A DNA stretch of 64,000 nt, taken from positions 16,607 to 80,606 of IMG/VR virus record IMGVR_UViG_3300009183_000069. One strand, 5' to 3'. Below, piece by piece: positions 1-64,000 of this stretch. Numbering within the stretch: position 1 is the stretch's first letter; the number at the start of each line of letters is the position of its first letter. The notes under the pieces were generated by a model. It had not been told where the DNA came from and did no database searches. It was given only the letters and a program-made list of their open reading frames with translations. A program made the translations under genes and the position numbers. Origin of the DNA: a virus.

Positions 1-1504
1 CTGCACTTAATCCTAAGAAACGTTTTAATGCAAAACGCTTGCTGATCATTGGAATAGCAACCATAGTGTTAAATGTATTAACACGGGCTGTATCCATTTC
101 TGCTTGACGATAACTGGCAAAATTCTGTGGAGGATTGAATTTAACTTCAAAAATATTGCTATCTACATTGATACCTTTAGTGTGTAAGTACAGTTTAAAC
201 TCTGTGTCAAACTGCTCATTCATTAAACTTTGGAGTCTTTCGCAGTATTTGTTGAATCGGAGTTCTTGTATATAGGCTGTCCCAACTCGTCCGTCATTGA
301 AGCTGCTTCCGCCATCATCTGCACCAGTAGGTAGATAACTGCTAGGAATCCGCAAAGCTCTAAAAAGTTTATTAGTAAAGTAGCGAAGGTCATCAATCTC
401 TCCTAAGTTAGTACCGCCTGGTAATGTTTCAACTTTACTGCCTCTGCCCTCTGCAGTTTGTGGGAAAAAGTAATCTTCATTAATGCTTAATGGGTTATAA
501 CCTGAATCAACTACGCTTTGTCCACCACCTGTGGCACTAGGAATTCTACGTTGATTTACTTCGTTTTTAACACGCTCAACAAAACTCATAGCTAAATGGC
601 TAGGCATATTTCCTACGTCAATGTAAAAAATTCTACGCTCAGGCGCCCGTTGTATACGGTAGATTAGAATAGCATCTTCTAATAATTCTTTTTGTTTATA
701 TACTTTAAACACACTTTCTAACAAACTTGTACCAAATGGATAGTTGTTATCAAGCCCTTCACTCATGCTAATATGTATAACATGGCGTGCATCTATTGCA
801 TATTGATTTTCTGTTTTTGTAAATCTACTGCCAGAAATATTACTCGGATATGATCCAGTCATTCCCCTGCTGCCGCCTGCACCGCCTTGTCCTGAACTAT
901 AGCCGCCACCAGCATATTGACTACCACCACCTGTGATATTACTAGGGTTAATAGCTGTAGTAGCCAGTGTTTCTAAGTTAGGGTTAAAGTCACGAATCAT
1001 GTATTGTTCAGGCTTTTTACCTTCTGATTCGTTGACAATAATACGATCTACTTTAGTAGGATCAATGTACATCCACGACTGAGTTTCTGGATCTCTAACA
1101 AAGAAAGTATCACCGTATTTGAAACTATTGCGTACAATTTTAAATATTCGTGTTTGAAATTTGTTTAGTTTAGTCCACTGCTGCATGTACTTTCTAATGA
1201 TCTTAATCTCTGTACTTGTAGCTTGTTCTTTGAAAAATACCTGAAAAGGTGTTCCGTTTTCTTCGTTGGCCTGACTGCAAAACTCTGCTAAAATGTCCAA
1301 TGCAGCATTAACTTCACTATCTGCATCCATGGTATCATATTGACCATAACGCTCTAAGCGATTTGGATGTCCTGAATAAACATCGGGCAAATAGCTGGAA
1401 TAATTGCGATGTTGAGGGCTGGCGTGTGCTCCAGATGAGCCGCTAACAGGGCTCAACGTTCCTGATGCGTTAACTGGAGTAAAATACTTTTTCCATCCGG
1501 CCAT
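1..1504 (-). CDS. 20: Portal vertex protein gp20 (3' end outside window)
   Basis: The minus-strand frame is open from an ATG at 1504 (MAGWKKYF) to the window edge, about 501 codons, so the C terminus is missing. It matches the T4 gp20 family, which forms the dodecameric ring at the unique capsid vertex, nucleates head assembly and is the DNA entry and exit channel. Supporting stretches are ERYGQYDTMDADSEVNAALD near the N terminus, the IIRKYMQQW region, RVIYRI-type segments around ILIYRIQRAPERRIFYIDVG, and the downstream LPGGTNLGEIDDLRYFTNKL block, all typical of gp20. A glycine/serine-rich insert (GGGSQYAGGGYSSGQGGAGG) lies in the middle. It follows the tape-measure gene after 11 nt on the same strand, so the two are probably co-transcribed. 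Confidence 0.93.
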   Translation of the reverse strand, partial: MAGWKKYFTPVNASGTLSPVSGSSGAHASPQHRNYSSYLPDVYSGHPNRLERYGQYDTMDADSEVNAALDILAEFCSQANEENGTPFQVFFKEQATSTEIKIIRKYMQQWTKLNKFQTRIFKIVRNSFKYGDTFFVRDPETQSWMYIDPTKVDRIIVNESEGKKPEQYMIRDFNPNLETLATTAINPSNITGGGSQYAGGGYSSGQGGAGGSRGMTGSYPSNISGSRFTKTENQYAIDARHVIHISMSEGLDNNYPFGTSLLESVFKVYKQKELLEDAILIYRIQRAPERRIFYIDVGNMPSHLAMSFVERVKNEVNQRRIPSATGGGQSVVDSGYNPLSINEDYFFPQTAEGRGSKVETLPGGTNLGEIDDLRYFTNKLFRALRIPSSYLPTGADDGGSSFNDGRVGTAYIQELRFNKYCERLQSLMNEQFDTEFKLYLHTKGINVDSNIFEVKFNPPQNFASYRQAEMDTARVNTFNTMVAIPMISKRFALKRFLGLSA

Positions 1505-1515
1505 TATCTATATCC

Positions 1516-3813
1516 TTAAAATTTATAACCATTACCACTTAAACCTTTTACCGCACTCAGGGTTCGTTTAGTGTAATCTACATTTTCTTTCATTGCTTTT
1601 AGCATTTCTTCTGTCATCGTATTTAAGCGTTTCATCTCACTTGCAACATTATTTCCATTATCACCGCGAGTTTCAACGGTTTTTTCAGTAGTAGTTGCGG
1701 CAGTTTCAGACGGGCCAACTACTTTGCTTACCATAGCTGCAATACCTATCTTAATAATATCGCCAGCAGTTGGTGTAGCATCTTTAACTTTTTGTAAAGC
1801 GTTGGCTACTCTGTCTAATTTGTCTACATCTATGCTGGCAAGTTTGCTTGCACCATCTGCAAGTAGACTTAATCCAAGTCCTGCAGGCATTGCAAACAAG
1901 GCAAACGGACCAAACGTCATTAAACTAAGTCCTAATGCACCTATCCCTAACGAAACAGATAATAAATTTCCACCATTAATGTCTGCAATTTTTCCTAATC
2001 CTTCAGCAAGTGTCGGTAATGCTTTGCCCATTAGCCAAGATGCAGCGGCAAAAGCAGCTCCAAGCATTACTATTACTGCCGAAAGTACTGCTCCACCTTT
2101 TAATGCTCCTAGGCCAAACGATCCTAATCCTGTGGAAATTCCTGTTAATGTTCCTCCAATACCACCGCCTTCTTTTCCAAGAGCATCTAGTGGACCACTG
2201 TTTTTATTCCTGCCTAACACACCGCCAACAGCATCCATTACACCGCCAGTGGCTTTTTTAGCTTGTTCTAATGCAAAAGTTTTTGCTTCCCACGTCCATG
2301 CTGCTGCTTTATAAACAGCATATCCTGCTAGTAAATTAGATACCAATCCAAGAGAGTCTATTATTTTTGCAAACCCTTTGGTCAGCAACCCAATAAATCC
2401 AAACAAGTAAGTCACTGCTGTAATAAGAGGACTAAATGCATTCCATAACGCCGCTCCAAGATCTTTCAGGCCTGACATAGCTTTTTCCATTTGTTGGGCC
2501 TGTGTGTTTTCTAATTTTTGCCTTTCCATGGCTTTTCTACGATCTTCGTCAGTTTGTTGAGCAAACTTATTAGCACTAGTTTGACCAATTTGTATCATTT
2601 TTCCTAATTCCCCACCGCTGGCTATTAATGCTGCTTTTTGTGCATCATTAAATTTACCCATGTCTTGTTGGATACCATTAGCTGCTTGGAAAAGATTTTC
2701 ATTCATATCTGCAGTTGTCTTGGTACTATCAGTGACATTTATAGCAGATTGTGTAATTGCCTGACTTGCATTGCCCATGGTAGTTTGGAATATCTGTGCT
2801 TCCTTGCTCATTGCCGGGATACCTAATATCCTTGCTTGGAAAGAATCTACTGCACCCTTGCCACCTGTTGCTAAAGCATTAGCCATTCCTAGTAATGCTT
2901 TCTTTCTTTCATCCTCACTCATTCCTTGCAATTTAGCCTGGAACATGGCATTTGCTGATGCTTCTTTTAATGCTTTTTGTTGTTCTTCCCTTGATTCACC
3001 TGTGATCCGGGCTAAGCCATCGAGCTGTTCCATATATTCGGCCGATGCTTCTGTAATTTTATTTGTATTTTGTAATTCTTTTTGTGTTCTTCCACCAGAC
3101 ATAGTAAGGTATGATGCTAGCCCTTCATTTACTTGTTCTGTAGTATAACCTAAGTCCATCAAATGAGCTCCAGCATTACTTTTTATTAAACTGCTACTCA
3201 ATGCTACAAAGTTTTTAGAACCTTGATCTGCTGTTCCGCCTAGCATAGATAAGAGTTGACTATTTTTTCTTACAACATTTTGAAATTGATCTAAAGTGAG
3301 ATATGTTGAAAGTGCGCCTTGACGCAGATCGTTTAAACTTCCACCAAACCCAACTCCTACATCAGTTAATTTCTGATAACCATCAAAATTCTGTTGTTGT
3401 ATGTTTGCTAGTTTTTCAAACCCTGCTGCTAGTGTACTAATAATAGGGCCAGCATTTCTAAATGCGCTGAATACATCGCTTACTTGAGCAGTACCGTCCA
3501 CTAACTTAGTCATGGACTCATTTAACTGTGCTATTATATATGAATTTCTATTATGGCGCTCGTACTCTTTTTGTATTGCTTGAGTATTTTGAACAGTAGC
3601 TACTGTTTCTTGTTTCTGAGCTTCTGTACCTGCTAAGATTTCTTCTTCGAAATTTTTTAATTCAATATCTGGAAATGTTTTTTTAGCTATATCGAGAAGA
3701 TTTTTAGAATCTATTTGGGCAATCTTAAGCAAGGCCGCGAGAGTAGACTCGGTGGCCGCATTATTAAGACTTACATTATCAGCGCCTATTGATCCAGTTA
3801 CATTTCCTGCCAT
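1516..3813 (-). CDS. Tail tape-measure-like protein
   Basis: The product is 765 aa with an Ala/Gln/Lys-rich helical N-terminal half (coiled-coil-like around residues 40-130 and 250-300). It has hydrophobic stretches near 450-490 and 570-650, including runs of Gly/Leu/Ala, and a short polar C terminus. This profile of long helices plus one or more transmembrane-like segments is that of tail tape-measure proteins, which set tail length and are ejected with the DNA. No catalytic motif is visible. It sits between the portal gene and the divergent gp26/gp51-type gene, and tail assembly chaperones are normally adjacent to tape measures. The family assignment is inferred from architecture and context; another internal virion protein remains possible. 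Confidence 0.6.
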   Translation of the reverse strand: MAGNVTGSIGADNVSLNNAATESTLAALLKIAQIDSKNLLDIAKKTFPDIELKNFEEEILAGTEAQKQETVATVQNTQAIQKEYERHNRNSYIIAQLNESMTKLVDGTAQVSDVFSAFRNAGPIISTLAAGFEKLANIQQQNFDGYQKLTDVGVGFGGSLNDLRQGALSTYLTLDQFQNVVRKNSQLLSMLGGTADQGSKNFVALSSSLIKSNAGAHLMDLGYTTEQVNEGLASYLTMSGGRTQKELQNTNKITEASAEYMEQLDGLARITGESREEQQKALKEASANAMFQAKLQGMSEDERKKALLGMANALATGGKGAVDSFQARILGIPAMSKEAQIFQTTMGNASQAITQSAINVTDSTKTTADMNENLFQAANGIQQDMGKFNDAQKAALIASGGELGKMIQIGQTSANKFAQQTDEDRRKAMERQKLENTQAQQMEKAMSGLKDLGAALWNAFSPLITAVTYLFGFIGLLTKGFAKIIDSLGLVSNLLAGYAVYKAAAWTWEAKTFALEQAKKATGGVMDAVGGVLGRNKNSGPLDALGKEGGGIGGTLTGISTGLGSFGLGALKGGAVLSAVIVMLGAAFAAASWLMGKALPTLAEGLGKIADINGGNLLSVSLGIGALGLSLMTFGPFALFAMPAGLGLSLLADGASKLASIDVDKLDRVANALQKVKDATPTAGDIIKIGIAAMVSKVVGPSETAATTTEKTVETRGDNGNNVASEMKRLNTMTEEMLKAMKENVDYTKRTLSAVKGLSGNGYKF

Positions 3814-3837
3814 TGTTTTTCACTCGTTCTGTGCGTA

Positions 3838-3845
3838 TATAAATA
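3838..3845 (+). promoter_or_regulatory. T4-type late promoter box
   Basis: An exact TATAAATA lies 54 nt before the ATG at 3900. That is the T4 late promoter consensus recognised by gp55 on the host RNA polymerase. The box is flanked by a 7-bp inverted repeat (ACTCGTT at 3822-3828 and AACGAGT at about 3855-3861). Confidence 0.55.
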
Positions 3846-3899
3846 ATATACAACAACGAGTTTCGCTGTTATATCAAGTTATTTATCGGAGAAAAATAT

Positions 3900-4766
3900 A
3901 TGGAATCAACTACCAGCCCACAATTAAATCCATTGTCCATGTTTATGCGCCAACCAAAGATTTATATTCGTTTGCCCAGCAACGGAGAATATTGGCCTGA
4001 AAAAAGTTTTGTGCCCAGCGAAACTGGAGAATATCCAGTTTTCTCAATGACCGCCCAAGACGAAATGTTGCTAAAAATTCCAGACGCATTAATGAGTGGG
4101 CAAGCTGTAGTTGATGTTATTCAGCATTGTATGCCTAACATTAAGAATGCGTGGGACACTCCAACTATTGATCTTGATGTAATATTGATTGCTATTAGAC
4201 TAGCTACCTACGGTGAAACTATGAGAACTCCTATTAAGATAGGAGAAATTGAAATGGAATATGTAGTTGATCTAAGAACCGTTATGGATTCATTGCAAAG
4301 TAGAATACAGTGGGTTCCTTATATTCCTGTCAGTGACGAACTTACATTATTTGTAAGACCTGTTAATTATAAACAATTATCTCAAGCTGCTCTACAAGCA
4401 TTTGAAACTCAAAAAATAATTCAAATGTCTAATAATGACAACATGAGTGAAGAAGATAAGATTAAACTCTTTAAAGAAAGTTTTTCAAAATTAACAGAAC
4501 TTACCATTGGTACAATAAGCGCCAGCATTTATCAAATTGACTCCTCAAATGGTTCAACTGATAATCCAGCGTTTATCAAAGAGTTCATTGACAATGTTGA
4601 TAGAGTAATATTTGATAAAATCCAGAAACATTTAGAAACATTAAAAGAGAATAACTCTGTTAAACCTGTAGTTGTTCCTGTTTCAGAAGAAATGCGAGCA
4701 AATGGTATAACTAGTGATACTATTGAAATTCCATTAACGTTTGACGTATCAAATTTTTTCGTCTAA
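3900..4766 (+). CDS. gp26/gp51-family baseplate hub or tail assembly chaperone protein
   Basis: The product is 288 aa in the zero frame. The N-terminal motif MRQPKIYIRLPSNGEYWP and the following ...AQDEMLLKIPDALMSG... segment are typical of the T4_baseplate family, which holds T4 gp26 and gp51. T4 gp26 and gp51 are needed for central hub assembly, but their position in the virion is poorly defined. The start has a purine-rich site (CGGAGAAA) upstream. The zero-frame stop at 4764 follows a slippery heptamer and precedes a strong stem. A fraction of ribosomes should therefore read on in the -1 frame and give a product of about 363 aa. Such a two-product gene next to a tape measure recalls the G/GT tail assembly chaperones of other phages. 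Confidence 0.75.
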   Translation: MESTTSPQLNPLSMFMRQPKIYIRLPSNGEYWPEKSFVPSETGEYPVFSMTAQDEMLLKIPDALMSGQAVVDVIQHCMPNIKNAWDTPTIDLDVILIAIRLATYGETMRTPIKIGEIEMEYVVDLRTVMDSLQSRIQWVPYIPVSDELTLFVRPVNYKQLSQAALQAFETQKIIQMSNNDNMSEEDKIKLFKESFSKLTELTIGTISASIYQIDSSNGSTDNPAFIKEFIDNVDRVIFDKIQKHLETLKENNSVKPVVVPVSEEMRANGITSDTIEIPLTFDVSNFFV

Positions 4767-4834
4767 GGCTTTTACATCTTGATCTTCCAGAGATTGAAAA
4801 ACTAGTCAAAGAATATGATGCAGATGTAAAAGCC
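4754..4834 (+). promoter_or_regulatory. Predicted -1 programmed ribosomal frameshift signal
   Basis: The heptamer T TTT TTC (4754-4760) is in the correct phase for the zero frame (codons TTT TTC). A 6-nt spacer (4761-4766) contains the zero-frame stop TAA. A perfect 12-bp inverted repeat follows: GGCTTTTACATC at 4767-4778 pairs with GATGTAAAAGCC at 4823-4834, with a 44-nt loop. An overlapping A AAT TTT heptamer at 4751-4757 is also in phase. A -1 slip enters an open frame that ends at 4990. All three parts of a classical -1 frameshift site are seen directly; function is inferred. Confidence 0.8.
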
Positions 4835-4990
4835 ATAAAAGAAGAAATAATGAAGCTATGTTGGTTTATGCGTGGCAGTCTAAGTTATACAGAAGCACAC
4901 ATGCTCACTGGTGATGAACGTATGTATATTGCTAATCTAATATCTAGTAATTTAGAAACAACTAAGACCAGCGGTATGCCGTTCTTTTAA
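4760..4990 (+). CDS. -1 frame extension of the gp26/gp51-type gene (trans-frame domain)
   Basis: This open -1 frame has no ATG, GTG or TTG near its beginning; the previous in-frame stop is at 4742. It encodes about 76 residues that would be joined to residue 287 of the upstream protein. The segment contains MKLCWFMRGSLSYTEAHMLT and ends with ETTKTSGMPFF. A Trp/Met-Arg-Gly block and a terminal TK.SG.PFF are what I would expect for the short second domain of tail assembly chaperones or gp51-type hub proteins. An alternative is a stand-alone 46-aa protein from the ATG at 4850, but that would leave the 30 upstream codons and the perfect frameshift site unexplained. Confidence 0.7.
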   Translation, partial: RLRLLHLDLPEIEKLVKEYDADVKAIKEEIMKLCWFMRGSLSYTEAHMLTGDERMYIANLISSNLETTKTSGMPFF

Positions 4991-5553
4991 AGTGCTCTGT
5001 CTAAAAACTTACTATGAAATGATTCCATGGTGTGTCCAGCTAAACCTGCAGTTCTTGCCATTGCTCTAATCTGTTGTTGAACCGCAACTGATCCAGTTTC
5101 ACTTCCATGATCGTCATTTGCCTTATCCCATACACTCTTTAATCCGTCTACAATTTCGTCTGATCGCATAGCAGGTGTTGCTGATGTAGCGGGTGTTCCT
5201 GCTGTAGGAGAAGATGGAGTAGGTGCTCCTGGACTTGCAGGTGCTGCCGGTGCTACATATGGAGTACCCGATCCACCTGTACTTGCAGGTGCAGCAGTTG
5301 GAGTAGTTACACCGGGACTAGGTGTAGAAGTTGTTCCTTGTGCAGGTTGTTTATATCCTCCTGCACGTTGTACATTCCTCTGAGCCACTTTAGCAACTCT
5401 GTCTCTTTTTTGACCATATACATTCTGCATGCCTTGTACTGCTCCTTGAACATTGCCAACTGCTCCACCTACAGCACCAGCAGCTTTACCTAGGAATTGT
5501 CCAACACCTTCATCAGTATGTTGTGTTTCTGAGAGTAATTCATTTATACGCAT
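4987..5553 (-). CDS. Hypothetical P/T/A-rich linker protein
   Basis: The product is 188 aa with no recognised family. A short charged N terminus (MRINELLSE) is followed by a Gly/Ala/Val-rich segment (residues about 18-45). Next come a basic stretch, a long low-complexity Pro/Thr/Ala/Ser/Gly linker (about 70-128) and a compact C-terminal region (DEIVDGLKSVWDKAND...). The start has a good ribosome site (AAGGAAA) and a TATAAATA late box 25 nt upstream, so it is probably a late virion or morphogenesis protein. It converges on the frameshift extension and the two stop codons overlap. The direct repeats in the linker DNA reflect the repeated amino acids. Confidence 0.55.
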   Translation of the reverse strand: MRINELLSETQHTDEGVGQFLGKAAGAVGGAVGNVQGAVQGMQNVYGQKRDRVAKVAQRNVQRAGGYKQPAQGTTSTPSPGVTTPTAAPASTGGSGTPYVAPAAPASPGAPTPSSPTAGTPATSATPAMRSDEIVDGLKSVWDKANDDHGSETGSVAVQQQIRAMARTAGLAGHTMESFHSKFLDRAL

Positions 5554-5577
5554 GAGATATATTTCCTTAACATGATT

Positions 5578-5585
5578 TATTTATA
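5578..5585 (-). promoter_or_regulatory. T4-type late promoter box
   Basis: This reads TATAAATA on the minus strand (plus strand TATTTATA). It lies 25 nt upstream of the ATG at 5553 and leaves room for a short leader containing the AAGGAAA ribosome-binding site. Confidence 0.55.
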
Positions 5586-5590
5586 TTATA

Positions 5591-5643
5591 AAATGAGCTA
5601 ACGCTCATTTGCTCTATCGCTAATCGCTCAGAGCATTTTTTAG
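5591..5643. terminator. Paired hairpins with T-run, possible terminator
   Basis: AAATGAGC (5591-5598), loop TAAC and GCTCATTT (5603-5610) form an 8-bp stem. Right after it GCTCT (5611-5615) and AGAGC (5630-5634) form a second stem followed on the plus strand by ATTTTTTAG. The plus-strand order of stem then T-run fits an intrinsic terminator for transcripts leaving the gp26/gp51-type gene. On the minus strand the first stem is followed by a weaker U-rich tract. Confidence 0.45.
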
Positions 5644-5690
5644 ATAATTGATAATACGAAGTATTTAAATTCATGTAGATTGTTTTAGTC

Positions 5691-5724
5691 AGACGGAACC
5701 GTTTTGCACGGTTCCGCTTTTGTC
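5691..5724. other. Strong isolated hairpin
   Basis: CGGAACCG (5694-5701) pairs perfectly with CGGTTCCG (5709-5716) around a 7-nt loop. AGAC (5691-5694) and GTCT (5721-5724) could extend the stem across an internal loop. It is the most stable local structure in the non-coding region. It may be a terminator or a domain of a larger RNA. Confidence 0.5.
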
Positions 5725-6046
5725 TTCATGTGAGTTGTCACAGCCGAGACATTGGAAATAGGTGTTTTTACCGTTATGCTAATGGGCTCTGATCTCTCCC
5801 AACCTACATCGACTCGCTTAAAAAGCGTCTTAAACCTCGTTCCTAGTGTTTAAGTTTTTATAGCACGGTTTTTCGTATGCTAACATTCATACTATATCAA
5901 TACGTCGAGCATTAGGGTTCGCGCTCTCAGACTCACTTCCAATTTTTCAGGATACTAGGATCTACCTAGGGGAGTGTCTCAATATGTCACGTGTCCGGTT
6001 ATTCCCCGGTTTTTCCACAGCGGTATTACAAACTGGCCCGCCAACC

Positions 6047-6325
6047 TTAAGTGTTAGAGTTAAAGTACCATTTGGGTAACCATCTAATAAACTTATTATT
6101 ACATGTTACACAAATGAGTTTGCCTACATGGGGCCCGGTATCTATTTTAACCGGTTCCCATTGGTGGTCTTTGTGAATGCCTAAATCTACTTCTTTTTGT
6201 AGCCTATTATTTTGATGTTTTGCCTGTTCGTGCCAATGTTTGTCAAATCCTGTTGTTGGATTAGTCCAATATTTGGAGTTCATTGTGCTACCCCGTTCTG
6301 GTCTATTCCAATTAAGTTTTGTCAT
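6047..6325 (-). CDS. Conserved small phage protein with paired cysteines
   Basis: The product is 92 aa. The N-terminal half is polar and rich in Asn/His/Trp. The C-terminal part reads HVGKLICVTCNNKFIRWLP, a short ICxxC...I.WLP motif that I recognise from uncharacterised small proteins of T4- and T7-like phages. A single CxxC could be half of a metal knuckle, with nearby His residues as other ligands. No function can be assigned. It is the first gene downstream of the GIY-YIG nuclease (4-nt gap) and the last before the non-coding region. Confidence 0.6.
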   Translation of the reverse strand: MTKLNWNRPERGSTMNSKYWTNPTTGFDKHWHEQAKHQNNRLQKEVDLGIHKDHQWEPVKIDTGPHVGKLICVTCNNKFIRWLPKWYFNSNT

Positions 6326-6329
6326 GATT

Positions 6330-6758
6330 TTAAATTTTGTTTATAATGTGTGAGCCATGGACACGGACTGAGATTTGTCCGTTATAATATTCATTTGATT
6401 CTAATACTTTGCGGTCGAATTGTTCACGGGCCTCAATGTACGATGTTTCTGATTTGCTTTTACAATAATGTAATATTTCTCTTGTGAAGTTTTCTTTACC
6501 AAATAACTCAACGTCTTTGTTAAGTTCTAAGTTTGATCCATAATATGTTTGCCAGTCGGATTCAATCTTACCACGAATCTTCTTTTTCTTTTTTGTGCCG
6601 TTCTTTAACTTTACAGTCTTGTAGGTCGTTTTACTAAATTTTGCTAATTTTTTGCCTATGTAAAGACGTCCTGTAGTATTGCATGAGATAAGATAAACAA
6701 ATCCTACACAATCTTCAGGTAGTTCAGTAACTATAGACCCTTTATAATACCAAGTCAA
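6330..6758 (-). CDS. SegE-like GIY-YIG endonuclease
   Basis: The product is 142 aa. It carries a GIY-YIG signature in the form FVYLI...RLYIGKK (residues about 20-37), the catalytic fold of a nicking or double-strand endonuclease. A basic Lys-rich loop (KNGTKKKKKIRGK) and ESDWQTYYGSN follow, as in phage SegE-type proteins. A conserved Glu sits in the helix YIEAREQ. The most upstream start is a TTG directly after the stop of the methyltransferase gene, with AGGAG upstream. Stand-alone GIY-YIG genes in T4-type phages are often homing endonucleases. Here it lies one gene away from the unexplained non-coding stretch. Confidence 0.75.
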   Translation of the reverse strand: MTWYYKGSIVTELPEDCVGFVYLISCNTTGRLYIGKKLAKFSKTTYKTVKLKNGTKKKKKIRGKIESDWQTYYGSNLELNKDVELFGKENFTREILHYCKSKSETSYIEAREQFDRKVLESNEYYNGQISVRVHGSHIINKI

Positions 6759-7286
6759 TTATTTTTTAACTCCTACGAAATATAAATCGCAGAATGCGTT
6801 GGAATATTCAAATCTATATTGTTTAAAAATTTCTTCAAAATTCCATTTGTCAGTAAAATCTTTAATTGATAAATTTTTATAATAATCAATGTCACAGGTA
6901 AATGGGCTATCATTCGGTGTAGTGTTCCTAGTGCCGTGTTCTACACGACCAATACTTGCACTTGTAACTACAATCAACCCATTAGATGCAGTTAGATTTA
7001 TCATATTTTCAAACGTTTCGGCCCATTTTGGATTATGTTCAAAACATTCTGTACTAATAGTAACTCCAAATTGCAGTTCTGATCGATAGTCTGGACCAGA
7101 ACATACCACATCCACGCCTGGACCATTTCCTAAGTCAATACCAATATAAGCACAATTTTTAAAAAAATCTCGAACAGTGCCGTTAATATTTAAACTTCCT
7201 ATTTCTAAAACACGTTGGCTAGCAAAGTAATTTGGAAATTGGGAAGCAACTCTCTGAATAAAGTCAACTTGTAATGGATGCGCCAT
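6759..7286 (-). CDS. Class I SAM-dependent methyltransferase-like protein
   Basis: The product is 175 aa with a Rossmann methyltransferase pattern. Motif I is VLEIGSLNINGT (residues about 26-37), where GxxxxNGT replaces the usual GxGxG. The acidic end of strand 2 is in YIGIDLGNGPGVDVV. A motif IV-like STECFEHNPKW is followed by a strand segment GLIVVTSAS. This resembles the Methyltransf_11 group used on small molecules or sugars rather than a DNA methylase, because no DPPY or PC motif is seen. It lies 5 nt downstream of a histone-like gene. The substrate is unknown. Confidence 0.65.
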   Translation of the reverse strand: MAHPLQVDFIQRVASQFPNYFASQRVLEIGSLNINGTVRDFFKNCAYIGIDLGNGPGVDVVCSGPDYRSELQFGVTISTECFEHNPKWAETFENMINLTASNGLIVVTSASIGRVEHGTRNTTPNDSPFTCDIDYYKNLSIKDFTDKWNFEEIFKQYRFEYSNAFCDLYFVGVKK

Positions 7287-7291
7287 TATTT

Positions 7292-7489
7292 TTAGCTTTT
7301 TGTTGCCTTAGCTTCCTTGCGAGCATTCTTCTCAGCGGTGATTTCATTGCGGCGGGCTTTAACGGCCTTGGCTAATTCGCCTAATGCTTTACGAGCACGG
7401 GTTCCAGCAGCAGCATTACCTGCTTCAAATTTTGCATCCTCTGCAAGAAATGCTTCCATTTGATCTTTAATTTGTTGTGTTGATGACAT
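7292..7489 (-). CDS. Small basic histone-like protein A
   Basis: The product is 65 aa from the ATG at 7489, chosen because AAAGGA lies 7 nt upstream; an in-frame ATG further upstream would deepen the overlap with the previous gene. An acidic N terminus precedes a basic helical tail (AGTRARKALGELAKAVKARR, then KNARKEAKATK). The composition (Ala/Lys/Arg, no aromatic core) suggests a nucleoid-like or DNA-coating protein. The G.R.RKA...L.K pattern is shared with the next gene upstream, so the two look like diverged tandem copies. Confidence 0.55.
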   Translation of the reverse strand: MSSTQQIKDQMEAFLAEDAKFEAGNAAAGTRARKALGELAKAVKARRNEITAEKNARKEAKATKS

Positions 7490-7790
7490 TTGTTTTTCCT
7501 TTAAGTGGTCTTCCACGTTTTTTTGGCAGAGCTTTTAAGCGAGCACGTTCTTTCTTATCTGCCATGTGCCCAGCCTTTACATTTCTTTTATTCTCTACAG
7601 ATACAGCAAGAGATATCTTCTTCAGTGCCCTTTCTACCTTTATCAAACTTGTGATAGCTTTGCGAACTCTCGCCCCGCTTTCATAAGAAGGATAATCTAG
7701 AAACACTTGATGATAGTTATGCAATTCTACAAAGTGCGAGATGAATTCTGAATGCAATTCCTTATATCTGTCTAATTTTTCAGTCAACAT
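7467..7790 (-). CDS. Small basic histone-like protein B
   Basis: The product is 107 aa. An N-terminal helical region (residues 1-45) with aromatic residues is followed by SGARVRKAITSLIKVERALK, similar to the neighbouring 65-aa protein. A very basic tail contains KKRGRPLKGK, an AT-hook-like RGRP core that binds the minor groove of AT-rich DNA. It overlaps gp46 by 11 nt upstream and its paralogue by 23 nt downstream, so translation is coupled. DNA binding is inferred from composition and the RGRP motif. Confidence 0.55.
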   Translation of the reverse strand: MLTEKLDRYKELHSEFISHFVELHNYHQVFLDYPSYESGARVRKAITSLIKVERALKKISLAVSVENKRNVKAGHMADKKERARLKALPKKRGRPLKGKTNVINTTN

Positions 7791-9558
7791 AATCTACATC
7801 ATTAGAATAACTGGTAAAACCATTTTCTTTAATAACTCTAAGAACATTGTTCACCCTGCCAATCAATTCGTCCTTGTGTGATATTAAGTATATATTCTTT
7901 GAGCGCTCTCTAGCCATCTTCTTTAGAACTGCTAATCCAGCTTCTACACCAGCAGCATCCATACCCGCATCCATAAGTTCGTCTACAAACAATAGATTAA
8001 TACTTTGATATAATCCTTCCCAAACATCTCGGAAAGAAAAACTCATACTTAGAATTAATCGATTACGCTCACCTCTACTTAGATTATCAAAATCTAAATC
8101 TTGTCCAAGCTGAGTAATCTCAATGCTCAGATCATTTTGGAATACAACTTGATGTGGCAACCCAAGTTTGTCAATGTAATAACTCAACCGCTTGTTCAGA
8201 TAACTTAAATTCTGATCAATAATCTTCTTACGGATAAAACTATCTTTGTTGGTTAATAGTTTATGTAGAAATTCTTGATGATCTTTAAGTTTTGTTAATT
8301 CATTAACCATTATCCAGTTAATTTCTTGGATAGCAGTTTTCTTGAGCTCTTGGATTTGTTCTTCGTAGGGATTTAATTCGTCTGCTCGTGTGGTTAAACT
8401 TTTTTCAAGACTATTTAAATTGTTTTTATGCCCTAATGCTTCTGCTTCAGTGTCATAAAACGTCTGCGGCCGCCGAGGCATATCGCCTGTACCTATCTCA
8501 TCTACAATCTTTTTTAAGTTTTGAGACACTGTATCAAAGTATTTTATTGCTTCATCAAGATGCTTCACTGCTTCATTGGTCATTTCTTCATGTTTATGAT
8601 CATGAAGTTGTTGTTCGCAGGCATGACAAGTTTTATTTGCTAGACTTAATAATTCTTTTTCATACTTCTTAACAGTTTTCTCAGCCTGCCCTAGAGCAGA
8701 TTGTAATGTTGCTGACTGTTTGTTAAGACCTTGTATCTTTGTATTATGCTCGTTCCATAGTTTAAGTTGAGCATGTGCTGCTAATTCTGCTTCGATGTCC
8801 ACTGTTTCAAGACGCATCATAGCACGACCGATGTTTTCTACATCATCAGTTTTCTTAGTTTCCCATGCACTACTCTTAATACCCAAGCTATCTATGCTTT
8901 TTTGTACGTTCTCATTGGCAGCTTTAATGCCTTCTATCTTAAATGTCTCTTGTTGAATGGTATCTTTAGTGTCTTTGACTAGTAGTTTAAGTGCTTCTGC
9001 CTTTTCACTGAGCAGAGTAATACCCAGTAATTGTTCAATAACTTCACGTTGTTCTGCAGCCTTCATTGACAAAAACGGCTCTGTATAGGTGTTTAACGCA
9101 ACTAAATGCTTAAACATAGTATGGCTCATCTCCAACATTTGCTCAATAGCTTTCTGCGTTTCTCTGCTATCTCCTTGGCTATCATCCTCAGATTCTTCAG
9201 TTTTTAACTGATTATCATTGACAAATAGCTTGAGTATATTAGGCTTACGACCCCGTTCAATGCGGTATTTTACGCCGTTTTTTTCAAATTCAACGGTAAC
9301 TAACATAGCTTTACCGTTGGTTTTGTTAATTAAGTTTTCTTTCTTAATATTAGTTAAAGCCTGCCCGTACAATGCGTAGGACAATGCATTAACAATGGTA
9401 GTTTTACCCGTGCCATTACGTGATCCAGTGTCGTCTCCACCTAGATCAAGATTAGATCCTAGCACTAAAGTTAGTGCTTGTTTTTCAAAGGCCACTGCTT
9501 GAGTCTGGTTGCCCACACTCATAAAATTTTTCACGGTAAGATTTTTTATTTTAAACAT
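7780..9558 (-). CDS. 46: Recombination endonuclease subunit gp46 (SbcC/Rad50-like ATPase)
   Basis: The product is 592 aa. It has a Walker A (GSRNGTGKT, residues 45-53), long coiled-coil arms, a zinc-hook CHAC at 311-314, an ABC signature LSRGE at 493-497 and a Walker B LLFVDE at 522-527 with the D-loop after it. This is the full set for the T4 gp46/Rad50 family. With gp47 it resects DNA ends for recombination-dependent replication and helps degrade host DNA. It overlaps gp47 by one base, as expected for a tight operon. The length is close to T4 gp46 (560 aa). Confidence 0.96.
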   Translation of the reverse strand: MFKIKNLTVKNFMSVGNQTQAVAFEKQALTLVLGSNLDLGGDDTGSRNGTGKTTIVNALSYALYGQALTNIKKENLINKTNGKAMLVTVEFEKNGVKYRIERGRKPNILKLFVNDNQLKTEESEDDSQGDSRETQKAIEQMLEMSHTMFKHLVALNTYTEPFLSMKAAEQREVIEQLLGITLLSEKAEALKLLVKDTKDTIQQETFKIEGIKAANENVQKSIDSLGIKSSAWETKKTDDVENIGRAMMRLETVDIEAELAAHAQLKLWNEHNTKIQGLNKQSATLQSALGQAEKTVKKYEKELLSLANKTCHACEQQLHDHKHEEMTNEAVKHLDEAIKYFDTVSQNLKKIVDEIGTGDMPRRPQTFYDTEAEALGHKNNLNSLEKSLTTRADELNPYEEQIQELKKTAIQEINWIMVNELTKLKDHQEFLHKLLTNKDSFIRKKIIDQNLSYLNKRLSYYIDKLGLPHQVVFQNDLSIEITQLGQDLDFDNLSRGERNRLILSMSFSFRDVWEGLYQSINLLFVDELMDAGMDAAGVEAGLAVLKKMARERSKNIYLISHKDELIGRVNNVLRVIKENGFTSYSNDVDYVD

Positions 9559-10571
9559 TAGAGGTTGTTATAAATTTCTAATAAAGTTGTTTTGTCAAAA
9601 TGTTCTGATTCGATATTAATCAATTGTTCTGTAACAATGTGATCCACGCTTTCAAATGTACCATCGGGATTATCGTCTATGGTACCTTCTAGGTTAGTTT
9701 TATCCAGGATAAGACTAATTTCACGTATGTCGTAATCACGAACAAATGTTTCTTTGATAAAGTTTGCTTCTTCAAAACTAATATCAATGTCAAGATTTAC
9801 TTTAAGATGCATCTTTGACTTCATAATTGTGTCAGCGTTATCAATTAAGTCGCTGAGTTTAACTGATCTATACTTAGGGCAGTCAGGCCAATCAATAAAG
9901 TTAGGCTCTCCACCCCATTCCAACGTCATCATGCCACGTTTGTCATCTCCTGCATCTGAGAAGTTATGTGGAAACGCATTACCAATATAGATTACCTTGT
10001 TATTTTCTTGACGTTTATGGAAGTGTCCGCTGAATATATAGTCAGGCCCATTAAAGTCCTCTGCCCTAAGTTCGCCGTGATCGGGCATTTGTACCATGGC
10101 GTTCATAAAGAACTTAGGCAATTCAAAGTGACCAAAGACATATTTGCTTTTAATGTCCTTCATGGTCTTCCACTCATCGCCAACCAACCAAGGTACAAGT
10201 GTGACATCATCCCGGGTCCATATACTGTCTACAACAGTGACGCCTGGAATGTGCCGACCAAAAGCACTCGAATGAATGTCACGCTTGTCTTTATAGAACA
10301 GATCATGATTACCTGGAAACCAATAGAACTGTTCAAATGCTGCGCCTAGTTTTTCTAAGCAACGTATAGAACTATCCAATGTGAATAAGTTTAGACTATT
10401 TCGATTATGACTCCAATCTCCTAAGAAGATAGCTGTTTCGCAGCCAGCATCCTTCGCTTCTTGAATAAACCAGTCTACAAATTCTTCACAGTCTTTTAAA
10501 TGTGTTATACTATTGGATTTCAAACCATAGTGTATATCGGTAAAACATGCTACTTTTTTGAACAACGCCAT
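9558..10571 (-). CDS. 47: Recombination endonuclease subunit gp47 (SbcD/Mre11-like)
   Basis: The product is 337 aa, nearly the length of T4 gp47. The metallophosphoesterase motifs are in order: DIHYG (D12, H14), GDWSHNR (about 51), GNHD (87-90), GHFE (147-150) and GHFHK (182-186). These bind the two Mn ions of Mre11-type nucleases. It works with gp46 in end processing for replication and recombination. It is preceded by AGGAG at the start codon and by its own sigma-70-like promoter at 10591-10619. Confidence 0.96.
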   Translation of the reverse strand: MALFKKVACFTDIHYGLKSNSITHLKDCEEFVDWFIQEAKDAGCETAIFLGDWSHNRNSLNLFTLDSSIRCLEKLGAAFEQFYWFPGNHDLFYKDKRDIHSSAFGRHIPGVTVVDSIWTRDDVTLVPWLVGDEWKTMKDIKSKYVFGHFELPKFFMNAMVQMPDHGELRAEDFNGPDYIFSGHFHKRQENNKVIYIGNAFPHNFSDAGDDKRGMMTLEWGGEPNFIDWPDCPKYRSVKLSDLIDNADTIMKSKMHLKVNLDIDISFEEANFIKETFVRDYDIREISLILDKTNLEGTIDDNPDGTFESVDHIVTEQLINIESEHFDKTTLLEIYNNL

Positions 10572-10590
10572 TAATATTCTCCTACCTACG

Positions 10591-10619
10591 AGTTTACTAT
10601 CTCTTTAGGTAAAAGTCAA
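10591..10619 (-). promoter_or_regulatory. Sigma-70-type promoter for gp47-gp46
   Basis: On the minus strand TTGACT (10614-10619), 17 nt and TAAACT (10591-10596) match the -35 and -10 consensus at 5/6 and 4/6. The -35 overlaps the last codons of gp55, so recombination genes can be transcribed apart from gp55. Confidence 0.55.
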
Positions 10620-11530
10620 ATCTCAGTTTGCTCGTCTTCTTCAATACTTGTTTCTTCTGATTTGGGTTGTCTAAAGTGTTTATACAGTTCAGCTTGGCGA
10701 GCAGTTTCTTCTGCATATTCTTGTTGATACTGTCGAGTCATACTTGGAGTTAATCCTGCTTCCTCTAGCATATCATCTCTAATGTTTTGATTTTTCTTTT
10801 CAATATTTAGAACACGGGTAAATGAGTTAGTAACTGCTGCGGTATAGTAGGCAAATGGATTTTCTGATTTGCTTTCATCAAACTGTAATCCAATTTGACT
10901 TAACTGTAGAATAGCTTGCCCCCGCATTTCTTCATTGTAGGTATACCCACGCCAATTGCTACGTTGAGCATAACGTTCACTTAGTTTAATAAACATCTTG
11001 CCCAAGTTTTCAGTAATGCGTCCGTGATCCTTGGAAAACTTACCTGTATCAAGCGGGCCCTTCCAGTGACTCTTTCCAACACATATTAGTTCGTCTTGAT
11101 CATTAAATTTCCAATGTTGGAATGGAGGGAAGTTTACTTTTTCATGACTATCTGCGGTATTCTTTAGAGTTTTCTTACGACCCGGCGCCATAGGAACGTG
11201 CTCAAAAGTCATAATACGGATAACAATATCAGTTTTGGCTATAGTTTTATAGTCTGCTGTACACTCAGCGAGTTTAATTTTCTTATCACCGGCTATTCTT
11301 GCTTGTCCAAAAGCCAGGATACCTTGACGTTTTGCACGATTACGTTTAGCTTCTGCTATAGTTCGGATATTAACTTTATCTAAATTTGTTAAAATGATAT
11401 CGTGTTGTTGGTAGTTGGGCGATGTATAACTACCAAATGAGCATTTACTTTTATGAATCTCTGCTAATAAATCTCGATTGTTTAGGTATTTTACCTTTTT
11501 TCCAGTCAGGGATATATGTGTTGTAGTCAT
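10616..11530 (-). CDS. 55: Late-transcription sigma factor gp55 with N-terminal extension
   Basis: The product is 304 aa. The C-terminal part from about residue 165 (ITENLGKMFIKLSERYAQR..., then ENPFAYYTAAVTNSFTRVLNIEKKNQNIRDDML) is the conserved core of T4 gp55. That sigma-like protein recognises TATAAATA late promoters with clamp gp45 as activator. T4 gp55 has only 185 residues. Here about 150 extra residues precede the core, basic and with no in-frame Met near the junction, so it is one fused polypeptide. The start has AAGGAAA upstream and a consensus sigma-70 promoter within an inverted repeat. It is divergent from the large late baseplate block. Confidence 0.88.
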   Translation of the reverse strand: MTTTHISLTGKKVKYLNNRDLLAEIHKSKCSFGSYTSPNYQQHDIILTNLDKVNIRTIAEAKRNRAKRQGILAFGQARIAGDKKIKLAECTADYKTIAKTDIVIRIMTFEHVPMAPGRKKTLKNTADSHEKVNFPPFQHWKFNDQDELICVGKSHWKGPLDTGKFSKDHGRITENLGKMFIKLSERYAQRSNWRGYTYNEEMRGQAILQLSQIGLQFDESKSENPFAYYTAAVTNSFTRVLNIEKKNQNIRDDMLEEAGLTPSMTRQYQQEYAEETARQAELYKHFRQPKSEETSIEEDEQTEI

Positions 11531-11551
11531 TGTTATTATTATTTTCCTTGG

Positions 11552-11600
11552 TTATAACATTATAACAGTTATAATTCAAATGTCAACGATAATGTTATAA
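11552..11600. repeat. 12-bp inverted repeat bracketing the gp55 promoter (operator-like)
   Basis: TTATAACATTAT (11552-11563) and ATAATGTTATAA (11589-11600) are perfect inverted copies with a 25-nt spacer. The left arm covers most of the -10 box of the gp55 promoter and the right arm lies just upstream of the -35. Further GTTATAA copies occur between them. The layout suggests a regulator-binding site or a transcript hairpin. Confidence 0.55.
11559..11586 (-). promoter_or_regulatory. Consensus sigma-70 promoter for gp55
   Basis: On the minus strand TTGACA (11581-11586), 16 nt and TATAAT (11559-11564) are both perfect hexamers. The promoter reads into gp55 with a leader of about 25 nt holding an AAGGAAA ribosome site. 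Confidence 0.75.
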
Positions 11601-11648
11601 GAGCACTTTATTTATTGGTTAAATACACTATACAAGGAATTATAAATT

Positions 11649-12467
11649 ATGGACACAACGCCTATCATGCCTAATACATTAGCAGGCACCGCAGCTGATT
11701 TTAAAGTACCATCGGATACGGATATTCAAGCGGCTGCAAGGATTAAAAGACAAGGTGCTGCACCAATTGGTGAACGAGTAGTACCAGGAGTACCTCCCGG
11801 TGCCCAACCTACCCCTACGGTACTTACTGAAGTAATTGTACAATCCAACACCACGGTTGATCATTTAATAAAATATGGAGATCAACGAGTCAAGTTACGA
11901 GTACCTCCTAAGTATCTAGGTAATCCTGGTGGAGCCTCATTTAATTCTGTATTAGCATCTTTTGGTGGAATAATATTTCCTTATACTCCACAAATTTCTT
12001 ATGAGAATAATGCTGATTGGTCAGAAATAAAACCCTTACATTCAAATTTTAATATTCCTTTTTATCAAAGAAGTGCTGTAAGTAATATTACTCTTAACGC
12101 TAAGTTTACAGTATCTAATTCCACAGAGGCCGACATTTATATTGCAACAGTACATTTATTAAGAGCATTAACAAAAATGAGATTTGGAGGAGCTTCCAAC
12201 GGTGATACAGATAGTGGATCATCGCCACCTATTTGTCGATTAGATGCATATGGTACCTCTATGTTAAAAAATGTACCAGTAGCTATAAAAAGTGTTCGTA
12301 TAGAGTTGCCTAATGATGTTGATTATTTTAGTGCAGATGAAAGATTTTCAGTTCCGACTATTTCTATTATAGCATTAACCTTACTACCAGTATACAGCCG
12401 AGCAGAGATGCAGAAATTCTCAGTTAGCGGGTACCTTGAAAACTCACTTGGTGAAGGATATATTTAA
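11649..12467 (+). CDS. Baseplate tail-tube-associated protein (gp48/gp54-like)
   Basis: The product is 272 aa. The central part reads FPYTPQISYENNADWSEIKPLHSNFNIPFY and then TNSTEADIYIATVHLLRALTKMRFG-like text, a pattern I recognise from proteins annotated as tube cap/initiator (gp48 or gp54) in T4-like environmental phages. Such proteins have a tube-like beta-sandwich, sit on the hub and start tail-tube polymerisation. The N terminus (1-60) is a Pro/Ala-rich linker. It opens the late plus-strand block, with AAGGAA upstream of the ATG, and overlaps gp53 by one base. Which of gp48 and gp54 it replaces cannot be decided here. Confidence 0.7.
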   Translation: MDTTPIMPNTLAGTAADFKVPSDTDIQAAARIKRQGAAPIGERVVPGVPPGAQPTPTVLTEVIVQSNTTVDHLIKYGDQRVKLRVPPKYLGNPGGASFNSVLASFGGIIFPYTPQISYENNADWSEIKPLHSNFNIPFYQRSAVSNITLNAKFTVSNSTEADIYIATVHLLRALTKMRFGGASNGDTDSGSSPPICRLDAYGTSMLKNVPVAIKSVRIELPNDVDYFSADERFSVPTISIIALTLLPVYSRAEMQKFSVSGYLENSLGEGYI

Positions 12468-12760
12468 TGTATAGCAAAACTAGCCCATATTACAACACTT
12501 CAATAGATAATGGGTATCTTGATGTTATGTCGTTTCGTGATATTCCATACGAAACTGATGATATATTATTTGAAGTAACTGCTACCTATGAAAATAGACC
12601 AGACTTACTTGCTCATGATCTTTATCAAGACTCTACATTATGGTGGGTATTTGCTATGCGTAATAAAACCGTTATTAAAGATCCAGTATATGATCTAGTG
12701 GCCGGTGCAAAAATATACCTTCCTAAAAAATCTACATTAGTTTCAGTGTTAGGAATATAA
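12467..12760 (+). CDS. 53: Baseplate wedge protein gp53
   Basis: The product is 97 aa, a short form of T4 gp53 (196 aa). The diagnostic segment reads FEVTATYENRPDLLAHDLY, followed by TLWWVFAMRN, DPVYDL and IYLPKKS. This is the region in which gp53 clamps neighbouring wedges together during formation of the hexagonal baseplate. The start codon overlaps the previous stop, so translation is coupled. The missing C-terminal half compared with T4 is common in environmental T4-like phages. Confidence 0.85.
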   Translation: MYSKTSPYYNTSIDNGYLDVMSFRDIPYETDDILFEVTATYENRPDLLAHDLYQDSTLWWVFAMRNKTVIKDPVYDLVAGAKIYLPKKSTLVSVLGI

Positions 12761-12763
12761 TAT

Positions 12764-15175
12764 ATGGGCGTTAATATACTTGGAGATCAAACAGGCTTTG
12801 AATCGTCTGATGATGTTGAACGAACTACCGAAGGCAACTCTGCTAATAATGCAGCCCCGCCAATAGTTAATCTTTCTGGTGAAGGTAATGTTTTTAACAA
12901 GTATAGATCAATAACTTATAAATTTACATTATCAGCACTTGAAGAGAGACATCTTAAAGATCCTACTACATATAGAGATAGTGATCTAAAATTAATCATA
13001 TTAGAATCTGGTGGCAAAGGCTCTGCAAATATGTTTCGTACTGTATCCACTAAGGATTCTGCTGCTGACCCATCTGGGACAGGAGTTGCTGACTCAGTAG
13101 CGTTTGGTGTAAACGCTCGTCGAGACGGTGGGATACAACGACAAAGACTTGCTCAATCAATGCCTGGAGCAGGTAGTGCAACATCTGGTACAGCAGGCGA
13201 CAAAGCAGCAGCACGTTCACGAAGAAATTCTGGAGCACTAGGATACAAAGTTGGTCAATTATTTAATGGATTCAATACTGATAGTCCTGGTAGATTTGAT
13301 ATGTTTATGGAGAATGTTGAAATTGAAAATATGATGGCTCCATGTCAAGAAAACAATATGACAACCGCTCAGAAAATTAAATTTGATGTTATTGAGCCGT
13401 ACAGTATTAATGGATTTATAGAAGCATTGCATGTGGCGTCGGTAGCAGCAGGGTATCCTAGTTATCAGAATGCTGTATTTTTACTTAAAATTGAATTTTG
13501 GGGATATCCAGATGGTAAAGATTTTCCAGATCCTGTAAAAATTCCTAATACTGATAGATATTTTCCAATGTCAATTAATGAGGCTAACATTGAGATCACT
13601 GAAAAAGGTACATTGTATAGATGCAATGCTGTTCCTTATAATGAAAGAGGATTTGGGCATCCTAGTATAACTAAAAAACCTATAAAAATGGAAGGGTCCA
13701 CTGTCGGAGAAGTTTTAAAGAATTTATTTAAATCACTTGATGAAGAATCCAAAGCAATACAAAAACTCGAAGATGAAGAATCAGGTGTTAAATCTAAAGA
13801 TTATGATCGATATGAGATTAAATTTCCAATGTGGGACGAAAAGCTAGGATGGGATTATACCAAAGAAAATTCTATAGTCAACAGCAAAATGGGCGATGTA
13901 CTCACTTCGGAAGTTTTAGTTGAGATGAATGATCCTGATAATGCAGATGGGAACAATGCATATAAAGCCAATAATGCAAAAAAACCCAATCCTAGTGATC
14001 CTCCAAAGTCTGTGCCTCGAACAAGAAATTCTGTAGTTCAATTTAATCAAGATCGCACTATCAGTGAAGTTATAAGTGCTGTTATCAGAGATAGTGATTA
14101 TGTCCCACAGCTATTAAAAGGTTTAACGGAAAAAGGAAATAAGGTTAAAGATCAATATGGGTTTGTTGATTATTGGCTGATTAGAATAGAAATTATTAAT
14201 TCAAAAGAAATCAATCAATTAGGCAAAAAACCTTTCCAAACATTTAGATTTATTGTATCTAAATATAAAATTCATTATACTCGTATACCAGGGTACGGAA
14301 GAGAACGTATCAACTCGAAAGATTTAGAAAAAATAAGCAATCGAGATTATAATTGGTTATACACAGGAAAAAATATTGATGTTTTAAATTTTAAACTTAA
14401 TTTTAATAACTTATATTTTGAAGCAATTCCATTTAATAACGGTGGAAAGCCTACTTCAGGAACCGCAGATAAAGGAAGACCCGGCGAAGTAGTTAACATT
14501 AAACTAAAAGAGCCTGCCGAAAATACTACCGTTCAGGGAAATAGAGAAACTGGTCAAATCCCTGATCCTGCTGTTAAAGTTATATCAACTAGAATACAGG
14601 CAAATTACACAGGTAATTCAGGACAACCAAAAGAAGATCCTTATGCGTTATTGGCTAGAACTATGTATGATGCAGTAATTAATTCTAATGCAAGTATGCT
14701 AACAGGAGAACTTGAGATAATAGGTGATCCGTTTTATCTTGGAACAGCAGGCGCAGGCAATTTTAATCCCAAACCTGCCCAAAGAGGACAAACTGAAACT
14801 GGAGAAATAAATCAACATTATGGTGCTGTTATAATTACTATTACATTTAGGAACCCAGAAGATATTAATAGTTTTGAAGATGGCGGTATGATGAGGTTTG
14901 ATAGAAATCGTGTTCCATTTAGTGGTGCGTATCAAGTGAACACCGTACTTCATACATTTAAAGATGGGTTATTCAAACAAAAATTAAATGTTTTAAGAAT
15001 TCCAGGACAAGTATTAGATTCGGATCTACGCAGCAGTGATCCTGCTGATAGAATGACTACTAAACCTAAACCAGGTTCTCAAGTATTACCAGACACTAGC
15101 AGAGCAGGTGGTTCGCCGCCTCCTAGTGCTAATGGAGGAACTGTTCCTTTAAGCAGTTTACCAGAAGGAAGATAA
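12764..15175 (+). CDS. Large baseplate hub-associated structural protein
   Basis: The product is 803 aa and not matched with certainty. It starts with a disordered N terminus, has a Gly/Ala/Ser-rich stretch around residues 95-155, then a folded region with VEIENMMAP, KIKFDVIEPYSINGFIEAL and FLLKIEFWGYPDG. Long beta-rich parts follow, and the C terminus is a Pro/Gly/Ser linker. The position between gp53 and gp5 and the beta-barrel-like repeats suggest the gp27-type hub that carries the gp5 spike, or a functional replacement. There is no gp27 elsewhere in the window. The gap to gp53 is 3 nt and to the next gene 2 nt. Confidence 0.5.
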   Translation: MGVNILGDQTGFESSDDVERTTEGNSANNAAPPIVNLSGEGNVFNKYRSITYKFTLSALEERHLKDPTTYRDSDLKLIILESGGKGSANMFRTVSTKDSAADPSGTGVADSVAFGVNARRDGGIQRQRLAQSMPGAGSATSGTAGDKAAARSRRNSGALGYKVGQLFNGFNTDSPGRFDMFMENVEIENMMAPCQENNMTTAQKIKFDVIEPYSINGFIEALHVASVAAGYPSYQNAVFLLKIEFWGYPDGKDFPDPVKIPNTDRYFPMSINEANIEITEKGTLYRCNAVPYNERGFGHPSITKKPIKMEGSTVGEVLKNLFKSLDEESKAIQKLEDEESGVKSKDYDRYEIKFPMWDEKLGWDYTKENSIVNSKMGDVLTSEVLVEMNDPDNADGNNAYKANNAKKPNPSDPPKSVPRTRNSVVQFNQDRTISEVISAVIRDSDYVPQLLKGLTEKGNKVKDQYGFVDYWLIRIEIINSKEINQLGKKPFQTFRFIVSKYKIHYTRIPGYGRERINSKDLEKISNRDYNWLYTGKNIDVLNFKLNFNNLYFEAIPFNNGGKPTSGTADKGRPGEVVNIKLKEPAENTTVQGNRETGQIPDPAVKVISTRIQANYTGNSGQPKEDPYALLARTMYDAVINSNASMLTGELEIIGDPFYLGTAGAGNFNPKPAQRGQTETGEINQHYGAVIITITFRNPEDINSFEDGGMMRFDRNRVPFSGAYQVNTVLHTFKDGLFKQKLNVLRIPGQVLDSDLRSSDPADRMTTKPKPGSQVLPDTSRAGGSPPPSANGGTVPLSSLPEGR

Positions 15176-15177
15176 TA

Positions 15178-16668
15178 ATGAATGTCGAAATGCCCGATGG
15201 TACCGTAGTTAAAGATGTTCCAAGTAATGCCACACAGGCAGAAGTGTGGGAATTATATCGTCAACAAAAACCGTCATCACAACAAGATGCAAATAATCCA
15301 TCAAAAACAATAGTTGCCAGTAATGCATCATTTAGTTTACCTATAAAGCCTGGAACAGATTTAATAGCAGGATTAAATCAAACACCTGGAATAAGTAATT
15401 TACTAAACAAAGCATCATCGATTGTAGGAACAGCATTACCATCTACTAAAGATTTAACATCTAACATAAGATTAAACACATCAGGATTAGCTAGTCTTGG
15501 ACAAGCTGCATTAGCTGGACTAGGTGCAGCAGCAACTGTGGCCACAGTTGCAAACTTATTAAAAAGTGACCCTTCGAAGAACGGTTTAACAGGATTAATT
15601 GGTGGAGCCCTGGCAACATCTGCAATCGGCACCCTTCGCAATATAGCCAATCAAGGGTCTGGTATAGGCAAAGGTGCTACAATATCAATAACTCCAAGAA
15701 CAGGCCCACCGGGTATATATACATCAAATGAACTTAAACAAGGATTAGATATTAGCTCTACATCGTTGTCGGCAGGCAGTGTATCCAATGCTGCATCTGT
15801 TATTGGTTCTAATATAATTAACACCGCGAAAGATATAGGCGGCGCAGCCAATAACATCATAAAAGGAGTTGGTGATAAAATTAATTCACTAACGTCTATG
15901 CCAACGGACCCAAATGCCATTGCTGCTAAAGTTGGGTTAGACCCTACTAAATTATCAGGACTTGTAGGTGCAGCAGGTATAGGTGGATTATTTCAGAGTA
16001 AATTGCCTTCGCAAGTTACTGCTATACTTGATAACATTCCAAAAAATGTAAATTTAGAGCAATTAAAAAATCAAGGATTGGTATTAGATTTTATTCCTGT
16101 TAAGAAAATTGGGAATATTCCAGCAGCGCCACCGTTTGCTACTGCTCCTATTGCACAGCCTGATCCTGCATATCTTAAACAGGTAGTTGCCCAAGGCGGG
16201 CCCAAAGCATTGCAAAATTTATTTGGTGTTAATAGTATGAGTAAACTATCTACTAATTTAGTATCAGGCGACCTAATAGCATCTGCTGAACAATCATTAT
16301 CCAATGAAAGACTTAATCCGTTTGGTAATTTATCAAAACTAACCAATGGTGTGGATATAACTGCTTTTACAGATAAAGTTGGCTCGGTAAAAGCAGGGTT
16401 AACTAGTTTACCAGGATTTGCTGCAAATCTTAATATACCAGACATGAATATTACTGGATCTGTTGCCGACAAGTTTGGAAGTTCATTATCAATAAAAAAT
16501 CCAATTGCATCATTAATTGGTAACACTCCTCTTTCTCCACCATATTCAGGAACTGACCCGTCAATTAGGTCAAGACTAGGAATGCCATCATTAGGCAATG
16601 CATCTATTGCCGCATACATACCGTCAGTAAGTAAGCCGCCAACTGATTTAACAGATTTTTACGGATAA
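15178..16668 (+). CDS. Ala/Gly-rich structural protein of the baseplate block
   Basis: The product is 496 aa. It begins with VEMPDGTVVKDVPSNATQAEVW, a small motif seen at the N terminus of several phage virion proteins. The rest is low in aromatics and rich in Ala, Gly, Leu, Ser and Asn, with a hydrophobic Ala/Gly stretch around residues 100-150 and many short repeats of similar composition. No enzyme motif is visible. Given its place between the hub protein and gp5 it is probably a virion protein of the central baseplate. No specific function can be given. Confidence 0.5.
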   Translation: MNVEMPDGTVVKDVPSNATQAEVWELYRQQKPSSQQDANNPSKTIVASNASFSLPIKPGTDLIAGLNQTPGISNLLNKASSIVGTALPSTKDLTSNIRLNTSGLASLGQAALAGLGAAATVATVANLLKSDPSKNGLTGLIGGALATSAIGTLRNIANQGSGIGKGATISITPRTGPPGIYTSNELKQGLDISSTSLSAGSVSNAASVIGSNIINTAKDIGGAANNIIKGVGDKINSLTSMPTDPNAIAAKVGLDPTKLSGLVGAAGIGGLFQSKLPSQVTAILDNIPKNVNLEQLKNQGLVLDFIPVKKIGNIPAAPPFATAPIAQPDPAYLKQVVAQGGPKALQNLFGVNSMSKLSTNLVSGDLIASAEQSLSNERLNPFGNLSKLTNGVDITAFTDKVGSVKAGLTSLPGFAANLNIPDMNITGSVADKFGSSLSIKNPIASLIGNTPLSPPYSGTDPSIRSRLGMPSLGNASIAAYIPSVSKPPTDLTDFYG

Positions 16669-16673
16669 AATAA

Positions 16674-18974
16674 ATGACAGAAGATATACGATCGCATGGT
16701 TCAAGAGATAGCCGAGATTCACCTGGCCCGTTCCTTGCTGAGGTAACAAACCACGTTGACTCTACTTATATGGGAATGTTAGAAGTTGCGTTAATAGGAG
16801 GTATGCCCAATTCTCCTAAGGTAAAAGCTGAAACTTTTGTTGTTAGATATCTAAGTCCGTTCTCTGGTGTTACTTCTAGTAGATACGAAGGAACCAATAG
16901 TAGTGATTTTAATGATGTACAAAAAAGTTATGGATTTTGGATGGTTCCTCCTGATGTAGGATCTCGTGTTATGGTGTTGTTCATTGACGGAGATCGCAAT
17001 CAAGGATATTGGATTGGTTGTGTATCTGATATGTTTCAAAATCATATGATACCAGGCATTGCCGCTAGCAAGCAAGTAAAGATGACCGATGAGCAACGTA
17101 GAAAATATGGAACAGATAATCTTCCAGTTGCCGAATTTCATAAAAGATCTCAAGATTTAAAAAATCCAAATCCTCAAAAATGGGCCAAACCAATACATCC
17201 ATTTGCTGATAGATTAATGCAACAAGGTCTGCTGTTAGACACAATAAGGGGTGTTACGTCTAGCGGTGCTCGTAGAGAAGTTCCTAGCAGTGTATTTGGA
17301 ATATCAACACCAGGCCCAGTAGATGATAGCCCTGGGGCCAAAAGAGGACATATTGGCTACGGTGCAGGAACACGAGCACCTGTAAGCAGATTAGGCGGAA
17401 CTACGTTTGTTATGGATGATGGGGACGTTAATGGTCAAAATGAATTAGTAAGATTACGTACAAGAACAGGGCATCAGATACTAATGCATAATAGTCAAGA
17501 TTTAATCTACATTGGTAATAGCAAAGGAACAACGTGGATTGAATTAACATCACAAGGCAAGATTGATATATATGCACAAGATTCTGTAAGCATACATTCA
17601 GAACAAGATTTTAATTTCCGAGCTGATAGAGATATTAATATTGAAGCAGGCCGCAATATTAATGTCAAAGCAGGTAAGAACATGGAAACAAATATTACAG
17701 GTTATAATTATCTTACTGTAGATGGCGATCAAAAAATTGCTGTTAGAGGAGCACACGATGAAACTATTGGAGATGCAGTTAAAATTACAGTAGGTAATAG
17801 TTATAATTTAAGTTCAACAAATGATATAAAACAATCTGCAGAAGGAACAATTAATTTTTCAGCAGAGGGCAATCTTAATTTAGGTACAGCAGCACAAATG
17901 AATCTAGGCGCCAATGGTAATATTTTAGGATCGGGTGCTAATATACATTGGAACGGTCCGGCAGCACTTGCTCCTGCTCAAGCAGATGCTGCTACTATGC
18001 CACCACAATTGCCATTGTTTAGTTTACCTAATAGAGATGTATCAGCAGGATGGGCCAATGGGATATTTTATAATACTAGTCCTATTAAATCTATTATGCA
18101 ACGTGTTCCTACTCACGAGCCGTGGCAACAACATGAAAATCTTAATCCACAACAATTTTCTGCTGCTGCCACTGATGTTACGTTAGCCAATACACCAAGT
18201 TCTAGCAGAGCAGCCGCCGGAGTCCCTCCCAATCCAGCATCAGAATCTCAAACACCTGCTAATCAACCAGACATTGTTCCAGGAACTTGTACACCTGAAT
18301 ATTCTAAAGATACTAATGCTGCTTCAGCACAAGCAGGTATTGCAGCAATTAAAGCAGCCTGTGCAAAATATGGGTTAACAAGTCCATATGCAGTAGCTTC
18401 ATTGTTAGGAATTGTAGGCGGTGAATGTCTTTGGAAAGCATCAGAAGGCAATTACAATTATACTGCTGATAGATTGCTTTATGTGTTCCCAAGTGTATTC
18501 AAGGGTGATAAAGAATTGGCGCAAAAGTATGCCGGCAATCCTAATAATAGTTTACCTGAATTCTTATATGGTTCTACCACAGACAAAGGCAAATCATTGG
18601 GTAATACACAACCCGGCGATGGTCTCAAATATATTGAAAGAGGGTATATTCAATTATTAGGCAGGGCCAATTATACCAAGTATGGTCCTATGGTAGGCAA
18701 AGACCTACTCAATAGTCCTGAATTATTAAACGATTCTGCAATTGCGGCAGAAGTTAGCGTCAAATATATGTTAGACAAATGTAAACTTGAACAAACAGAT
18801 ACCGGATACTTTGAAGCTGCTATTAAAGCTGTTGGACATAACACCACTGACATCTATGCTAGAAAGAAAGGCTATTATGAATGCTTCTTAGGGCAATTAA
18901 AAGGTGGAACACTGAGCGCCGGCAATAAAGGAATAGTAACTGATAGCAGCGGAAAACCTATTCCTAACGGTTAA
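16674..18974 (+). CDS. 5: Baseplate hub spike gp5 with C-terminal GH19-type lysozyme domain
   Basis: The product is 766 aa. Residues about 18-120 form the OB-fold of gp5/VgrG (FLAEVTNHVDSTYMGMLEVAL, then YGFWMVPPDVGSRVMVLFIDGD...GYWIGCV). Residues about 255-425 are the triple beta-helix spike with alternating DI.I.A..NI repeats. A linker of about 100 residues follows. Residues about 545-755 match glycoside hydrolase family 19: GGECLWKASEGNYNYTADRL (likely catalytic E584) and RGYIQLLGRANYTKYG. In T4 gp5 the lysozyme is GH24 and lies between OB and helix. Here a different muramidase or chitinase fold is placed after the helix. It opens the peptidoglycan during injection. Confidence 0.9.
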   Translation: MTEDIRSHGSRDSRDSPGPFLAEVTNHVDSTYMGMLEVALIGGMPNSPKVKAETFVVRYLSPFSGVTSSRYEGTNSSDFNDVQKSYGFWMVPPDVGSRVMVLFIDGDRNQGYWIGCVSDMFQNHMIPGIAASKQVKMTDEQRRKYGTDNLPVAEFHKRSQDLKNPNPQKWAKPIHPFADRLMQQGLLLDTIRGVTSSGARREVPSSVFGISTPGPVDDSPGAKRGHIGYGAGTRAPVSRLGGTTFVMDDGDVNGQNELVRLRTRTGHQILMHNSQDLIYIGNSKGTTWIELTSQGKIDIYAQDSVSIHSEQDFNFRADRDINIEAGRNINVKAGKNMETNITGYNYLTVDGDQKIAVRGAHDETIGDAVKITVGNSYNLSSTNDIKQSAEGTINFSAEGNLNLGTAAQMNLGANGNILGSGANIHWNGPAALAPAQADAATMPPQLPLFSLPNRDVSAGWANGIFYNTSPIKSIMQRVPTHEPWQQHENLNPQQFSAAATDVTLANTPSSSRAAAGVPPNPASESQTPANQPDIVPGTCTPEYSKDTNAASAQAGIAAIKAACAKYGLTSPYAVASLLGIVGGECLWKASEGNYNYTADRLLYVFPSVFKGDKELAQKYAGNPNNSLPEFLYGSTTDKGKSLGNTQPGDGLKYIERGYIQLLGRANYTKYGPMVGKDLLNSPELLNDSAIAAEVSVKYMLDKCKLEQTDTGYFEAAIKAVGHNTTDIYARKKGYYECFLGQLKGGTLSAGNKGIVTDSSGKPIPNG

Positions 18975-18984
18975 TAAATATATT

Positions 18985-19422
18985 ATGCCTTACAAAAATC
19001 TTGAAATTAATCCAGTACAGTATAGTGATCAACACACTAATCAGTTAAATCAATACTATCAAGGATTCAGCACAGTTGATCCAACTAATCGAGGATCTAA
19101 ACTCTACGATTTTGATCTAATTAAACAAAATATACTTAATCAATTCAATACTCGTAAAGGTCAACGAGTAATGAATCCTACGTTTGGATCTATTATATGG
19201 GATATATTAATGGAGCCATTAACTCCACAAATCAGTGAGTTAATTAAACAAGATATTAGTATTATTTGTAATTCAGATCCTAGAGTATATCCTTTAGTAA
19301 TGAATGTCAACGAATATCCACAAGGGTATCTAATTGAAATAACATTAGCAATAAAGAACACGAATCAAACTTCTAATCTAAGATTGGCATTTGATCAAAA
19401 GATTGGATTAGTTGTACAATAA
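18985..19422 (+). CDS. 25: Baseplate wedge protein gp25
   Basis: The product is 145 aa, close to T4 gp25 (132 aa). The family hallmark is RKGQRVMNPTFGSIIWDILMEPLT, the gp25/GpW-like fold (an EPR-type motif is replaced by FGS..WD..MEP). It then has SDPRV and a final beta-hairpin (GYLIEITLAIKN...LRLAFDQ). gp25 links the hub and the wedge and marks where the sheath starts. It follows gp5 with 10 nt between them. Confidence 0.93.
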   Translation: MPYKNLEINPVQYSDQHTNQLNQYYQGFSTVDPTNRGSKLYDFDLIKQNILNQFNTRKGQRVMNPTFGSIIWDILMEPLTPQISELIKQDISIICNSDPRVYPLVMNVNEYPQGYLIEITLAIKNTNQTSNLRLAFDQKIGLVVQ

Positions 19423-19464
19423 TCTACTCACTTAATTACATCAATAAATACGGTATAAACTATT

Positions 19465-22400
19465 ATGATACCATCAACAAACACAAAATTACTAGTTAGC
19501 GAAGATTGGAAAAAGATTTATCAATCTTTTCGTAATGCTGACTTTACAAGCTACGACTTTGAAACACTACGTCGTACAATGATTTCTTATCTTCAGGAAA
19601 AATATCCTGAAGAATTCAATGATTATATTGACAGCAGTGAATATATTGCCCTTATTGATGTTATTGCTTACCTTGGACAGAATTTAAGTTTCCGTATTGA
19701 TTTAAATGCCCGTGAAAACTTTCTTGAAACTGCACAACGTAGAGATAGTATTCTACGTCTTGCACAATTGATTAGTTACAACCCTACCAGAAATGTTCCT
19801 GCTAGTGGTTTCTTAAAATTCACCGCTATATCTACTACTGATAGTGTTTATGATTCAAATGGTACAAATTTAGCAGATACTACAATTGGGTGGAATGATT
19901 CAACAAACCCTGATTGGTATCAACAATTCATAAACATTATGAATTCTGCAATGCCTAGTAATTTTGGAAATCCTATTGATAGAAAAACCATAGATTCTAT
20001 AACTACAGAACAATATAAAATTTCTAGTTCAACACAAGATGTTCCAGTTTTTAGTTTTTCTAAAAATATAAATGGTACATCAATGAATTTTGAAGTAGTA
20101 CCTGCAACATTTTCAGGCAAAGATTATGTCTACGAAGATACTCCAACACCTGCAAATCTTTTTAGTATCATTTATAAAAATGACAACCAGGGAAGCGGAA
20201 GTGCTAACACAGGATTCTTTGCACATTTCAAACAAGGTACAATAAATCTTTCAACATTTAGCATTGGTAATCCAGTAATTAATGAAATTATAGGAATCAA
20301 TACTCCTGACATTAATAATACAGATACTTGGTTATGGCAATTAGATAAGAATGGCAAGTATTCTAAATTATGGACCAGTGTTCCATCATTAGTTGGAAAC
20401 AATGTAATTTATAATAGTGTGAACAATGGCATCAGAACACTATATGCTATAAGTAGCCGTGACCGGGATCAGATAGATTTAAATTTTGCTGACGGTATAT
20501 TTGGTGATTTACCAAAAGGAAACTTTACATTCTTTTATAGACAAAGCAATGGGTTAACTTATGTTATTAAACCTGAGCAAATGAGTGGGATTTCTGTAAC
20601 CATACCTTATTTTAATGCCGCAGGTCAAAGTCATTCGTTGACCATAACATTGAGTTTGCAATACACAGTTACTAATAGTGCTGGTGCAGAATCTAATGCT
20701 AGTATACAAACAAAAGCACCGCAAATATATTATACACAAAACAGAATGATTACTGGAGAAGATTATAATATTGCTCCTTTAAAAGCTGGCGCAGACATTT
20801 TAAAAATTAAGAGTGTTAACCGTGTATCGAGCGGTCTTAGTAAATATCTTGATTTATCAGATGTCACAGGCAAGTATAGCAACACTAATATTTTTGCCAA
20901 CGATGGTATTTTATACAAAGAAGAAACCAATAATATATTTGAGTTTGAATTTGCAAATAAAAATCAAGTAGTAGCTGTAATTAAAAATACATTGGCTCCA
21001 ATACTGTTGTTGCCTGAATTAAGATCTTTCTATTTAAATTATTATTCAAGTATTGATTTATCTACATTTAGTCTATTGTGGAAAGAAGTAAATGTACTTG
21101 CAAATGAAAGCAGAGGATATTTTTATATTAACTCACAGGCTCAATCTGTTGGAGGATCTGGAGTATTAGGATATATTACCAATGGAGCAATGATTCAATT
21201 TGTGGCTCCATTTGGCAAGTATTTTGATAGCAATAATATACTAAAAATTACCCCAACTGCAGGAATACCAACCAACGGTCGTTCATATATTTGGGCCACT
21301 GTTAAACAAGTTATAGGTGATGGTTCATATTCTGGACAAGGCGCCTCATCTAACGGAACAGGACCTATAATTTTTTCAATTCGCGTTCCAGACGGATGCA
21401 TTGCCTATACAGTCGTTCCTAAATTTAATAATATATTAAGTTATCCAATTGAAAGTGAAATTGCAAATATTTGCATAACAAAGAAAAATTTTGGATTAAC
21501 CATTGATGCAACTACACGTGAGTGGAGCATTATACTTAACTCTAATTTAAATCTTTCTGCAACATTTAGTTTGTTTAATCAAAACAATGCAGAAGAAGTT
21601 GGATTAGATGCTAGTTGGTTGATTTCTTTTGTATGGACCGGGAAACAATATAAAGTAAATTATAGATCAGTAAATTATATATTTGAAAGTAATCAAGAAA
21701 CTTCTTTCTTTGTTGATAATTCATCTGTTAATTACGATTTTACTACCAATAAAGTTATTAAAGATAAAATTAATATTCTCTCTATAAATTCTCTAGCAAT
21801 ATCTTCAACTACAGGATTGGGTAACGATCATCCATGGCAAATTGATGGCGCTGTCATACAATCTGATGGATACGTTGAACCTAAAAAAGTAAAAGTTAGT
21901 TTCTATGATTATAACAATACGGGTCAGTTGTATGATCCTACGTCATTTAATACAATAGTAGGAACTCAATTTGTATATTTTGAAAAAACTGCTGGACAAC
22001 CAGGATATAAATTAAGCAATGCCAATATAATTCCATTAGCTAATGAATTTGATTTTTCAATATATAAAAATACATATGGTGCAAACGATGGAGATTTATT
22101 TTATTTTTACGATGTATCGTTGAATATAGTAAAATATTGGTCTTCAACATATCAAAAATTAATTTATACAGATCAATTCTTTGGTAGGAATGGACGTTCT
22201 GATATTAAATTCCACTATCAACATAATAGCGGTCATGAAAGACGAATTGATCCTAGCAAATCAAATCTCATAGATATATATGTTTTGACAACTACCTATG
22301 ATAATGATATTAGAAATTGGTTATTAGGAAATCTAAGTACAGAACCATTACCTCCTACTAGTCAGGGATTAGAACAAAATTATATGGAAACATTATCACC

Positions 22401-22842
22401 TATCAAAGCTATTAGTGATGAGATAGTGTTTCACCCAGTAAAATATAAAGTATTATTTGGATCTGATGCAGTATCTAATTTACAAGCAAAATTTAAAGCA
22501 GTTAAAAACCCTGATAGAATTACAACAGACAATGATTTAAAAACAAGAATACTTTCTGCAATTAATGATTTCTTTGCATTAGAAAACTGGGAGTTTGGTC
22601 AGAGTTTTCACTTTGGTGAATTATCTACCTATGTAATGAATATGCTCACTCCTGATATTACAAACTTTATTATTGTTCCTATCACAGATACAAGTGCATT
22701 TGGAAGTTTGTACGAAGTTACATGTTTATCAAATGAATTATTCATCAGCAGTGCAAAAATTAAAGATATTGAAATTATTGATGCAATTACAGCAACGCAA
22801 TTACGATCATCATCGTCTATTATAACAACAAGTGGATCTTAA
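19465..22842 (+). CDS. 6: Baseplate wedge protein gp6
   Basis: The product is 1125 aa, longer than T4 gp6 (660 aa). The N-terminal region has DWKKIYQSFRNADFTSYDF, TLRRTMISYLQEKYPEEFND, YLGQNLSFRIDLNARENFL and RRDSILRLAQLISYNPTRN, the invariant core of gp6 in all T4-like phages. The gp6 dimers form the ring that joins the wedges and changes shape on contraction. The extra length lies in the middle and in a C-terminal beta-rich region. The order gp25-gp6 is the same as in T4. The stop is 1 nt before the next ATG. Confidence 0.93.
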   Translation: MIPSTNTKLLVSEDWKKIYQSFRNADFTSYDFETLRRTMISYLQEKYPEEFNDYIDSSEYIALIDVIAYLGQNLSFRIDLNARENFLETAQRRDSILRLAQLISYNPTRNVPASGFLKFTAISTTDSVYDSNGTNLADTTIGWNDSTNPDWYQQFINIMNSAMPSNFGNPIDRKTIDSITTEQYKISSSTQDVPVFSFSKNINGTSMNFEVVPATFSGKDYVYEDTPTPANLFSIIYKNDNQGSGSANTGFFAHFKQGTINLSTFSIGNPVINEIIGINTPDINNTDTWLWQLDKNGKYSKLWTSVPSLVGNNVIYNSVNNGIRTLYAISSRDRDQIDLNFADGIFGDLPKGNFTFFYRQSNGLTYVIKPEQMSGISVTIPYFNAAGQSHSLTITLSLQYTVTNSAGAESNASIQTKAPQIYYTQNRMITGEDYNIAPLKAGADILKIKSVNRVSSGLSKYLDLSDVTGKYSNTNIFANDGILYKEETNNIFEFEFANKNQVVAVIKNTLAPILLLPELRSFYLNYYSSIDLSTFSLLWKEVNVLANESRGYFYINSQAQSVGGSGVLGYITNGAMIQFVAPFGKYFDSNNILKITPTAGIPTNGRSYIWATVKQVIGDGSYSGQGASSNGTGPIIFSIRVPDGCIAYTVVPKFNNILSYPIESEIANICITKKNFGLTIDATTREWSIILNSNLNLSATFSLFNQNNAEEVGLDASWLISFVWTGKQYKVNYRSVNYIFESNQETSFFVDNSSVNYDFTTNKVIKDKINILSINSLAISSTTGLGNDHPWQIDGAVIQSDGYVEPKKVKVSFYDYNNTGQLYDPTSFNTIVGTQFVYFEKTAGQPGYKLSNANIIPLANEFDFSIYKNTYGANDGDLFYFYDVSLNIVKYWSSTYQKLIYTDQFFGRNGRSDIKFHYQHNSGHERRIDPSKSNLIDIYVLTTTYDNDIRNWLLGNLSTEPLPPTSQGLEQNYMETLSPIKAISDEIVFHPVKYKVLFGSDAVSNLQAKFKAVKNPDRITTDNDLKTRILSAINDFFALENWEFGQSFHFGELSTYVMNMLTPDITNFIIVPITDTSAFGSLYEVTCLSNELFISSAKIKDIEIIDAITATQLRSSSSIITTSGS

Positions 22843-22843
22843 A

Positions 22844-25800
22844 ATGGCAGATAACAAAAAATCAGTTAACCTGTTACCGGAGTATTTACAATCGGTTAAA
22901 AATTCAAAATTTTTATCAGGTACAATTGATCCATTAATTCAAACCCCACAAATAGAACGTATTGACGGGTTTGTTGGATCAAAAATATCACCTAATTATA
23001 ATATTAAAACTGATTATTATATTAATGAAGATTCTAGTCTTCGTACAAATTATTCTCTTGAACCTGCACTTATATTAAAAGATCAATCTTCAAAAATTAC
23101 TGATGCAATTGCATTCGATGATTTAATTAATGAAATAAAAATTCAAGGTGGTAACACTGATAATCTTGATCTTTTATTTAGATCAAAGTTTTATTCATAC
23201 GATCCTTATATTGACTGGGATAAGTTAGTAAATTATACACATTATCATTGGTTACCAAATGGTCCAGATTCTATATTGGTAGATGATCTTAAAGCAAATA
23301 TAGAAAGCACATCCACATATACAATTCTAAATAATTATTCATTAAGTAACGGAATGAAATTAAAATTGTCATCTGATAATAAAGAATATTATGTTGAAGG
23401 TGTTGGCACAAGTATTAAATTAATTGAAGTAACTTTATTAAATGTAGATGAGCTAGTAGATACAATTTATAATGAAAAATTTGACAGCGACGCATTTGAT
23501 AATTATCCATTTGATGGAGATAAAAAACTACCATTAACTGCGGAATATACTACAATTAATAGAGCTAGTATTGATTCAAATCCGTGGAGTCGTTACAATC
23601 GTTGGTTCCATTTGGAGATAATAAGAATTACCGCAGAGATTAACAAAAGTGATTTTTTGTTATCACTTGATTCTCGTGCAAAACGACCTATTATAGAATT
23701 TAAACCTGATATACAATTATATAATTTTGGTAATATTGGAATTGGAAAAATAGATTTAATCGACGATAATACGCTTGATGCATTTGGTAGTGTTGACGGA
23801 ACACTTGGTTATTATGTTGATGGCATACTACTTGCACAAGGTAATACTGTAATTTTCAATGCTGATGTTAATGACGATGTTAGAGGAAAAATCTATATTG
23901 TAGACTTTGATTTTAGTACAAATCCTCCCACGTTACAATTAGTAGAATCAATTAATCCTGTAGAGTTAAACTCTATTGTAATAAATTCTGGTAACACATA
24001 TTTAGGAACGTCTTGGTATTATAATGCCAATTCTCATACATGGATATATGCTCAACAGCATACTAAAATAAATCAAGCCCCGTTGTTTGACCTTTACAAT
24101 CACGCCCACCAGAGTTACGGAAATACATCTACATATTATAATTCTAATTTTGTTGGATGTAAAATATTTGGATATGATATAGGTACAGGAACAGCAGATT
24201 CTGTATTAGGTTTCCCATTGAAATATCAGAATAGTGTTGGTGTAGGTAGCTATCTGTTTAAGAATTATTTCATGACTGATAGTATCATTGTTACTAATTC
24301 TCCTAATGTTATAAGTTCGACAATTAGTACAGGTATTACTTATTTTAAAGTTAGTGACAATTATGTTAATGTATGGCAACCATCAGTGGAATACCATACT
24401 CCAATTATAGAAATACAAGAAATTGTAAATGCTACTAATACTACTACAATTCAATCAGTTAAAGAATTTACCAATGTTTCAATATTAGTAAATTCAAAAT
24501 TAACAACTGCTACTATATCAGGTTTAAATCTTACGTTCAATAACACATTAAACGTTAATGATGTAGTTTCTTTGTCAATTACATCTAATAATATTCCTAA
24601 TTCAAATGGATTCTATGAAGCACCTATTGGATTAACACACAATCCTTTAAATGGTCCAATTTCAGATATGACGTTAAGCGAACTTAGCGATCATCTGGCC
24701 ACTATGATTAACCGTATACCTGAATTTTCAGGAGACTTTCCAGGAATTAATAATTTAAGAGATTTATCTGGATATTCAAAATACGGAACACGTTTGATTG
24801 TAAATTCAAACCCTATTGCTTTTGCAAAAATGTTTTTAGGTAAAAAAGAACATAATTTAGTTGATGCAATACGATATGCCGGTGATCAATATAATCAATT
24901 TAAAATGTATCTATTGAAATCTATTACAAATATTGATTATCAATTATCTCCCGCAGATGCCCTTGATAAAGTTTTAATTAATATTAATAATAATAAAGAT
25001 GCCCGTGCTCCTTATTATAGATCTGATATGTTAGGGTACGGCTCTAATAAAATAGTAAAATCATATATTGTTTCAAATATTAATATTGACACATATCCAA
25101 TTGGTGTAGACTTTAATCTTTCAACATTAAGTTTTAAATCTGTTTTAGTATATATTGGTAACGAACAATTAATATATGGAAAAGATTACGATATAACAAT
25201 GGATGAAATAGTATTTCATCAAAGTTTAAATATCAACGATGTTATTAATATACATTATTATCCAGACACGCAGGGTTCATTTATACCACCTACTCCAAGT
25301 AAATTAGGTTTATATCCAACATATGCACCTATTATGTATAGTGATGACTCTTATAGAATTGATTCAAGTATTTTAGTTATAAGAGGGCATGATGGTAGCA
25401 TTATGCCAGCATACAATGATTATAGAGATGCTATTATACTTGAATATGAAAAACGTGTTTTTAATAATATTAAAGTAGAATATGATGCCAAGGTGTTTGA
25501 TGTTAATGCCGCATTGCCTGGTATATTTAGAAATGATAGATATTCTTTAATAGATGTAAGTTTAGAAATTCCATCAATACTAAGAAACGATGCTGCGACA
25601 AAACTATTAACCAAAGATTTTATTAAATGGACAGGTATCTATAATATAGATGCATCAACTAATAATGTGTTTGATGAAGGTGATCCATTTACTTGGAATT
25701 ATAAAAATAGTTACAATACATTAACAAATACAATGCTGTCGGGTTATTGGAGAAGTATATACAAAGACTTCTTTGACACAGATAGACCTGATATACATCC

Positions 25801-28800
25801 GTGGGAAATGCTAGGTCATGCAAGTAAACCTACATGGTGGGATGACAACTATAATTGGATAAACCCCACAAAACGAGCTGCACTAATAAATGCAGTTGAA
25901 TTAGGAATTGTTAATCCAACTACCACTGAACCGCTTATTGATAATAATTATGCTCGTCCAGGATTTGACTCTATTGTTCCAGTTGATACATCGGGTATGT
26001 TATTGCCACCTTCTGAATTTTTAGCATCTGAAAACAGTTACAATGACAAAATAGCTGATTGGAAATTTGGAGATCAAGGTCCTGCAGAAACCGCCTGGAG
26101 AAAAAGTAGCTATTGGCCATTTGCATTAAATGCAGCAGCCGCACTACTAGATCCTTGTGGTTATTCATCCTCAATGTTTGATACAAGTAGAACGTCCTTG
26201 AATAGTAATACAAGTCAATTAACTTATTTAGAAGATGATTTATATTTAAATCCTAATAAGATGGTATTAGAAGGACAATCTAATGCACAAACAGCAGGGT
26301 ATGGTGTATATGTAGTTGAGGTGGGATTACAGAAAGATCTGCATTATCTTGATAAACTTCAAGACGATTTAACTTATATTAATTTTAATTTATTTCATAA
26401 GTTAGGAGGATTTGTCAGCAAAGATAAATTACAGATTGTAATTGATTCTATTGATCCAATATCTCAAGCTCCTGGTGCAATACTTCCTCCAGAAGATTAC
26501 ACACTGCTATTGAATACCAGTAATCCTATTAAATCTTCTAGTATATCTGGAGTAATAATTCAAAAATCTAATGGTAATTTTGTAATCAAGGGTTACGATA
26601 AAGTTAATCCATATTTTGAAATATTATCACCTATTAAAACATTAGCAGGAGTAACATTAACTGTTGGCGGAAAATCTGAAGTATTTACAGAGTGGACAGG
26701 GGTGTCAGGGTCCTCTGGTCTTGGTGCAATTGATACTACTGCACCTGGCAATTCAGTTACTACACATTATTATAAGCAAGGACAAATTGTAAGTTATAAT
26801 GGAAAATATTATAGAGTTAAAATTGGGCATACAACACAGTCCACATTTGATCCTGCATTATTTTATCAGTTACCATCGTTGCCTATGGTAGGCGGATCAT
26901 CTGTGGTACGGTCGTCAAAGTTTGAAAATCAAGTAACTAAGATTCCTTACGGTACTAATTTTTCTACTATACAAGAAGTATACGACATGTTATTGGGATA
27001 TGGTGCATATCTAGAAAAGCAAGGATTTATATTTGATGAGTATAATTCTGATCTAGGAGAAATAGTTGATTGGAATTTTACTGGCAAGGAGTTTCTATAT
27101 TGGACCACTCAAAATTGGGCCGATGGAAATTTAATTACACTAAGTCCGTTTTCTGATTATTTAAAATATTCATTTACTGATTCTGTGGTTGATAATATAT
27201 CAACAGGCAAGTATGAATATAGTTTGTTAAAGGCTGACGGAAAATCATTTCCAATTAATAAATTTACTCTTTCTCGAGAAGATGGTGTATGTACCGTTAA
27301 AACAATTGATACACTTGACGGTATATTCTTTGCCACATTAAATTCTGTACAAAAAGAACATGGAATGGTTATTAAGAATAAGACAATTTTTAATGATACC
27401 ATTTATGATATTGAAACAGGTTATAAACAACGTCGAATCAAATTATCAGGTTTTAGAACTTTAGGGTGGAATGGAGATCTATCTAGCCCTGGGTTTATAT
27501 ATGATAATGTTGATATTACAGATTGGATCGCCAATGGTAAATATCTTCCAGGAAATGTTGTAAGATATAATGGGTCTTATTACGAAGCAGACGCAAAAAT
27601 TATAAATGATTCTAAATTTGATTTTACAAAATGGATAAAATTAAATAAAAAACCTGAATCTAATTTATTAACTAATTTTGATTATAAAATTAATCAATTT
27701 GAAGATTTTTATAGTTTAGACATTGATAATTTTGATGCCACACAACAACAATTGGCACAACATCTTATTGGCTATACTCCAAGAACGTTTTTAAATAACA
27801 TCTTTACAAATAATATTAGTCAGTATAAATTCTATCAAGGATTTATTAAAGAAAAAGGTACCAAGAACGCAATTGATAAAATATCCAAAGTTGGAAAATT
27901 TGCACGTCAAGGCGACATCACGTTCAACGAAGAATGGGCATTTCGATTAGGAAGTTACGGCAGCTTTGGAACATATAACGAATTAGAATTTACTCTTGAT
28001 GAAGGGAGTTCTTCAGAAAACCCATTTGTAATTAAATTTGCAGATAGTAAAGATACCAATCCGTTAATTAATTATATATTACCATCCAATTTATTAATAT
28101 CACCAGACACTTACATACCGTCATCAACATTTACTATATATCCTAGTACGTTTTCAGATAGTAATATAAAATTACCCACAGCTGGATATGTAAGATCCGA
28201 CGACGTCACTGCTACTGCCTATAACAAAAACAGTTTATTAGATATTGCTAATAATTCTTTAATACAAGAAGGAAATACATTTTGGTTAGGATTTTTAGAT
28301 AACGGTGATTGGAATGTTTATCGATATACTGAAATGACTGCAAGGATTGCTGGTGTATTTGTAAGCTCACCAGCAGTTAGTATTACATTTACTACAGATA
28401 TAAATCATAATTTATCCGTAGGCGATATTGTATCTATAGTTAATTTTAACAATCAAGTTAATGGTATACATATCATCACAGATATTTCCAGGCTAGATCA
28501 ATTTACAGTATCATCTGATTTAACCACAATTATCAATTCTGATTTATTAACCAATGGGTTATTATTTAAATTTGAAAAAGCTAGATATAATAATTTTGCA
28601 GAATTATCTGACAATGCAGTGTTATCAACTTTAAAAAATGGAGAGAAAATTTGGGTCGATAACGGAAGCAACGGTAAATGGCAAGTATATGAAAAAATAC
28701 AAAATTATACCACAGGGTTTGTTGAGGCTGCAACTACTTCTGTAACAGCTCAAAGATTAGGCGAGTCTATATTTACTCTTGAGAATAGTAGTATTTTATT

Positions 28801-31800
28801 AATGTCTGCGCCCGGCAAATTTACCAATGCTCCTATATATGGAAATGTTGGCGTATATTTAAAAAATAATAATCAACTAATAAAACAATTTGATTATACA
28901 TTAAACAACCATTCTAAAATTTATTGTCAAACTGATTCTGAAAATGATTTTGGATTGTCTTTATCAATTGATGTCAACAAGGGATTATTGTTTGCAGGTG
29001 CACCTGCTGCAAGTAATATTGTAATCCCAAGTGCAAACACCAATACAACAGGTATTGCAATTTTCAGTGACGGCTCTGGTATAACAAAAACATTTGCACA
29101 AGAAGGTATTGTAAAAATTAGCAGTACTAATAAAAACTTTATTCAAGAGACTACTGAAAAAGTTTTAGTACATCCTTATGCTACTACTTCTACAACTGCT
29201 GCCTATTCAAGATTTGGCCATTCAATATATAATAGTCAACCTAGTTCAAATACAAGTACACTTTTATTAGTAGGAGCACCTGGTAGTATTAATAGTGATA
29301 ATACATATACTGGAAGAGTATATGCCTATAATGTATTAAGAGAACAATATTATAATGCAACTAAAGCCCAAGTAATATATGCACTTGCTGCTAGTTCATT
29401 GGCTCCTTTATTTTATGGAGAAGTAACTATCACAAATTGGATGGTTGCAGGCATTGATCAACTTGAGCAGTTTTATTATGAATATAGATTAGTAAATCCA
29501 GTAGACGCAGCAGCGTGGGATGCAGATAGAGCAGCAGATAACGTTGGAATTAAAAATACAAGAATAGAAGTTATTGCTGCATATCAAAATAATATATTGG
29601 CAGAATTATATCCAAGCGAAGACAACATTAGATATTGGATGATTAATGGGATTGGACCAGATAGTAGAATTTTTAATGAGTCAGTAATAGCTTATCGAAG
29701 TACACATCCTACAGATGCAGACAGAATTGATTCAGAAAGAGTTGCGGCAGAAAATTCAAATATACCAGCTACCAAGATTTCTGGACACCCTTCAGGTATA
29801 ACTCTTAAATCTGTTGTTTCTTTAAATGCAGGTAGTCAGTTTGGACATAGCATATCTGGAGATTCTAACGGTAGTATAATAGCTGTTGGTGCTCCTTATT
29901 ATATTAATACAATAAGCAATACAACTGGTGTTATACAACTTTATGACAAAAATCTTCATTGGTTTCAAAGTATACCATCGCCGTTTATAGGACATGAAGC
30001 ATTTGGTGAAAATGTTGTAATATCTTCCGATGGGACGTATCTTGTAGCATCATCTCCTGAGATAAGAGGAACTACTAATGGTACAAAAGGAAGAGTGGCA
30101 ATTTATAGATTATCTGGAACAGGTATCAGAATACAGGCAAGTCGTGCATCAGTAATACTTGCTTATGCTTCAAATTTACTTGCTCCATTGTACCCTAGTG
30201 AGTTAGATATACATATATGGACAGTAGTAGGTCTTGATAGTTTTGATTCTACAATTGATAGCAATAGGGCAGCTAGCCCTGCTGCTGCCGCAGCAATAGA
30301 TAAAGAAAGAGCAGCCGATTCTCTTGGAATGTTGGCATCTAGAGCTGACGTTATTATTGCATATCAAACTAATGTTGAGGCTCCTTTATATCCTACGGAA
30401 GCTGAAATAAGATATTGGATGGCAACAGGGTTAGGTACAGGAACAAATGGATTTGCCGCAGAAATTACTTATAATAATTCAACAAATCCCTCAGCTTATG
30501 CAGCAAATCTTGCTCAGAGAATAACCCTTGCTACACCATCGCCATATCTATCAACACGTTTTGAAGTAATAAATGCTTATGCTTCAAATTTACGTGCCGA
30601 AGTAAATCCTAGTAACGGTGATATCTTATCCTGGATGACGTCCGGTCTTGGAACAAATAATATTACTTTCAATACTGATGTAGAATCTCGAAGAACTTCT
30701 AATCCATCATTGGCTACCTCTATTGATGCAGCGAGAGCTGCGGATGCAGTAGGCACAAGTGGAGCACCAATAAGGTCTAGCAGAGCAGCAGTAATAGCTG
30801 CTTATCAAGGTAATCTTGATGCTAATCCGTATCCAACTGAGCAAGAAATAAGATATTGGATGTCAGTAGGACTAGGATATTTGGTTGCAACAAACAATCC
30901 ATTGGGTGCATTCAACGCTGCTGTAACACGTGATAACGCACTTTATCCTGACATATATCTATCATGGCTTCAAGCTCGCGCTGCGGATTATCCAAAAGCA
31001 TCTAGAGGACAAGTAATATTAGCCTATGCATCAAATTTATTAACTGAATTATATCCTAATGAAACAGCAATAAATTATTGGATGGTCCAAGGACTTACTA
31101 ATTTTGATAGTTCAAATAATACAAACAGAGCCAATGATCCGGCATTGGCTGCTGCTATTGATATGGCCAGGGCAGCAGATGCAATTAACATAAAATCATC
31201 AAGAGCTGCTGTTATTTCTGCATATCAAACAAACGTGGATGCTCCTTTCTATCCTACAGAGAAACAAATAAGACGTTGGATGATTGCCGGACTAGATAGT
31301 AGTAGTTTTACAATTTTTAATGAAACAATTACTGCTAATAATTTAAGTAATCCTACCAATGCTGCAATATATCGTAATCAACGATTAGAAGCATTGCCGT
31401 CTGTGGATTTTACATATGATCTTTATCAGGTTATTGACAATCCATTAAAAAATAATGATTTAAAATTTGGTAAATCTATAGCCATTAGTGACAATAGTAA
31501 CAAATTAGCCATAGGTGCAGTAGGCGTTAATGGTCCTATTCCATTAAAATTTGATATAAATTTTAAAGATGGTGAAACTACTTTTGATCAAGGTACTACT
31601 AACTTTAGTTCGTTTGCAGAAGATTCCGGAACTGTATTTCTTTACTATAATATAGATGGATCGTTTGTTCAATCAGAAAATATTACAGACCCTTCACCGA
31701 TAGCCGGGGATAAATTTGGTTATTCTGTGGCTGTTACTAACAATAATACATTTGTAGGGGCTCCATCAATATCAGGAGTTTCAAAGTTTTATCAGTTTAA

Positions 31801-34800
31801 TAAAGCAGATACATCTATTAACGGTTTAAAACTTTTAAGAGAACAACCTGATCTTGTAGACGTTTCAACTATTGATAGAGTAGCATTAATAGATTCTTTT
31901 AAAGAAGAAGTAATAGAGTATCTAGACGTTATTGATCCATTAAAAGGAAAGATTGCAGGAATTGCTGAACAAGAATTAAAATACAAATCATCATTTGATC
32001 CTGCTGTATATTCGATTGGAAATTTAACTGCGGTAGTTGACAGTAATACAAGTTGGATCGATGATCACGTTGGTGAATTATGGTGGGATATAAGCACCGC
32101 AAAATATCAATGTTATGAGCAAGGTGATGAAATATTCAGAAAAAATAACTGGGGTAAATTATTCCCAGGTGCAACTATTGATGTCTATGAGTGGGTTAAA
32201 TCTGATCTATTGCCCAGTGAATGGGCATCACAAGCAGATACCAATGATGGATTAACAAAAGGTATTAGTGGACAACCAAAATATCCTGACAACAGTATTC
32301 TTTCTGTAAAACAATTGTTTAATAATGTAACAAGATCATTTGAAAATGTTTATTTCTTTTGGGTAAAGAATAAAGTAAATGTTCCTGAAGCAAATAATAA
32401 TAGAAGAATAAGCAGTTATCAGGTTGCTAGCATTATTGCAGATCCAATTGCCAACGGTTTAAAATTTGTTGAGATATTATCTAAAGATTCAGTAGCATTT
32501 GCTAATGTACAATCTATGTTAATAAGTGATAGAATTAATGCAAATATTGCTATTAATTCTAATAAGAGTGAAATACCAAGACATACCGAATGGGAACTAA
32601 TAGCAGAGGGTAATGAAAATAATATGCCACCTCCTCTGTTGGAGAAAAAACTAATAGATAGTTTATTAGGGCATGATCAATTGGGTAATAATGTTCCTGC
32701 AATTAATACAACATATAGAAATAGATATGGAATTGGTATTCGACCTCAACAAACATTATTTAAAGATAGAATAGAAGCATTGAGAAATCAAATTGCATTT
32801 GCTAATTCTGTTTTAATAAAAGAACAATTAACAGGTAACTACAATTTTAATAATCTAAATAGTTACGATACAATCTCAGATGCATTTTATAGAGAGTATG
32901 ACATAGTAGTTGATTCGCTATCAACCATTGATACTCTTTTATTTGAACAAGCAACAATAAAATGTTTTGTTAACAATGGTAAAATAATATCTGTAGAAAT
33001 AATTAAACCAGGCTTTGGATATCTATTAGCACCGTTGGTGACTATAAATTCAACAGCAGGAGAAGAAGCAGAACTTCTAACAGAAATAAACAGCAACGGA
33101 GAAATTATAAATGTTACAATATCTAATGCTGGATACGGTTATGTTAATGCTCCTACATTAATTGTTCGTCCTCACACTGCTATCATTAGATCGGATAGCA
33201 ATTATAACGGCCGTTGGACTAAACATATATTTGACTATATCTATAAAAAATGGAATAGAGTTGGAAATCAAAAATATGATACAAGATTATATTGGCAATA
33301 TACCGATTGGATAAAAGACAGCTATAGTAAATTTAAAGACTATAGATATAGCATTGATGCTACTTATGAAATTGATACATTATCTAATGTATCCGTTGGA
33401 GACTATGTACGAATTAAAAATATAGGCGATGGCAGATACGCTATTATTGAAAAATTAGCCGATACAGAAATTGGTGACTTTTCTAAATCATACAATTTTG
33501 TTTATATAGAAAAAGGAACAATACAAATAAAAGATTCAATATGGAATTTTTCTAATATAAATGTTTCTTATGATTCATCTACTTTAGAAGATACATTATA
33601 TGATCAAGTGCCTGATTTAGAATTATATCATATATTGCTGGCATTAAAGGATGATATCTTTATTGGCAATCTTAAAGTCAATTGGAATTTGTTCTTTTTC
33701 AAAGCAGTAAAGTATGCATTAACAGAGCAAAAAATATTAGATTGGGCATTTAAAACTTCGTTCATTGATGTATATAATTCAATTGGTAATTTAGATCAGC
33801 GTCCGGTATATAAACTTGACAACGAAAAATATTTTGAAAATTATATTGAAGAAGTTAAACCTTATCACACCAACATAAGAAGATTTACTTCTAAATATTC
33901 ATCTGTAGAAGAAACTTCAACTCTTTCTTTTACTGATTTTGATGTACCATCAGCTTCTTGGACTGCTGCTCATAGTTATTGCGTTGGTAATATTATAGTT
34001 GCAGATCCTGGTACTTTATATACTCAGAAACCGACAATTACAATATCCGGTGGCGGCGCCAATGTTACTCCTGCTACCGCAGAAGCCTACATTAGAAGCG
34101 GCGTCGTCTATCAAATACTTGTAACAGATCCTGGAGCAGGATATACTGAAACTCCAACAATTACAATATCGGGTGGCGGTCCTTATGTTACTTCCACTGC
34201 ATCTGTTTCAGTCTCATTATTGAATTTAACCACAAGAAAAAATATTATAGGATTAAAATTTGATAGAGTTAGTGCAGTATCTGAAATAGGCAATGTAGAT
34301 GTCACTGAAGAATTTATATGTTCAGGAAAAGATACAAAATTTGTATTGTCTGTTTTAGCCGACCGTAATAAATTAAATATTATTCCAAGTCTTGATGGAC
34401 AATTGGTATTGTCAACTGATTATACAATAGAATATTACTCTGAAGAAAATAATGGATATACAAAACATTATTCAAGATTTGTATTTTTAAATTATGTTCC
34501 TAAAGAAACTCAGGTATTTAAAATAACATATAAAAAGAATATTAATTTATATACCGCAGTTGATAGAATAGAAAATCTATACACAGCCACTGACTCAATT
34601 TCGTCATTAATGAATGGAGTTGTTTATCCAGGTAATGTTATACAAGGATTACCGTTTGATTATTCTCCAGCTTGGGATACTGTTTCTGGATTAGGAAAAT
34701 ACGACCCAATAAACTCAGGATGGAGTGATAGTGTTGGATACTATGCATCTGCAAAAATAGTAAGTTCAGTAGCAGCAGGCGATACAACAATCTATCTTAA

Positions 34801-37800
34801 TACAACTACCGACATTGTTGTTGGACAAATAATTAGTCTATTAAATTCTCCAACTTCAAATCTACGCAAAGATACAGTTGTTAATTCTGTTAACTCTTTG
34901 AATAATTCTATTACAATAAGTCAAACTTATTACGCAATTAAATCTGTTAGAGCAACATCAACAAATATTAATTCTGATATTGTTGTTATAACCGTTGTTC
35001 CGTTTAATGGAGCAATTGTAGTTGGGGATTTGATTTCACTAGATGGAATTGAGAAAACTGAATTTAATGGAATATATTATATTTCAAGTATTACAGATAA
35101 AAATAAGTTTATTGTAAAATCTAATTCAGTATTATCAACTACAGCAACAGTACTTACATATGGTGAAGCAAGCATTACAATATCTTCTATGCTAGGTAGC
35201 ATTGACACAGATAGTGTATTACTAGATCATATATCTGAAACATTTATTCCTGATGATAATAATCATATAGAAGTTGATATAATGTTGCAGTATGATGATA
35301 TTACTAAAATTGAAATATTTAAAGACGGCGAAACTTTGCCAATGCTTACTGGAATTCCAATTGTAGGACCATATCCTACCAGTGAATATTATCATATAAC
35401 AAAAAATGTAATTACTGGTGGTGCTATAGTAAACTTCTATCAAATGACCAGCAATAGTTATGATTTAGATTTCTACTCGTATACCAATCCAAAACTTGAA
35501 TTCTGGAAAACTGATGTATTATCTGCAAGATTAGATTCTGTATTACCTGGTGGCTCCGTTAACTGGGGTAATTTTGCCGGAGGACTAGGCGTTCGATATG
35601 GAACAGTTTTACCCGAAGAAGGCACCAATTCTATAATTATAGATGGCGATTCATTCTTAAATGAAAGATCAGGATATGCACCTGATGAATGTGTAGCTGG
35701 ACACGTATTAGATAGCTTAGGTATTAATGTTTATACCAAAGCTGAAAATTCTTATCCTACTGTTATAACTGGCTCATTCCCTGTAAAAAAAGGAACACTA
35801 ACTGCTTATGAATTAAGTGTACCCGAAACAGAGTATGCAGGCATAATGGTTAATTTTAATGGAAAAATATTTGATAGAGTTGATAATGCTACCCAATTTA
35901 CAAATTCTCATCAATATTATATGATTGGGAATACAATCCATCTTCCACTACAATCTGTATCTGGAACAGCTGGATATACAATGGTTTCTATAGGTGGTAA
36001 TTATTCTTTACTCGATAGCAATATTGAAGGAGTATCTGGTGTTACATCTGCTACTGTAATAAGTTTGTTGTCAAGTATCAACGATGTTGTTATGGCTTAT
36101 GTATTAGTCGACGGTCATGAAATTTCTCAAGATACTCCAGAATCAGGTGATACAAAATATTATAAATTAACTGCTTATAGTAATAAAAATAATAGAGCAA
36201 GTGTACAAGTTTATGGTATTGATACTAATTCACATACCATTGAGGCTTGGTTCTTCCAATCTAAATATACAAAATTTAATAGGTTACACGAAGAATCACA
36301 AGACGGATCAGCTTCCCAATCAATGTTTACTCTTTCTTTTGTACCAGGAAATATTGAGCCAGTAAGCGCTCAAGTAATAGTTGAAATAGATGATGGCAGC
36401 TCAGGAAGAAGAAGATTATCACCACCTTGGGTTAGTTATTATCAAATTAAAGATGCTCAACTAACATTTGCAATTGATAGTAAGAATTTATCACGTACAT
36501 ATACTGCTGGTCAAGTAATGGTATATGCAAATGGAATAGAATTGCGTCCTGGATTTGATTATACATTTAATGATATTGATAGTACAGTAACAATCATTTC
36601 TGGACTACTGAGTATAGGTGATGTTATTGCAGTAGTAGGATTAATTGATTATGACTATATTGTAGTTGGTAATATATTACAGTTAACAAACCCACCTGTT
36701 AGTACTTTTAATTTAAAAATTATATCATTTACTGATCATGATAAAATGTTAATTAGAACAGAAAGATTTAACGGAACAATTGCTCGACGTTATACACTAT
36801 CTTTCTCTGTATTGTCTGATAATTACGTTTGGGTATATGTTGATGGAATTTCATTAACTGCTAGAACAGAGTTTGAAATTCTTGATGACATGAAAACTAT
36901 TCAGATAAGTGATTTGATTGATGTTTCCCCAAGTTCAAAAATAACAATTACCACAGTTAATCCACAATCTTATAACAATCAAATTATTGGATTTAGAATG
37001 TTTAATGATATTTTTGATAGACATCATTATAAGAGACTATCAAAATTTCATAGCACAACGTTGTTACGTGCATTAAGACATACTGATAATGAAATTTATC
37101 TAACTGATGGCAATGGAATAATTCCGCCTAATCCATTAACTAACAATCCTGGTATTGTTATAATTGATGGTGAGCGTATTGAATTTGCAGAAAAAGATGG
37201 AAATACTTTAAGAGGTCTAAGAAGAAGTAGTCTAGGAACTGGGCCTGCCACTTATTCAGCAGTTGGAACACAAGTAATAGATCAAAGTTCACAACAAACA
37301 ATACCTTATCTTGATACAATATTAGTACAGTCGACCTCTACTACAAGTACAACCTACATTATTAGTACAGTAACTACTACCGCTACAGGTGCCGGAATTG
37401 TTTTAGATCCAAATATTGATGCTGTAAATCAGGTTACTGTATATTACGGCGGCCGTCAATTACGTAAAACATCTTTGGTTGTTCATGATAAGTTCTATGA
37501 CAAACCTGTATATAATCCAGACCCTAGAACAGCATATATTTTGATTTTTGGGCAATCTAATATAGCTAATTACGGCGAACATACAGATAGTTACACACCC
37601 AATGATAAAGTAAAACGTCTTGATATAAATGGTAATTGGGAACTTGCTGTATCGCCAGGCGGTCCTAACAGATTGGCCACAGGATATAATTGGAGCACTG
37701 GCTCATCAGTAGATATACCAGGAGGACCATCCGGAGGCAACATGGATGGAAGAATTGGTGATACTCTTCTTCAGAGTGGAAAGTATGACAAAGTTTACAT

Positions 37801-38617
37801 TGTTAACGTTGCAGTCGGAGGTATACCACTAGCTTGGTGGCTCAGTACTGCATTACCTTCTGCGTACCTTGGAGGAGTTCCGAGAAATGAAGATAATTTC
37901 CCGTATGTTAATAATAGACTCTTTGAAAGACTACAATTTGCAGTCAGCAAAGCCAACGAGCTTGGATTTGAATTCACACACGTTTTATATGGCGCAGGCG
38001 AATCAGATTCAATCGCTCCTAATATTACACCGTCGGATGTTTATCAAAGCAGATTTGCACAACTTAGAAATGAACTTAGAACATTGGGTGTAACTGCTCC
38101 TATATTCATCAGCAAAACATCTTATTTTGTAAATCCTCCATATACCACTGACATTATAACTAATGCACAGCAAGCCATAGTTAATAATTATTCAGATGTA
38201 TATCTTGGACCAAATACGGATCTGTATGGAGATAGTTATCGTTGGGATCATTTACATTTTAAAACATCAGGATTAAGTGCAATTGGCAGTACATGGGGTA
38301 ATACAATCGTTGATACCTTAACATCATTTGATCCTGTTGCTCCTGAGTTCTCTATAAACACATCTACTAATGAATTGTTGTTAAATATTTCAGACTATAA
38401 TGGAATACCCACAAATATTACCATCATACAGAAAAAAGGACAAATTTGGACAGGAACAGAATCGTTATTAACCAGTAACGTAATACAAGCTGAATTCTTA
38501 CAAGATAGAAAATCTCTATTACCGGATATATATTATTATGGTGGAGAGTCAGTGCTTAAAGATAATGATAATGTAATCATCACTGACGACAACGACCAAC
38601 CCTTAGAAGGATATTAA
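22844..38617 (+). CDS. Giant baseplate wedge/fibre protein (gp7-like N terminus, propeller, SGNH esterase)
   Basis: One ORF of 5257 residues, from the ATG 1 nt after gp6 (a GTG 12 nt earlier is less likely). The N terminus, LLPEYLQSVKNSKFLSGTID..., and DTDRPDIHPWEMLG with KPTWWD match the giant wedge proteins that take the gp7 place in environmental T4-like phages. Residues about 1985-2982 hold FG-GAP-like units (FGHS...GAP, FGKS...IG), with helical repeats set in at about 2172-2310 and 2427-2853. Near 3725-3783 are two GY..TPTITISGGG units. Near the C terminus GQSN (Ser4905), GES (about 5052) and DHLHF (D5135, H5138) mark an SGNH/SASA esterase. It probably links baseplate to fibres and deacetylates a surface glycan. 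No frameshift is seen. Confidence 0.8.
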   Translation: MADNKKSVNLLPEYLQSVKNSKFLSGTIDPLIQTPQIERIDGFVGSKISPNYNIKTDYYINEDSSLRTNYSLEPALILKDQSSKITDAIAFDDLINEIKIQGGNTDNLDLLFRSKFYSYDPYIDWDKLVNYTHYHWLPNGPDSILVDDLKANIESTSTYTILNNYSLSNGMKLKLSSDNKEYYVEGVGTSIKLIEVTLLNVDELVDTIYNEKFDSDAFDNYPFDGDKKLPLTAEYTTINRASIDSNPWSRYNRWFHLEIIRITAEINKSDFLLSLDSRAKRPIIEFKPDIQLYNFGNIGIGKIDLIDDNTLDAFGSVDGTLGYYVDGILLAQGNTVIFNADVNDDVRGKIYIVDFDFSTNPPTLQLVESINPVELNSIVINSGNTYLGTSWYYNANSHTWIYAQQHTKINQAPLFDLYNHAHQSYGNTSTYYNSNFVGCKIFGYDIGTGTADSVLGFPLKYQNSVGVGSYLFKNYFMTDSIIVTNSPNVISSTISTGITYFKVSDNYVNVWQPSVEYHTPIIEIQEIVNATNTTTIQSVKEFTNVSILVNSKLTTATISGLNLTFNNTLNVNDVVSLSITSNNIPNSNGFYEAPIGLTHNPLNGPISDMTLSELSDHLATMINRIPEFSGDFPGINNLRDLSGYSKYGTRLIVNSNPIAFAKMFLGKKEHNLVDAIRYAGDQYNQFKMYLLKSITNIDYQLSPADALDKVLININNNKDARAPYYRSDMLGYGSNKIVKSYIVSNINIDTYPIGVDFNLSTLSFKSVLVYIGNEQLIYGKDYDITMDEIVFHQSLNINDVINIHYYPDTQGSFIPPTPSKLGLYPTYAPIMYSDDSYRIDSSILVIRGHDGSIMPAYNDYRDAIILEYEKRVFNNIKVEYDAKVFDVNAALPGIFRNDRYSLIDVSLEIPSILRNDAATKLLTKDFIKWTGIYNIDASTNNVFDEGDPFTWNYKNSYNTLTNTMLSGYWRSIYKDFFDTDRPDIHPWEMLGHASKPTWWDDNYNWINPTKRAALINAVELGIVNPTTTEPLIDNNYARPGFDSIVPVDTSGMLLPPSEFLASENSYNDKIADWKFGDQGPAETAWRKSSYWPFALNAAAALLDPCGYSSSMFDTSRTSLNSNTSQLTYLEDDLYLNPNKMVLEGQSNAQTAGYGVYVVEVGLQKDLHYLDKLQDDLTYINFNLFHKLGGFVSKDKLQIVIDSIDPISQAPGAILPPEDYTLLLNTSNPIKSSSISGVIIQKSNGNFVIKGYDKVNPYFEILSPIKTLAGVTLTVGGKSEVFTEWTGVSGSSGLGAIDTTAPGNSVTTHYYKQGQIVSYNGKYYRVKIGHTTQSTFDPALFYQLPSLPMVGGSSVVRSSKFENQVTKIPYGTNFSTIQEVYDMLLGYGAYLEKQGFIFDEYNSDLGEIVDWNFTGKEFLYWTTQNWADGNLITLSPFSDYLKYSFTDSVVDNISTGKYEYSLLKADGKSFPINKFTLSREDGVCTVKTIDTLDGIFFATLNSVQKEHGMVIKNKTIFNDTIYDIETGYKQRRIKLSGFRTLGWNGDLSSPGFIYDNVDITDWIANGKYLPGNVVRYNGSYYEADAKIINDSKFDFTKWIKLNKKPESNLLTNFDYKINQFEDFYSLDIDNFDATQQQLAQHLIGYTPRTFLNNIFTNNISQYKFYQGFIKEKGTKNAIDKISKVGKFARQGDITFNEEWAFRLGSYGSFGTYNELEFTLDEGSSSENPFVIKFADSKDTNPLINYILPSNLLISPDTYIPSSTFTIYPSTFSDSNIKLPTAGYVRSDDVTATAYNKNSLLDIANNSLIQEGNTFWLGFLDNGDWNVYRYTEMTARIAGVFVSSPAVSITFTTDINHNLSVGDIVSIVNFNNQVNGIHIITDISRLDQFTVSSDLTTIINSDLLTNGLLFKFEKARYNNFAELSDNAVLSTLKNGEKIWVDNGSNGKWQVYEKIQNYTTGFVEAATTSVTAQRLGESIFTLENSSILLMSAPGKFTNAPIYGNVGVYLKNNNQLIKQFDYTLNNHSKIYCQTDSENDFGLSLSIDVNKGLLFAGAPAASNIVIPSANTNTTGIAIFSDGSGITKTFAQEGIVKISSTNKNFIQETTEKVLVHPYATTSTTAAYSRFGHSIYNSQPSSNTSTLLLVGAPGSINSDNTYTGRVYAYNVLREQYYNATKAQVIYALAASSLAPLFYGEVTITNWMVAGIDQLEQFYYEYRLVNPVDAAAWDADRAADNVGIKNTRIEVIAAYQNNILAELYPSEDNIRYWMINGIGPDSRIFNESVIAYRSTHPTDADRIDSERVAAENSNIPATKISGHPSGITLKSVVSLNAGSQFGHSISGDSNGSIIAVGAPYYINTISNTTGVIQLYDKNLHWFQSIPSPFIGHEAFGENVVISSDGTYLVASSPEIRGTTNGTKGRVAIYRLSGTGIRIQASRASVILAYASNLLAPLYPSELDIHIWTVVGLDSFDSTIDSNRAASPAAAAAIDKERAADSLGMLASRADVIIAYQTNVEAPLYPTEAEIRYWMATGLGTGTNGFAAEITYNNSTNPSAYAANLAQRITLATPSPYLSTRFEVINAYASNLRAEVNPSNGDILSWMTSGLGTNNITFNTDVESRRTSNPSLATSIDAARAADAVGTSGAPIRSSRAAVIAAYQGNLDANPYPTEQEIRYWMSVGLGYLVATNNPLGAFNAAVTRDNALYPDIYLSWLQARAADYPKASRGQVILAYASNLLTELYPNETAINYWMVQGLTNFDSSNNTNRANDPALAAAIDMARAADAINIKSSRAAVISAYQTNVDAPFYPTEKQIRRWMIAGLDSSSFTIFNETITANNLSNPTNAAIYRNQRLEALPSVDFTYDLYQVIDNPLKNNDLKFGKSIAISDNSNKLAIGAVGVNGPIPLKFDINFKDGETTFDQGTTNFSSFAEDSGTVFLYYNIDGSFVQSENITDPSPIAGDKFGYSVAVTNNNTFVGAPSISGVSKFYQFNKADTSINGLKLLREQPDLVDVSTIDRVALIDSFKEEVIEYLDVIDPLKGKIAGIAEQELKYKSSFDPAVYSIGNLTAVVDSNTSWIDDHVGELWWDISTAKYQCYEQGDEIFRKNNWGKLFPGATIDVYEWVKSDLLPSEWASQADTNDGLTKGISGQPKYPDNSILSVKQLFNNVTRSFENVYFFWVKNKVNVPEANNNRRISSYQVASIIADPIANGLKFVEILSKDSVAFANVQSMLISDRINANIAINSNKSEIPRHTEWELIAEGNENNMPPPLLEKKLIDSLLGHDQLGNNVPAINTTYRNRYGIGIRPQQTLFKDRIEALRNQIAFANSVLIKEQLTGNYNFNNLNSYDTISDAFYREYDIVVDSLSTIDTLLFEQATIKCFVNNGKIISVEIIKPGFGYLLAPLVTINSTAGEEAELLTEINSNGEIINVTISNAGYGYVNAPTLIVRPHTAIIRSDSNYNGRWTKHIFDYIYKKWNRVGNQKYDTRLYWQYTDWIKDSYSKFKDYRYSIDATYEIDTLSNVSVGDYVRIKNIGDGRYAIIEKLADTEIGDFSKSYNFVYIEKGTIQIKDSIWNFSNINVSYDSSTLEDTLYDQVPDLELYHILLALKDDIFIGNLKVNWNLFFFKAVKYALTEQKILDWAFKTSFIDVYNSIGNLDQRPVYKLDNEKYFENYIEEVKPYHTNIRRFTSKYSSVEETSTLSFTDFDVPSASWTAAHSYCVGNIIVADPGTLYTQKPTITISGGGANVTPATAEAYIRSGVVYQILVTDPGAGYTETPTITISGGGPYVTSTASVSVSLLNLTTRKNIIGLKFDRVSAVSEIGNVDVTEEFICSGKDTKFVLSVLADRNKLNIIPSLDGQLVLSTDYTIEYYSEENNGYTKHYSRFVFLNYVPKETQVFKITYKKNINLYTAVDRIENLYTATDSISSLMNGVVYPGNVIQGLPFDYSPAWDTVSGLGKYDPINSGWSDSVGYYASAKIVSSVAAGDTTIYLNTTTDIVVGQIISLLNSPTSNLRKDTVVNSVNSLNNSITISQTYYAIKSVRATSTNINSDIVVITVVPFNGAIVVGDLISLDGIEKTEFNGIYYISSITDKNKFIVKSNSVLSTTATVLTYGEASITISSMLGSIDTDSVLLDHISETFIPDDNNHIEVDIMLQYDDITKIEIFKDGETLPMLTGIPIVGPYPTSEYYHITKNVITGGAIVNFYQMTSNSYDLDFYSYTNPKLEFWKTDVLSARLDSVLPGGSVNWGNFAGGLGVRYGTVLPEEGTNSIIIDGDSFLNERSGYAPDECVAGHVLDSLGINVYTKAENSYPTVITGSFPVKKGTLTAYELSVPETEYAGIMVNFNGKIFDRVDNATQFTNSHQYYMIGNTIHLPLQSVSGTAGYTMVSIGGNYSLLDSNIEGVSGVTSATVISLLSSINDVVMAYVLVDGHEISQDTPESGDTKYYKLTAYSNKNNRASVQVYGIDTNSHTIEAWFFQSKYTKFNRLHEESQDGSASQSMFTLSFVPGNIEPVSAQVIVEIDDGSSGRRRLSPPWVSYYQIKDAQLTFAIDSKNLSRTYTAGQVMVYANGIELRPGFDYTFNDIDSTVTIISGLLSIGDVIAVVGLIDYDYIVVGNILQLTNPPVSTFNLKIISFTDHDKMLIRTERFNGTIARRYTLSFSVLSDNYVWVYVDGISLTARTEFEILDDMKTIQISDLIDVSPSSKITITTVNPQSYNNQIIGFRMFNDIFDRHHYKRLSKFHSTTLLRALRHTDNEIYLTDGNGIIPPNPLTNNPGIVIIDGERIEFAEKDGNTLRGLRRSSLGTGPATYSAVGTQVIDQSSQQTIPYLDTILVQSTSTTSTTYIISTVTTTATGAGIVLDPNIDAVNQVTVYYGGRQLRKTSLVVHDKFYDKPVYNPDPRTAYILIFGQSNIANYGEHTDSYTPNDKVKRLDINGNWELAVSPGGPNRLATGYNWSTGSSVDIPGGPSGGNMDGRIGDTLLQSGKYDKVYIVNVAVGGIPLAWWLSTALPSAYLGGVPRNEDNFPYVNNRLFERLQFAVSKANELGFEFTHVLYGAGESDSIAPNITPSDVYQSRFAQLRNELRTLGVTAPIFISKTSYFVNPPYTTDIITNAQQAIVNNYSDVYLGPNTDLYGDSYRWDHLHFKTSGLSAIGSTWGNTIVDTLTSFDPVAPEFSINTSTNELLLNISDYNGIPTNITIIQKKGQIWTGTESLLTSNVIQAEFLQDRKSLLPDIYYYGGESVLKDNDNVIITDDNDQPLEGY
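29357..31402 (+). repeat. Eight degenerate 70-residue helical repeats within the giant protein
   Basis: Units start near 29357, 29560, 30133, 30342, 30558, 30781, 31003 and 31201. Each has the pattern [RK].xVI.AY..N..A.LYP.E..I.YWM..GL followed by a polar stretch with NP.. and a D..RAAD. helix. Spacing inside each block is about 205-220 nt. Two units sit in one loop of the FG-GAP-like region and six in the next. The DNA is diverged, so the repeats are old rather than a recent slippage product. Confidence 0.75.
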
Positions 38618-38618
38618 A

Positions 38619-41156
38619 ATGACAAAAATAACTCAAGCACCATTTATTACACCAGGAGAAAATACCAGTATTGTGGTAACAGATTCCTTGGCAGTATCAA
38701 GGGTGCGATATAGCGATCTCTTAACTCAATTATCTAGTGATGTTCAGGGAGTTCAAGGTGCTCAGGGTAGTTCTACTGGTAGTCAAGGTACACAGGGTAT
38801 ACAAGGTATCCGTGGATTTCATGGTACTCAAGGAACCAATGGGAGAGCAGGTAGTCAAGGTATACAAGGTATATCTGGATCTGCAGTTGCACAAGGCGCT
38901 CAGGGCGCTACTGGACTACAAGGTATACAAGGTATTAGAGGAACAACTAGCGTTTCTGCTATAACAACAGATGTATTACCAACTACAACTAATACATATG
39001 ATATAGGATCACAAGCTGCTATCTGGAAAAATATATATGCCGCAAGTATTAAAAATGCATCAGGCGTGTCTTTAATTGGTGAAAGAGAAATAAGTGTAAG
39101 AGACTATGGTGCAACAGGTAATGGTATAGATGACGATACAGTGGCCATACAAAATGCTATCAATGCTTGTAGTTCAGCAGGCGGCGGTATAGTTCGCATT
39201 CCGTCAGACTTTAGATGTTTGGTCAATAGTGCAGACATTACTATACCATCAAGAGTGGCATTAGTTGGTACAAATATAATGCCGAGCATTGTATCAGTTG
39301 CAGGCGGCGCCGATTATAATATTAGCGGTTACAAAAGTACAATAATTTTAAATCCAACATATAAAATTAATATATGCAATACAGTCAGAGCGCATTCTGG
39401 ATCTGTTAAGGGTTTATATATATTGAAAAAAGGACTTGTTAATTTAGCCGGATTAAGTACAGGTGCTGCTAACACTCAGGTATCTAATTTTTCAGGTACT
39501 GCTATTAACATAGGGCTTTCAGGATACAACACTTCTGATTGTTATGTAGGGCATTGCCATATAACAGGATTTGCTCAAGCAATAAGAGCCACAAACTCTG
39601 ATAGAATTACCATAGAAAATATCACCGGTGATTGTACAAATGGATTATGGATCACAGATAGTTATGATATTGCTCGTATAAGAAATTGTCATTTCTGGCC
39701 ATTCTTATCTTATGGATATACTGCTACAACTCCATGGAGAGATGGAACCTCATATAAATTTGACGGTACAAATGATTGGACAGTAGTAGATAATTGTTTT
39801 TCTTTTGGATATAAATTTGGATTTAATATTGGAGTTGGATCAAACCATGTAACACTTACTAACTGTGGTGTAGATGGAGACCCTGCATCTACCGCCGATG
39901 CAGGTCGTGTAGACTCCGTAGCATTTTGGATAACAGGTGCTTGTTGTAGTCTTATTAATTGTAATGCAACAACACATCAATGTAATTTCTTAATTGATTC
40001 TGGAAATTATGATACACGATTAACAGGTTGTACTGCCTGGGGCGCCAATGTATCTTTTTATCATGTTTATATAAATTCAGGAATAGCAAACATAACGGAA
40101 TGCTCATTTAATGATGCAGTAATAAATTGGGCAATTGCAATAGGTGCAGCTACCGTAGGATTTAACATCGACAATAATGTATTCAATGGTACTACTAAAG
40201 GTATACAATTTGAAAATCTTAATCTAACAACACATAAAGGAAATATAGGATCTAATAATCGTTATATTGATACTACCGTTGGTATTAATAATACAAATTT
40301 AGGTGTAGGGCCACAAACTAGCTACTTTACTAGAAGATTTATTCTTGGATCAGATCCAGCAGGTGCTGCTACTTCTAATATTGCTCATATTGATGTAGCA
40401 GGCCGAGGCGTACCAAGTGTACCGGTATCATTAAAAGGGTTGGATATTATAACTAGATCCGATGCGTATGGATATAATGGAGTAGATTGGCAGATGGCTG
40501 CGTCTACAAGAGTACAAGTAGATTATAGTCCTGGTGGAGCATCTCTTCCTGGAAATTACGTTCCTACTGCTTTTATTATTTCAACTACTGGAATTGGTGA
40601 TACTACTGTAATAGATAGAGTATATGTAAACAGTGAAGGAAAAGTATTACCATCAACTGATAACTCATATGATTTAGGTAGTTCAACTTTAAGATGGAAA
40701 TCAGTATATGCTGCAAATGGAACCATTAATACATCAGATCGAAGATTAAAAACTGAAATTGCTACGTCAACTTTGGGATTAGATTTTATCAATGATCTTC
40801 GACCTGTATCATATAAATGGATTAATGGAGGAACAAAAGTTGTTCGACAAGTTTACTTAGATGAAAACGGAAATGAATTACCAGACAATCAAGTAACTCC
40901 CGAATCTAAAGCAAGACCTAGTAGAATTATTACCGAAGATGTGTCTGGAAACAGAACGCATTGGGGATTAATTGCACAAGAAGTTAAAGAAACACTAGAT
41001 AAAACTGGTGTTGATTTCGGCGGCTGGATATTATCTGACATGAATAATGTTAATAGCACCCAGCATATAAATTATTCAGAATTTATAGCACCACTTATTA
41101 AAGCAGTACAAGAATTATCTGCCGAATTAGAAGCAGTTAAATCAAAATTGCAATAA
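38619..41156 (+). CDS. Tail fibre/tailspike with collagen-like stalk, beta-helix and S74 chaperone
   Basis: The product is 845 aa. After a short attachment domain there is a collagen-like stalk (residues about 42-111, G-x-Q repeats). Next is a pectate-lyase-3 start (VRDYGATGNGIDDDTVAIQNAI, about 160-182) and a right-handed beta-helix that usually binds or cuts polysaccharide. The C terminus is a peptidase S74 intramolecular chaperone: TSDRRLK (Ser706, Lys711), then LGLDFINDLRPVSYKW and a coiled coil at the end. S74 domains trimerise the fibre and then cut themselves off. It starts 1 nt after the giant gene and is probably a host-range determinant. Confidence 0.88.
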   Translation: MTKITQAPFITPGENTSIVVTDSLAVSRVRYSDLLTQLSSDVQGVQGAQGSSTGSQGTQGIQGIRGFHGTQGTNGRAGSQGIQGISGSAVAQGAQGATGLQGIQGIRGTTSVSAITTDVLPTTTNTYDIGSQAAIWKNIYAASIKNASGVSLIGEREISVRDYGATGNGIDDDTVAIQNAINACSSAGGGIVRIPSDFRCLVNSADITIPSRVALVGTNIMPSIVSVAGGADYNISGYKSTIILNPTYKINICNTVRAHSGSVKGLYILKKGLVNLAGLSTGAANTQVSNFSGTAINIGLSGYNTSDCYVGHCHITGFAQAIRATNSDRITIENITGDCTNGLWITDSYDIARIRNCHFWPFLSYGYTATTPWRDGTSYKFDGTNDWTVVDNCFSFGYKFGFNIGVGSNHVTLTNCGVDGDPASTADAGRVDSVAFWITGACCSLINCNATTHQCNFLIDSGNYDTRLTGCTAWGANVSFYHVYINSGIANITECSFNDAVINWAIAIGAATVGFNIDNNVFNGTTKGIQFENLNLTTHKGNIGSNNRYIDTTVGINNTNLGVGPQTSYFTRRFILGSDPAGAATSNIAHIDVAGRGVPSVPVSLKGLDIITRSDAYGYNGVDWQMAASTRVQVDYSPGGASLPGNYVPTAFIISTTGIGDTTVIDRVYVNSEGKVLPSTDNSYDLGSSTLRWKSVYAANGTINTSDRRLKTEIATSTLGLDFINDLRPVSYKWINGGTKVVRQVYLDENGNELPDNQVTPESKARPSRIITEDVSGNRTHWGLIAQEVKETLDKTGVDFGGWILSDMNNVNSTQHINYSEFIAPLIKAVQELSAELEAVKSKLQ
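38742..38950 (+). repeat. Collagen-like Gly-x-y coding repeat
   Basis: Tandem GGT-x-CAA-type codons give GxQGxQG-like text over about 70 residues. The DNA repeat is explained by the protein: a triple-helical fibre stalk. Such tracts change length easily by slippage or recombination. Confidence 0.85.
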
Positions 41157-41165
41157 CAATATGGA

Positions 41166-41173
41166 TATAAATA
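41166..41173 (+). promoter_or_regulatory. T4-type late promoter box
   Basis: An exact TATAAATA, 22 nt before the ATG at 41195, in the short gap after the S74 fibre gene. It would start a separate late transcript for the fibre genes that follow. Confidence 0.5.
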
Positions 41174-41194
41174 CACTATCAACTTATATATATT

Positions 41195-41839
41195 ATGACA
41201 AGTCCAACCAATAACCAACCCACTGCTACACAGTCAAAGCCCAATGAATCGGGCGCTGTTAGCGTCCAAGGTCATATAAAAATCTTTGATCCTGTTACCA
41301 AAGAAGTTTTCATAGACAAAAGAAATGCTATTCATTATGAAAACTTTTCTATTGCTTTAGCACAAAGTATTTCAAACAACGAAGGCCCAATTGGAGAAAT
41401 GGTGTTTGGCAATGGTGGATCACGTATTGATCCAACTGGAATTATTACATATTTAACGCCGAATACAGTAGGCAGTAATGCTGCATTGTATAATCAAACT
41501 TATTATAAAACAGTTGATGCTAAACGACCGTATTCTTTAGATCCAGCAAGGAATTTTATGGAATCTAGACATATTGTAGGAACAGTATATTCAGATGTTC
41601 TAGTAAGTTGTTTATTAGATTTTGGCGAGCCATCTGATCAACTAGCGTTTGATAATAGTACCAACCAAGATGGTACTTATGTATTTGATGAGTTAGGTTT
41701 AAAATCATATTCAGCTGCAGGTCCAGATGAAGGTATGCTATTAACTCATGTAATATTCCACCCTGTACAAAAATCGTTGAACAGGATGATTCAAATAGAT
41801 TATACCATAAGAATACAAAGTCTTAGTAGTGGAATTTAA
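41195..41839 (+). CDS. Virion structural protein of the fibre block
   Basis: The product is 214 aa. The N terminus is a polar Thr/Pro/Asn linker. The folded part reads VQGHIKIFDPVTKEVFIDKRNAIHYENFSIALAQ, a pattern that I recognise from small structural proteins next to fibre genes in cyanophage- and pelagiphage-type T4 relatives. The C-terminal end is LTHVIFHP..., then IQIDYTIRIQ. It could be a fibre connector or a gp8-type wedge part; the length is well below T4 gp8 (334 aa). No domain name can be given with confidence. It is 2 nt before the next gene. Confidence 0.55.
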   Translation: MTSPTNNQPTATQSKPNESGAVSVQGHIKIFDPVTKEVFIDKRNAIHYENFSIALAQSISNNEGPIGEMVFGNGGSRIDPTGIITYLTPNTVGSNAALYNQTYYKTVDAKRPYSLDPARNFMESRHIVGTVYSDVLVSCLLDFGEPSDQLAFDNSTNQDGTYVFDELGLKSYSAAGPDEGMLLTHVIFHPVQKSLNRMIQIDYTIRIQSLSSGI

Positions 41840-41841
41840 TC

Positions 41842-43596
41842 ATGTCATATACATTACATTTTTCAGATCCAAATGCTATAGCAACAATTACGGTACCATC
41901 AAGATCGGTAACTTCTCCTGGAATTAATGATTATGATACAAGTTTACAGCTAATTGGATCCGGATATCCAAATTACGGTCTTCCTACAGCACAAAACTTT
42001 TTAAAGTTATTAGAAAACTTTGCAGGTCCTTCGCAGCCCACAAATGCTATCAAAGGGCAATTGTGGTATGATACCACAGTTCCTAGCAAACCAGTTTTAA
42101 GAGTTAATAACGGAACAAACACCAGCGGTCGTTGGCCTAGTGCTAATGGCATATATCAACAAACAACTGATCCAACTGTACGTTATACAGAAATCACCGA
42201 TGGTGATATTTGGGTTGATACATCCAACAACAAATTAAAAATTAGATTTGAAAATAATTGGACCATAGTTGGACCAGAAACACCAACTGGACAAAACAAG
42301 TCTGGAACAGAAACCACCACACTTGAAAGTACTACAGGTGATTTATATCCTGTAATACTTCAGTGGGCCAATGGAAAAGTTGTTGAAATAATTTCTCTCA
42401 ATGCATTTGTTCCAAGAACAGTAATAGACGGATTTCCAACAATAAAAGTTGGTACTAATCTCAACGCAACGGTTGTTGCAAAATACAACGGTGTGGCAGA
42501 AAAAGCATCTTCTTTAGAAGTATCAACTGGTGTATCCATTGGAGCAAGCGATTTATTAAAAAATCGTACCACTACCAGACAAGTACATACAGGAACGTTT
42601 TATGTAGAATCAAGCATTGGTTTATATGTCAGACCTTCTGCTACTGCTGCACCTGTTAGAATCTACAGCGACTTGACCAATAATGGTTATGTTAACTATT
42701 ATGGAACTACTTTACAAATAGGAACACAAGATACTTCTTATTTAAAATTTAATTCTGGCTATGCTAGTGTTGGTATAAACAAAACTCCTTCATCAGGATC
42801 AGCAACTTTGGATGTTGCTGGTGGTGCTCAATTTACAGAACCATTAGCAATAACATCTACTGCTACCGTGGCATTATTGGTTAATGGAGGAGCATTAGTT
42901 GGTGGAAAATTATTATCTAGCTCATTGTTAGTAACTGGCCCAACTACTTCTACTGGAAAATTATCGTTAGGCGGATCAGGTAGCGGTATTATAGTTGAAC
43001 CAGCAATTTCTGATGTTTACGATATTGGGTCTCCAACTAAGAAATTTAGATCAATTTATATATCAGATGTATTTGGAGTAGATAATTTTAGAGGTAGTGT
43101 AACTGGATCTGCTGGTTCACTAACAGTGCCTCGATCATTATTAGTTAGAGGGCAAGTAACTGCGACTAGTGTTACATTTAATGGAACTTCGGATGTTACA
43201 TTCAATACAACATTAACAAGAACAGCTATCGCTAATCAAACTACTGCTACCAGTACAACTGCTACTCAAACATTGTTAGTTCTAAATACAGCTACAACAA
43301 CAACTAATTTACAACAAATTTCTAAAGCAGCGTTTTTATCAGATGTATATCTTGCATTATTTCAACCAGGGATGATAACAGCGTATGGTAGCGTAACGTC
43401 TGCTCCAACTGGATGGTTGTTATGTAATGGAGCAACAACATCAACATCCTTGTATACTTCTTTATATTCAGTTATTGGAACTACATACGGTGTTAGTGGT
43501 CCTGGAACATTTAAAACTCCTAATATGTCTACGTCTACGTATGTTTCAACAGGGACAAATACAGGAACGTACCTAACATATATTATAAAGACATAA
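41842..43596 (+). CDS. Tail fibre protein 1 (ENFA/GQLWYD module, collar domain)
   Basis: The product is 584 aa. The N-terminal 100 residues include LPTAQNFLKLLENFAGPSQP and KGQLWYDTTV, a module shared with the next two genes that likely anchors the fibre. The middle is beta-rich and Thr/Ser/Gly-rich. A DIGSPTKKFRSIYISDVFG repeat as found in fibre shafts precedes the end. The C terminus is a phage tail collar type domain (PGMITAYGSVTSAPTGWLLCNG...GVSGPGTFKTPNMS). Tail fibre function and host recognition are inferred from these domains. Confidence 0.75.
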   Translation: MSYTLHFSDPNAIATITVPSRSVTSPGINDYDTSLQLIGSGYPNYGLPTAQNFLKLLENFAGPSQPTNAIKGQLWYDTTVPSKPVLRVNNGTNTSGRWPSANGIYQQTTDPTVRYTEITDGDIWVDTSNNKLKIRFENNWTIVGPETPTGQNKSGTETTTLESTTGDLYPVILQWANGKVVEIISLNAFVPRTVIDGFPTIKVGTNLNATVVAKYNGVAEKASSLEVSTGVSIGASDLLKNRTTTRQVHTGTFYVESSIGLYVRPSATAAPVRIYSDLTNNGYVNYYGTTLQIGTQDTSYLKFNSGYASVGINKTPSSGSATLDVAGGAQFTEPLAITSTATVALLVNGGALVGGKLLSSSLLVTGPTTSTGKLSLGGSGSGIIVEPAISDVYDIGSPTKKFRSIYISDVFGVDNFRGSVTGSAGSLTVPRSLLVRGQVTATSVTFNGTSDVTFNTTLTRTAIANQTTATSTTATQTLLVLNTATTTTNLQQISKAAFLSDVYLALFQPGMITAYGSVTSAPTGWLLCNGATTSTSLYTSLYSVIGTTYGVSGPGTFKTPNMSTSTYVSTGTNTGTYLTYIIKT

Positions 43597-43601
43597 ACAG
43601 T

Positions 43602-44612
43602 ATGGCCTACCTTATATACAACAACGACGGTACAATATTAACAAGTATCGCAAATGGCGAAGTTGATTCTGTTTCCACTGATTTAACTCTAATTGGAAAA
43701 AACGTTGACAACTATGGACAGTATCTTAATAATAACTTTATTAAATTATTAACAAGTTTTGCCAGCACCACTAGTCCTACAAGTCCACAAATAGGACAAG
43801 TATGGTTTAATTCTACAACTGGAAGATTAAATGTTTATGATGGAATTGCATTTAATCCTACATATGGTGCAAGGGTAAACGGAACACCTTCTATTACTAC
43901 AAGCACTGGTGATTTATGGTATGATACAAACAATAGCCAATTAAAAATATGGAACGGTAGTACTTATAAATTAGTAGGACCATCTGTTTCAGCATTAAAA
44001 GGCAAGTTTAATATTGAGCCATCTTCTAGTACAATAATACCAGATGACAGCGGTTATCCAGTAGATGTAGGTGTAATATATTCATATGGCAATCCTTCTG
44101 GATTAATTACAAACGAATCATTTAATATGAAGGCCTCTGATGCAGTTGGTTATTTTGGTTCTTCTGCAATTACTACTATAGTAACAGGTACTACATTTGT
44201 TAGAGATATCGATGTCAAGGGCGATTTGTATATTAAAGGTATTAAACAAAGTACCACTCCTACAGTGGAAACAGTAACTGCATCTTTTGATATTACATCA
44301 TATGGTGATCCACAAGATGCAACTACTACTACCGCAATTGCAAATATAGCCTCTGGCAATATTGCCATAAGAAATTTCTTACCGTTGATGTTTTCTACAG
44401 TTACTAATATAACTTATGGTGATATAGCATATTCAATTGGAACAATTGCAAAGGTTGTTTGTTCATATAACACTGATGTGTCTGTAAGAAGATTTAAATT
44501 AATTGACGATCCAATTCATCCTGGCATTCATATTTGGAATTGGGATAATGTATATCTTACTACATTTAGTCCATCTGGTTATATTACATCAACAAATATT
44601 GTACAACTTTAA
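43602..44612 (+). CDS. Tail fibre protein 2 (paralogue)
   Basis: The product is 336 aa. Its N-terminal 100 residues repeat the module of the previous gene: LTLIGKNVDNYGQYLNNNFIKLLTSFA..., then IGQVWFNSTTGRLNVYDG and GDLWYDTNNSQLKIWNG. A short beta-rich shaft follows, and the C terminus is a small domain without the collar motif. The three-gene set with the same N terminus and different tips suggests gene duplication with exchange of receptor-binding ends. The spacing of 5 nt to the previous gene points to one transcript. Confidence 0.68.
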   Translation: MAYLIYNNDGTILTSIANGEVDSVSTDLTLIGKNVDNYGQYLNNNFIKLLTSFASTTSPTSPQIGQVWFNSTTGRLNVYDGIAFNPTYGARVNGTPSITTSTGDLWYDTNNSQLKIWNGSTYKLVGPSVSALKGKFNIEPSSSTIIPDDSGYPVDVGVIYSYGNPSGLITNESFNMKASDAVGYFGSSAITTIVTGTTFVRDIDVKGDLYIKGIKQSTTPTVETVTASFDITSYGDPQDATTTTAIANIASGNIAIRNFLPLMFSTVTNITYGDIAYSIGTIAKVVCSYNTDVSVRRFKLIDDPIHPGIHIWNWDNVYLTTFSPSGYITSTNIVQL

Positions 44613-44624
44613 AGGTCTTTCTAA

Positions 44625-45872
44625 ATGGCATATATTTTAAATAAAACTAACGGATCAATTGTTGCAACAGTACAAGATGCAACAATTGATACAACTACTG
44701 ATTTATCATTTGTAGGTAGAAACTATGCTGGCTATGGCGAAATTCAAAATGAGAATTTTCTAAAATTATTAGAAAATTTTGCTAATTCAACAGCTCCACC
44801 AAAGCCTATTGAAGGTCAACTTTGGTATGATACTTCTGGTAAACATTTAAATTTTTATAATACAGTTAATTGGAAAAGTATTCCTTCTTTGGAAATTAGT
44901 AATAACAACCCAGTTGAAACTACCACTCCTGTACTAGGAGATCTGTGGTACAATTCAGTAGAACAACAATTGAGTATATACAACGGATCCCAATATGTTA
45001 TAATTGGGCCACCAATTGGTGCTAATACTAAAGCAGGGTGGCGCGGCGACTTTGAAAAAGAAAGTAATACTCCTATCTATAATACCAAAGCAGTTATTAA
45101 TGATGAAGTTATTGCAACAGTTTCTGCACAGACATATACATTAAGTGATCTTGCTAGTAGTGCATATCCAATATATAATTTAGGTTCAAGATTATATAAA
45201 GGAATTAATTTAAATGGTGCTGATCCTATTACAGGAAGTTCGGAGTCAGTAAGTTCATATTTTTGGGGAACTGCTGCTCATGCATTGCGAGCTAATACAT
45301 CTACCTATTCAAACGGATTTGTAACTGAACTTGATGAAACAACAAACAAATATAAACCCGTAACATTTATTACCACATCTTCGGCTTCCTTAACAGATGG
45401 AACTATTGCTATAAATTATGGATTCACATATAATCCATCTACTAATTATGTTAAAGCAACAAGGTTCGAAGGCGTTGCTACTAGTGCATTTTATGCCGAC
45501 TTAGCTGAAAGATATGAAGCAGATGCTGTCTATGAACCTGGAACCGTTTTAGTCATAAGTGGAGAAAAAGAAGTTACTATTTCTACATTATATGCTGATA
45601 CAAGGGTAGCGGGCATAGTAAGTACAAACCCGGCATATATGATGAATTCTGAGGCAGGATCCGACGAAACACACCCCTATATTGCCTTAAAAGGCCGTGT
45701 TCCTTGCCAAGTTGTGGGTACTATTAATAAAGGTGATCTTCTAGTAACAAGTGCATATCCAGGATATGCTACTGCATGGTTGGGCGGCTCGGCACCAGAC
45801 GGAACAGTCATAGCAAAAGCCCTAGGAACTCAATCCGAGGGCTTTGGTGTTATAGAAGTATTAGTAGTCTAA
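44625..45872 (+). CDS. Tail fibre protein 3 (paralogue with G2-like C terminus)
   Basis: The product is 415 aa. It again starts with the shared module (LSFVGRNYAGYGEIQNENFLKLLENFA, GQLWYDTSGKHLNFYN, LGDLWYNSVEQQLSIYNG). The last 110 residues carry FYADLAERYEADAVYEPGTVL, then AGIVSTNPAYMMN, KGRVPCQVVG and GDLLVTS. That is the pattern of fibre C-terminal domains related to peptidase G2/IMC autochaperones. It ends the plus-strand block and overlaps the convergent thymidylate synthase gene by 4 nt. Confidence 0.68.
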   Translation: MAYILNKTNGSIVATVQDATIDTTTDLSFVGRNYAGYGEIQNENFLKLLENFANSTAPPKPIEGQLWYDTSGKHLNFYNTVNWKSIPSLEISNNNPVETTTPVLGDLWYNSVEQQLSIYNGSQYVIIGPPIGANTKAGWRGDFEKESNTPIYNTKAVINDEVIATVSAQTYTLSDLASSAYPIYNLGSRLYKGINLNGADPITGSSESVSSYFWGTAAHALRANTSTYSNGFVTELDETTNKYKPVTFITTSSASLTDGTIAINYGFTYNPSTNYVKATRFEGVATSAFYADLAERYEADAVYEPGTVLVISGEKEVTISTLYADTRVAGIVSTNPAYMMNSEAGSDETHPYIALKGRVPCQVVGTINKGDLLVTSAYPGYATAWLGGSAPDGTVIAKALGTQSEGFGVIEVLVV

Positions 45873-46750
45873 ACTGCCATTGGCGCCTTAATGGTTGCAT
45901 AGCAATTATAGTCAACCAATTTAACATCTTGCATGGTAAATTTGGTTATTTCGGTAATATCTGTATTGAGTTCCACTGTAGGTAGTACCAATGGTTCTCT
46001 ACTTAATTGTTCTCTTACTTGCTCTAAGTGATTGTCATAGATATGTGCATCACCAAATGAAATAATTAATTCGCCCACTGATAGTTCACATATCTGTGCA
46101 ATCATATGAGTGAATAATGCGTAACTTGCTATGTTAAATGGCACTCCAAGAAACATATCTGCACTACGTTGATACATATGGCAACTTAACTTACCACTGG
46201 TGCTTACATAAAATTGTGCCATCATGTGACATGGAGGCAATGCCATTGAGTCAAGTTCCCCAGGATTCCATGCACTAAGAATATGTCTACGTCCATATGG
46301 ATCTTTCTTGATACCATTAATCAATAGTTGAAGTTGATCAATATGTTTAACTGCCATACGGTTAGCACCAAATATTGGAGCACGCCATGAACGCCATTGC
46401 ACTCCGTATACTCTACCAAGGTCACCTTTGAATCTAGCCTTTGGTCGCCAATAGTCTGCGTTAGCATTGCCAGACCAGATAGTACTTTCTGTACTAGTAC
46501 GACTACCGTGTAGAATCTCTTTCAAACGATTCTCGTCACCGCTACCTTCAATAAACCAAAGAAGTTCACTAACAACAGATTTCCAGGCCAACCGTTTTGT
46601 GGTAATGGCCGGAAATCCTTCTTGTAGATCAAACTTTAATTGTAGTCCAAATTTACTAATAGTACCAATACCAGTTCTATCAGGGCGATGTTCACCCGTG
46701 TCTAAAATTTCTCTTAGAGCACTAAGATAAGCGTCTTCGGGATGTATCAT
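45869..46750 (-). CDS. td: Thymidylate synthase ThyA (T4 td)
   Basis: The product is 293 aa, nearly the T4 td length (286). All main parts are there: RPDRTGIGT, SELLWFIEGS, YGVQWRSWR, the catalytic cysteine in LPPCHMMAQF (C174), QRSADMFLGVPFNIASYA and FGDAHIYDNH. It methylates dUMP to dTMP with methylene-tetrahydrofolate and supports phage DNA synthesis. The T4 td gene carries a group I intron; here the reading frame is not interrupted. It overlaps the upstream gene by one base. Confidence 0.96.
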   Translation of the reverse strand: MIHPEDAYLSALREILDTGEHRPDRTGIGTISKFGLQLKFDLQEGFPAITTKRLAWKSVVSELLWFIEGSGDENRLKEILHGSRTSTESTIWSGNANADYWRPKARFKGDLGRVYGVQWRSWRAPIFGANRMAVKHIDQLQLLINGIKKDPYGRRHILSAWNPGELDSMALPPCHMMAQFYVSTSGKLSCHMYQRSADMFLGVPFNIASYALFTHMIAQICELSVGELIISFGDAHIYDNHLEQVREQLSREPLVLPTVELNTDITEITKFTMQDVKLVDYNCYATIKAPMAV

Positions 46751-47394
46751 TAAGCCTCAACAGCTTTCTTGGCCTTAGATTCTTTAGCCTTTGGTGGATC
46801 AATAGCATCTGCCATTCTACGGAAATTAGCAGCATCCTTGGCCAACTTGTCAGCTTTAGAACGATATGACTTTGCTACTAGTACTGGATCAGAAATTTCT
46901 TCAGTAGACTCAACTACTACAGCTTTCTTTGTTTCTGGAACAATAACATCCGGTATAATAATTTCTTCTTTAAGAACAGGTTTGCTTTCTTCTTTAACTG
47001 AGCCATCGGTGACTGCTAGATCTTCTAACTTAACTCCCTTTTGTTCAGCAATAATATTGTTGAGTTCATCTAATGGAGTTGACGTTTGACTATTAGGAGT
47101 CATTAATACAAGTTTGGTAGGTACTTTTTTAAGATGACCATTGGCATGCATATATTGTAGCATGACAGTACCATCTGGAAAACGCCGTACAGCAAGAACA
47201 TCTGCAAGCTCATTGGCTTGCTGTCCTGCATCGCTGTCAATTAAACTCATTAGCGAGTCATGATAAGCGTCGGTAAGACCGTTAGTTCCTACAACCAATG
47301 CACTTTGGGGATCTCCTGGAAGAGTACGATACACTACTGCTATACGAGCAGAATTGTTTTTCATCTTTCCTACATGTTTGGTAAATTTAGCCAT
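46750..47394 (-). CDS. Conserved phage protein of unknown function
   Basis: The product is 214 aa. A folded N-terminal half (residues 1-105) holds ARIAVVYRTLPGDPQSALVV, SLMSLIDSDAGQQANELADVL and RRFPDGTVMLQYMHANGHLKKV. The second half is a charged, Val/Glu/Lys-rich linker and a basic helical tail (KSYRSKADKLAKDAANFRRM...). I know similar proteins only as hypothetical genes of large phages. The order with td and two tiny genes suggests a housekeeping role early in infection. It has AAGGAGAGT upstream. Confidence 0.6.
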   Translation of the reverse strand: MAKFTKHVGKMKNNSARIAVVYRTLPGDPQSALVVGTNGLTDAYHDSLMSLIDSDAGQQANELADVLAVRRFPDGTVMLQYMHANGHLKKVPTKLVLMTPNSQTSTPLDELNNIIAEQKGVKLEDLAVTDGSVKEESKPVLKEEIIIPDVIVPETKKAVVVESTEEISDPVLVAKSYRSKADKLAKDAANFRRMADAIDPPKAKESKAKKAVEA

Positions 47395-47409
47395 GCTACT
47401 CTCCTTATA

Positions 47410-47640
47410 TTATTCTGCGGCTGCAGGCTGATCTTCAGTCTTTGGTGGTGCTATTGCATTTAGAAATGCATTTAATTTGTCATAGGTTGCGCCCACTGCT
47501 GAAATTTCATTTGCAGCAAATACTCCACGGCGTACGGCAACATCTACAATTGACCGTAGATTACCTAGATCAGTAATTGTAAGTTCTGGTGTTTGTGGTG
47601 CTTCTTGTGCTGCGGCTTCTTGTGTTTGATTTTCTTCCAT
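47410..47640 (-). CDS. Small conserved phage protein
   Basis: The product is 76 aa. Acidic Gln/Glu/Ala-rich ends flank a compact helical core, LTITDLGNLRSIVDVAVRRGVFAANEISAVGATYDKLNAFL. The pattern I.DVA.RGAF...E...VG..Y.KL..F. is frequent in T4-like phages of bacterioplankton but has no known function. It lies 15 nt before the next gene in the same direction. Confidence 0.6.
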   Translation of the reverse strand: MEENQTQEAAAQEAPQTPELTITDLGNLRSIVDVAVRRGVFAANEISAVGATYDKLNAFLNAIAPPKTEDQPAAAE

Positions 47641-47651
47641 TTTAAATATCC

Positions 47652-47933
47652 TTATTTTTTATGTAAATGTTGGCATCCTATTGCCAGCATGGTTAGTTCC
47701 TTCGGGTCTTCCATTCCTATTTCTGTGTAAGCAACGATTTTCCTATCACGATCTAAACCATATCCGTCTTTGATAGCATACCTGCCATCTAAGTTATATT
47801 CGATCCAATGCTCGATGTCCTTAACATCAAATCTATGCTCTATCGAAAGTTTGGTAAAATGATCTGGCATAAAGGATAGTTTCCTTAATCCTAATACTGA
47901 CAGAGCATTAACCGTTCCTCTATTAAGAGACAT
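47652..47933 (-). CDS. Small protein of unknown function
   Basis: The product is 93 aa and not recognised. It is mostly polar with segments LSIEHRFDVKDIEHWIEYNL and GYGLDRDRKIVAYTEIGM, and a His-rich end (CQHLHKK). A TATAAATA on the minus strand (47947-47954) lies so close to the start that the message would be almost leaderless, so I do not list it as a promoter. The gene fits tightly between its neighbours (12-nt gaps). Confidence 0.5.
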   Translation of the reverse strand: MSLNRGTVNALSVLGLRKLSFMPDHFTKLSIEHRFDVKDIEHWIEYNLDGRYAIKDGYGLDRDRKIVAYTEIGMEDPKELTMLAIGCQHLHKK

Positions 47934-47945
47934 TATATACCTACT

Positions 47946-49208
47946 TTATTTATAATAAGCTGTCTGGCCGAAGGGTGCAATTATGGTATCATTGCCGTGA
48001 ATAACAAACAAACTTTCGCAATGGTCCTCATCTCCCCAGCTTCCGCAAGGATATCCATCTGTAAACATAATAAAACGCTTGGGATTAATATCTTCACGCT
48101 TCATAAATTCGTAGTTAGCATCAAAGTCTGTACCGCCACCGCCCTTAACTTCGTAGCTCATAATGTCATCTGCATTGTCTCCAGAGAACTGAGCATAGTT
48201 GTATACTTCTGTATCAAAGCACCATAGATTCAATTTAAAATCTTTATACTCATCCATAATACCTTTAACTTCACTGATAAAGTCTTTGGCCATTGTATCA
48301 GAAATACTACCGCTCATATCAATGGCTACGGACACATCAATAGTTTCTTCATTCATCATTCCGGGCAGGATAGCACCGCAATGTTGGCTTTTACGATTTG
48401 GACGAGAAAAGCTAAAATTGCTCTTGAAGATACTTTGGATATTCATACGCAGGATCTGACGCCAGTCCATTTTAGGCTCAGTAAAGTCACTGATCATACG
48501 ACGGATACCTGCTGGCACTCGTCCAGCACCTGCGGATTGAGCAGCAGCCATTACAGCTTCTTTGATCTCATCACGGATAGCTTTCTTTTCTTCAGCAGTT
48601 AACTTTGGACGACCTTTGCCTTTACCGTTATCATCGCCATCTTCTCCGTCGCCGCCTTCACCATCTTCGCCATCCAAGTGTTCGTCTAGCAATTCGCCAA
48701 GTGAACCAATGTCAATCTTTTCTGCTTTCTCATAGAGCTCGTTATAAATTTCTTCATAGCTCTTTCCACGATACTTGTCATCTTGGAAGATCTTAATGAA
48801 ACTTGGCACTACACCAATACGTTCATCTTTTAGAATTTGATTAGCAGCATAGTCGGCAGCGATGTTTGACAATGTAGGATCACGACTATCACGCCGGCCC
48901 ATATGATCAAATACATTATGCAGAACTTCGTGAGCAAAACCAAACTCTGCTTCTTTAGGATTCAATTTATTAACAAATCCATTGTTGTAATAAAAGGTAC
49001 GTCCATCTGTGGCCAATGTATTACACCATTCACTGGCATCAACTAATTTCATACGTGTAGCAAGATTGCCGAAGAACGGATGCTTCAATAGTAAACCAAC
49101 ACGAGCCGTAATCAGTTTTTCAAGAATCTTATTCTTTTCAGACGGGGTAAACTGTTTACTAGCCCAATCTTCTTTTTTACTTTTTTCGGCTTTCATTACT
49201 TTAGACAT
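47946..49208 (-). CDS. VWA domain metallopeptidase-like protein
   Basis: The product is 420 aa. Residues 93-97 are HEVLH with H102 after it (a zincin HExxH type site) in the putative metallopeptidase half. An acidic Gly/Asp/Glu-rich linker follows (about 175-205). A von Willebrand A domain begins near residue 285 with AIDMSGSIS (MIDAS DxSxS). The C terminus carries IMFTDGYPCGSWG. It is the usual partner of MoxR-type AAA ATPases, and a MoxR gene is just upstream. The pair is likely a metal-dependent chaperone or protease module. SD AAAGGA. Confidence 0.85.
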   Translation of the reverse strand: MSKVMKAEKSKKEDWASKQFTPSEKNKILEKLITARVGLLLKHPFFGNLATRMKLVDASEWCNTLATDGRTFYYNNGFVNKLNPKEAEFGFAHEVLHNVFDHMGRRDSRDPTLSNIAADYAANQILKDERIGVVPSFIKIFQDDKYRGKSYEEIYNELYEKAEKIDIGSLGELLDEHLDGEDGEGGDGEDGDDNGKGKGRPKLTAEEKKAIRDEIKEAVMAAAQSAGAGRVPAGIRRMISDFTEPKMDWRQILRMNIQSIFKSNFSFSRPNRKSQHCGAILPGMMNEETIDVSVAIDMSGSISDTMAKDFISEVKGIMDEYKDFKLNLWCFDTEVYNYAQFSGDNADDIMSYEVKGGGGTDFDANYEFMKREDINPKRFIMFTDGYPCGSWGDEDHCESLFVIHGNDTIIAPFGQTAYYK

Positions 49209-49236
49209 AGTGTATCCTTTTAGTGTTTAAGCATAT

Positions 49237-49265
49237 ATTATACATTAAATTTATCAAAAGAGCAA
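49237..49265 (-). promoter_or_regulatory. Sigma-70-like promoter for the VWA gene
   Basis: On the minus strand TTGCTC (49260-49265), 17 nt and TATAAT (49237-49242). The -10 is perfect and the -35 weak. It lies directly after the terminator of the MoxR gene and so restarts transcription. Confidence 0.5.
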
Positions 49266-49290
49266 GCAAAAAGGCCCTTGCGGGCCCTTT
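49266..49290 (-). terminator. Intrinsic terminator after the MoxR gene
   Basis: On the minus strand GGCCC (49282-49287 region), a GCAA tetraloop and GGGCC (49273-49277) are followed by TTTTT. This is a textbook rho-independent terminator with a GNRA loop. The near-symmetrical A/T runs might let it act in both directions. Confidence 0.85.
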
Positions 49291-50373
49291 TTAACTTTCC
49301 ATTGCAACCAAAATGTACTTACCGTACTTGTCGTGGAAACGATCGAAGTGTTTCAATTTGCTAGCATCAAACGGAAGATTGTAGCTAGTCAACGCAACCT
49401 TAGCAGCCATAACAGTTAGCTCAGTTGGGAAGTTATCCATAATGAACAAGAAGAAACGATCTGCCTGTGCATCCCAATCTTTGGCTTTCTTGTTAAAAGC
49501 GTCTTGGAGTTCATAGCAAAGGCTAATGCTCAAAGAGTACATCGCGGAGATTTCTTTAATCTCACATTTGGCAACCTTGCCAGACAAGATGTCTGTTGGG
49601 TTAGGCATTTGTTTAGCAACACGACGGTGTGCCATAAACTTAACAGCAAGTCCTTCACCGATTGCACCAGCAACTAAATCGGTCAATGTGCGCTCATCCA
49701 AGTCGTCGTCCTTGAGCAAATCGCTGACAAAGGACCAAGAACGTGGAGTTGCAAATGCACGGCTTGAAGATTTTGGATCAAAGTCATACAAATCTTGTTT
49801 GGCAAATCCAATATAACCAACAACTTGTTCGTGAAGTTTGTTGTTAACAGCCCACTCTTGCCAATCTTCAAAGTCAGATTTCAATTCGATGTGAACAAAG
49901 CGGTTAGCCAACGGTGCAGGCATACGATAAGTAACGCCTTTGTCAGTTTCACGGTTACCGGCAGCAACAATACTAACACCTTTTGGCAGTTGATAAGTAC
50001 CAACACGACGATTCAATACCAATTGAAAAGCAGCGGCCTGGGTAGCAGGAGCAGCAGAGTTCAATTCATCCAAGAATAGGATAGCAGTAGAATCTGGATC
50101 AGTGGGCAATTCTGCAGGAGGAGCCCAAGTCATAGTATTCTCATTGCTATTGTAATATGGAATACCTTTAATGTCAGTAGGTTCCCAAAGGCTCAAACGA
50201 ACGTCAATGACTTCTCGACCTTGTTCATCACCAATTTGTTTAACGATATCGGATTTGCCAATACCAGGAGGGCCCCACATGAATACAGGACGTTGGATCT
50301 TGACACATTTACGGATACTGCGCTTGGCTTCGTTAGGAGTAACGGTACGATTAGCGCTCATTGCTTCTGCCAT
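49291..50373 (-). CDS. MoxR-type AAA+ ATPase
   Basis: The product is 360 aa. It has a Walker A GPPGIGKS (residues 34-41), a Walker B AILFLDELNSA (about 93-103), sensor 1 GNRETDKG and a helical lid with AFATPRSW. These are the features of MoxR/RavA ATPases, which remodel or assemble targets through VWA partners. A VWA peptidase gene follows downstream across a terminator and a second promoter, so the amounts can be set separately. It has the best promoter of the window, a consensus TTGACA-N17-TATAAT. The substrate is unknown. Confidence 0.88.
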   Translation of the reverse strand: MAEAMSANRTVTPNEAKRSIRKCVKIQRPVFMWGPPGIGKSDIVKQIGDEQGREVIDVRLSLWEPTDIKGIPYYNSNENTMTWAPPAELPTDPDSTAILFLDELNSAAPATQAAAFQLVLNRRVGTYQLPKGVSIVAAGNRETDKGVTYRMPAPLANRFVHIELKSDFEDWQEWAVNNKLHEQVVGYIGFAKQDLYDFDPKSSSRAFATPRSWSFVSDLLKDDDLDERTLTDLVAGAIGEGLAVKFMAHRRVAKQMPNPTDILSGKVAKCEIKEISAMYSLSISLCYELQDAFNKKAKDWDAQADRFFLFIMDNFPTELTVMAAKVALTSYNLPFDASKLKHFDRFHDKYGKYILVAMES

Positions 50374-50433
50374 AGTGTAATCTTTCTAAAAAGTTAAATT
50401 AATATTGCGACGATTATCTGCTGCAATACGTTA

Positions 50434-50462
50434 ATTATACATACATTGTTACACTTTGTCAA
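50434..50462 (-). promoter_or_regulatory. Perfect consensus sigma-70 promoter for the MoxR gene
   Basis: On the minus strand TTGACA (50457-50462), 17 nt and TATAAT (50434-50439), no mismatch in either hexamer and ideal spacing. A start near 50427 would give a leader of about 54 nt. The -35 overlaps the stop codon of the gene upstream. Confidence 0.82.
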
Positions 50463-50839
50463 GTGATTTCTGTATATCTCTTCTGGGCTCTTTGCAATTT
50501 TTGGATATTTCCAGCAAATAAAATGAGCTGTATAGCCATTTTTTCTCCAAAAAGATAGATTTCTTTATGGGTTAAGTAAAACGGACAGTCGACATTATTG
50601 TCAATCCATAGTAATAATGAATTGGTTAAGAACATTGGTTCTTCAAATGCTACTCTGTGATGCTTAATTTCAGCATTACAAAAACTTTCAAATCCCTTTT
50701 CGGTTAGTCCAAGACCGCCCTTTTTCTTTAATCTAGGATTACTCCAAAATACCTGACGTAGATTATCAATTGATCGATCGTCAGTGGTTAGCCCTAACTG
50801 CTCTGCTACTATTTTGGTGATTTTAAGTTTTTGGTTCAT
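50459..50839 (-). CDS. Conserved phage protein of unknown function
   Basis: The product is 126 aa from the ATG at 50839 (MNQKLKI), preferred to an earlier ATG because it reduces overlap with the preceding gene. It shows NPRLKKKGGLGLTEKGFESF, the segment LLLWIDNNVDCPFYL, then IYLFGEKMAIQLILFAGNI. This set of motifs (GGL.LT..G, .L..LD..I..PYY, E..A..L.L..G) is well known from hypothetical genes in T4-like marine phages. The gene is not assigned to any process. The C terminus covers the -35 of the MoxR promoter. Confidence 0.6.
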   Translation of the reverse strand: MNQKLKITKIVAEQLGLTTDDRSIDNLRQVFWSNPRLKKKGGLGLTEKGFESFCNAEIKHHRVAFEEPMFLTNSLLLWIDNNVDCPFYLTHKEIYLFGEKMAIQLILFAGNIQKLQRAQKRYTEIT

Positions 50840-51122
50840 CGGTGATTTTCTCACCAGTAGTTAGTTTATAAACGGAAAATTCTTCTGTGTTAAACATTTT
50901 ATTTAATTTTTCCGCTAAGTTGAAAGCATGACCGCTGTTAGCAAAGGATACCTTCTTATATTTTGGTCCTACTTCTTGTGCAACTACACTACTAGTCTTT
51001 AAATTAATAGGTTTATCTTTATAAAATACCGACCATACGGCGTCAGACTCTAAAACTTGATCTGTTTTATATGATTTTTTATTTGTTATCTCTAATAAGA
51101 CGTTCGGTTTAGGTCTACTCAT
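50823..51122 (-). CDS. Hypothetical protein
   Basis: The product is 99 aa. It is not recognised. It is basic, with alternating strands (LLEITNKKSYK, AVWSVFYKDKPINLKTS, YKKVSFANSGHAFNLAEKLNKMF, FSVYKLTTGEKI). The predicted mixed alpha/beta pattern suggests a small folded domain. It overlaps the next gene by 17 nt and has a 42-nt gap upstream. Confidence 0.5.
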   Translation of the reverse strand: MSRPKPNVLLEITNKKSYKTDQVLESDAVWSVFYKDKPINLKTSSVVAQEVGPKYKKVSFANSGHAFNLAEKLNKMFNTEEFSVYKLTTGEKITDEPKT

Positions 51123-51164
51123 TATACATACGCTCCAAATGTGCGTATATATTTACCTGTTTTT

Positions 51165-51380
51165 CTAAAAACGTCCGCCGTCCATTTTAACCTGTATGTT
51201 AGAAGATGCAGAAGCAATTTGATCTAACTGACCTGCTAACCTTGTCATTACTACTGCTAGACTATTTTGCAACTCTGTAGCCTCTGAAATGCTTAAAGTT
51301 ACTACTTTTTGATTGGTTTTTATAGCAATCTTAGTCTTATCCAAGAAGTTTTCAATAGGTATTGTGTTTAGTTGCTTCAT
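51165..51380 (-). CDS. Small helical hypothetical protein
   Basis: The product is 71 aa. The middle (SISEATELQNSLAVVMTRLAGQLDQIA) is amphipathic and probably forms one long helix or coiled coil. No family is recognised. It overlaps the upstream gene by 4 nt, so it is translated in step with it. Confidence 0.5.
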   Translation of the reverse strand: MKQLNTIPIENFLDKTKIAIKTNQKVVTLSISEATELQNSLAVVMTRLAGQLDQIASASSNIQVKMDGGRF

Positions 51381-51850
51381 ACCTTATTTAGGCTGTTTAA
51401 TACAGCTTTCATCTCCTGTGCAGTCTTAAATGGACCTTGATATGGATTACGTTCGAGTGTAATCAATTTAGGGCAATAACTTCTGAGCCACCCTTTTTGG
51501 AATTGAATAACATAGTAGCCTGCACAATATCTACTCTTGCTTTTAAGATTTTTGGTGTATAAGGGTAGTCTTGATTTAACATTATACACAGGATTGTAGG
51601 GTTTGGTGCGGCAAGGATAGTTATAAATGGTATGATTAAGAGGTTCTATTTCAAATGTATTAGATTTCTTCCTATCCACGGTGGCTAATTGATCAACAAT
51701 TTCTTTAAAACTTTTGATTTCCACTGCTTTGCCTTTACGTAAGAACACATATCCTTTTTTGTTCTTAGCAATAGATCCAATCTTCTTACCATTGCCTTCA
51801 ATGATCCATTCTTTATTGGGTATTAATACTTTAGAAATTACTGCGTTCAT
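51377..51850 (-). CDS. Conserved phage protein with GW...CPKLITL motif
   Basis: The product is 157 aa. The C-terminal half carries KSRLPLYTKNLKSKSRYCAG, then FQKGWLRSYCPKLITL and NPYQGPFKT. I recall this motif from many T4-like phages, always as a hypothetical gene near rnh. The N-terminal half is beta-rich and basic (VLIPNKEWIIEGNGKKIGSI...). Its association with replication genes suggests a role there, but nothing in the sequence shows one. It overlaps rnh by 4 nt. Confidence 0.6.
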   Translation of the reverse strand: MNAVISKVLIPNKEWIIEGNGKKIGSIAKNKKGYVFLRKGKAVEIKSFKEIVDQLATVDRKKSNTFEIEPLNHTIYNYPCRTKPYNPVYNVKSRLPLYTKNLKSKSRYCAGYYVIQFQKGWLRSYCPKLITLERNPYQGPFKTAQEMKAVLNSLNKV

Positions 51851-52839
51851 GCTATATATCTCGCGTTAAGTGGTTCTGCATAACTTTGTATCTGTTCACT
51901 AATCTTAATTAGATCGTATTCGGAACAAAGTTTAAGCAAACGTACTCCAACTTGTGGAATATTCTTTTCTGCCGTTGTGGCGGTGTTGATTGTTTCTTTA
52001 ATCAACTCTTTAATGTTATCCGGTTGTGCTGTTAGATCACATAGTAGTACATTGCGGGTGTAATCATCTAATACACGATGCTCAACACCTTCGTGGTCAG
52101 TCCAACGTTGCAACATGAGATTGTTCCAAGAATAGCCTTTGGATTCTCTGTCAGCAAACGCATCACGGAGACCAACTTTATTCTTTGTCCCTTTCTCACG
52201 TACTCCTGGATAAGCACTAAAGATGTTGTCGGAGGTGTCGCCACGCATACACTTCTCAAATAGTAACCATTCTGGTTCAGGTGCACCTTTTGGTAAATTT
52301 GTTTTCTTATCCTTAATGTGCTTACCTCTTTCATCAAAATATCCTTCGTGTGTGGTTGTAATCTGCATCACACCATTATATTGTCGAACATTTGGTGCGA
52401 TAAGTTGTGCAAAGTCTCCATCTGTTGAAATAATAATATGATTATCAGTAGGATGACTTTGAATCCAACCTGCAATTAAATCATCTGCTTCTAATTGCTG
52501 ATGCTGTAATACTGTACAGTTAGTCTTGTTTGTAATATAATCTTTAAACTGATCAAACGTTTCCCAAAATACACGATCTTCTTCTGCTTCTCTTGGACTT
52601 TGAGCAGCACGAGCTTCTGTGCGTTGCCGCTTGTAAGGAGCATATACATCCTTGCGCCAGCTACGCCCCTCTAAAAAGAAGATAACATGATCACCTTTAA
52701 AATCTCGCCATGCTTTACGTACACTACCTAATACAGTAGCAAGACTCATACCAATCTTATCATTAAGATCACCACGAGTTGCATGACGAGCACGGAAAAA
52801 TGTATTTGCTGTATCTACAAGAATATATGTTTTGTTCAT
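51847..52839 (-). CDS. rnh: RNase H / 5'-3' flap exonuclease (T4 rnh type)
   Basis: The product is 330 aa, near the T4 RNase H length (305). FEN-family acidic motifs are visible: LVDTANTFFRARHA (D8), FFLEGRSWRKDVYAPYKRQR, LEADDLIAGWI and ISTDGDFAQL. The later GDTSDNI segment is the helix-hairpin-helix with the last metal ligands. It removes RNA primers and processes flaps at the lagging strand. It overlaps neighbours on both sides by 1-4 nt, in one dense operon. Confidence 0.92.
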   Translation of the reverse strand: MNKTYILVDTANTFFRARHATRGDLNDKIGMSLATVLGSVRKAWRDFKGDHVIFFLEGRSWRKDVYAPYKRQRTEARAAQSPREAEEDRVFWETFDQFKDYITNKTNCTVLQHQQLEADDLIAGWIQSHPTDNHIIISTDGDFAQLIAPNVRQYNGVMQITTTHEGYFDERGKHIKDKKTNLPKGAPEPEWLLFEKCMRGDTSDNIFSAYPGVREKGTKNKVGLRDAFADRESKGYSWNNLMLQRWTDHEGVEHRVLDDYTRNVLLCDLTAQPDNIKELIKETINTATTAEKNIPQVGVRLLKLCSEYDLIKISEQIQSYAEPLNARYIA

Positions 52840-53261
52840 TAAGAAATTTCCGATCTACCATCACCTAAATTATTAACATTAATATAACCACTACCACGTC
52901 GGTCCATATTTACACCAGCCTCGGATCCGATATTTCTGCATAAGTCCTGGAACCAAAGATCAACTACGGATTCATCTGTCTCACCTTGATATCCTTCTGT
53001 TCTTAATTGTAGCACAAAGTACTCGTTCCAGTCAAGTTCAAAGAAGCCATTGCGGATATTATCTTTATTAACGTGAGTGTCCATAACTGCTACCCAGGGT
53101 TCTTTCTTTTCTGTAGCAATCTCTTTGGCTGTTTTTTGTTTCTTTATCTTTGGAACCTTAGGTACTGCCACTGGTACATCTTTAACTTCTGGTACAGTTG
53201 GCTCTTCAACTTTTACCGGCTTGTCTTCGATGCCAAATAAATTTTTAATAAATTTTTTCAT
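52839..53261 (-). CDS. Conserved phage protein of unknown function
   Basis: The product is 140 aa from the ATG at 53261 (MKKFIKNLF). The N-terminal 60 residues are a Pro/Val/Lys-rich linker. The folded C-terminal part has EPWVAVMDTHVN, NGFFELDWNEYFVLQLRTEGYQG, DESVVDLWFQDLCRN and MDRRGSGYIN. It is well known as a hypothetical gene in T4-like bacterioplankton phages. It overlaps rnh by one base. No function can be stated. Confidence 0.62.
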   Translation of the reverse strand: MKKFIKNLFGIEDKPVKVEEPTVPEVKDVPVAVPKVPKIKKQKTAKEIATEKKEPWVAVMDTHVNKDNIRNGFFELDWNEYFVLQLRTEGYQGETDESVVDLWFQDLCRNIGSEAGVNMDRRGSGYINVNNLGDGRSEIS

Positions 53262-53305
53262 TGTATTTTCTTTAGTTGGTATAATTGCTTGATCAAGAAT
53301 GCCCA

Positions 53306-54163
53306 TTAAGTTCCCCACTCATTTTTAAAGAGCGGAACTTGTAAACGATCACTATAACGTAAACCGTGCTTCATTGCTAACAATGCTACATTACGATTGT
53401 TCATTGCATACACACTTTCAACACCACCTACTGGCATTAGATAGATATGACCAATAAATCCTGCCTTGCGATAAGCAGCAATCGCACATTCGGCATCAGC
53501 AAAGTCTTGTTCTGTGGCAATAACAAACTTCAAATATGCTGTACCGTATTCTTCGTACTCGCAAACACGTTCTGGTTTAATAGCTTCATCCCACGGTTCA
53601 CCACTACACGGTAGTTTAGCACTAACACTAAATGTAACTTCTCTATGGAAATCGTAATCGTGATGATATTTCCAAGTATGTAGGTATTGTTTAAATGGTG
53701 CTGTTAACTGCATAGTACCATTTGTTTCAAACGTAATCTCTTTAAGACCTTGCATCTTAGGATGTTTCAACAAGTCTGGATATTGTTTTTGCCAACCTAA
53801 CAATGGCTCGCCACCGGTAATAACTAGATGTTCATCACGCCATTCACTAAATGGAAGGATCTCCATAATACGTTCTACAATTGCATCTGTAGTCAACATT
53901 GGACTTAGATCTTTAAAACGTGGATCCCAACTTGCGTAACTATCACACCCTGTACTTACTAATGGCAATTTTTTATAGTCGTCGTAGTAATGAATACGTG
54001 CTGCAATATCTTCTACCTCACGACTTAGTTCGCCACGTGGCATACCAAATCCTTGACATTTAAAATTACAACCAAACGTTCTAAGGAACACGCTGGGCAC
54101 TCCCATATAACGTCCTTCACCCTGCACACTATAAAACAATTCTGCTATTTTAATCTTCGACAT
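53306..54163 (-). CDS. queE: 7-carboxy-7-deazaguanine synthase QueE
   Basis: The product is 285 aa from the ATG at 54163 with AAAGG upstream. A radical-SAM enzyme of the QueE family: LFYSVQGEGRYMGVPSVFLR, then CNFKC (C34, C38 from the TTG-based count) and a third cysteine in STGCDSY (C75) after a long insert. The ITGGEPLL motif follows. The usual CxxxCxxC is therefore split by about 36 residues, as in other phage QueE proteins I have seen. It makes CDG from carboxy-tetrahydropterin, a precursor of preQ0. It overlaps the epimerase by 14 nt. Confidence 0.9.
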   Translation of the reverse strand: MSKIKIAELFYSVQGEGRYMGVPSVFLRTFGCNFKCQGFGMPRGELSREVEDIAARIHYYDDYKKLPLVSTGCDSYASWDPRFKDLSPMLTTDAIVERIMEILPFSEWRDEHLVITGGEPLLGWQKQYPDLLKHPKMQGLKEITFETNGTMQLTAPFKQYLHTWKYHHDYDFHREVTFSVSAKLPCSGEPWDEAIKPERVCEYEEYGTAYLKFVIATEQDFADAECAIAAYRKAGFIGHIYLMPVGGVESVYAMNNRNVALLAMKHGLRYSDRLQVPLFKNEWGT

Positions 54164-55160
54164 GTTCAACCTTTATAATTTTAATAGTTTCCATCCAACT
54201 AAGAGTAGTTAATACAATGGTTTTTAATTGACTATATTTAGGTTGCCATTGAGTATCCGACATAAATTTAGTTGGATCTGCAATCAACTCATCTGGGTCA
54301 CCTAATCTTCTCGGCCCTAATTCATAATCAACATCTAGACCGGTGGCAGATTCTACTGCTTTTACTATTTCTAGATTGCTAATACCTTGACCTGTTCCTA
54401 GATTATACGCTTCAAATGTACCCTGGTCAAGTGTTTTAGCAAGATCAACAGCTTGTACGTGAGCACTAGCAATATCTGAAACGTGTAGATAATCTCGAAT
54501 ACACGTACCATCTTTGGTTAAAAAATCATTGCCGTTTAAAATTAATGTATTTTTTTCTAGCACACTTTGTATTACCTTTGGAATCAAATGTGTATCATTC
54601 CAATTATTACCAAGTTCTACTTCTGGATCACATCCACAGGCATTAAAGTATCTTAGTGCAATACCTTTATATCCATGTGCTTGTACATGACTTTCAATGA
54701 CGTATTCACACATCTTTTTACTATGACCGTATGGACTTACAGGTGTACCTTGTGCATATTCAGCAATAGGAACAGAACAATCATTGCCATAAGTTGCTGC
54801 ACTACTGCTAAAGATGATTGTACCTTTCCATCCTAACTTAGATAAGTCGTCTAACATACGATTAGTCTTGGCAACATTATTATCATAATATTCACCAGGA
54901 TCAGCAATACTAGGACCAACTAAGCTAGTTCCAGCAATATGTATAATTGTGTCTACATTGTTTATGTTAGCAGCCGTTGCTGTAATGTTTACGAAGTCGT
55001 CAATGATTAATTCGTTGACAAACATAGAAGCATTTGGAATAGTCCAAGTGCGGTCAATGCCAATTACATAATAGCCAGCCTGCTGAAAGGCCTTAGCGGT
55101 ATGACTACCGATAAAGCCCATCGCGCCTGTTATGATGACTCGTTTAGTATTTTGACTCAC
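54150..55160 (-). CDS. NAD-dependent sugar epimerase/dehydratase (GalE-like)
   Basis: The product is 336 aa from a GTG at 55160; an AGGAAA ribosome site lies 7 nt upstream. The Rossmann motif is VIITGAMGFIGSHTAKAF (GxxGxxG). The catalytic pair is YGHSK (YxxxK) with SSSAATYG before it. RYFNACGCDPE and the C-terminal IRDYLHVSDIASAHV and YNLGTGQGIS are typical of UDP-glucose 4-epimerases. It would convert nucleotide sugars for the glycosyltransferase just upstream, which it overlaps by 17 nt. The exact sugar cannot be told. Confidence 0.88.
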   Translation of the reverse strand: MSQNTKRVIITGAMGFIGSHTAKAFQQAGYYVIGIDRTWTIPNASMFVNELIIDDFVNITATAANINNVDTIIHIAGTSLVGPSIADPGEYYDNNVAKTNRMLDDLSKLGWKGTIIFSSSAATYGNDCSVPIAEYAQGTPVSPYGHSKKMCEYVIESHVQAHGYKGIALRYFNACGCDPEVELGNNWNDTHLIPKVIQSVLEKNTLILNGNDFLTKDGTCIRDYLHVSDIASAHVQAVDLAKTLDQGTFEAYNLGTGQGISNLEIVKAVESATGLDVDYELGPRRLGDPDELIADPTKFMSDTQWQPKYSQLKTIVLTTLSWMETIKIIKVEHVED

Positions 55161-56319
55161 GAGTATGTTTCCTATAGTCAGTGCCCATACGTAACATACT
55201 GTCACCTGTACCTTCTAATATATTACAAATACGGTCAATAGTACCGTCATTGTAATCACTAATCATACCTAACTTAGGATCTGGCCAAGTTAACAATACT
55301 TCTAATTTATTTAGAGCATCGTCAATAGACCAGGGAACATATAAGCGAGTGTGATCGTTGGCAAAAGTTTCAGGGAAGCTACGATAAGCAGGATACAATA
55401 CATTACAACCTAACGCATCGGCTTCACTGACTGTGTTTGATACCCAGTCTTGCAAAGCACAATTAAACACCACACGACTATCATTAACAATGTTGTAGTA
55501 GTCATTTTTTTCTAGATCCTGATAAATTTTTAGTATGCCCTTGGCCTCTAGATTGCGTGTACGTTCCATATAGCTTTCGCTATTTGATTTAAGTTTGCCA
55601 CCACTACATACACAGAATTCTGTGCTGTTACCTGGATGTCGTTTGTAGAACTCTTCAATGAGATCCATATAGAAGTCTGGTTGCTTCTCTTGATCCCACC
55701 GTGCTGAGAATACCACACGATTCTTGCGTTCAGCAAATGGTTTAATATTTCCTACACGACCTTGTACTTCACTCTTGCCAAATGCTAATCCACTGATATT
55801 GTAGATTGGACTTTTCCAACCTGCAATCTTCATATGCATTACCATTTCTTCATTAGTTGCAAGTACTCCGTCCACAAATGAGTCAACCATTTTTTCGTAG
55901 TGACCCATGAAATCCTGCATACCCCATACATGAACAAAATCGTCAGGATCAATGGACTGAGCAAGACAGCGAACATAAATCCTAGGCCTGTGAATAGGAT
56001 CAATTTGCTTAAGAATATACGGAAGACTTTCGATTCCGGGCTGAAACATGTCTTCAAAGTAGACAACATCTTCATTATTCAATTCTCCTTGTTTCATCAT
56101 CTTAATTAGATTCATTAGCTGTGACATACCAAAGTATGTACGACCATGTGCATCCAATACTTGACCTGTTACGATTGCTTGGTCATTGCTGAGTGTTTCG
56201 CCAGGCACAACAATATAGTCGATACCGCGACGATCGAATACAGCAGTATTCCAGTCTTGCAATTGATATGTATATCGGGCGACATATTTTTCTAACCCCA
56301 TATAATATAGTTTACGCAT
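55144..56319 (-). CDS. GT-B glycosyltransferase
   Basis: The product is 391 aa. The C-terminal half shows the group 1 glycosyltransferase pattern: VVFSARWDQEKQPDFYMDLI, FCVCSGGKL, the LEKNDYYNIVNDSRVVFNCALQDWVSNTVSEADALGCNVL block (E..A.G.PV type motif), and PAYRSFPE. The N-terminal half has the second Rossmann lobe. It transfers a sugar from a nucleotide donor. It is coupled to a GalE-like epimerase and lies inside the queE-queD-dpdA region. The target may be DNA, a phage protein or host envelope. The first base overlaps the next gene upstream. Confidence 0.75.
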   Translation of the reverse strand: MRKLYYMGLEKYVARYTYQLQDWNTAVFDRRGIDYIVVPGETLSNDQAIVTGQVLDAHGRTYFGMSQLMNLIKMMKQGELNNEDVVYFEDMFQPGIESLPYILKQIDPIHRPRIYVRCLAQSIDPDDFVHVWGMQDFMGHYEKMVDSFVDGVLATNEEMVMHMKIAGWKSPIYNISGLAFGKSEVQGRVGNIKPFAERKNRVVFSARWDQEKQPDFYMDLIEEFYKRHPGNSTEFCVCSGGKLKSNSESYMERTRNLEAKGILKIYQDLEKNDYYNIVNDSRVVFNCALQDWVSNTVSEADALGCNVLYPAYRSFPETFANDHTRLYVPWSIDDALNKLEVLLTWPDPKLGMISDYNDGTIDRICNILEGTGDSMLRMGTDYRKHTRESKY

Positions 56320-56555
56320 TATTGATCCTGATATTCACGTTGGGGCTTTCCAGAAGCCTCGCGACGTGCCTTACGCTGCAAATACTCTTGTTCTTGTTGG
56401 AACCTACGATAGTCATTGGAACGATAAAGATCCTTCTCATTGTAGGGGAGAAGATTAAATCTGCAATGATCTAACCAAGCATCGAGATCATCAAAGATCC
56501 GATTAACTTCGGGTTTCATTTTAAGAGTTTTTTGAATGTAATTTGGCTGTGCCAT
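56319..56555 (-). CDS. Small hypothetical protein
   Basis: The product is 78 aa. It is charged with a short hydrophobic centre (IFDDLDAWLDHCRFNLLPYN) and a basic helical C terminus (RRFQQEQEYLQRKARREASGK). No family is recognised. It is placed in the operon with a 17-nt gap to the QueD-like gene and a one-base overlap with the glycosyltransferase. Confidence 0.5.
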   Translation of the reverse strand: MAQPNYIQKTLKMKPEVNRIFDDLDAWLDHCRFNLLPYNEKDLYRSNDYRRFQQEQEYLQRKARREASGKPQREYQDQ

Positions 56556-56572
56556 TTAAGTTTTTCCTATTA

Positions 56573-56956
56573 TTAGGGTTGATTAACAAATGTAAGTGTG
56601 GCACCATTCTCGCCATCTTCACTTACGTCAATGATGGTCTTACGACCAGGGTACCTTGCGGTAATTGTCGTGTTAAGTTCACGAGCAATCATTTCACAAG
56701 ATTTGTGGTTGAGTTCAAGAATGCCATCATTGTAGCACTTCTCAAGCCAACGCTTAAACTGGATAAATTCAATATCGCGGTCATCTTGGAAGACCTCAAT
56801 AGAAACTTTAAAATGGAAAATGTGTCGATGTGGAGTTCCAAGGAAACTTACATCATATTCGTCGCCTGTGGCCAACTTAGGATCAGTTGCGGCTGCGGGA
56901 TAGCAGTGAATACCTTCTTTTTGAAATTTCACCCAGATAACTGATAAATCGTTCAT
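56573..56956 (-). CDS. QueD/6-pyruvoyl-tetrahydropterin synthase-like T-fold protein
   Basis: The product is 127 aa. GIHCYPAA (like the HxFxAAH start of QueD), GTPHRHIFHFKVSIEV (like the LHGHxY second and third zinc His) and DRDIEFIQFKRWLE (like D.GMV.DF..LK) fit the T-fold layout. LNHKSCEMIARELNTTI and IIDVSEDGENGATL fit the end of the domain. This is a diverged QueD or PTPS; the usual LDH.LN motif is less clear. In the pathway it would make the pterin used by QueE, encoded 2.4 kb downstream on the same strand. It overlaps the upstream gene by 4 nt. Confidence 0.6.
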   Translation of the reverse strand: MNDLSVIWVKFQKEGIHCYPAAATDPKLATGDEYDVSFLGTPHRHIFHFKVSIEVFQDDRDIEFIQFKRWLEKCYNDGILELNHKSCEMIARELNTTITARYPGRKTIIDVSEDGENGATLTFVNQP

Positions 56957-57459
56957 TTAATTACTTCGTCTTTGGTATATTGAGACCAGTCTGTAAAGGT
57001 CTCACGGGTTAATAAATTGTGTAGGCTATGACACCACACACCGGGGTTTGTCGACTTGAAGTTGTTGTCGTCAAGTTTAATTATAGCATTATAACCTAGT
57101 TGTTGTAAATAGGGCAGTTTCACCGAAATCATTGGAATGAAATTATGATACTCAGCAAATCCAGTTTCTAACAATCCTTCTACACACTTAACATCTACGT
57201 CCAATGTACATTGATAATCTCTGTTAAGGAAATACTTGATCATATTTTCCCAGTCTACCCAACCACGAGCATTGGTGTCATAATTAGGAAAACTTTGATT
57301 AGCACCAAAGTAGATATGCTCGCAGCCGTTGAGTTTGGCAGCAATAGCATCTACATCTTGTACACCAACAACAAACAATGTTCTCTTACCGTATGCAGGA
57401 GTATGTTCTACTTCCGTACCGTAGAAGAAGTCTGCGTTTTCGTGTCCTTCTCTTTCCAT
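56953..57459 (-). CDS. Conserved phage protein of unknown function next to dpdA-like gene
   Basis: The product is 168 aa from the ATG at 57459, which has GGAG 7 nt upstream; a TTG 12 nt earlier is less likely. The N terminus reads ADFFYGTEVEHTPAYGKRTLFVVG, a conserved signature that I recall only from hypothetical phage proteins near queuosine-type genes. Later come CEHIYFGANQSFPNYD and ISVKLPYLQQLGYNAIIKLDDN. The mixed alpha/beta pattern with an Asp/Glu-rich face might bind metal or nucleotide. It may belong to the 7-deazaguanine pathway, but this is only inferred from position. Confidence 0.55.
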   Translation of the reverse strand: MEREGHENADFFYGTEVEHTPAYGKRTLFVVGVQDVDAIAAKLNGCEHIYFGANQSFPNYDTNARGWVDWENMIKYFLNRDYQCTLDVDVKCVEGLLETGFAEYHNFIPMISVKLPYLQQLGYNAIIKLDDNNFKSTNPGVWCHSLHNLLTRETFTDWSQYTKDEVIK

Positions 57460-57460
57460 T

Positions 57461-59020
57461 TTATTCTCCAAGGTCGTCGCTTAATTTCTGTAATGCTGAA
57501 TCATTAGCATCTGAAAGATCAATTTCATCAGCACGAGTAACTTCTTCAACATCAAATAATCCACCAAATAGATTATCATTCTGTCCGTTAGTGGTGTTAC
57601 GAGCACCTGCAATACTGATCAAGAATGCCTTAGCAGTTGGATGCTCTAACATCTCCATGGCTTCTGTTAATGTTTTGGTATTAAACAATTCTTCAACAAA
57701 ACGATCAAAGTACAATACATTACGTGGCACCCATTCACTAAACTGATCACTGGCAAGTTCTTTGGCGTTAAGTTTCTTCCATGAACGCCAGTCTGGTTTG
57801 AATCTTGCACTTTCGATGTCAGCATAATGATTAGCACGTTGTACTGCCTCAATATGACATTGTACATTATGTGCCATATACAATGAATAAGCAAAACTAT
57901 CCCAAGAAGTTTTACCTTCTTTGCCAATCTTGTTTAACATTCCTGGAGCATAATGACAAATGTCGCCCATTACAAGTCTGCGGCCGATCTCTGATTCAAA
58001 GGGGAATGGGATATCGCTTCCTGCAAGTGCTTTGTTGTCTGGGGCTTTTTCCATAACAACACTGAACTTTTTCGAAGTGTGGATTGGGTTTGTGTAAACG
58101 AGTCCGTGTGCTGTTGCGACAAACGGTGAGGCGCAGTCAAAAGATATGGTAACTTCTTCATTAATATGTTTCCTGAGTTGTCGTTGAATTGAAGTTAGAT
58201 AGCAAGCCCAATCTAACTGTGCTGTACCCAAGAAGTGGATCCAGTTCTTGCCTGTGAGCATGCCTTCCTCGCGCATGATCATCAAACGCTTTAAAGTGAT
58301 GTCCATCTTACTCATATTGACACCACCCATTGCCCAACCCTCTGCTGCTTTATCTCCCCATACAGCAGGGTCACTATATTCTTTAACACCTTCATACCAA
58401 GACTGTGCGCTATGCCAATCGCTGCCTTGTAAAACATTTAACCACTTGGTCTTACCTAACCGATTCTTTAAAAAGTAATCGTTATTGAAACGAGTTTTTT
58501 GTAAACAATCAGCAGGACTTGTTAATCCGGTTCTTGCTTGATTATTCTTATCACAGGCCCAAATAGGCACATCCAACATCATTGACCAGTCAGCAGTTAA
58601 TTCTAACCAAGCAATAATAGAATCACGAGTTTTGTTGGCTGCTTTACCTTCAAAGTCTTGCCAATCAAACTTTAAAATGCCTTTACCAATCTGATATCCA
58701 CCTGAGTCACCTAAGATCATAGTTTTAGCATGATTACGATCGTGTATCATGACTTCTTGTACCAAACTTTTTTCTATATCTAACTGTGCATGACCGGCAG
58801 AGTATAGACCATAATTATAAGTAAAGTATCCTTGCTCTTCGTTTAAGAAGTTCATACCTTCGATACCACGATCAAATCCTTTAGGGATACGATCCTTGGG
58901 TACAAAATCACTTAGTCGTTGTTTGGCAACGTAGGTGCTGTAGAAACTGCTGATTGCTGGCAAATAGCAGGCATAATCCCTATTCAGGGGCGATAAATCA
59001 ACTGGTGGATTACTTTTCAT
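57461..59020 (-). CDS. DpdA-like 7-deazaguanine DNA transglycosylase (TGT superfamily)
   Basis: The product is 519 aa from the ATG at 59020. The TGT-type (beta/alpha)8 signature is present: MILGDSGGYQIG (D105), LNVLQGS (TGT VQGG strand), GWAMGGV, IHFLGTA (TGT HLLG) and SFDCASPF, where D295 matches the TGT nucleophile. The bacterial tRNA enzyme zinc motif CxCxxC is not visible. Phage proteins of this shape, DpdA, swap guanine in DNA for a 7-deazaguanine. With QueE and a QueD-like protein in the same transcript this assignment is well supported. tRNA as substrate cannot be ruled out. Confidence 0.75.
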   Translation of the reverse strand: MKSNPPVDLSPLNRDYACYLPAISSFYSTYVAKQRLSDFVPKDRIPKGFDRGIEGMNFLNEEQGYFTYNYGLYSAGHAQLDIEKSLVQEVMIHDRNHAKTMILGDSGGYQIGKGILKFDWQDFEGKAANKTRDSIIAWLELTADWSMMLDVPIWACDKNNQARTGLTSPADCLQKTRFNNDYFLKNRLGKTKWLNVLQGSDWHSAQSWYEGVKEYSDPAVWGDKAAEGWAMGGVNMSKMDITLKRLMIMREEGMLTGKNWIHFLGTAQLDWACYLTSIQRQLRKHINEEVTISFDCASPFVATAHGLVYTNPIHTSKKFSVVMEKAPDNKALAGSDIPFPFESEIGRRLVMGDICHYAPGMLNKIGKEGKTSWDSFAYSLYMAHNVQCHIEAVQRANHYADIESARFKPDWRSWKKLNAKELASDQFSEWVPRNVLYFDRFVEELFNTKTLTEAMEMLEHPTAKAFLISIAGARNTTNGQNDNLFGGLFDVEEVTRADEIDLSDANDSALQKLSDDLGE

Positions 59021-59024
59021 TTTA

Positions 59025-59759
59025 TCATGCCTGTGCTGGAATAATATATTTGTAAGTAGCAATGCCGCTATCTAAAGTGATCTGCATAGCACCTTCATCA
59101 CTGAACCCAATCTTAGCATTGTTGGCATCAGCAATTTTTAAAATGCTTAATACGCTATTCACTGGCCAAGTCCATCCTTTAGTAAGATTACCAACAACGT
59201 CTGTAGCAAAAATAAATTCACCACCGTGACTGCTAACATCACCAAATGTAAACTTCAAATTACCACCATCTGTTTTGGCCAAGAAAGTTGTATGTTCTGT
59301 GTTAGCACCTGCTTGGAATTGAAAACGTTGAATAGCACTTACAGTAGGCTCAACTTCAACATGCCATTTAACACCACGGAACTTAACAGTTTTCAATTTC
59401 TCATTGATAATGTCTTGATTCATAAAGCGATAGTCATTCTTAAAGTCGCCGTCTTTGTTTTCAAAGTGTAGACCAACTGGAATAGTTTCGCCATTACGTT
59501 CAGCGGTAACTACCTCAATTTTAGCATCGTCTTGATATTCTTTACCATCTAATAGATAGCGTAGTTTTTCAAGTTGTGGCATACCATATGTGCCAATCAT
59601 GTCTGGATGCGGATTAGCAGTTTCAGCATACATGATAACGCTACGGTCATCTGCCATGGAGTCGATTAGAGTTTTTTGTTCTGTGCCTGTTACTTTAACA
59701 ATATTTAGAAAGCCTAATTTGTTTGTATGTGCAACGATGTCTTGAAGAATAGATTTCAT
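59025..59759 (-). CDS. 45: DNA polymerase sliding clamp gp45
   Basis: The product is 244 aa, close to T4 gp45 (228). It starts MKSILQDIVAHTNKLGFLNIVKV and shows the two-domain PCNA-like pattern, with KTLIDSMADDRSVIMYAE, TVSAIQRFQFQAG and IGFSDEGAMQITLDSG... near the end. It tethers polymerase gp43 to DNA. In T4 phages it also activates late transcription with gp55. A near-consensus promoter precedes it and it lies between polymerase and the dpdA-like gene. SD AAAGGAAA. Confidence 0.9.
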   Translation of the reverse strand: MKSILQDIVAHTNKLGFLNIVKVTGTEQKTLIDSMADDRSVIMYAETANPHPDMIGTYGMPQLEKLRYLLDGKEYQDDAKIEVVTAERNGETIPVGLHFENKDGDFKNDYRFMNQDIINEKLKTVKFRGVKWHVEVEPTVSAIQRFQFQAGANTEHTTFLAKTDGGNLKFTFGDVSSHGGEFIFATDVVGNLTKGWTWPVNSVLSILKIADANNAKIGFSDEGAMQITLDSGIATYKYIIPAQA

Positions 59760-59777
59760 AATAATTTCCTTTTAGTT

Positions 59778-59806
59778 AGTATATTTAGATTTAGGGAGAA
59801 AGTCAA
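59778..59806 (-). promoter_or_regulatory. Sigma-70-type promoter for the clamp gene
   Basis: On the minus strand TTGACT (59801-59806), 17 nt and TATACT (59778-59783), each one base off consensus with ideal spacing. The leader is about 10-15 nt and contains AAAGGAAA. Confidence 0.65.
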
Positions 59807-59814
59807 CAAATATT

Positions 59815-62487
59815 TTATTCAAAGCTGAATAATGAACCAAAATTATTTGTTTGTGTAGTAGATTCTAGATCCCACTCTAGAACTCCGATAAGATTATCGA
59901 GTTTATTATTAATAATAACAGTTTCCATATCAGCGTGATCAAATGGTAAGTCTTGAAACCATTTAGGTAGTCGTAGTTCGTCAACCGGATATGCCACGCT
60001 GGTATAGCCAAGTGGATTATCTTTTAACTTACAAACAATTACTTTCATACCATCGACAATATTGGTGCTGTATTTGTCACCATTCATACGTTTAAGAGTA
60101 TTCCAGTTGATACTAGCACGAACATGTCCGGGCATATTTGCTTTACCTGCCTTACGTTCTTTTTCTTGATATTCAGCAATGTTGTTGGCACGTTTAGGAC
60201 TACCCTTCTCCCATCCAGGTCGTGCTTTAAATTCAGTTCTAAATTCATTAATCATATCAAGAATTTCTTCTTCCTGACTACCATTTAGAACTTTGGTTAG
60301 TACTTCTTCAAGAAACTTCTGCATGAATTCTGGAGTATCGCTACGTTTCAAATCTAAACCCATGGCTTTAATTTTGCCAGGTTTAGTATCACTGTCATAT
60401 CTCTTGCCATCCTTGTCATAGTACAATACAGCATAACGCTTTTTGGTAATAAACAAGCCTTTGATAGCAACAATTTCACGTCCTGCTTTAATAACTTCAC
60501 CACGTGATTTTGGACAGTGGAATGTATCTAACATGAATTGTGGAAATGTAGCATTAACATTATCTGCAATTGTATTGTATAGTTGTATAGCAATATCTTT
60601 ATCCCAAGGTAGTAATTTCTTTTGAATATCAATCTTTAATGTATTGTAGGCAGAGAAGTAACAACTGTCTGTATCACCATATATAATACTTTTACCAACG
60701 TGATCAAAATCACCTGTAATAACTTCATTAACTTTACCTGCCATATGGCGAGCAATGGCACGACCGGTAAGTGTGGTACTTTGTCCAATACGCTTGTCAA
60801 AGAATCTGCAACCTGGATTCAAAATAGCACCGTACAAACTATTCAAGTTAATCTTCTTAACCAGTTGTCGTTTGTCCCAGTATTCTTCTTCAATCTTATT
60901 GCCGGCATCGATTGCTGCTTTAAGTTTCTTCTGCATGTCTTTACGCTCACTGTACCAGCGAGCCAGCAAGCCGGGAATAATACCTTCTTGCTCATGGGTA
61001 AAGATTGTGCCATTTGCACTGAGCATCCATGGGTTATTACTTTCATATATTAATCTATAAGCCTCGGCACCGCTTAGTATATCATACTCGCCATTTTCCC
61101 AATCAATGGTAATTTCAAATGCACGATCTTGTCGCATTACTGCTTCGAATTCTAAGCTGCCAAACATACCTTCCCATGCAGCCGCAAAGGATTTTTTATC
61201 CAATGTTGTTTGTTTATGAATAAATTCATCGGTATTAGTTTGTCGTATTTGTCCAACAATGGTTTCTGGACCCATATTCAATGCACGAATAACACTGGGA
61301 TATAGACTGTTAATGTCCATGCTTCCGATGTAATCATGTAATCCTTTTTTAGGATATGCTACATAAGCACCTGCGGCTTGATTGTTTTCAGTCTCATCAC
61401 GCTTGGCACGACTTGGAACAATTAACCCTCTGTGATGTGCTTCATTAACAATTGCTTGTTCTGTTACTGCCACGGCACCCATGGTGGTCTGTAGCAATAC
61501 AGTACATTCGTGTGCTAGTGTATTGGCAAGATCTATAAACTTTAGTTTCTTATCTAACTTATCAAGTAGTGCGGTATCTTGTCTATTGTATTCAATGAAC
61601 TTGCGGAAGTCTTTATTATAAAGTTGATCCAGTGTACCTTCGTAGACAGTCTTGCTCTCACCTACTTCCATCTCTCCAATGGCATCGAGCCTGTAGGTAT
61701 GGCGTTCTTCGTAGGTGTATTTCCTGTACAGTTCGAGACTGTCCAAATGAACGCGACCAATAAGATCATAAGTAACAGCCTGTTTCCCATATTTCTCGTA
61801 TTCTCTCTTTTTTGGAAATTGATCCCACAAACAAAATCTGCGTGTATCTTCTTTGCTCAATACCTTAGTGACTCTATTAACAGTATAAGGAATATCAAAA
61901 CCTTCACTATTCCAACCGCTTAATACATCAGCATCTTCAATTAATGTTAGAAATGCATCTAACATCTCTGCTTCTGTTTCAAACAACACAGTATTAGGAA
62001 AGTCCTTGACCTGTTCCTTAGCCTGCTCCATGGTTAGAGTCTTGGGTGGAACAGCAAAACATACCAGTGTGTCTAACCATTGTAAGTGAACAGCGATCGC
62101 AGTGATGGGCATAAAAGCATCTTCAGGAGTGCTATAGCCACGTTCCGGATCAAAGTCTACCTCAATGTCAAAAAATGCTACGTGTAATTTTGGTGGATCA
62201 ATGCCGAGATAATGATCTTCCAAACAGCGGAATGCTGGTTTGATATCGCTTTCGTAGAGTCTACGTTCGCCGTGGATGCGTAGTTCTTTTTGAAAGTCCT
62301 TGTTATTTCTACAAGTAACTTTATTTAGATTCTCACCGTAGATTGATTTGTACTTACCCTTTTGATCAGGATAATAAAAGATAAATTTGGCAGGATATTC
62401 TTGATAGATTCTACCCTTCTTTGCATCGCGCTCAACTACCTTAACAATATCTTTGTCGCGATCCCACCATGCGTCAACATATGACAT
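59815..62487 (-). CDS. 43: DNA polymerase gp43 (family B)
   Basis: The product is 890 aa, T4 gp43 length (898). Exonuclease motifs: FFDIEVD (D107, E109), GWNSEGFD (from about 191) and YNRQD (about 300-304). Polymerase motifs: DINSLYPS (391-398), KINLNSLYG (545-553) and YGDTDS (603-608). Motif order and spacing are complete, so it should be an active proofreading replicase. No intein is visible. The end LFSFE may be the clamp-binding peptide (T4 gp43 ends with a similar hydrophobic tail). The start has GGAGG, the strongest ribosome site in the window. Confidence 0.97.
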   Translation of the reverse strand: MSYVDAWWDRDKDIVKVVERDAKKGRIYQEYPAKFIFYYPDQKGKYKSIYGENLNKVTCRNNKDFQKELRIHGERRLYESDIKPAFRCLEDHYLGIDPPKLHVAFFDIEVDFDPERGYSTPEDAFMPITAIAVHLQWLDTLVCFAVPPKTLTMEQAKEQVKDFPNTVLFETEAEMLDAFLTLIEDADVLSGWNSEGFDIPYTVNRVTKVLSKEDTRRFCLWDQFPKKREYEKYGKQAVTYDLIGRVHLDSLELYRKYTYEERHTYRLDAIGEMEVGESKTVYEGTLDQLYNKDFRKFIEYNRQDTALLDKLDKKLKFIDLANTLAHECTVLLQTTMGAVAVTEQAIVNEAHHRGLIVPSRAKRDETENNQAAGAYVAYPKKGLHDYIGSMDINSLYPSVIRALNMGPETIVGQIRQTNTDEFIHKQTTLDKKSFAAAWEGMFGSLEFEAVMRQDRAFEITIDWENGEYDILSGAEAYRLIYESNNPWMLSANGTIFTHEQEGIIPGLLARWYSERKDMQKKLKAAIDAGNKIEEEYWDKRQLVKKINLNSLYGAILNPGCRFFDKRIGQSTTLTGRAIARHMAGKVNEVITGDFDHVGKSIIYGDTDSCYFSAYNTLKIDIQKKLLPWDKDIAIQLYNTIADNVNATFPQFMLDTFHCPKSRGEVIKAGREIVAIKGLFITKKRYAVLYYDKDGKRYDSDTKPGKIKAMGLDLKRSDTPEFMQKFLEEVLTKVLNGSQEEEILDMINEFRTEFKARPGWEKGSPKRANNIAEYQEKERKAGKANMPGHVRASINWNTLKRMNGDKYSTNIVDGMKVIVCKLKDNPLGYTSVAYPVDELRLPKWFQDLPFDHADMETVIINNKLDNLIGVLEWDLESTTQTNNFGSLFSFE

Positions 62488-62519
62488 ATAATTTTTCCTC
62501 CTCGTGATTTAATGGCTCA

Positions 62520-62557
62520 CTGACCTTCTCGTGATCAATTATGGCTGATCTGACCTT
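62520..62557 (-). promoter_or_regulatory. Direct repeats in the gp43 leader, possible translational operator
   Basis: On the minus strand AAGGTCAG occurs at 62550-62557 and again at 62520-62527, 30 nt apart. Between them GATCA and TGATC can pair as a short hairpin. A second near-repeat TCACGAG is next to the ribosome site. T4 and RB69 gp43 repress their own mRNA through a leader hairpin, so this may be a related site. Confidence 0.35.
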
Positions 62558-62559
62558 AC

Positions 62560-62853
62560 TCATAAATTATTTAGCATCCTGAATAAGCCGATGCTATCTA
62601 TAGTGACTAACAATACGTAGTTCGCAAGCAGCCCAAAAGACTTACGGCTATAGCAAGCCCAACCATATAAAATACACTGGCTAATAAAAATAGGATAAAG
62701 AATGATAAGAGGCGGATTTGGGACTGTGAGCGCCATAGTGACACTACATCCGATTGAAGTTGCCCAAGCCGTAATCTCCACGATAAAACGTAAAGGGTAA
62801 GTTTTATAGTCATCCTTGATCCAATTAATGACATTAGCTAATTTTTCATTCAT
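62560..62853 (-). CDS. Small membrane protein
   Basis: The product is 97 aa from the ATG at 62853 (MNEKLANVI), in the overlap with the dsbA stop (ATGAATGA). Three hydrophobic segments are seen, about residues 22-46 (RFIVEITAWATSIGCSVTMAL), 48-66 (PPLIILYPIFISQCILYGW) and 73-92 (FGLLANYVLLVTIDSIGLF). It is likely in the inner membrane. Similar tiny membrane proteins are common beside polymerase genes in T4-like phages; function unknown. Confidence 0.6.
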   Translation of the reverse strand: MNEKLANVINWIKDDYKTYPLRFIVEITAWATSIGCSVTMALTVPNPPLIILYPIFISQCILYGWACYSRKSFGLLANYVLLVTIDSIGLFRMLNNL

Positions 62854-63118
62854 CAGTACGACGATGCGAATGTCCGCTGATATCCACGATAGTTTCCAAA
62901 TCGTCAAACTCTTTCCAAACGCTGTCCCATTGATCTTTCTGTGCAATCTTAATTGCTTTTTTGATCACGCTGGGTTTGACTTCGAGTTCTTCTGCTACTG
63001 CTTTGATTGTATCGTTAAGGCCTTCGGTAAGGTCTTGAATTTCCTGCAGAACGGTCATGCCTTCTGCTACTATCTGTTTAATTTTGGCCTGTTCAGGCGC
63101 CCCAAATGATTTACCCAT
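62846..63118 (-). CDS. dsbA: Double-stranded DNA-binding protein DsbA-like
   Basis: The product is 90 aa from the ATG at 63118, chosen for an AAGGAG site. The core reads QAKIKQIVAEGMTVLQEIQDLTEGLNDTIKAVAEELEVKPSVIKKAIKIA, which matches the DsbA family of T4-like phages. T4 DsbA binds DNA near late promoters and modestly enhances late transcription. The C terminus has an acidic stretch and SGHSHRR. It is preceded by a good sigma-70 promoter and overlaps the membrane protein by 8 nt. Confidence 0.82.
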   Translation of the reverse strand: MGKSFGAPEQAKIKQIVAEGMTVLQEIQDLTEGLNDTIKAVAEELEVKPSVIKKAIKIAQKDQWDSVWKEFDDLETIVDISGHSHRRTDE

Positions 63119-63138
63119 AAAAAATCTCCTTGTAAGTA

Positions 63139-63167
63139 AGTATATACTACGCAAGGAGTTCTGTCAA
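63139..63167 (-). promoter_or_regulatory. Sigma-70-type promoter for dsbA
   Basis: On the minus strand a perfect TTGACA (63162-63167), 17 nt and TATACT (63139-63144, 5/6). Ideal spacing; the leader ends in AAGGAG before the ATG at 63118. Confidence 0.75.
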
Positions 63168-63175
63168 GGTTTATT

Positions 63176-63718
63176 TTATAAACGAGCGTCTATAATGTTC
63201 CAATTGATAATTTTCCAATGATTATTTAGATAACCTTTTTTATCGGCTTGGTAATCCAATGACCAAGCATGTTCCCAAGCATCAATTAAAACAATAATAT
63301 CTTTCTTTATAGAATGATTGGGAATTATTTTTATATCACCATTGCTTGATAGATAGCACCAGCCACTTCCTTGAATGGACATAAACGATTTGGTAAATTC
63401 TTCTTTGAAGTTATCAAAAGATTTAAAATGTTGATCAATAAACTCTTTGGATGCACCAATTGGTGTATTTTCTTCATCTGGAATCTGTAGTTGTGGAAAG
63501 TATATACTATGTAAGTAAGCACCTGCTTCATTAAAGTCTAGATCACCTTCGCCGCTGTTATAGCGATTAACATAGGTTCTGTATAGTTTGCCATAATGAT
63601 AATCTATAGCATCTTCACTTAACACAGGTTCTAATGCATCTCGGGCATAGGATAATTTCACTTGTTCAAGTGTTTTGATCTCTTTGCCTTCTACTACATA
63701 TTTTATAAAATTAAACAT
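63176..63718 (-). CDS. Fe/Mn superoxide dismutase
   Basis: The product is 180 aa. The SOD fold is clear: ALEPVLSEDAIDYHYGKLYRTYVNRYN and DAWEHAWSLDYQADKKGYLNNHW. All four metal ligands are kept: H41, H70 (in YLHSIYF), D146 and H150. The His pair after H41 (HH in cellular enzymes) is LY here, the region after H70 is changed and a short N-terminal extension is present. It would turn superoxide into oxygen and peroxide, perhaps protecting infected cells. It overlaps the upstream gene by one base. Whether Fe or Mn is bound cannot be told. Confidence 0.88.
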   Translation of the reverse strand: MFNFIKYVVEGKEIKTLEQVKLSYARDALEPVLSEDAIDYHYGKLYRTYVNRYNSGEGDLDFNEAGAYLHSIYFPQLQIPDEENTPIGASKEFIDQHFKSFDNFKEEFTKSFMSIQGSGWCYLSSNGDIKIIPNHSIKKDIIVLIDAWEHAWSLDYQADKKGYLNNHWKIINWNIIDARL

Positions 63719-64000
63719 TATTTCTTTTTACCTGCTTTCATATTAGCGGCCCAATGTGCTAATTGTGCTGCTCGTCCTGAATGACTTTTGGCAAACTTTC
63801 TCAAACTGCTAATACTAGCATGTTTAGGAATACCGTGCCTTGCACTATCACCTTTATCCTCGGGATGACGTCCGTCAGCAAAATTCTCTGCTACATCCTG
63901 CTGACCTTCCACAGTAAGCCTGTCTAATGCTATTGGATTTAATACAACATTCGGTTTCAAGCCTTTGGTGTTAGCATAGGCCACATACACTTGATCTGTG
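63718..64000 (-). CDS. DUF6321-like small phage protein (5' end outside window)
   Basis: The frame is open to the window edge (TDQVYVAYANTKG...), so the start is missing; a GTG at 63990 is not a convincing start. The visible part has LTVEGQQDVAENFADGRHPEDKGDSARHGIPKHASISSLRKFAK and a basic tail. This is the pattern of a small family that I recall as a DUF in T4-like phages, with GDSARHGIPK as the core. The role is unknown. It shares one base with the SOD gene. Confidence 0.65.
   Translation of the reverse strand, partial: TDQVYVAYANTKGLKPNVVLNPIALDRLTVEGQQDVAENFADGRHPEDKGDSARHGIPKHASISSLRKFAKSHSGRAAQLAHWAANMKAGKKK

Follow-up and report, generated by a model that had tools for sequence, protein, structure and literature searches.

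A phage lineage of SodFM superoxide dismutases with a changed second shell and a capsid-targeting-like N-terminal tag

We analyzed a 64,000-nucleotide stretch of DNA (the window) that forms the end of an 80,606-base IMG/VR virus record. Close to the contig end lies a gene for a superoxide dismutase (SOD) of the SodFM family, and the features of this locus are collected in Table 1. The start of the small ORF downstream of the SOD was picked by comparison with relatives; the scan itself used 62846-63154. T4-type genes inside the window include a late sigma factor and a baseplate hub/lysozyme, and the same record encodes, before the window, an S77 prohead protease (G000:14466-14897, where G000 is the full record) and a Gp23 capsid protein. 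Elsewhere in the window, positions 22832-38617 form one 5261-aa ORF flanked by ORFs with tail/baseplate matches, and at 53306-55205 a nucleotide-sugar epimerase-like ORF adjoins a QueE-like radical SAM protein.

Table 1. Genes and residues at the SOD locus (window positions; the arrow marks the putative cut)
Feature	Positions	Strand	Remarks
SodFM superoxide dismutase gene	63176..63718	-	180 aa, ATG start, ORF confirmed
Capsid-targeting-like tag MFNFIKYVVE, residues 1-10	63689..63718	-	ends in (L/I/V)xE↓(G/A/S/N) prohead-protease-like site before G11
H41, metal ligand	63596..63598	-	invariant in alignments
L45-Y46, where the H30-H31 pair stands (human numbering)	63581..63586	-	94-sequence alignment
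H70, metal ligand	63509..63511	-	invariant in alignments
H135, C-terminal water-coordinating position	63314..63316	-	placed by PN(Q/H) motif, not coordinates
D146, metal ligand; XD-2 residue is L144	63281..63283	-	invariant in alignments
H150, metal ligand	63269..63271	-	invariant in alignments
S153, where interface Tyr166 stands (human numbering)	63260..63262	-	alignments
Upstream gene, 3' part (contig end cuts the rest)	63718..63999	-	TAATG: its stop overlaps the SOD start
Small ORF downstream of SOD	62846..63118	-	phrog_12534, E 1.5e-17; phrog_639, transcriptional regulator, E 8.6e-06
Family B DNA polymerase	59815..62487	-	phrog_262; beyond the small ORF, downstream of SOD

A search with the single protein found 41 viral loci, and one with a 28-row alignment returned at least 589 relatives among 600 pattern-matching stretches, of which 80 were kept. 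Merging 116 viral-contig loci by their SOD protein left 93 that differ in it, two of them (L022 and L038) partial. Our phage set of 94 sequences consists of 91 of these (L022 and L038 dropped) plus the window SOD and those of phage PA5oct and Vibrio phage 2.275.O. The 58 comparison rows comprise 57 from genome_contigs and one viral contig (L040); L041, L042, L045, L053, L097, L099, and L105 were left out, L077 and L089 were translated with code 25, and two fused SODs were trimmed to 186 residues before alignment. Among annotated phage records, 27 match the window SOD, the closest (40.5% identity) coming from 11 records of PA5oct-like Pseudomonas jumbo phages, and the SOD of Vibrio phage 2.275.O is 36.2% identical. 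Two PA5oct-like records carry the annotation sodB, and PA5oct's own record says hypothetical protein. In bacterial genomes, a scan with two short patterns picked out 61 loci, with a top identity of ~40%.

The window protein matches Pfam Sod_Fe_C (E 9.7e-23) and Sod_Fe_N (E 2.5e-11), both above the curated cut-offs, and the solved relatives closest by sequence are the Fe SODs 8avm (E 3.1e-32) and 8avl (E 6.2e-32). An AlphaFold model built from a 45-row alignment has a mean pLDDT of 92.3 and a pTM of 0.85, with residues 1-11 as the sole stretch of pLDDT under 50; aligned with VIA-align, its residues 15-180 reach Z ~24 to many SODs, including Z 24.2 over 165 residues to the Bacteroides fragilis SodFM2 enzyme 8avl. 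These E-values and the fold rule out a chance likeness to SOD, and full-length open frames in the 94 compared sequences rule out a pseudogene. A PHROGs search of the window protein gave no family at E 0.001 or better (best phrog_29625, E 0.088), and at E 0.01, one of the 28 aligned members had a match. Compared with the SodFM relatives 8avl and the Porphyromonas gingivalis SOD (1qnn/1ues), the phage SOD has the fold, the four ligands, Y34, GSGW, and DxWEH in common. It differs in its N-terminal hairpin and its C-terminal loop, both shorter (judged on alignments by eye), in H30/H31 changed to L/Y, W78 to F, loss of Y166, and L/I at XD-2, and in having His at the C-terminal water-coordinating position and an N-terminal tag. 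Judged by its sequence, the gene is intact and encodes a SodFM enzyme whose second shell is changed, as in the rest of its phage lineage, and its product very probably has dismutase activity.

The first-pass annotation had claimed that all four metal ligands remain while the second His pair of cellular enzymes and the aromatic residues near H70 are changed, and each part of this claim holds across the larger set. H41, H70, D146, and H150 do not vary in any of the 28 aligned phage sequences or of the 94 in the larger set, and L45, Y49, G66, F74, W120, Y122, H135, W148, and E149 are likewise invariant in the 94 distinct phage SODs. Position 45 is Leu in 94/94 phage SODs versus His in 57/58 comparison rows; position 46 is Tyr in 87 and Ala in 7 phage SODs versus His in 41/58; and position 74, near H70, is Phe in 94/94 versus Trp in 43 and Phe in 15 of the 58. 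At position 153, Tyr occurs in 0/94 phage SODs versus 57/58 comparison rows, the phage residues being Ala (66), Val (9), Asn (7), Ser (6), Met (2), Gln (2), Cys (1), and Phe (1). The XD-2 residue (position 144) is Leu in 84 and Ile in 10 phage SODs; the comparison rows have Val (17), Gly (15), Thr (14), Ala (8), and Cys (4), with Leu or Ile in none of the 58. Because these counts hold across 94 phage sequences, the second-shell changes run through the whole lineage. The tag-like N terminus and the C-terminal water-coordinating H135 go beyond the earlier account; comparison rows are left uncounted at position 135, where they look shifted in the automatic alignment.

We take positions 45, 46, 49, 74, and 153 to be H30, H31, Y34, W78, and Y166 in human MnSOD numbering, and the human enzyme presumably carries PN-Q143 where the window SOD has PN-H135. 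In human MnSOD, H30 is hydrogen-bonded to Y166 of the adjacent subunit, and since positions 45 and 153 are both changed, these partners would have been lost together. PDB titles among the structure matches include human H30N/Y166F and Y166F mutants. E149/H150, which we take to be the Glu-His residues of the dimer contact, are kept in phage SODs.

For the metal, we compared these residues with published classifications. In the portions of Sendra et al. 2023 (PMC10172142) considered here, SodFM1-5 are told apart by the water-coordinating residue and the HxxxHH motif; a C-terminal His is typical of SodFM3/4 (75% of SodFM3-4), SodFM4 differs from SodFM3 in that the final His of HxxxHH is gone, and Fe was the preferred metal of 9 of the 13 enzymes with a C-terminal His. 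A passage of PMC13008324 gives Staphylococcus aureus SodM, with Leu at XD-2, as cambialistic; no words starting with phage or virus occur in the main texts of the two papers. A C-terminal His, Leu/Ile at XD-2, and the absence of both pair His residues lead us to expect that the phage SODs are Fe-preferring or cambialistic. They resemble the SodFM4 subfamily in the C-terminal His (H135, 94/94) and in the lost last His of HxxxHH (94/94) but differ from it in having lost the first His of the pair too. They are not grouped with the SodFM4-like Shapirobacteria SODs L050 and L061, which we called so by their residues (our own assignment), in a tree that holds no certified SodFM4 references and has long branches flagged.

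That tree is a quick IQ-TREE run without bootstrap. Its 33 phage tips and 39 comparison tips are representatives picked to stay below 80% identity, and a single branch (SH-aLRT 100, stem length 1.8 changes per site) parts all 33 phage tips from the others. A phylogeny with cellular and phage SODs had been proposed as a check on long evolution in phages; in this quick tree, the phages form one clade apart from the 39 comparison rows, which supports that suggestion. The Vibrio, PA5oct, and L102 rows were flagged as long branches, and the tree singles out no cellular group as nearest to the phages. L102 (4794-5396), a Sericytochromatia SOD on a very long branch, also has Leu/Tyr for the His pair and no Tyr166, and it lies beside ORFs resembling succinate dehydrogenase (by eye).

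At the N terminus, most phage SODs start with M(Y/F)NFI(K/R)... and close this stretch in (L/I/V)xE↓(G/A/S/N). The strict pattern fits 88 of the 94 distinct phage SODs, in 31 distinct tags of 10-13 residues, with P3 being Leu (49), Val (24), or Ile (15) and P1' being Gly (80), Ser (3), Ala (3), or Asn (2). The six misses are L036, L039, L117 (Phe at P3), L172, PA5oct, and Vibrio phage 2.275.O; PA5oct has IAE↓A and lacks Phe-Ile, and L036 and the Vibrio phage have nothing tag-like at the N terminus. No strict tag was found in the 58 comparison rows, even starting from any Met in the first 45 residues; a number of these rows carry other N-terminal extensions. Mean pairwise identity (1,500 sampled pairs) is 0.69 over the first 7 residues, 0.69 in the core, and 0.48 over the 8 residues past the site, so the tag is conserved like the core although it lies outside the modelled SOD fold.

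Similar starts are found on T4 head proteins: IPII and IPIII begin MKTYQEFIAE↓A and gp24 begins MAKINELLRE↓S, the cut sites on these and on the gp23 start being drawn where we take them to be. The capsid protein of the window's record reads ...SLSE↓SATAG about where T4 gp23 reads ...FLTE↓AEIGG (compared by eye, with cut sites placed by homology). Peptidase_S77 and Gp23 were each found in 7 of the 14 records searched, including the window's own and PA5oct. According to sections of a review (PMC9026906), T4 propeptides are 10-19 residues long, IPIII is targeted mainly via residues 4 and 7 and processed via 8 and 10, and T4-type tags bring foreign proteins into the head. At the four IPIII key positions, the window tag reads F4, Y7, V8, and E10. 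At the level of motifs, the phage SODs share with T4 IPII/IPIII the tag length, the key positions, the LxE-type site, and an S77 protease in the genome; the difference is that their putative cargo is a metalloenzyme of a known family.

Other genes of these phages carry similar starts. A tight tag motif matched 15 of 1,370 non-SOD ORFs in five phage records (G000-G004), where the shuffle means sum to 1.73, and matched none of 516 bacterial ORFs, none of PA5oct's 386 non-SOD ORFs, and 3 of 63 ORFs in a T4 segment, ipII and ipIII included. It picks the putative scaffold gene adjoining the capsid gene in four of the five phage records. Among the 15 matches are mutual homologues and one or more apparent chance hits, such as a G002 ORF that looks MetK-like by eye; the motif fits only 46 of the 94 SODs, 12-residue tags falling outside its spacing. 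A looser N-terminal site motif was clearly above internal controls in G001 only (37/417 versus 13-23); the counts were not clearly above controls (in parentheses) in G000, 5/62 (3-5), G002, 27/375 (17-27), G003, 13/257 (10-19), G004, 17/264 (11-17), and PA5oct, 13/387 (10-14).

In the window's clade (24 loci in the neighbourhood count, with L142 and L147 added for this one), we took the three ORFs closest upstream of the SOD at each locus; of the 43 distinct ones on its strand, 19 carry the N-terminal site, versus a mean of 2.6 and a maximum of 7 in 1,000 shuffles, these distinct ORFs still including homologues of one another. The same site occurs on 0 of 49 ORFs downstream of the SOD in this clade and on 1 of 97 upstream ORFs in other loci. 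The tagged upstream ORFs start with MRANEFLNE↓A, MRINELLE↓A, and others, and their bodies fall into several unlike groups by eye; two of them were searched against Pfam and gave no match. An ending resembling that of the window's own upstream gene (...GRAAQLAHWAANMKAGKKK) is present on some tagged upstream ORFs of relatives. The SOD thus appears to end a tagged-cargo array in the window's clade, and the upstream/downstream contrast is the strongest sign of this.

Several observations adjoin this subject. Upstream ORFs of L003, L004, L006, L008, L012, L013, L018, L021, L142, and L147 have starts like the T4 capsid-targeting sequence, MRAxEF(I/L)xE or MRINELLE, and in several such ORFs, with window 63718-63999 listed too, the ending ...QLAHWxANM(K/R)xG stands on different bodies. 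Two distinct proteins, each at two loci (L117/L118 and L144/L145), have the SOD fused in one ORF to a C-terminal SGNH/GDSL-like domain (in L117, Pfam GDSL matches of E 0.003-0.004, below the cut-off), with a further xxE protease-site-like motif in the linker by eye. In G001, a separate ORF, SGNH-like by eye, has its own tag-like start.

The homologue in PA5oct bears on whether the SOD reaches the virion. The distant homologue gp223, which begins MNDSIKKYISIAE↓A, carries an ESI-MS/MS note in the PA5oct record, as do 92 other listed CDS, many of them named structural; to judge from the protein names, the note probably reflects virion proteomics. It is also on PA5oct ribonucleotide reductase, thymidylate synthase, GTP cyclohydrolase, and DNA ligase, and because such non-structural enzymes carry it, the detection of gp223 may be carry-over. 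As virion evidence for the SOD, it is suggestive only. The loose site occurs in 8 of 93 detected versus 10 of 329 undetected PA5oct proteins (Fisher p 0.036), a weak test because an internal control stretch gives similar counts (8/93 versus 10/294). In the main text of the MIJ3 paper, the words superoxide, sodB, and dismutase are all absent.

Gene neighbourhoods suggest what the enzyme may protect. In flanks of up to ~6 kb, many of them short, with gene families assigned by Pfam on representatives, a Fe-S assembly gene is present at 56 of 93 loci, that is, at 56 of 69 outside the window's clade and 0 of 24 within it; all 56 lie downstream of the SOD on the same strand. Across the 93 loci, we counted UvdE-type UV endonuclease at 49, an A-type Fe-S carrier at 50 (46 within 1 kb), IscU at 4, SufC-like at 5, SufBD at 5, and the large and small subunits of ribonucleotide reductase (RNR) at 4 and 5; because the loci are related, these are not independent events. 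The order in G002 and G004 is UvdE, SOD, SufC-like, SufBD, and in L034 and L035, the SOD lies between ORFs for the large and small RNR subunits (named by eye, with Pfam on L037 homologues). No Fe-S assembly or ribonucleotide reductase gene adjoins the SOD in the window's clade. To go by gene content, the several arrangements elsewhere seem to share one theme, which agrees with the damage that superoxide does to Fe-S enzymes. It had been suggested that the SOD may protect the infected cell or the replication machinery; this is plausible, and it becomes more specific because relatives have Fe-S assembly and ribonucleotide reductase genes as neighbours.

Other neighbours recur as well. A small Lys/Ala/Pro-rich basic protein (L146:438-692, minus strand, and 40 more loci of its cluster) lies mostly just upstream of the SOD on the opposite strand, and a small Cys-rich (CDCCQ...CG.C) protein (L136:4179-4466, minus strand, and 46 more loci) lies mostly just downstream, also on the opposite strand; one member of each was searched against Pfam and gave no match. 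L053 (2736-10174), one of the 61 loci from the bacterial scan and filed as a Methylophilaceae bin, looks to us like jumbo-phage DNA: upstream of a phage-type SOD with a broken frame, it has ClpS and PTPS/QueD-like genes, and downstream come SufB, a SufC-like ATPase, cysteine-desulfurase-like pieces, SufE, and glutaredoxin, a SUF operon.

We infer catalysis, metal, cleavage, packaging, injection, and beneficiaries as follows. The SOD would be a working Fe/Mn-type enzyme from the phage branch of the SodFM family, synthesized with a 10-13-residue N-terminal capsid-targeting tag. The tagged protein would enter the T4-type prohead, where the phage S77 prohead protease would cleave it after the tag's Glu; the cleaved enzyme would stay in the head and be injected along with the DNA, so that superoxide could be cleared ahead of any new phage protein synthesis. 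The likely beneficiaries would be Fe-S and di-iron enzymes on which the phage relies, plus the incoming DNA. We lean slightly toward packaging of the SOD into the head, and a working SOD that is packaged, injected, and guards iron enzymes seems to us a little better than an even bet. More tentatively, and with confidence just short of even, we propose that a widespread T4-like and jumbo-phage lineage packs and injects the tagged SOD, the last gene of a variable tagged-cargo array in the window's clade, and that the enzyme thereby protects the iron enzymes of the infected cell and the incoming DNA pre-emptively.

It is also possible, though we are doubtful of it, that the SOD is an ordinary auxiliary metabolic gene whose unpackaged product protects phage Fe-S/di-iron enzymes and DNA in the cell, with the tag serving another role such as partner binding. 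Freshwater phages with SODs and other oxidative-stress genes are described in this way in parts of PMC6802176, and a passage of PMC12542629 lists Fe/Mn SOD among putative Microcystis virus genes. The downstream same-strand Fe-S assembly genes at 56 of 69 loci outside the window's clade, the ESI-MS/MS note shared by non-structural PA5oct enzymes, and the position of the tag outside the modelled fold would all suit an auxiliary gene. Against it stand the core-like conservation of that same tag, the protease-site pattern in 88 of 94 SODs, and a tag form common to T4 internal proteins and to upstream ORFs of the window's clade.

It is unlikely that a SodFM-fold protein here has lost or changed its dismutase activity in favour of another metal, a metal store, or a structural role in the virion. 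The joint loss, in 94/94, of H30 and Y166 of the second-shell hydrogen-bond network and an XD-2 residue seen in none of the comparison rows would be consistent with such a change, but the four ligands, Y49 (Y34), W120, W148, E149, and H135 are invariant, as expected if selection has kept the chemistry unchanged. A recently captured host SOD with odd residues inherited from a donor bacterium is very improbable and was rejected on the single phage clade and its long stem: the bacterial L102 likewise has Leu at position 45 and no Tyr at 153, but it is a long branch elsewhere in the tree, and the best bacterial matches in the two-pattern scan are ~40% identical.

Phage SODs as such are already known, according to parts of PMC6802176 and PMC12542629, and the freshwater phage oxidative-stress genes (PMC6802176) and the PA5oct-like phages likewise include a phage-borne SOD; the consulted parts of PMC6802176 and the PA5oct record annotation name neither the tag nor the second-shell changes. 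Among the matches listed in our literature searches, none described a SOD carrying a capsid-targeting sequence, and none a phage SOD in a Fe-S assembly context, which is not proof of absence. As far as these searches show, the capsid-targeting-like tag, the array of tag-bearing neighbours, and the Fe-S assembly context are new.

A single lineage that has lost both H30 and Y166 can serve as a natural experiment on the outer network of hydrogen bonds in SodFM enzymes. Passages of PMC3012670 describe T-even internal proteins as diverse defence proteins with a common capsid-targeting sequence, among them T4 IPI*, which is injected and inhibits a host restriction enzyme. If the SOD is packaged, phages would also deliver a redox enzyme before gene expression, and phage-borne Fe-S assembly genes would be tied to oxidant control. 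The tag rule may give a way to seek other head-packaged cargo in uncultured T4-like phages.
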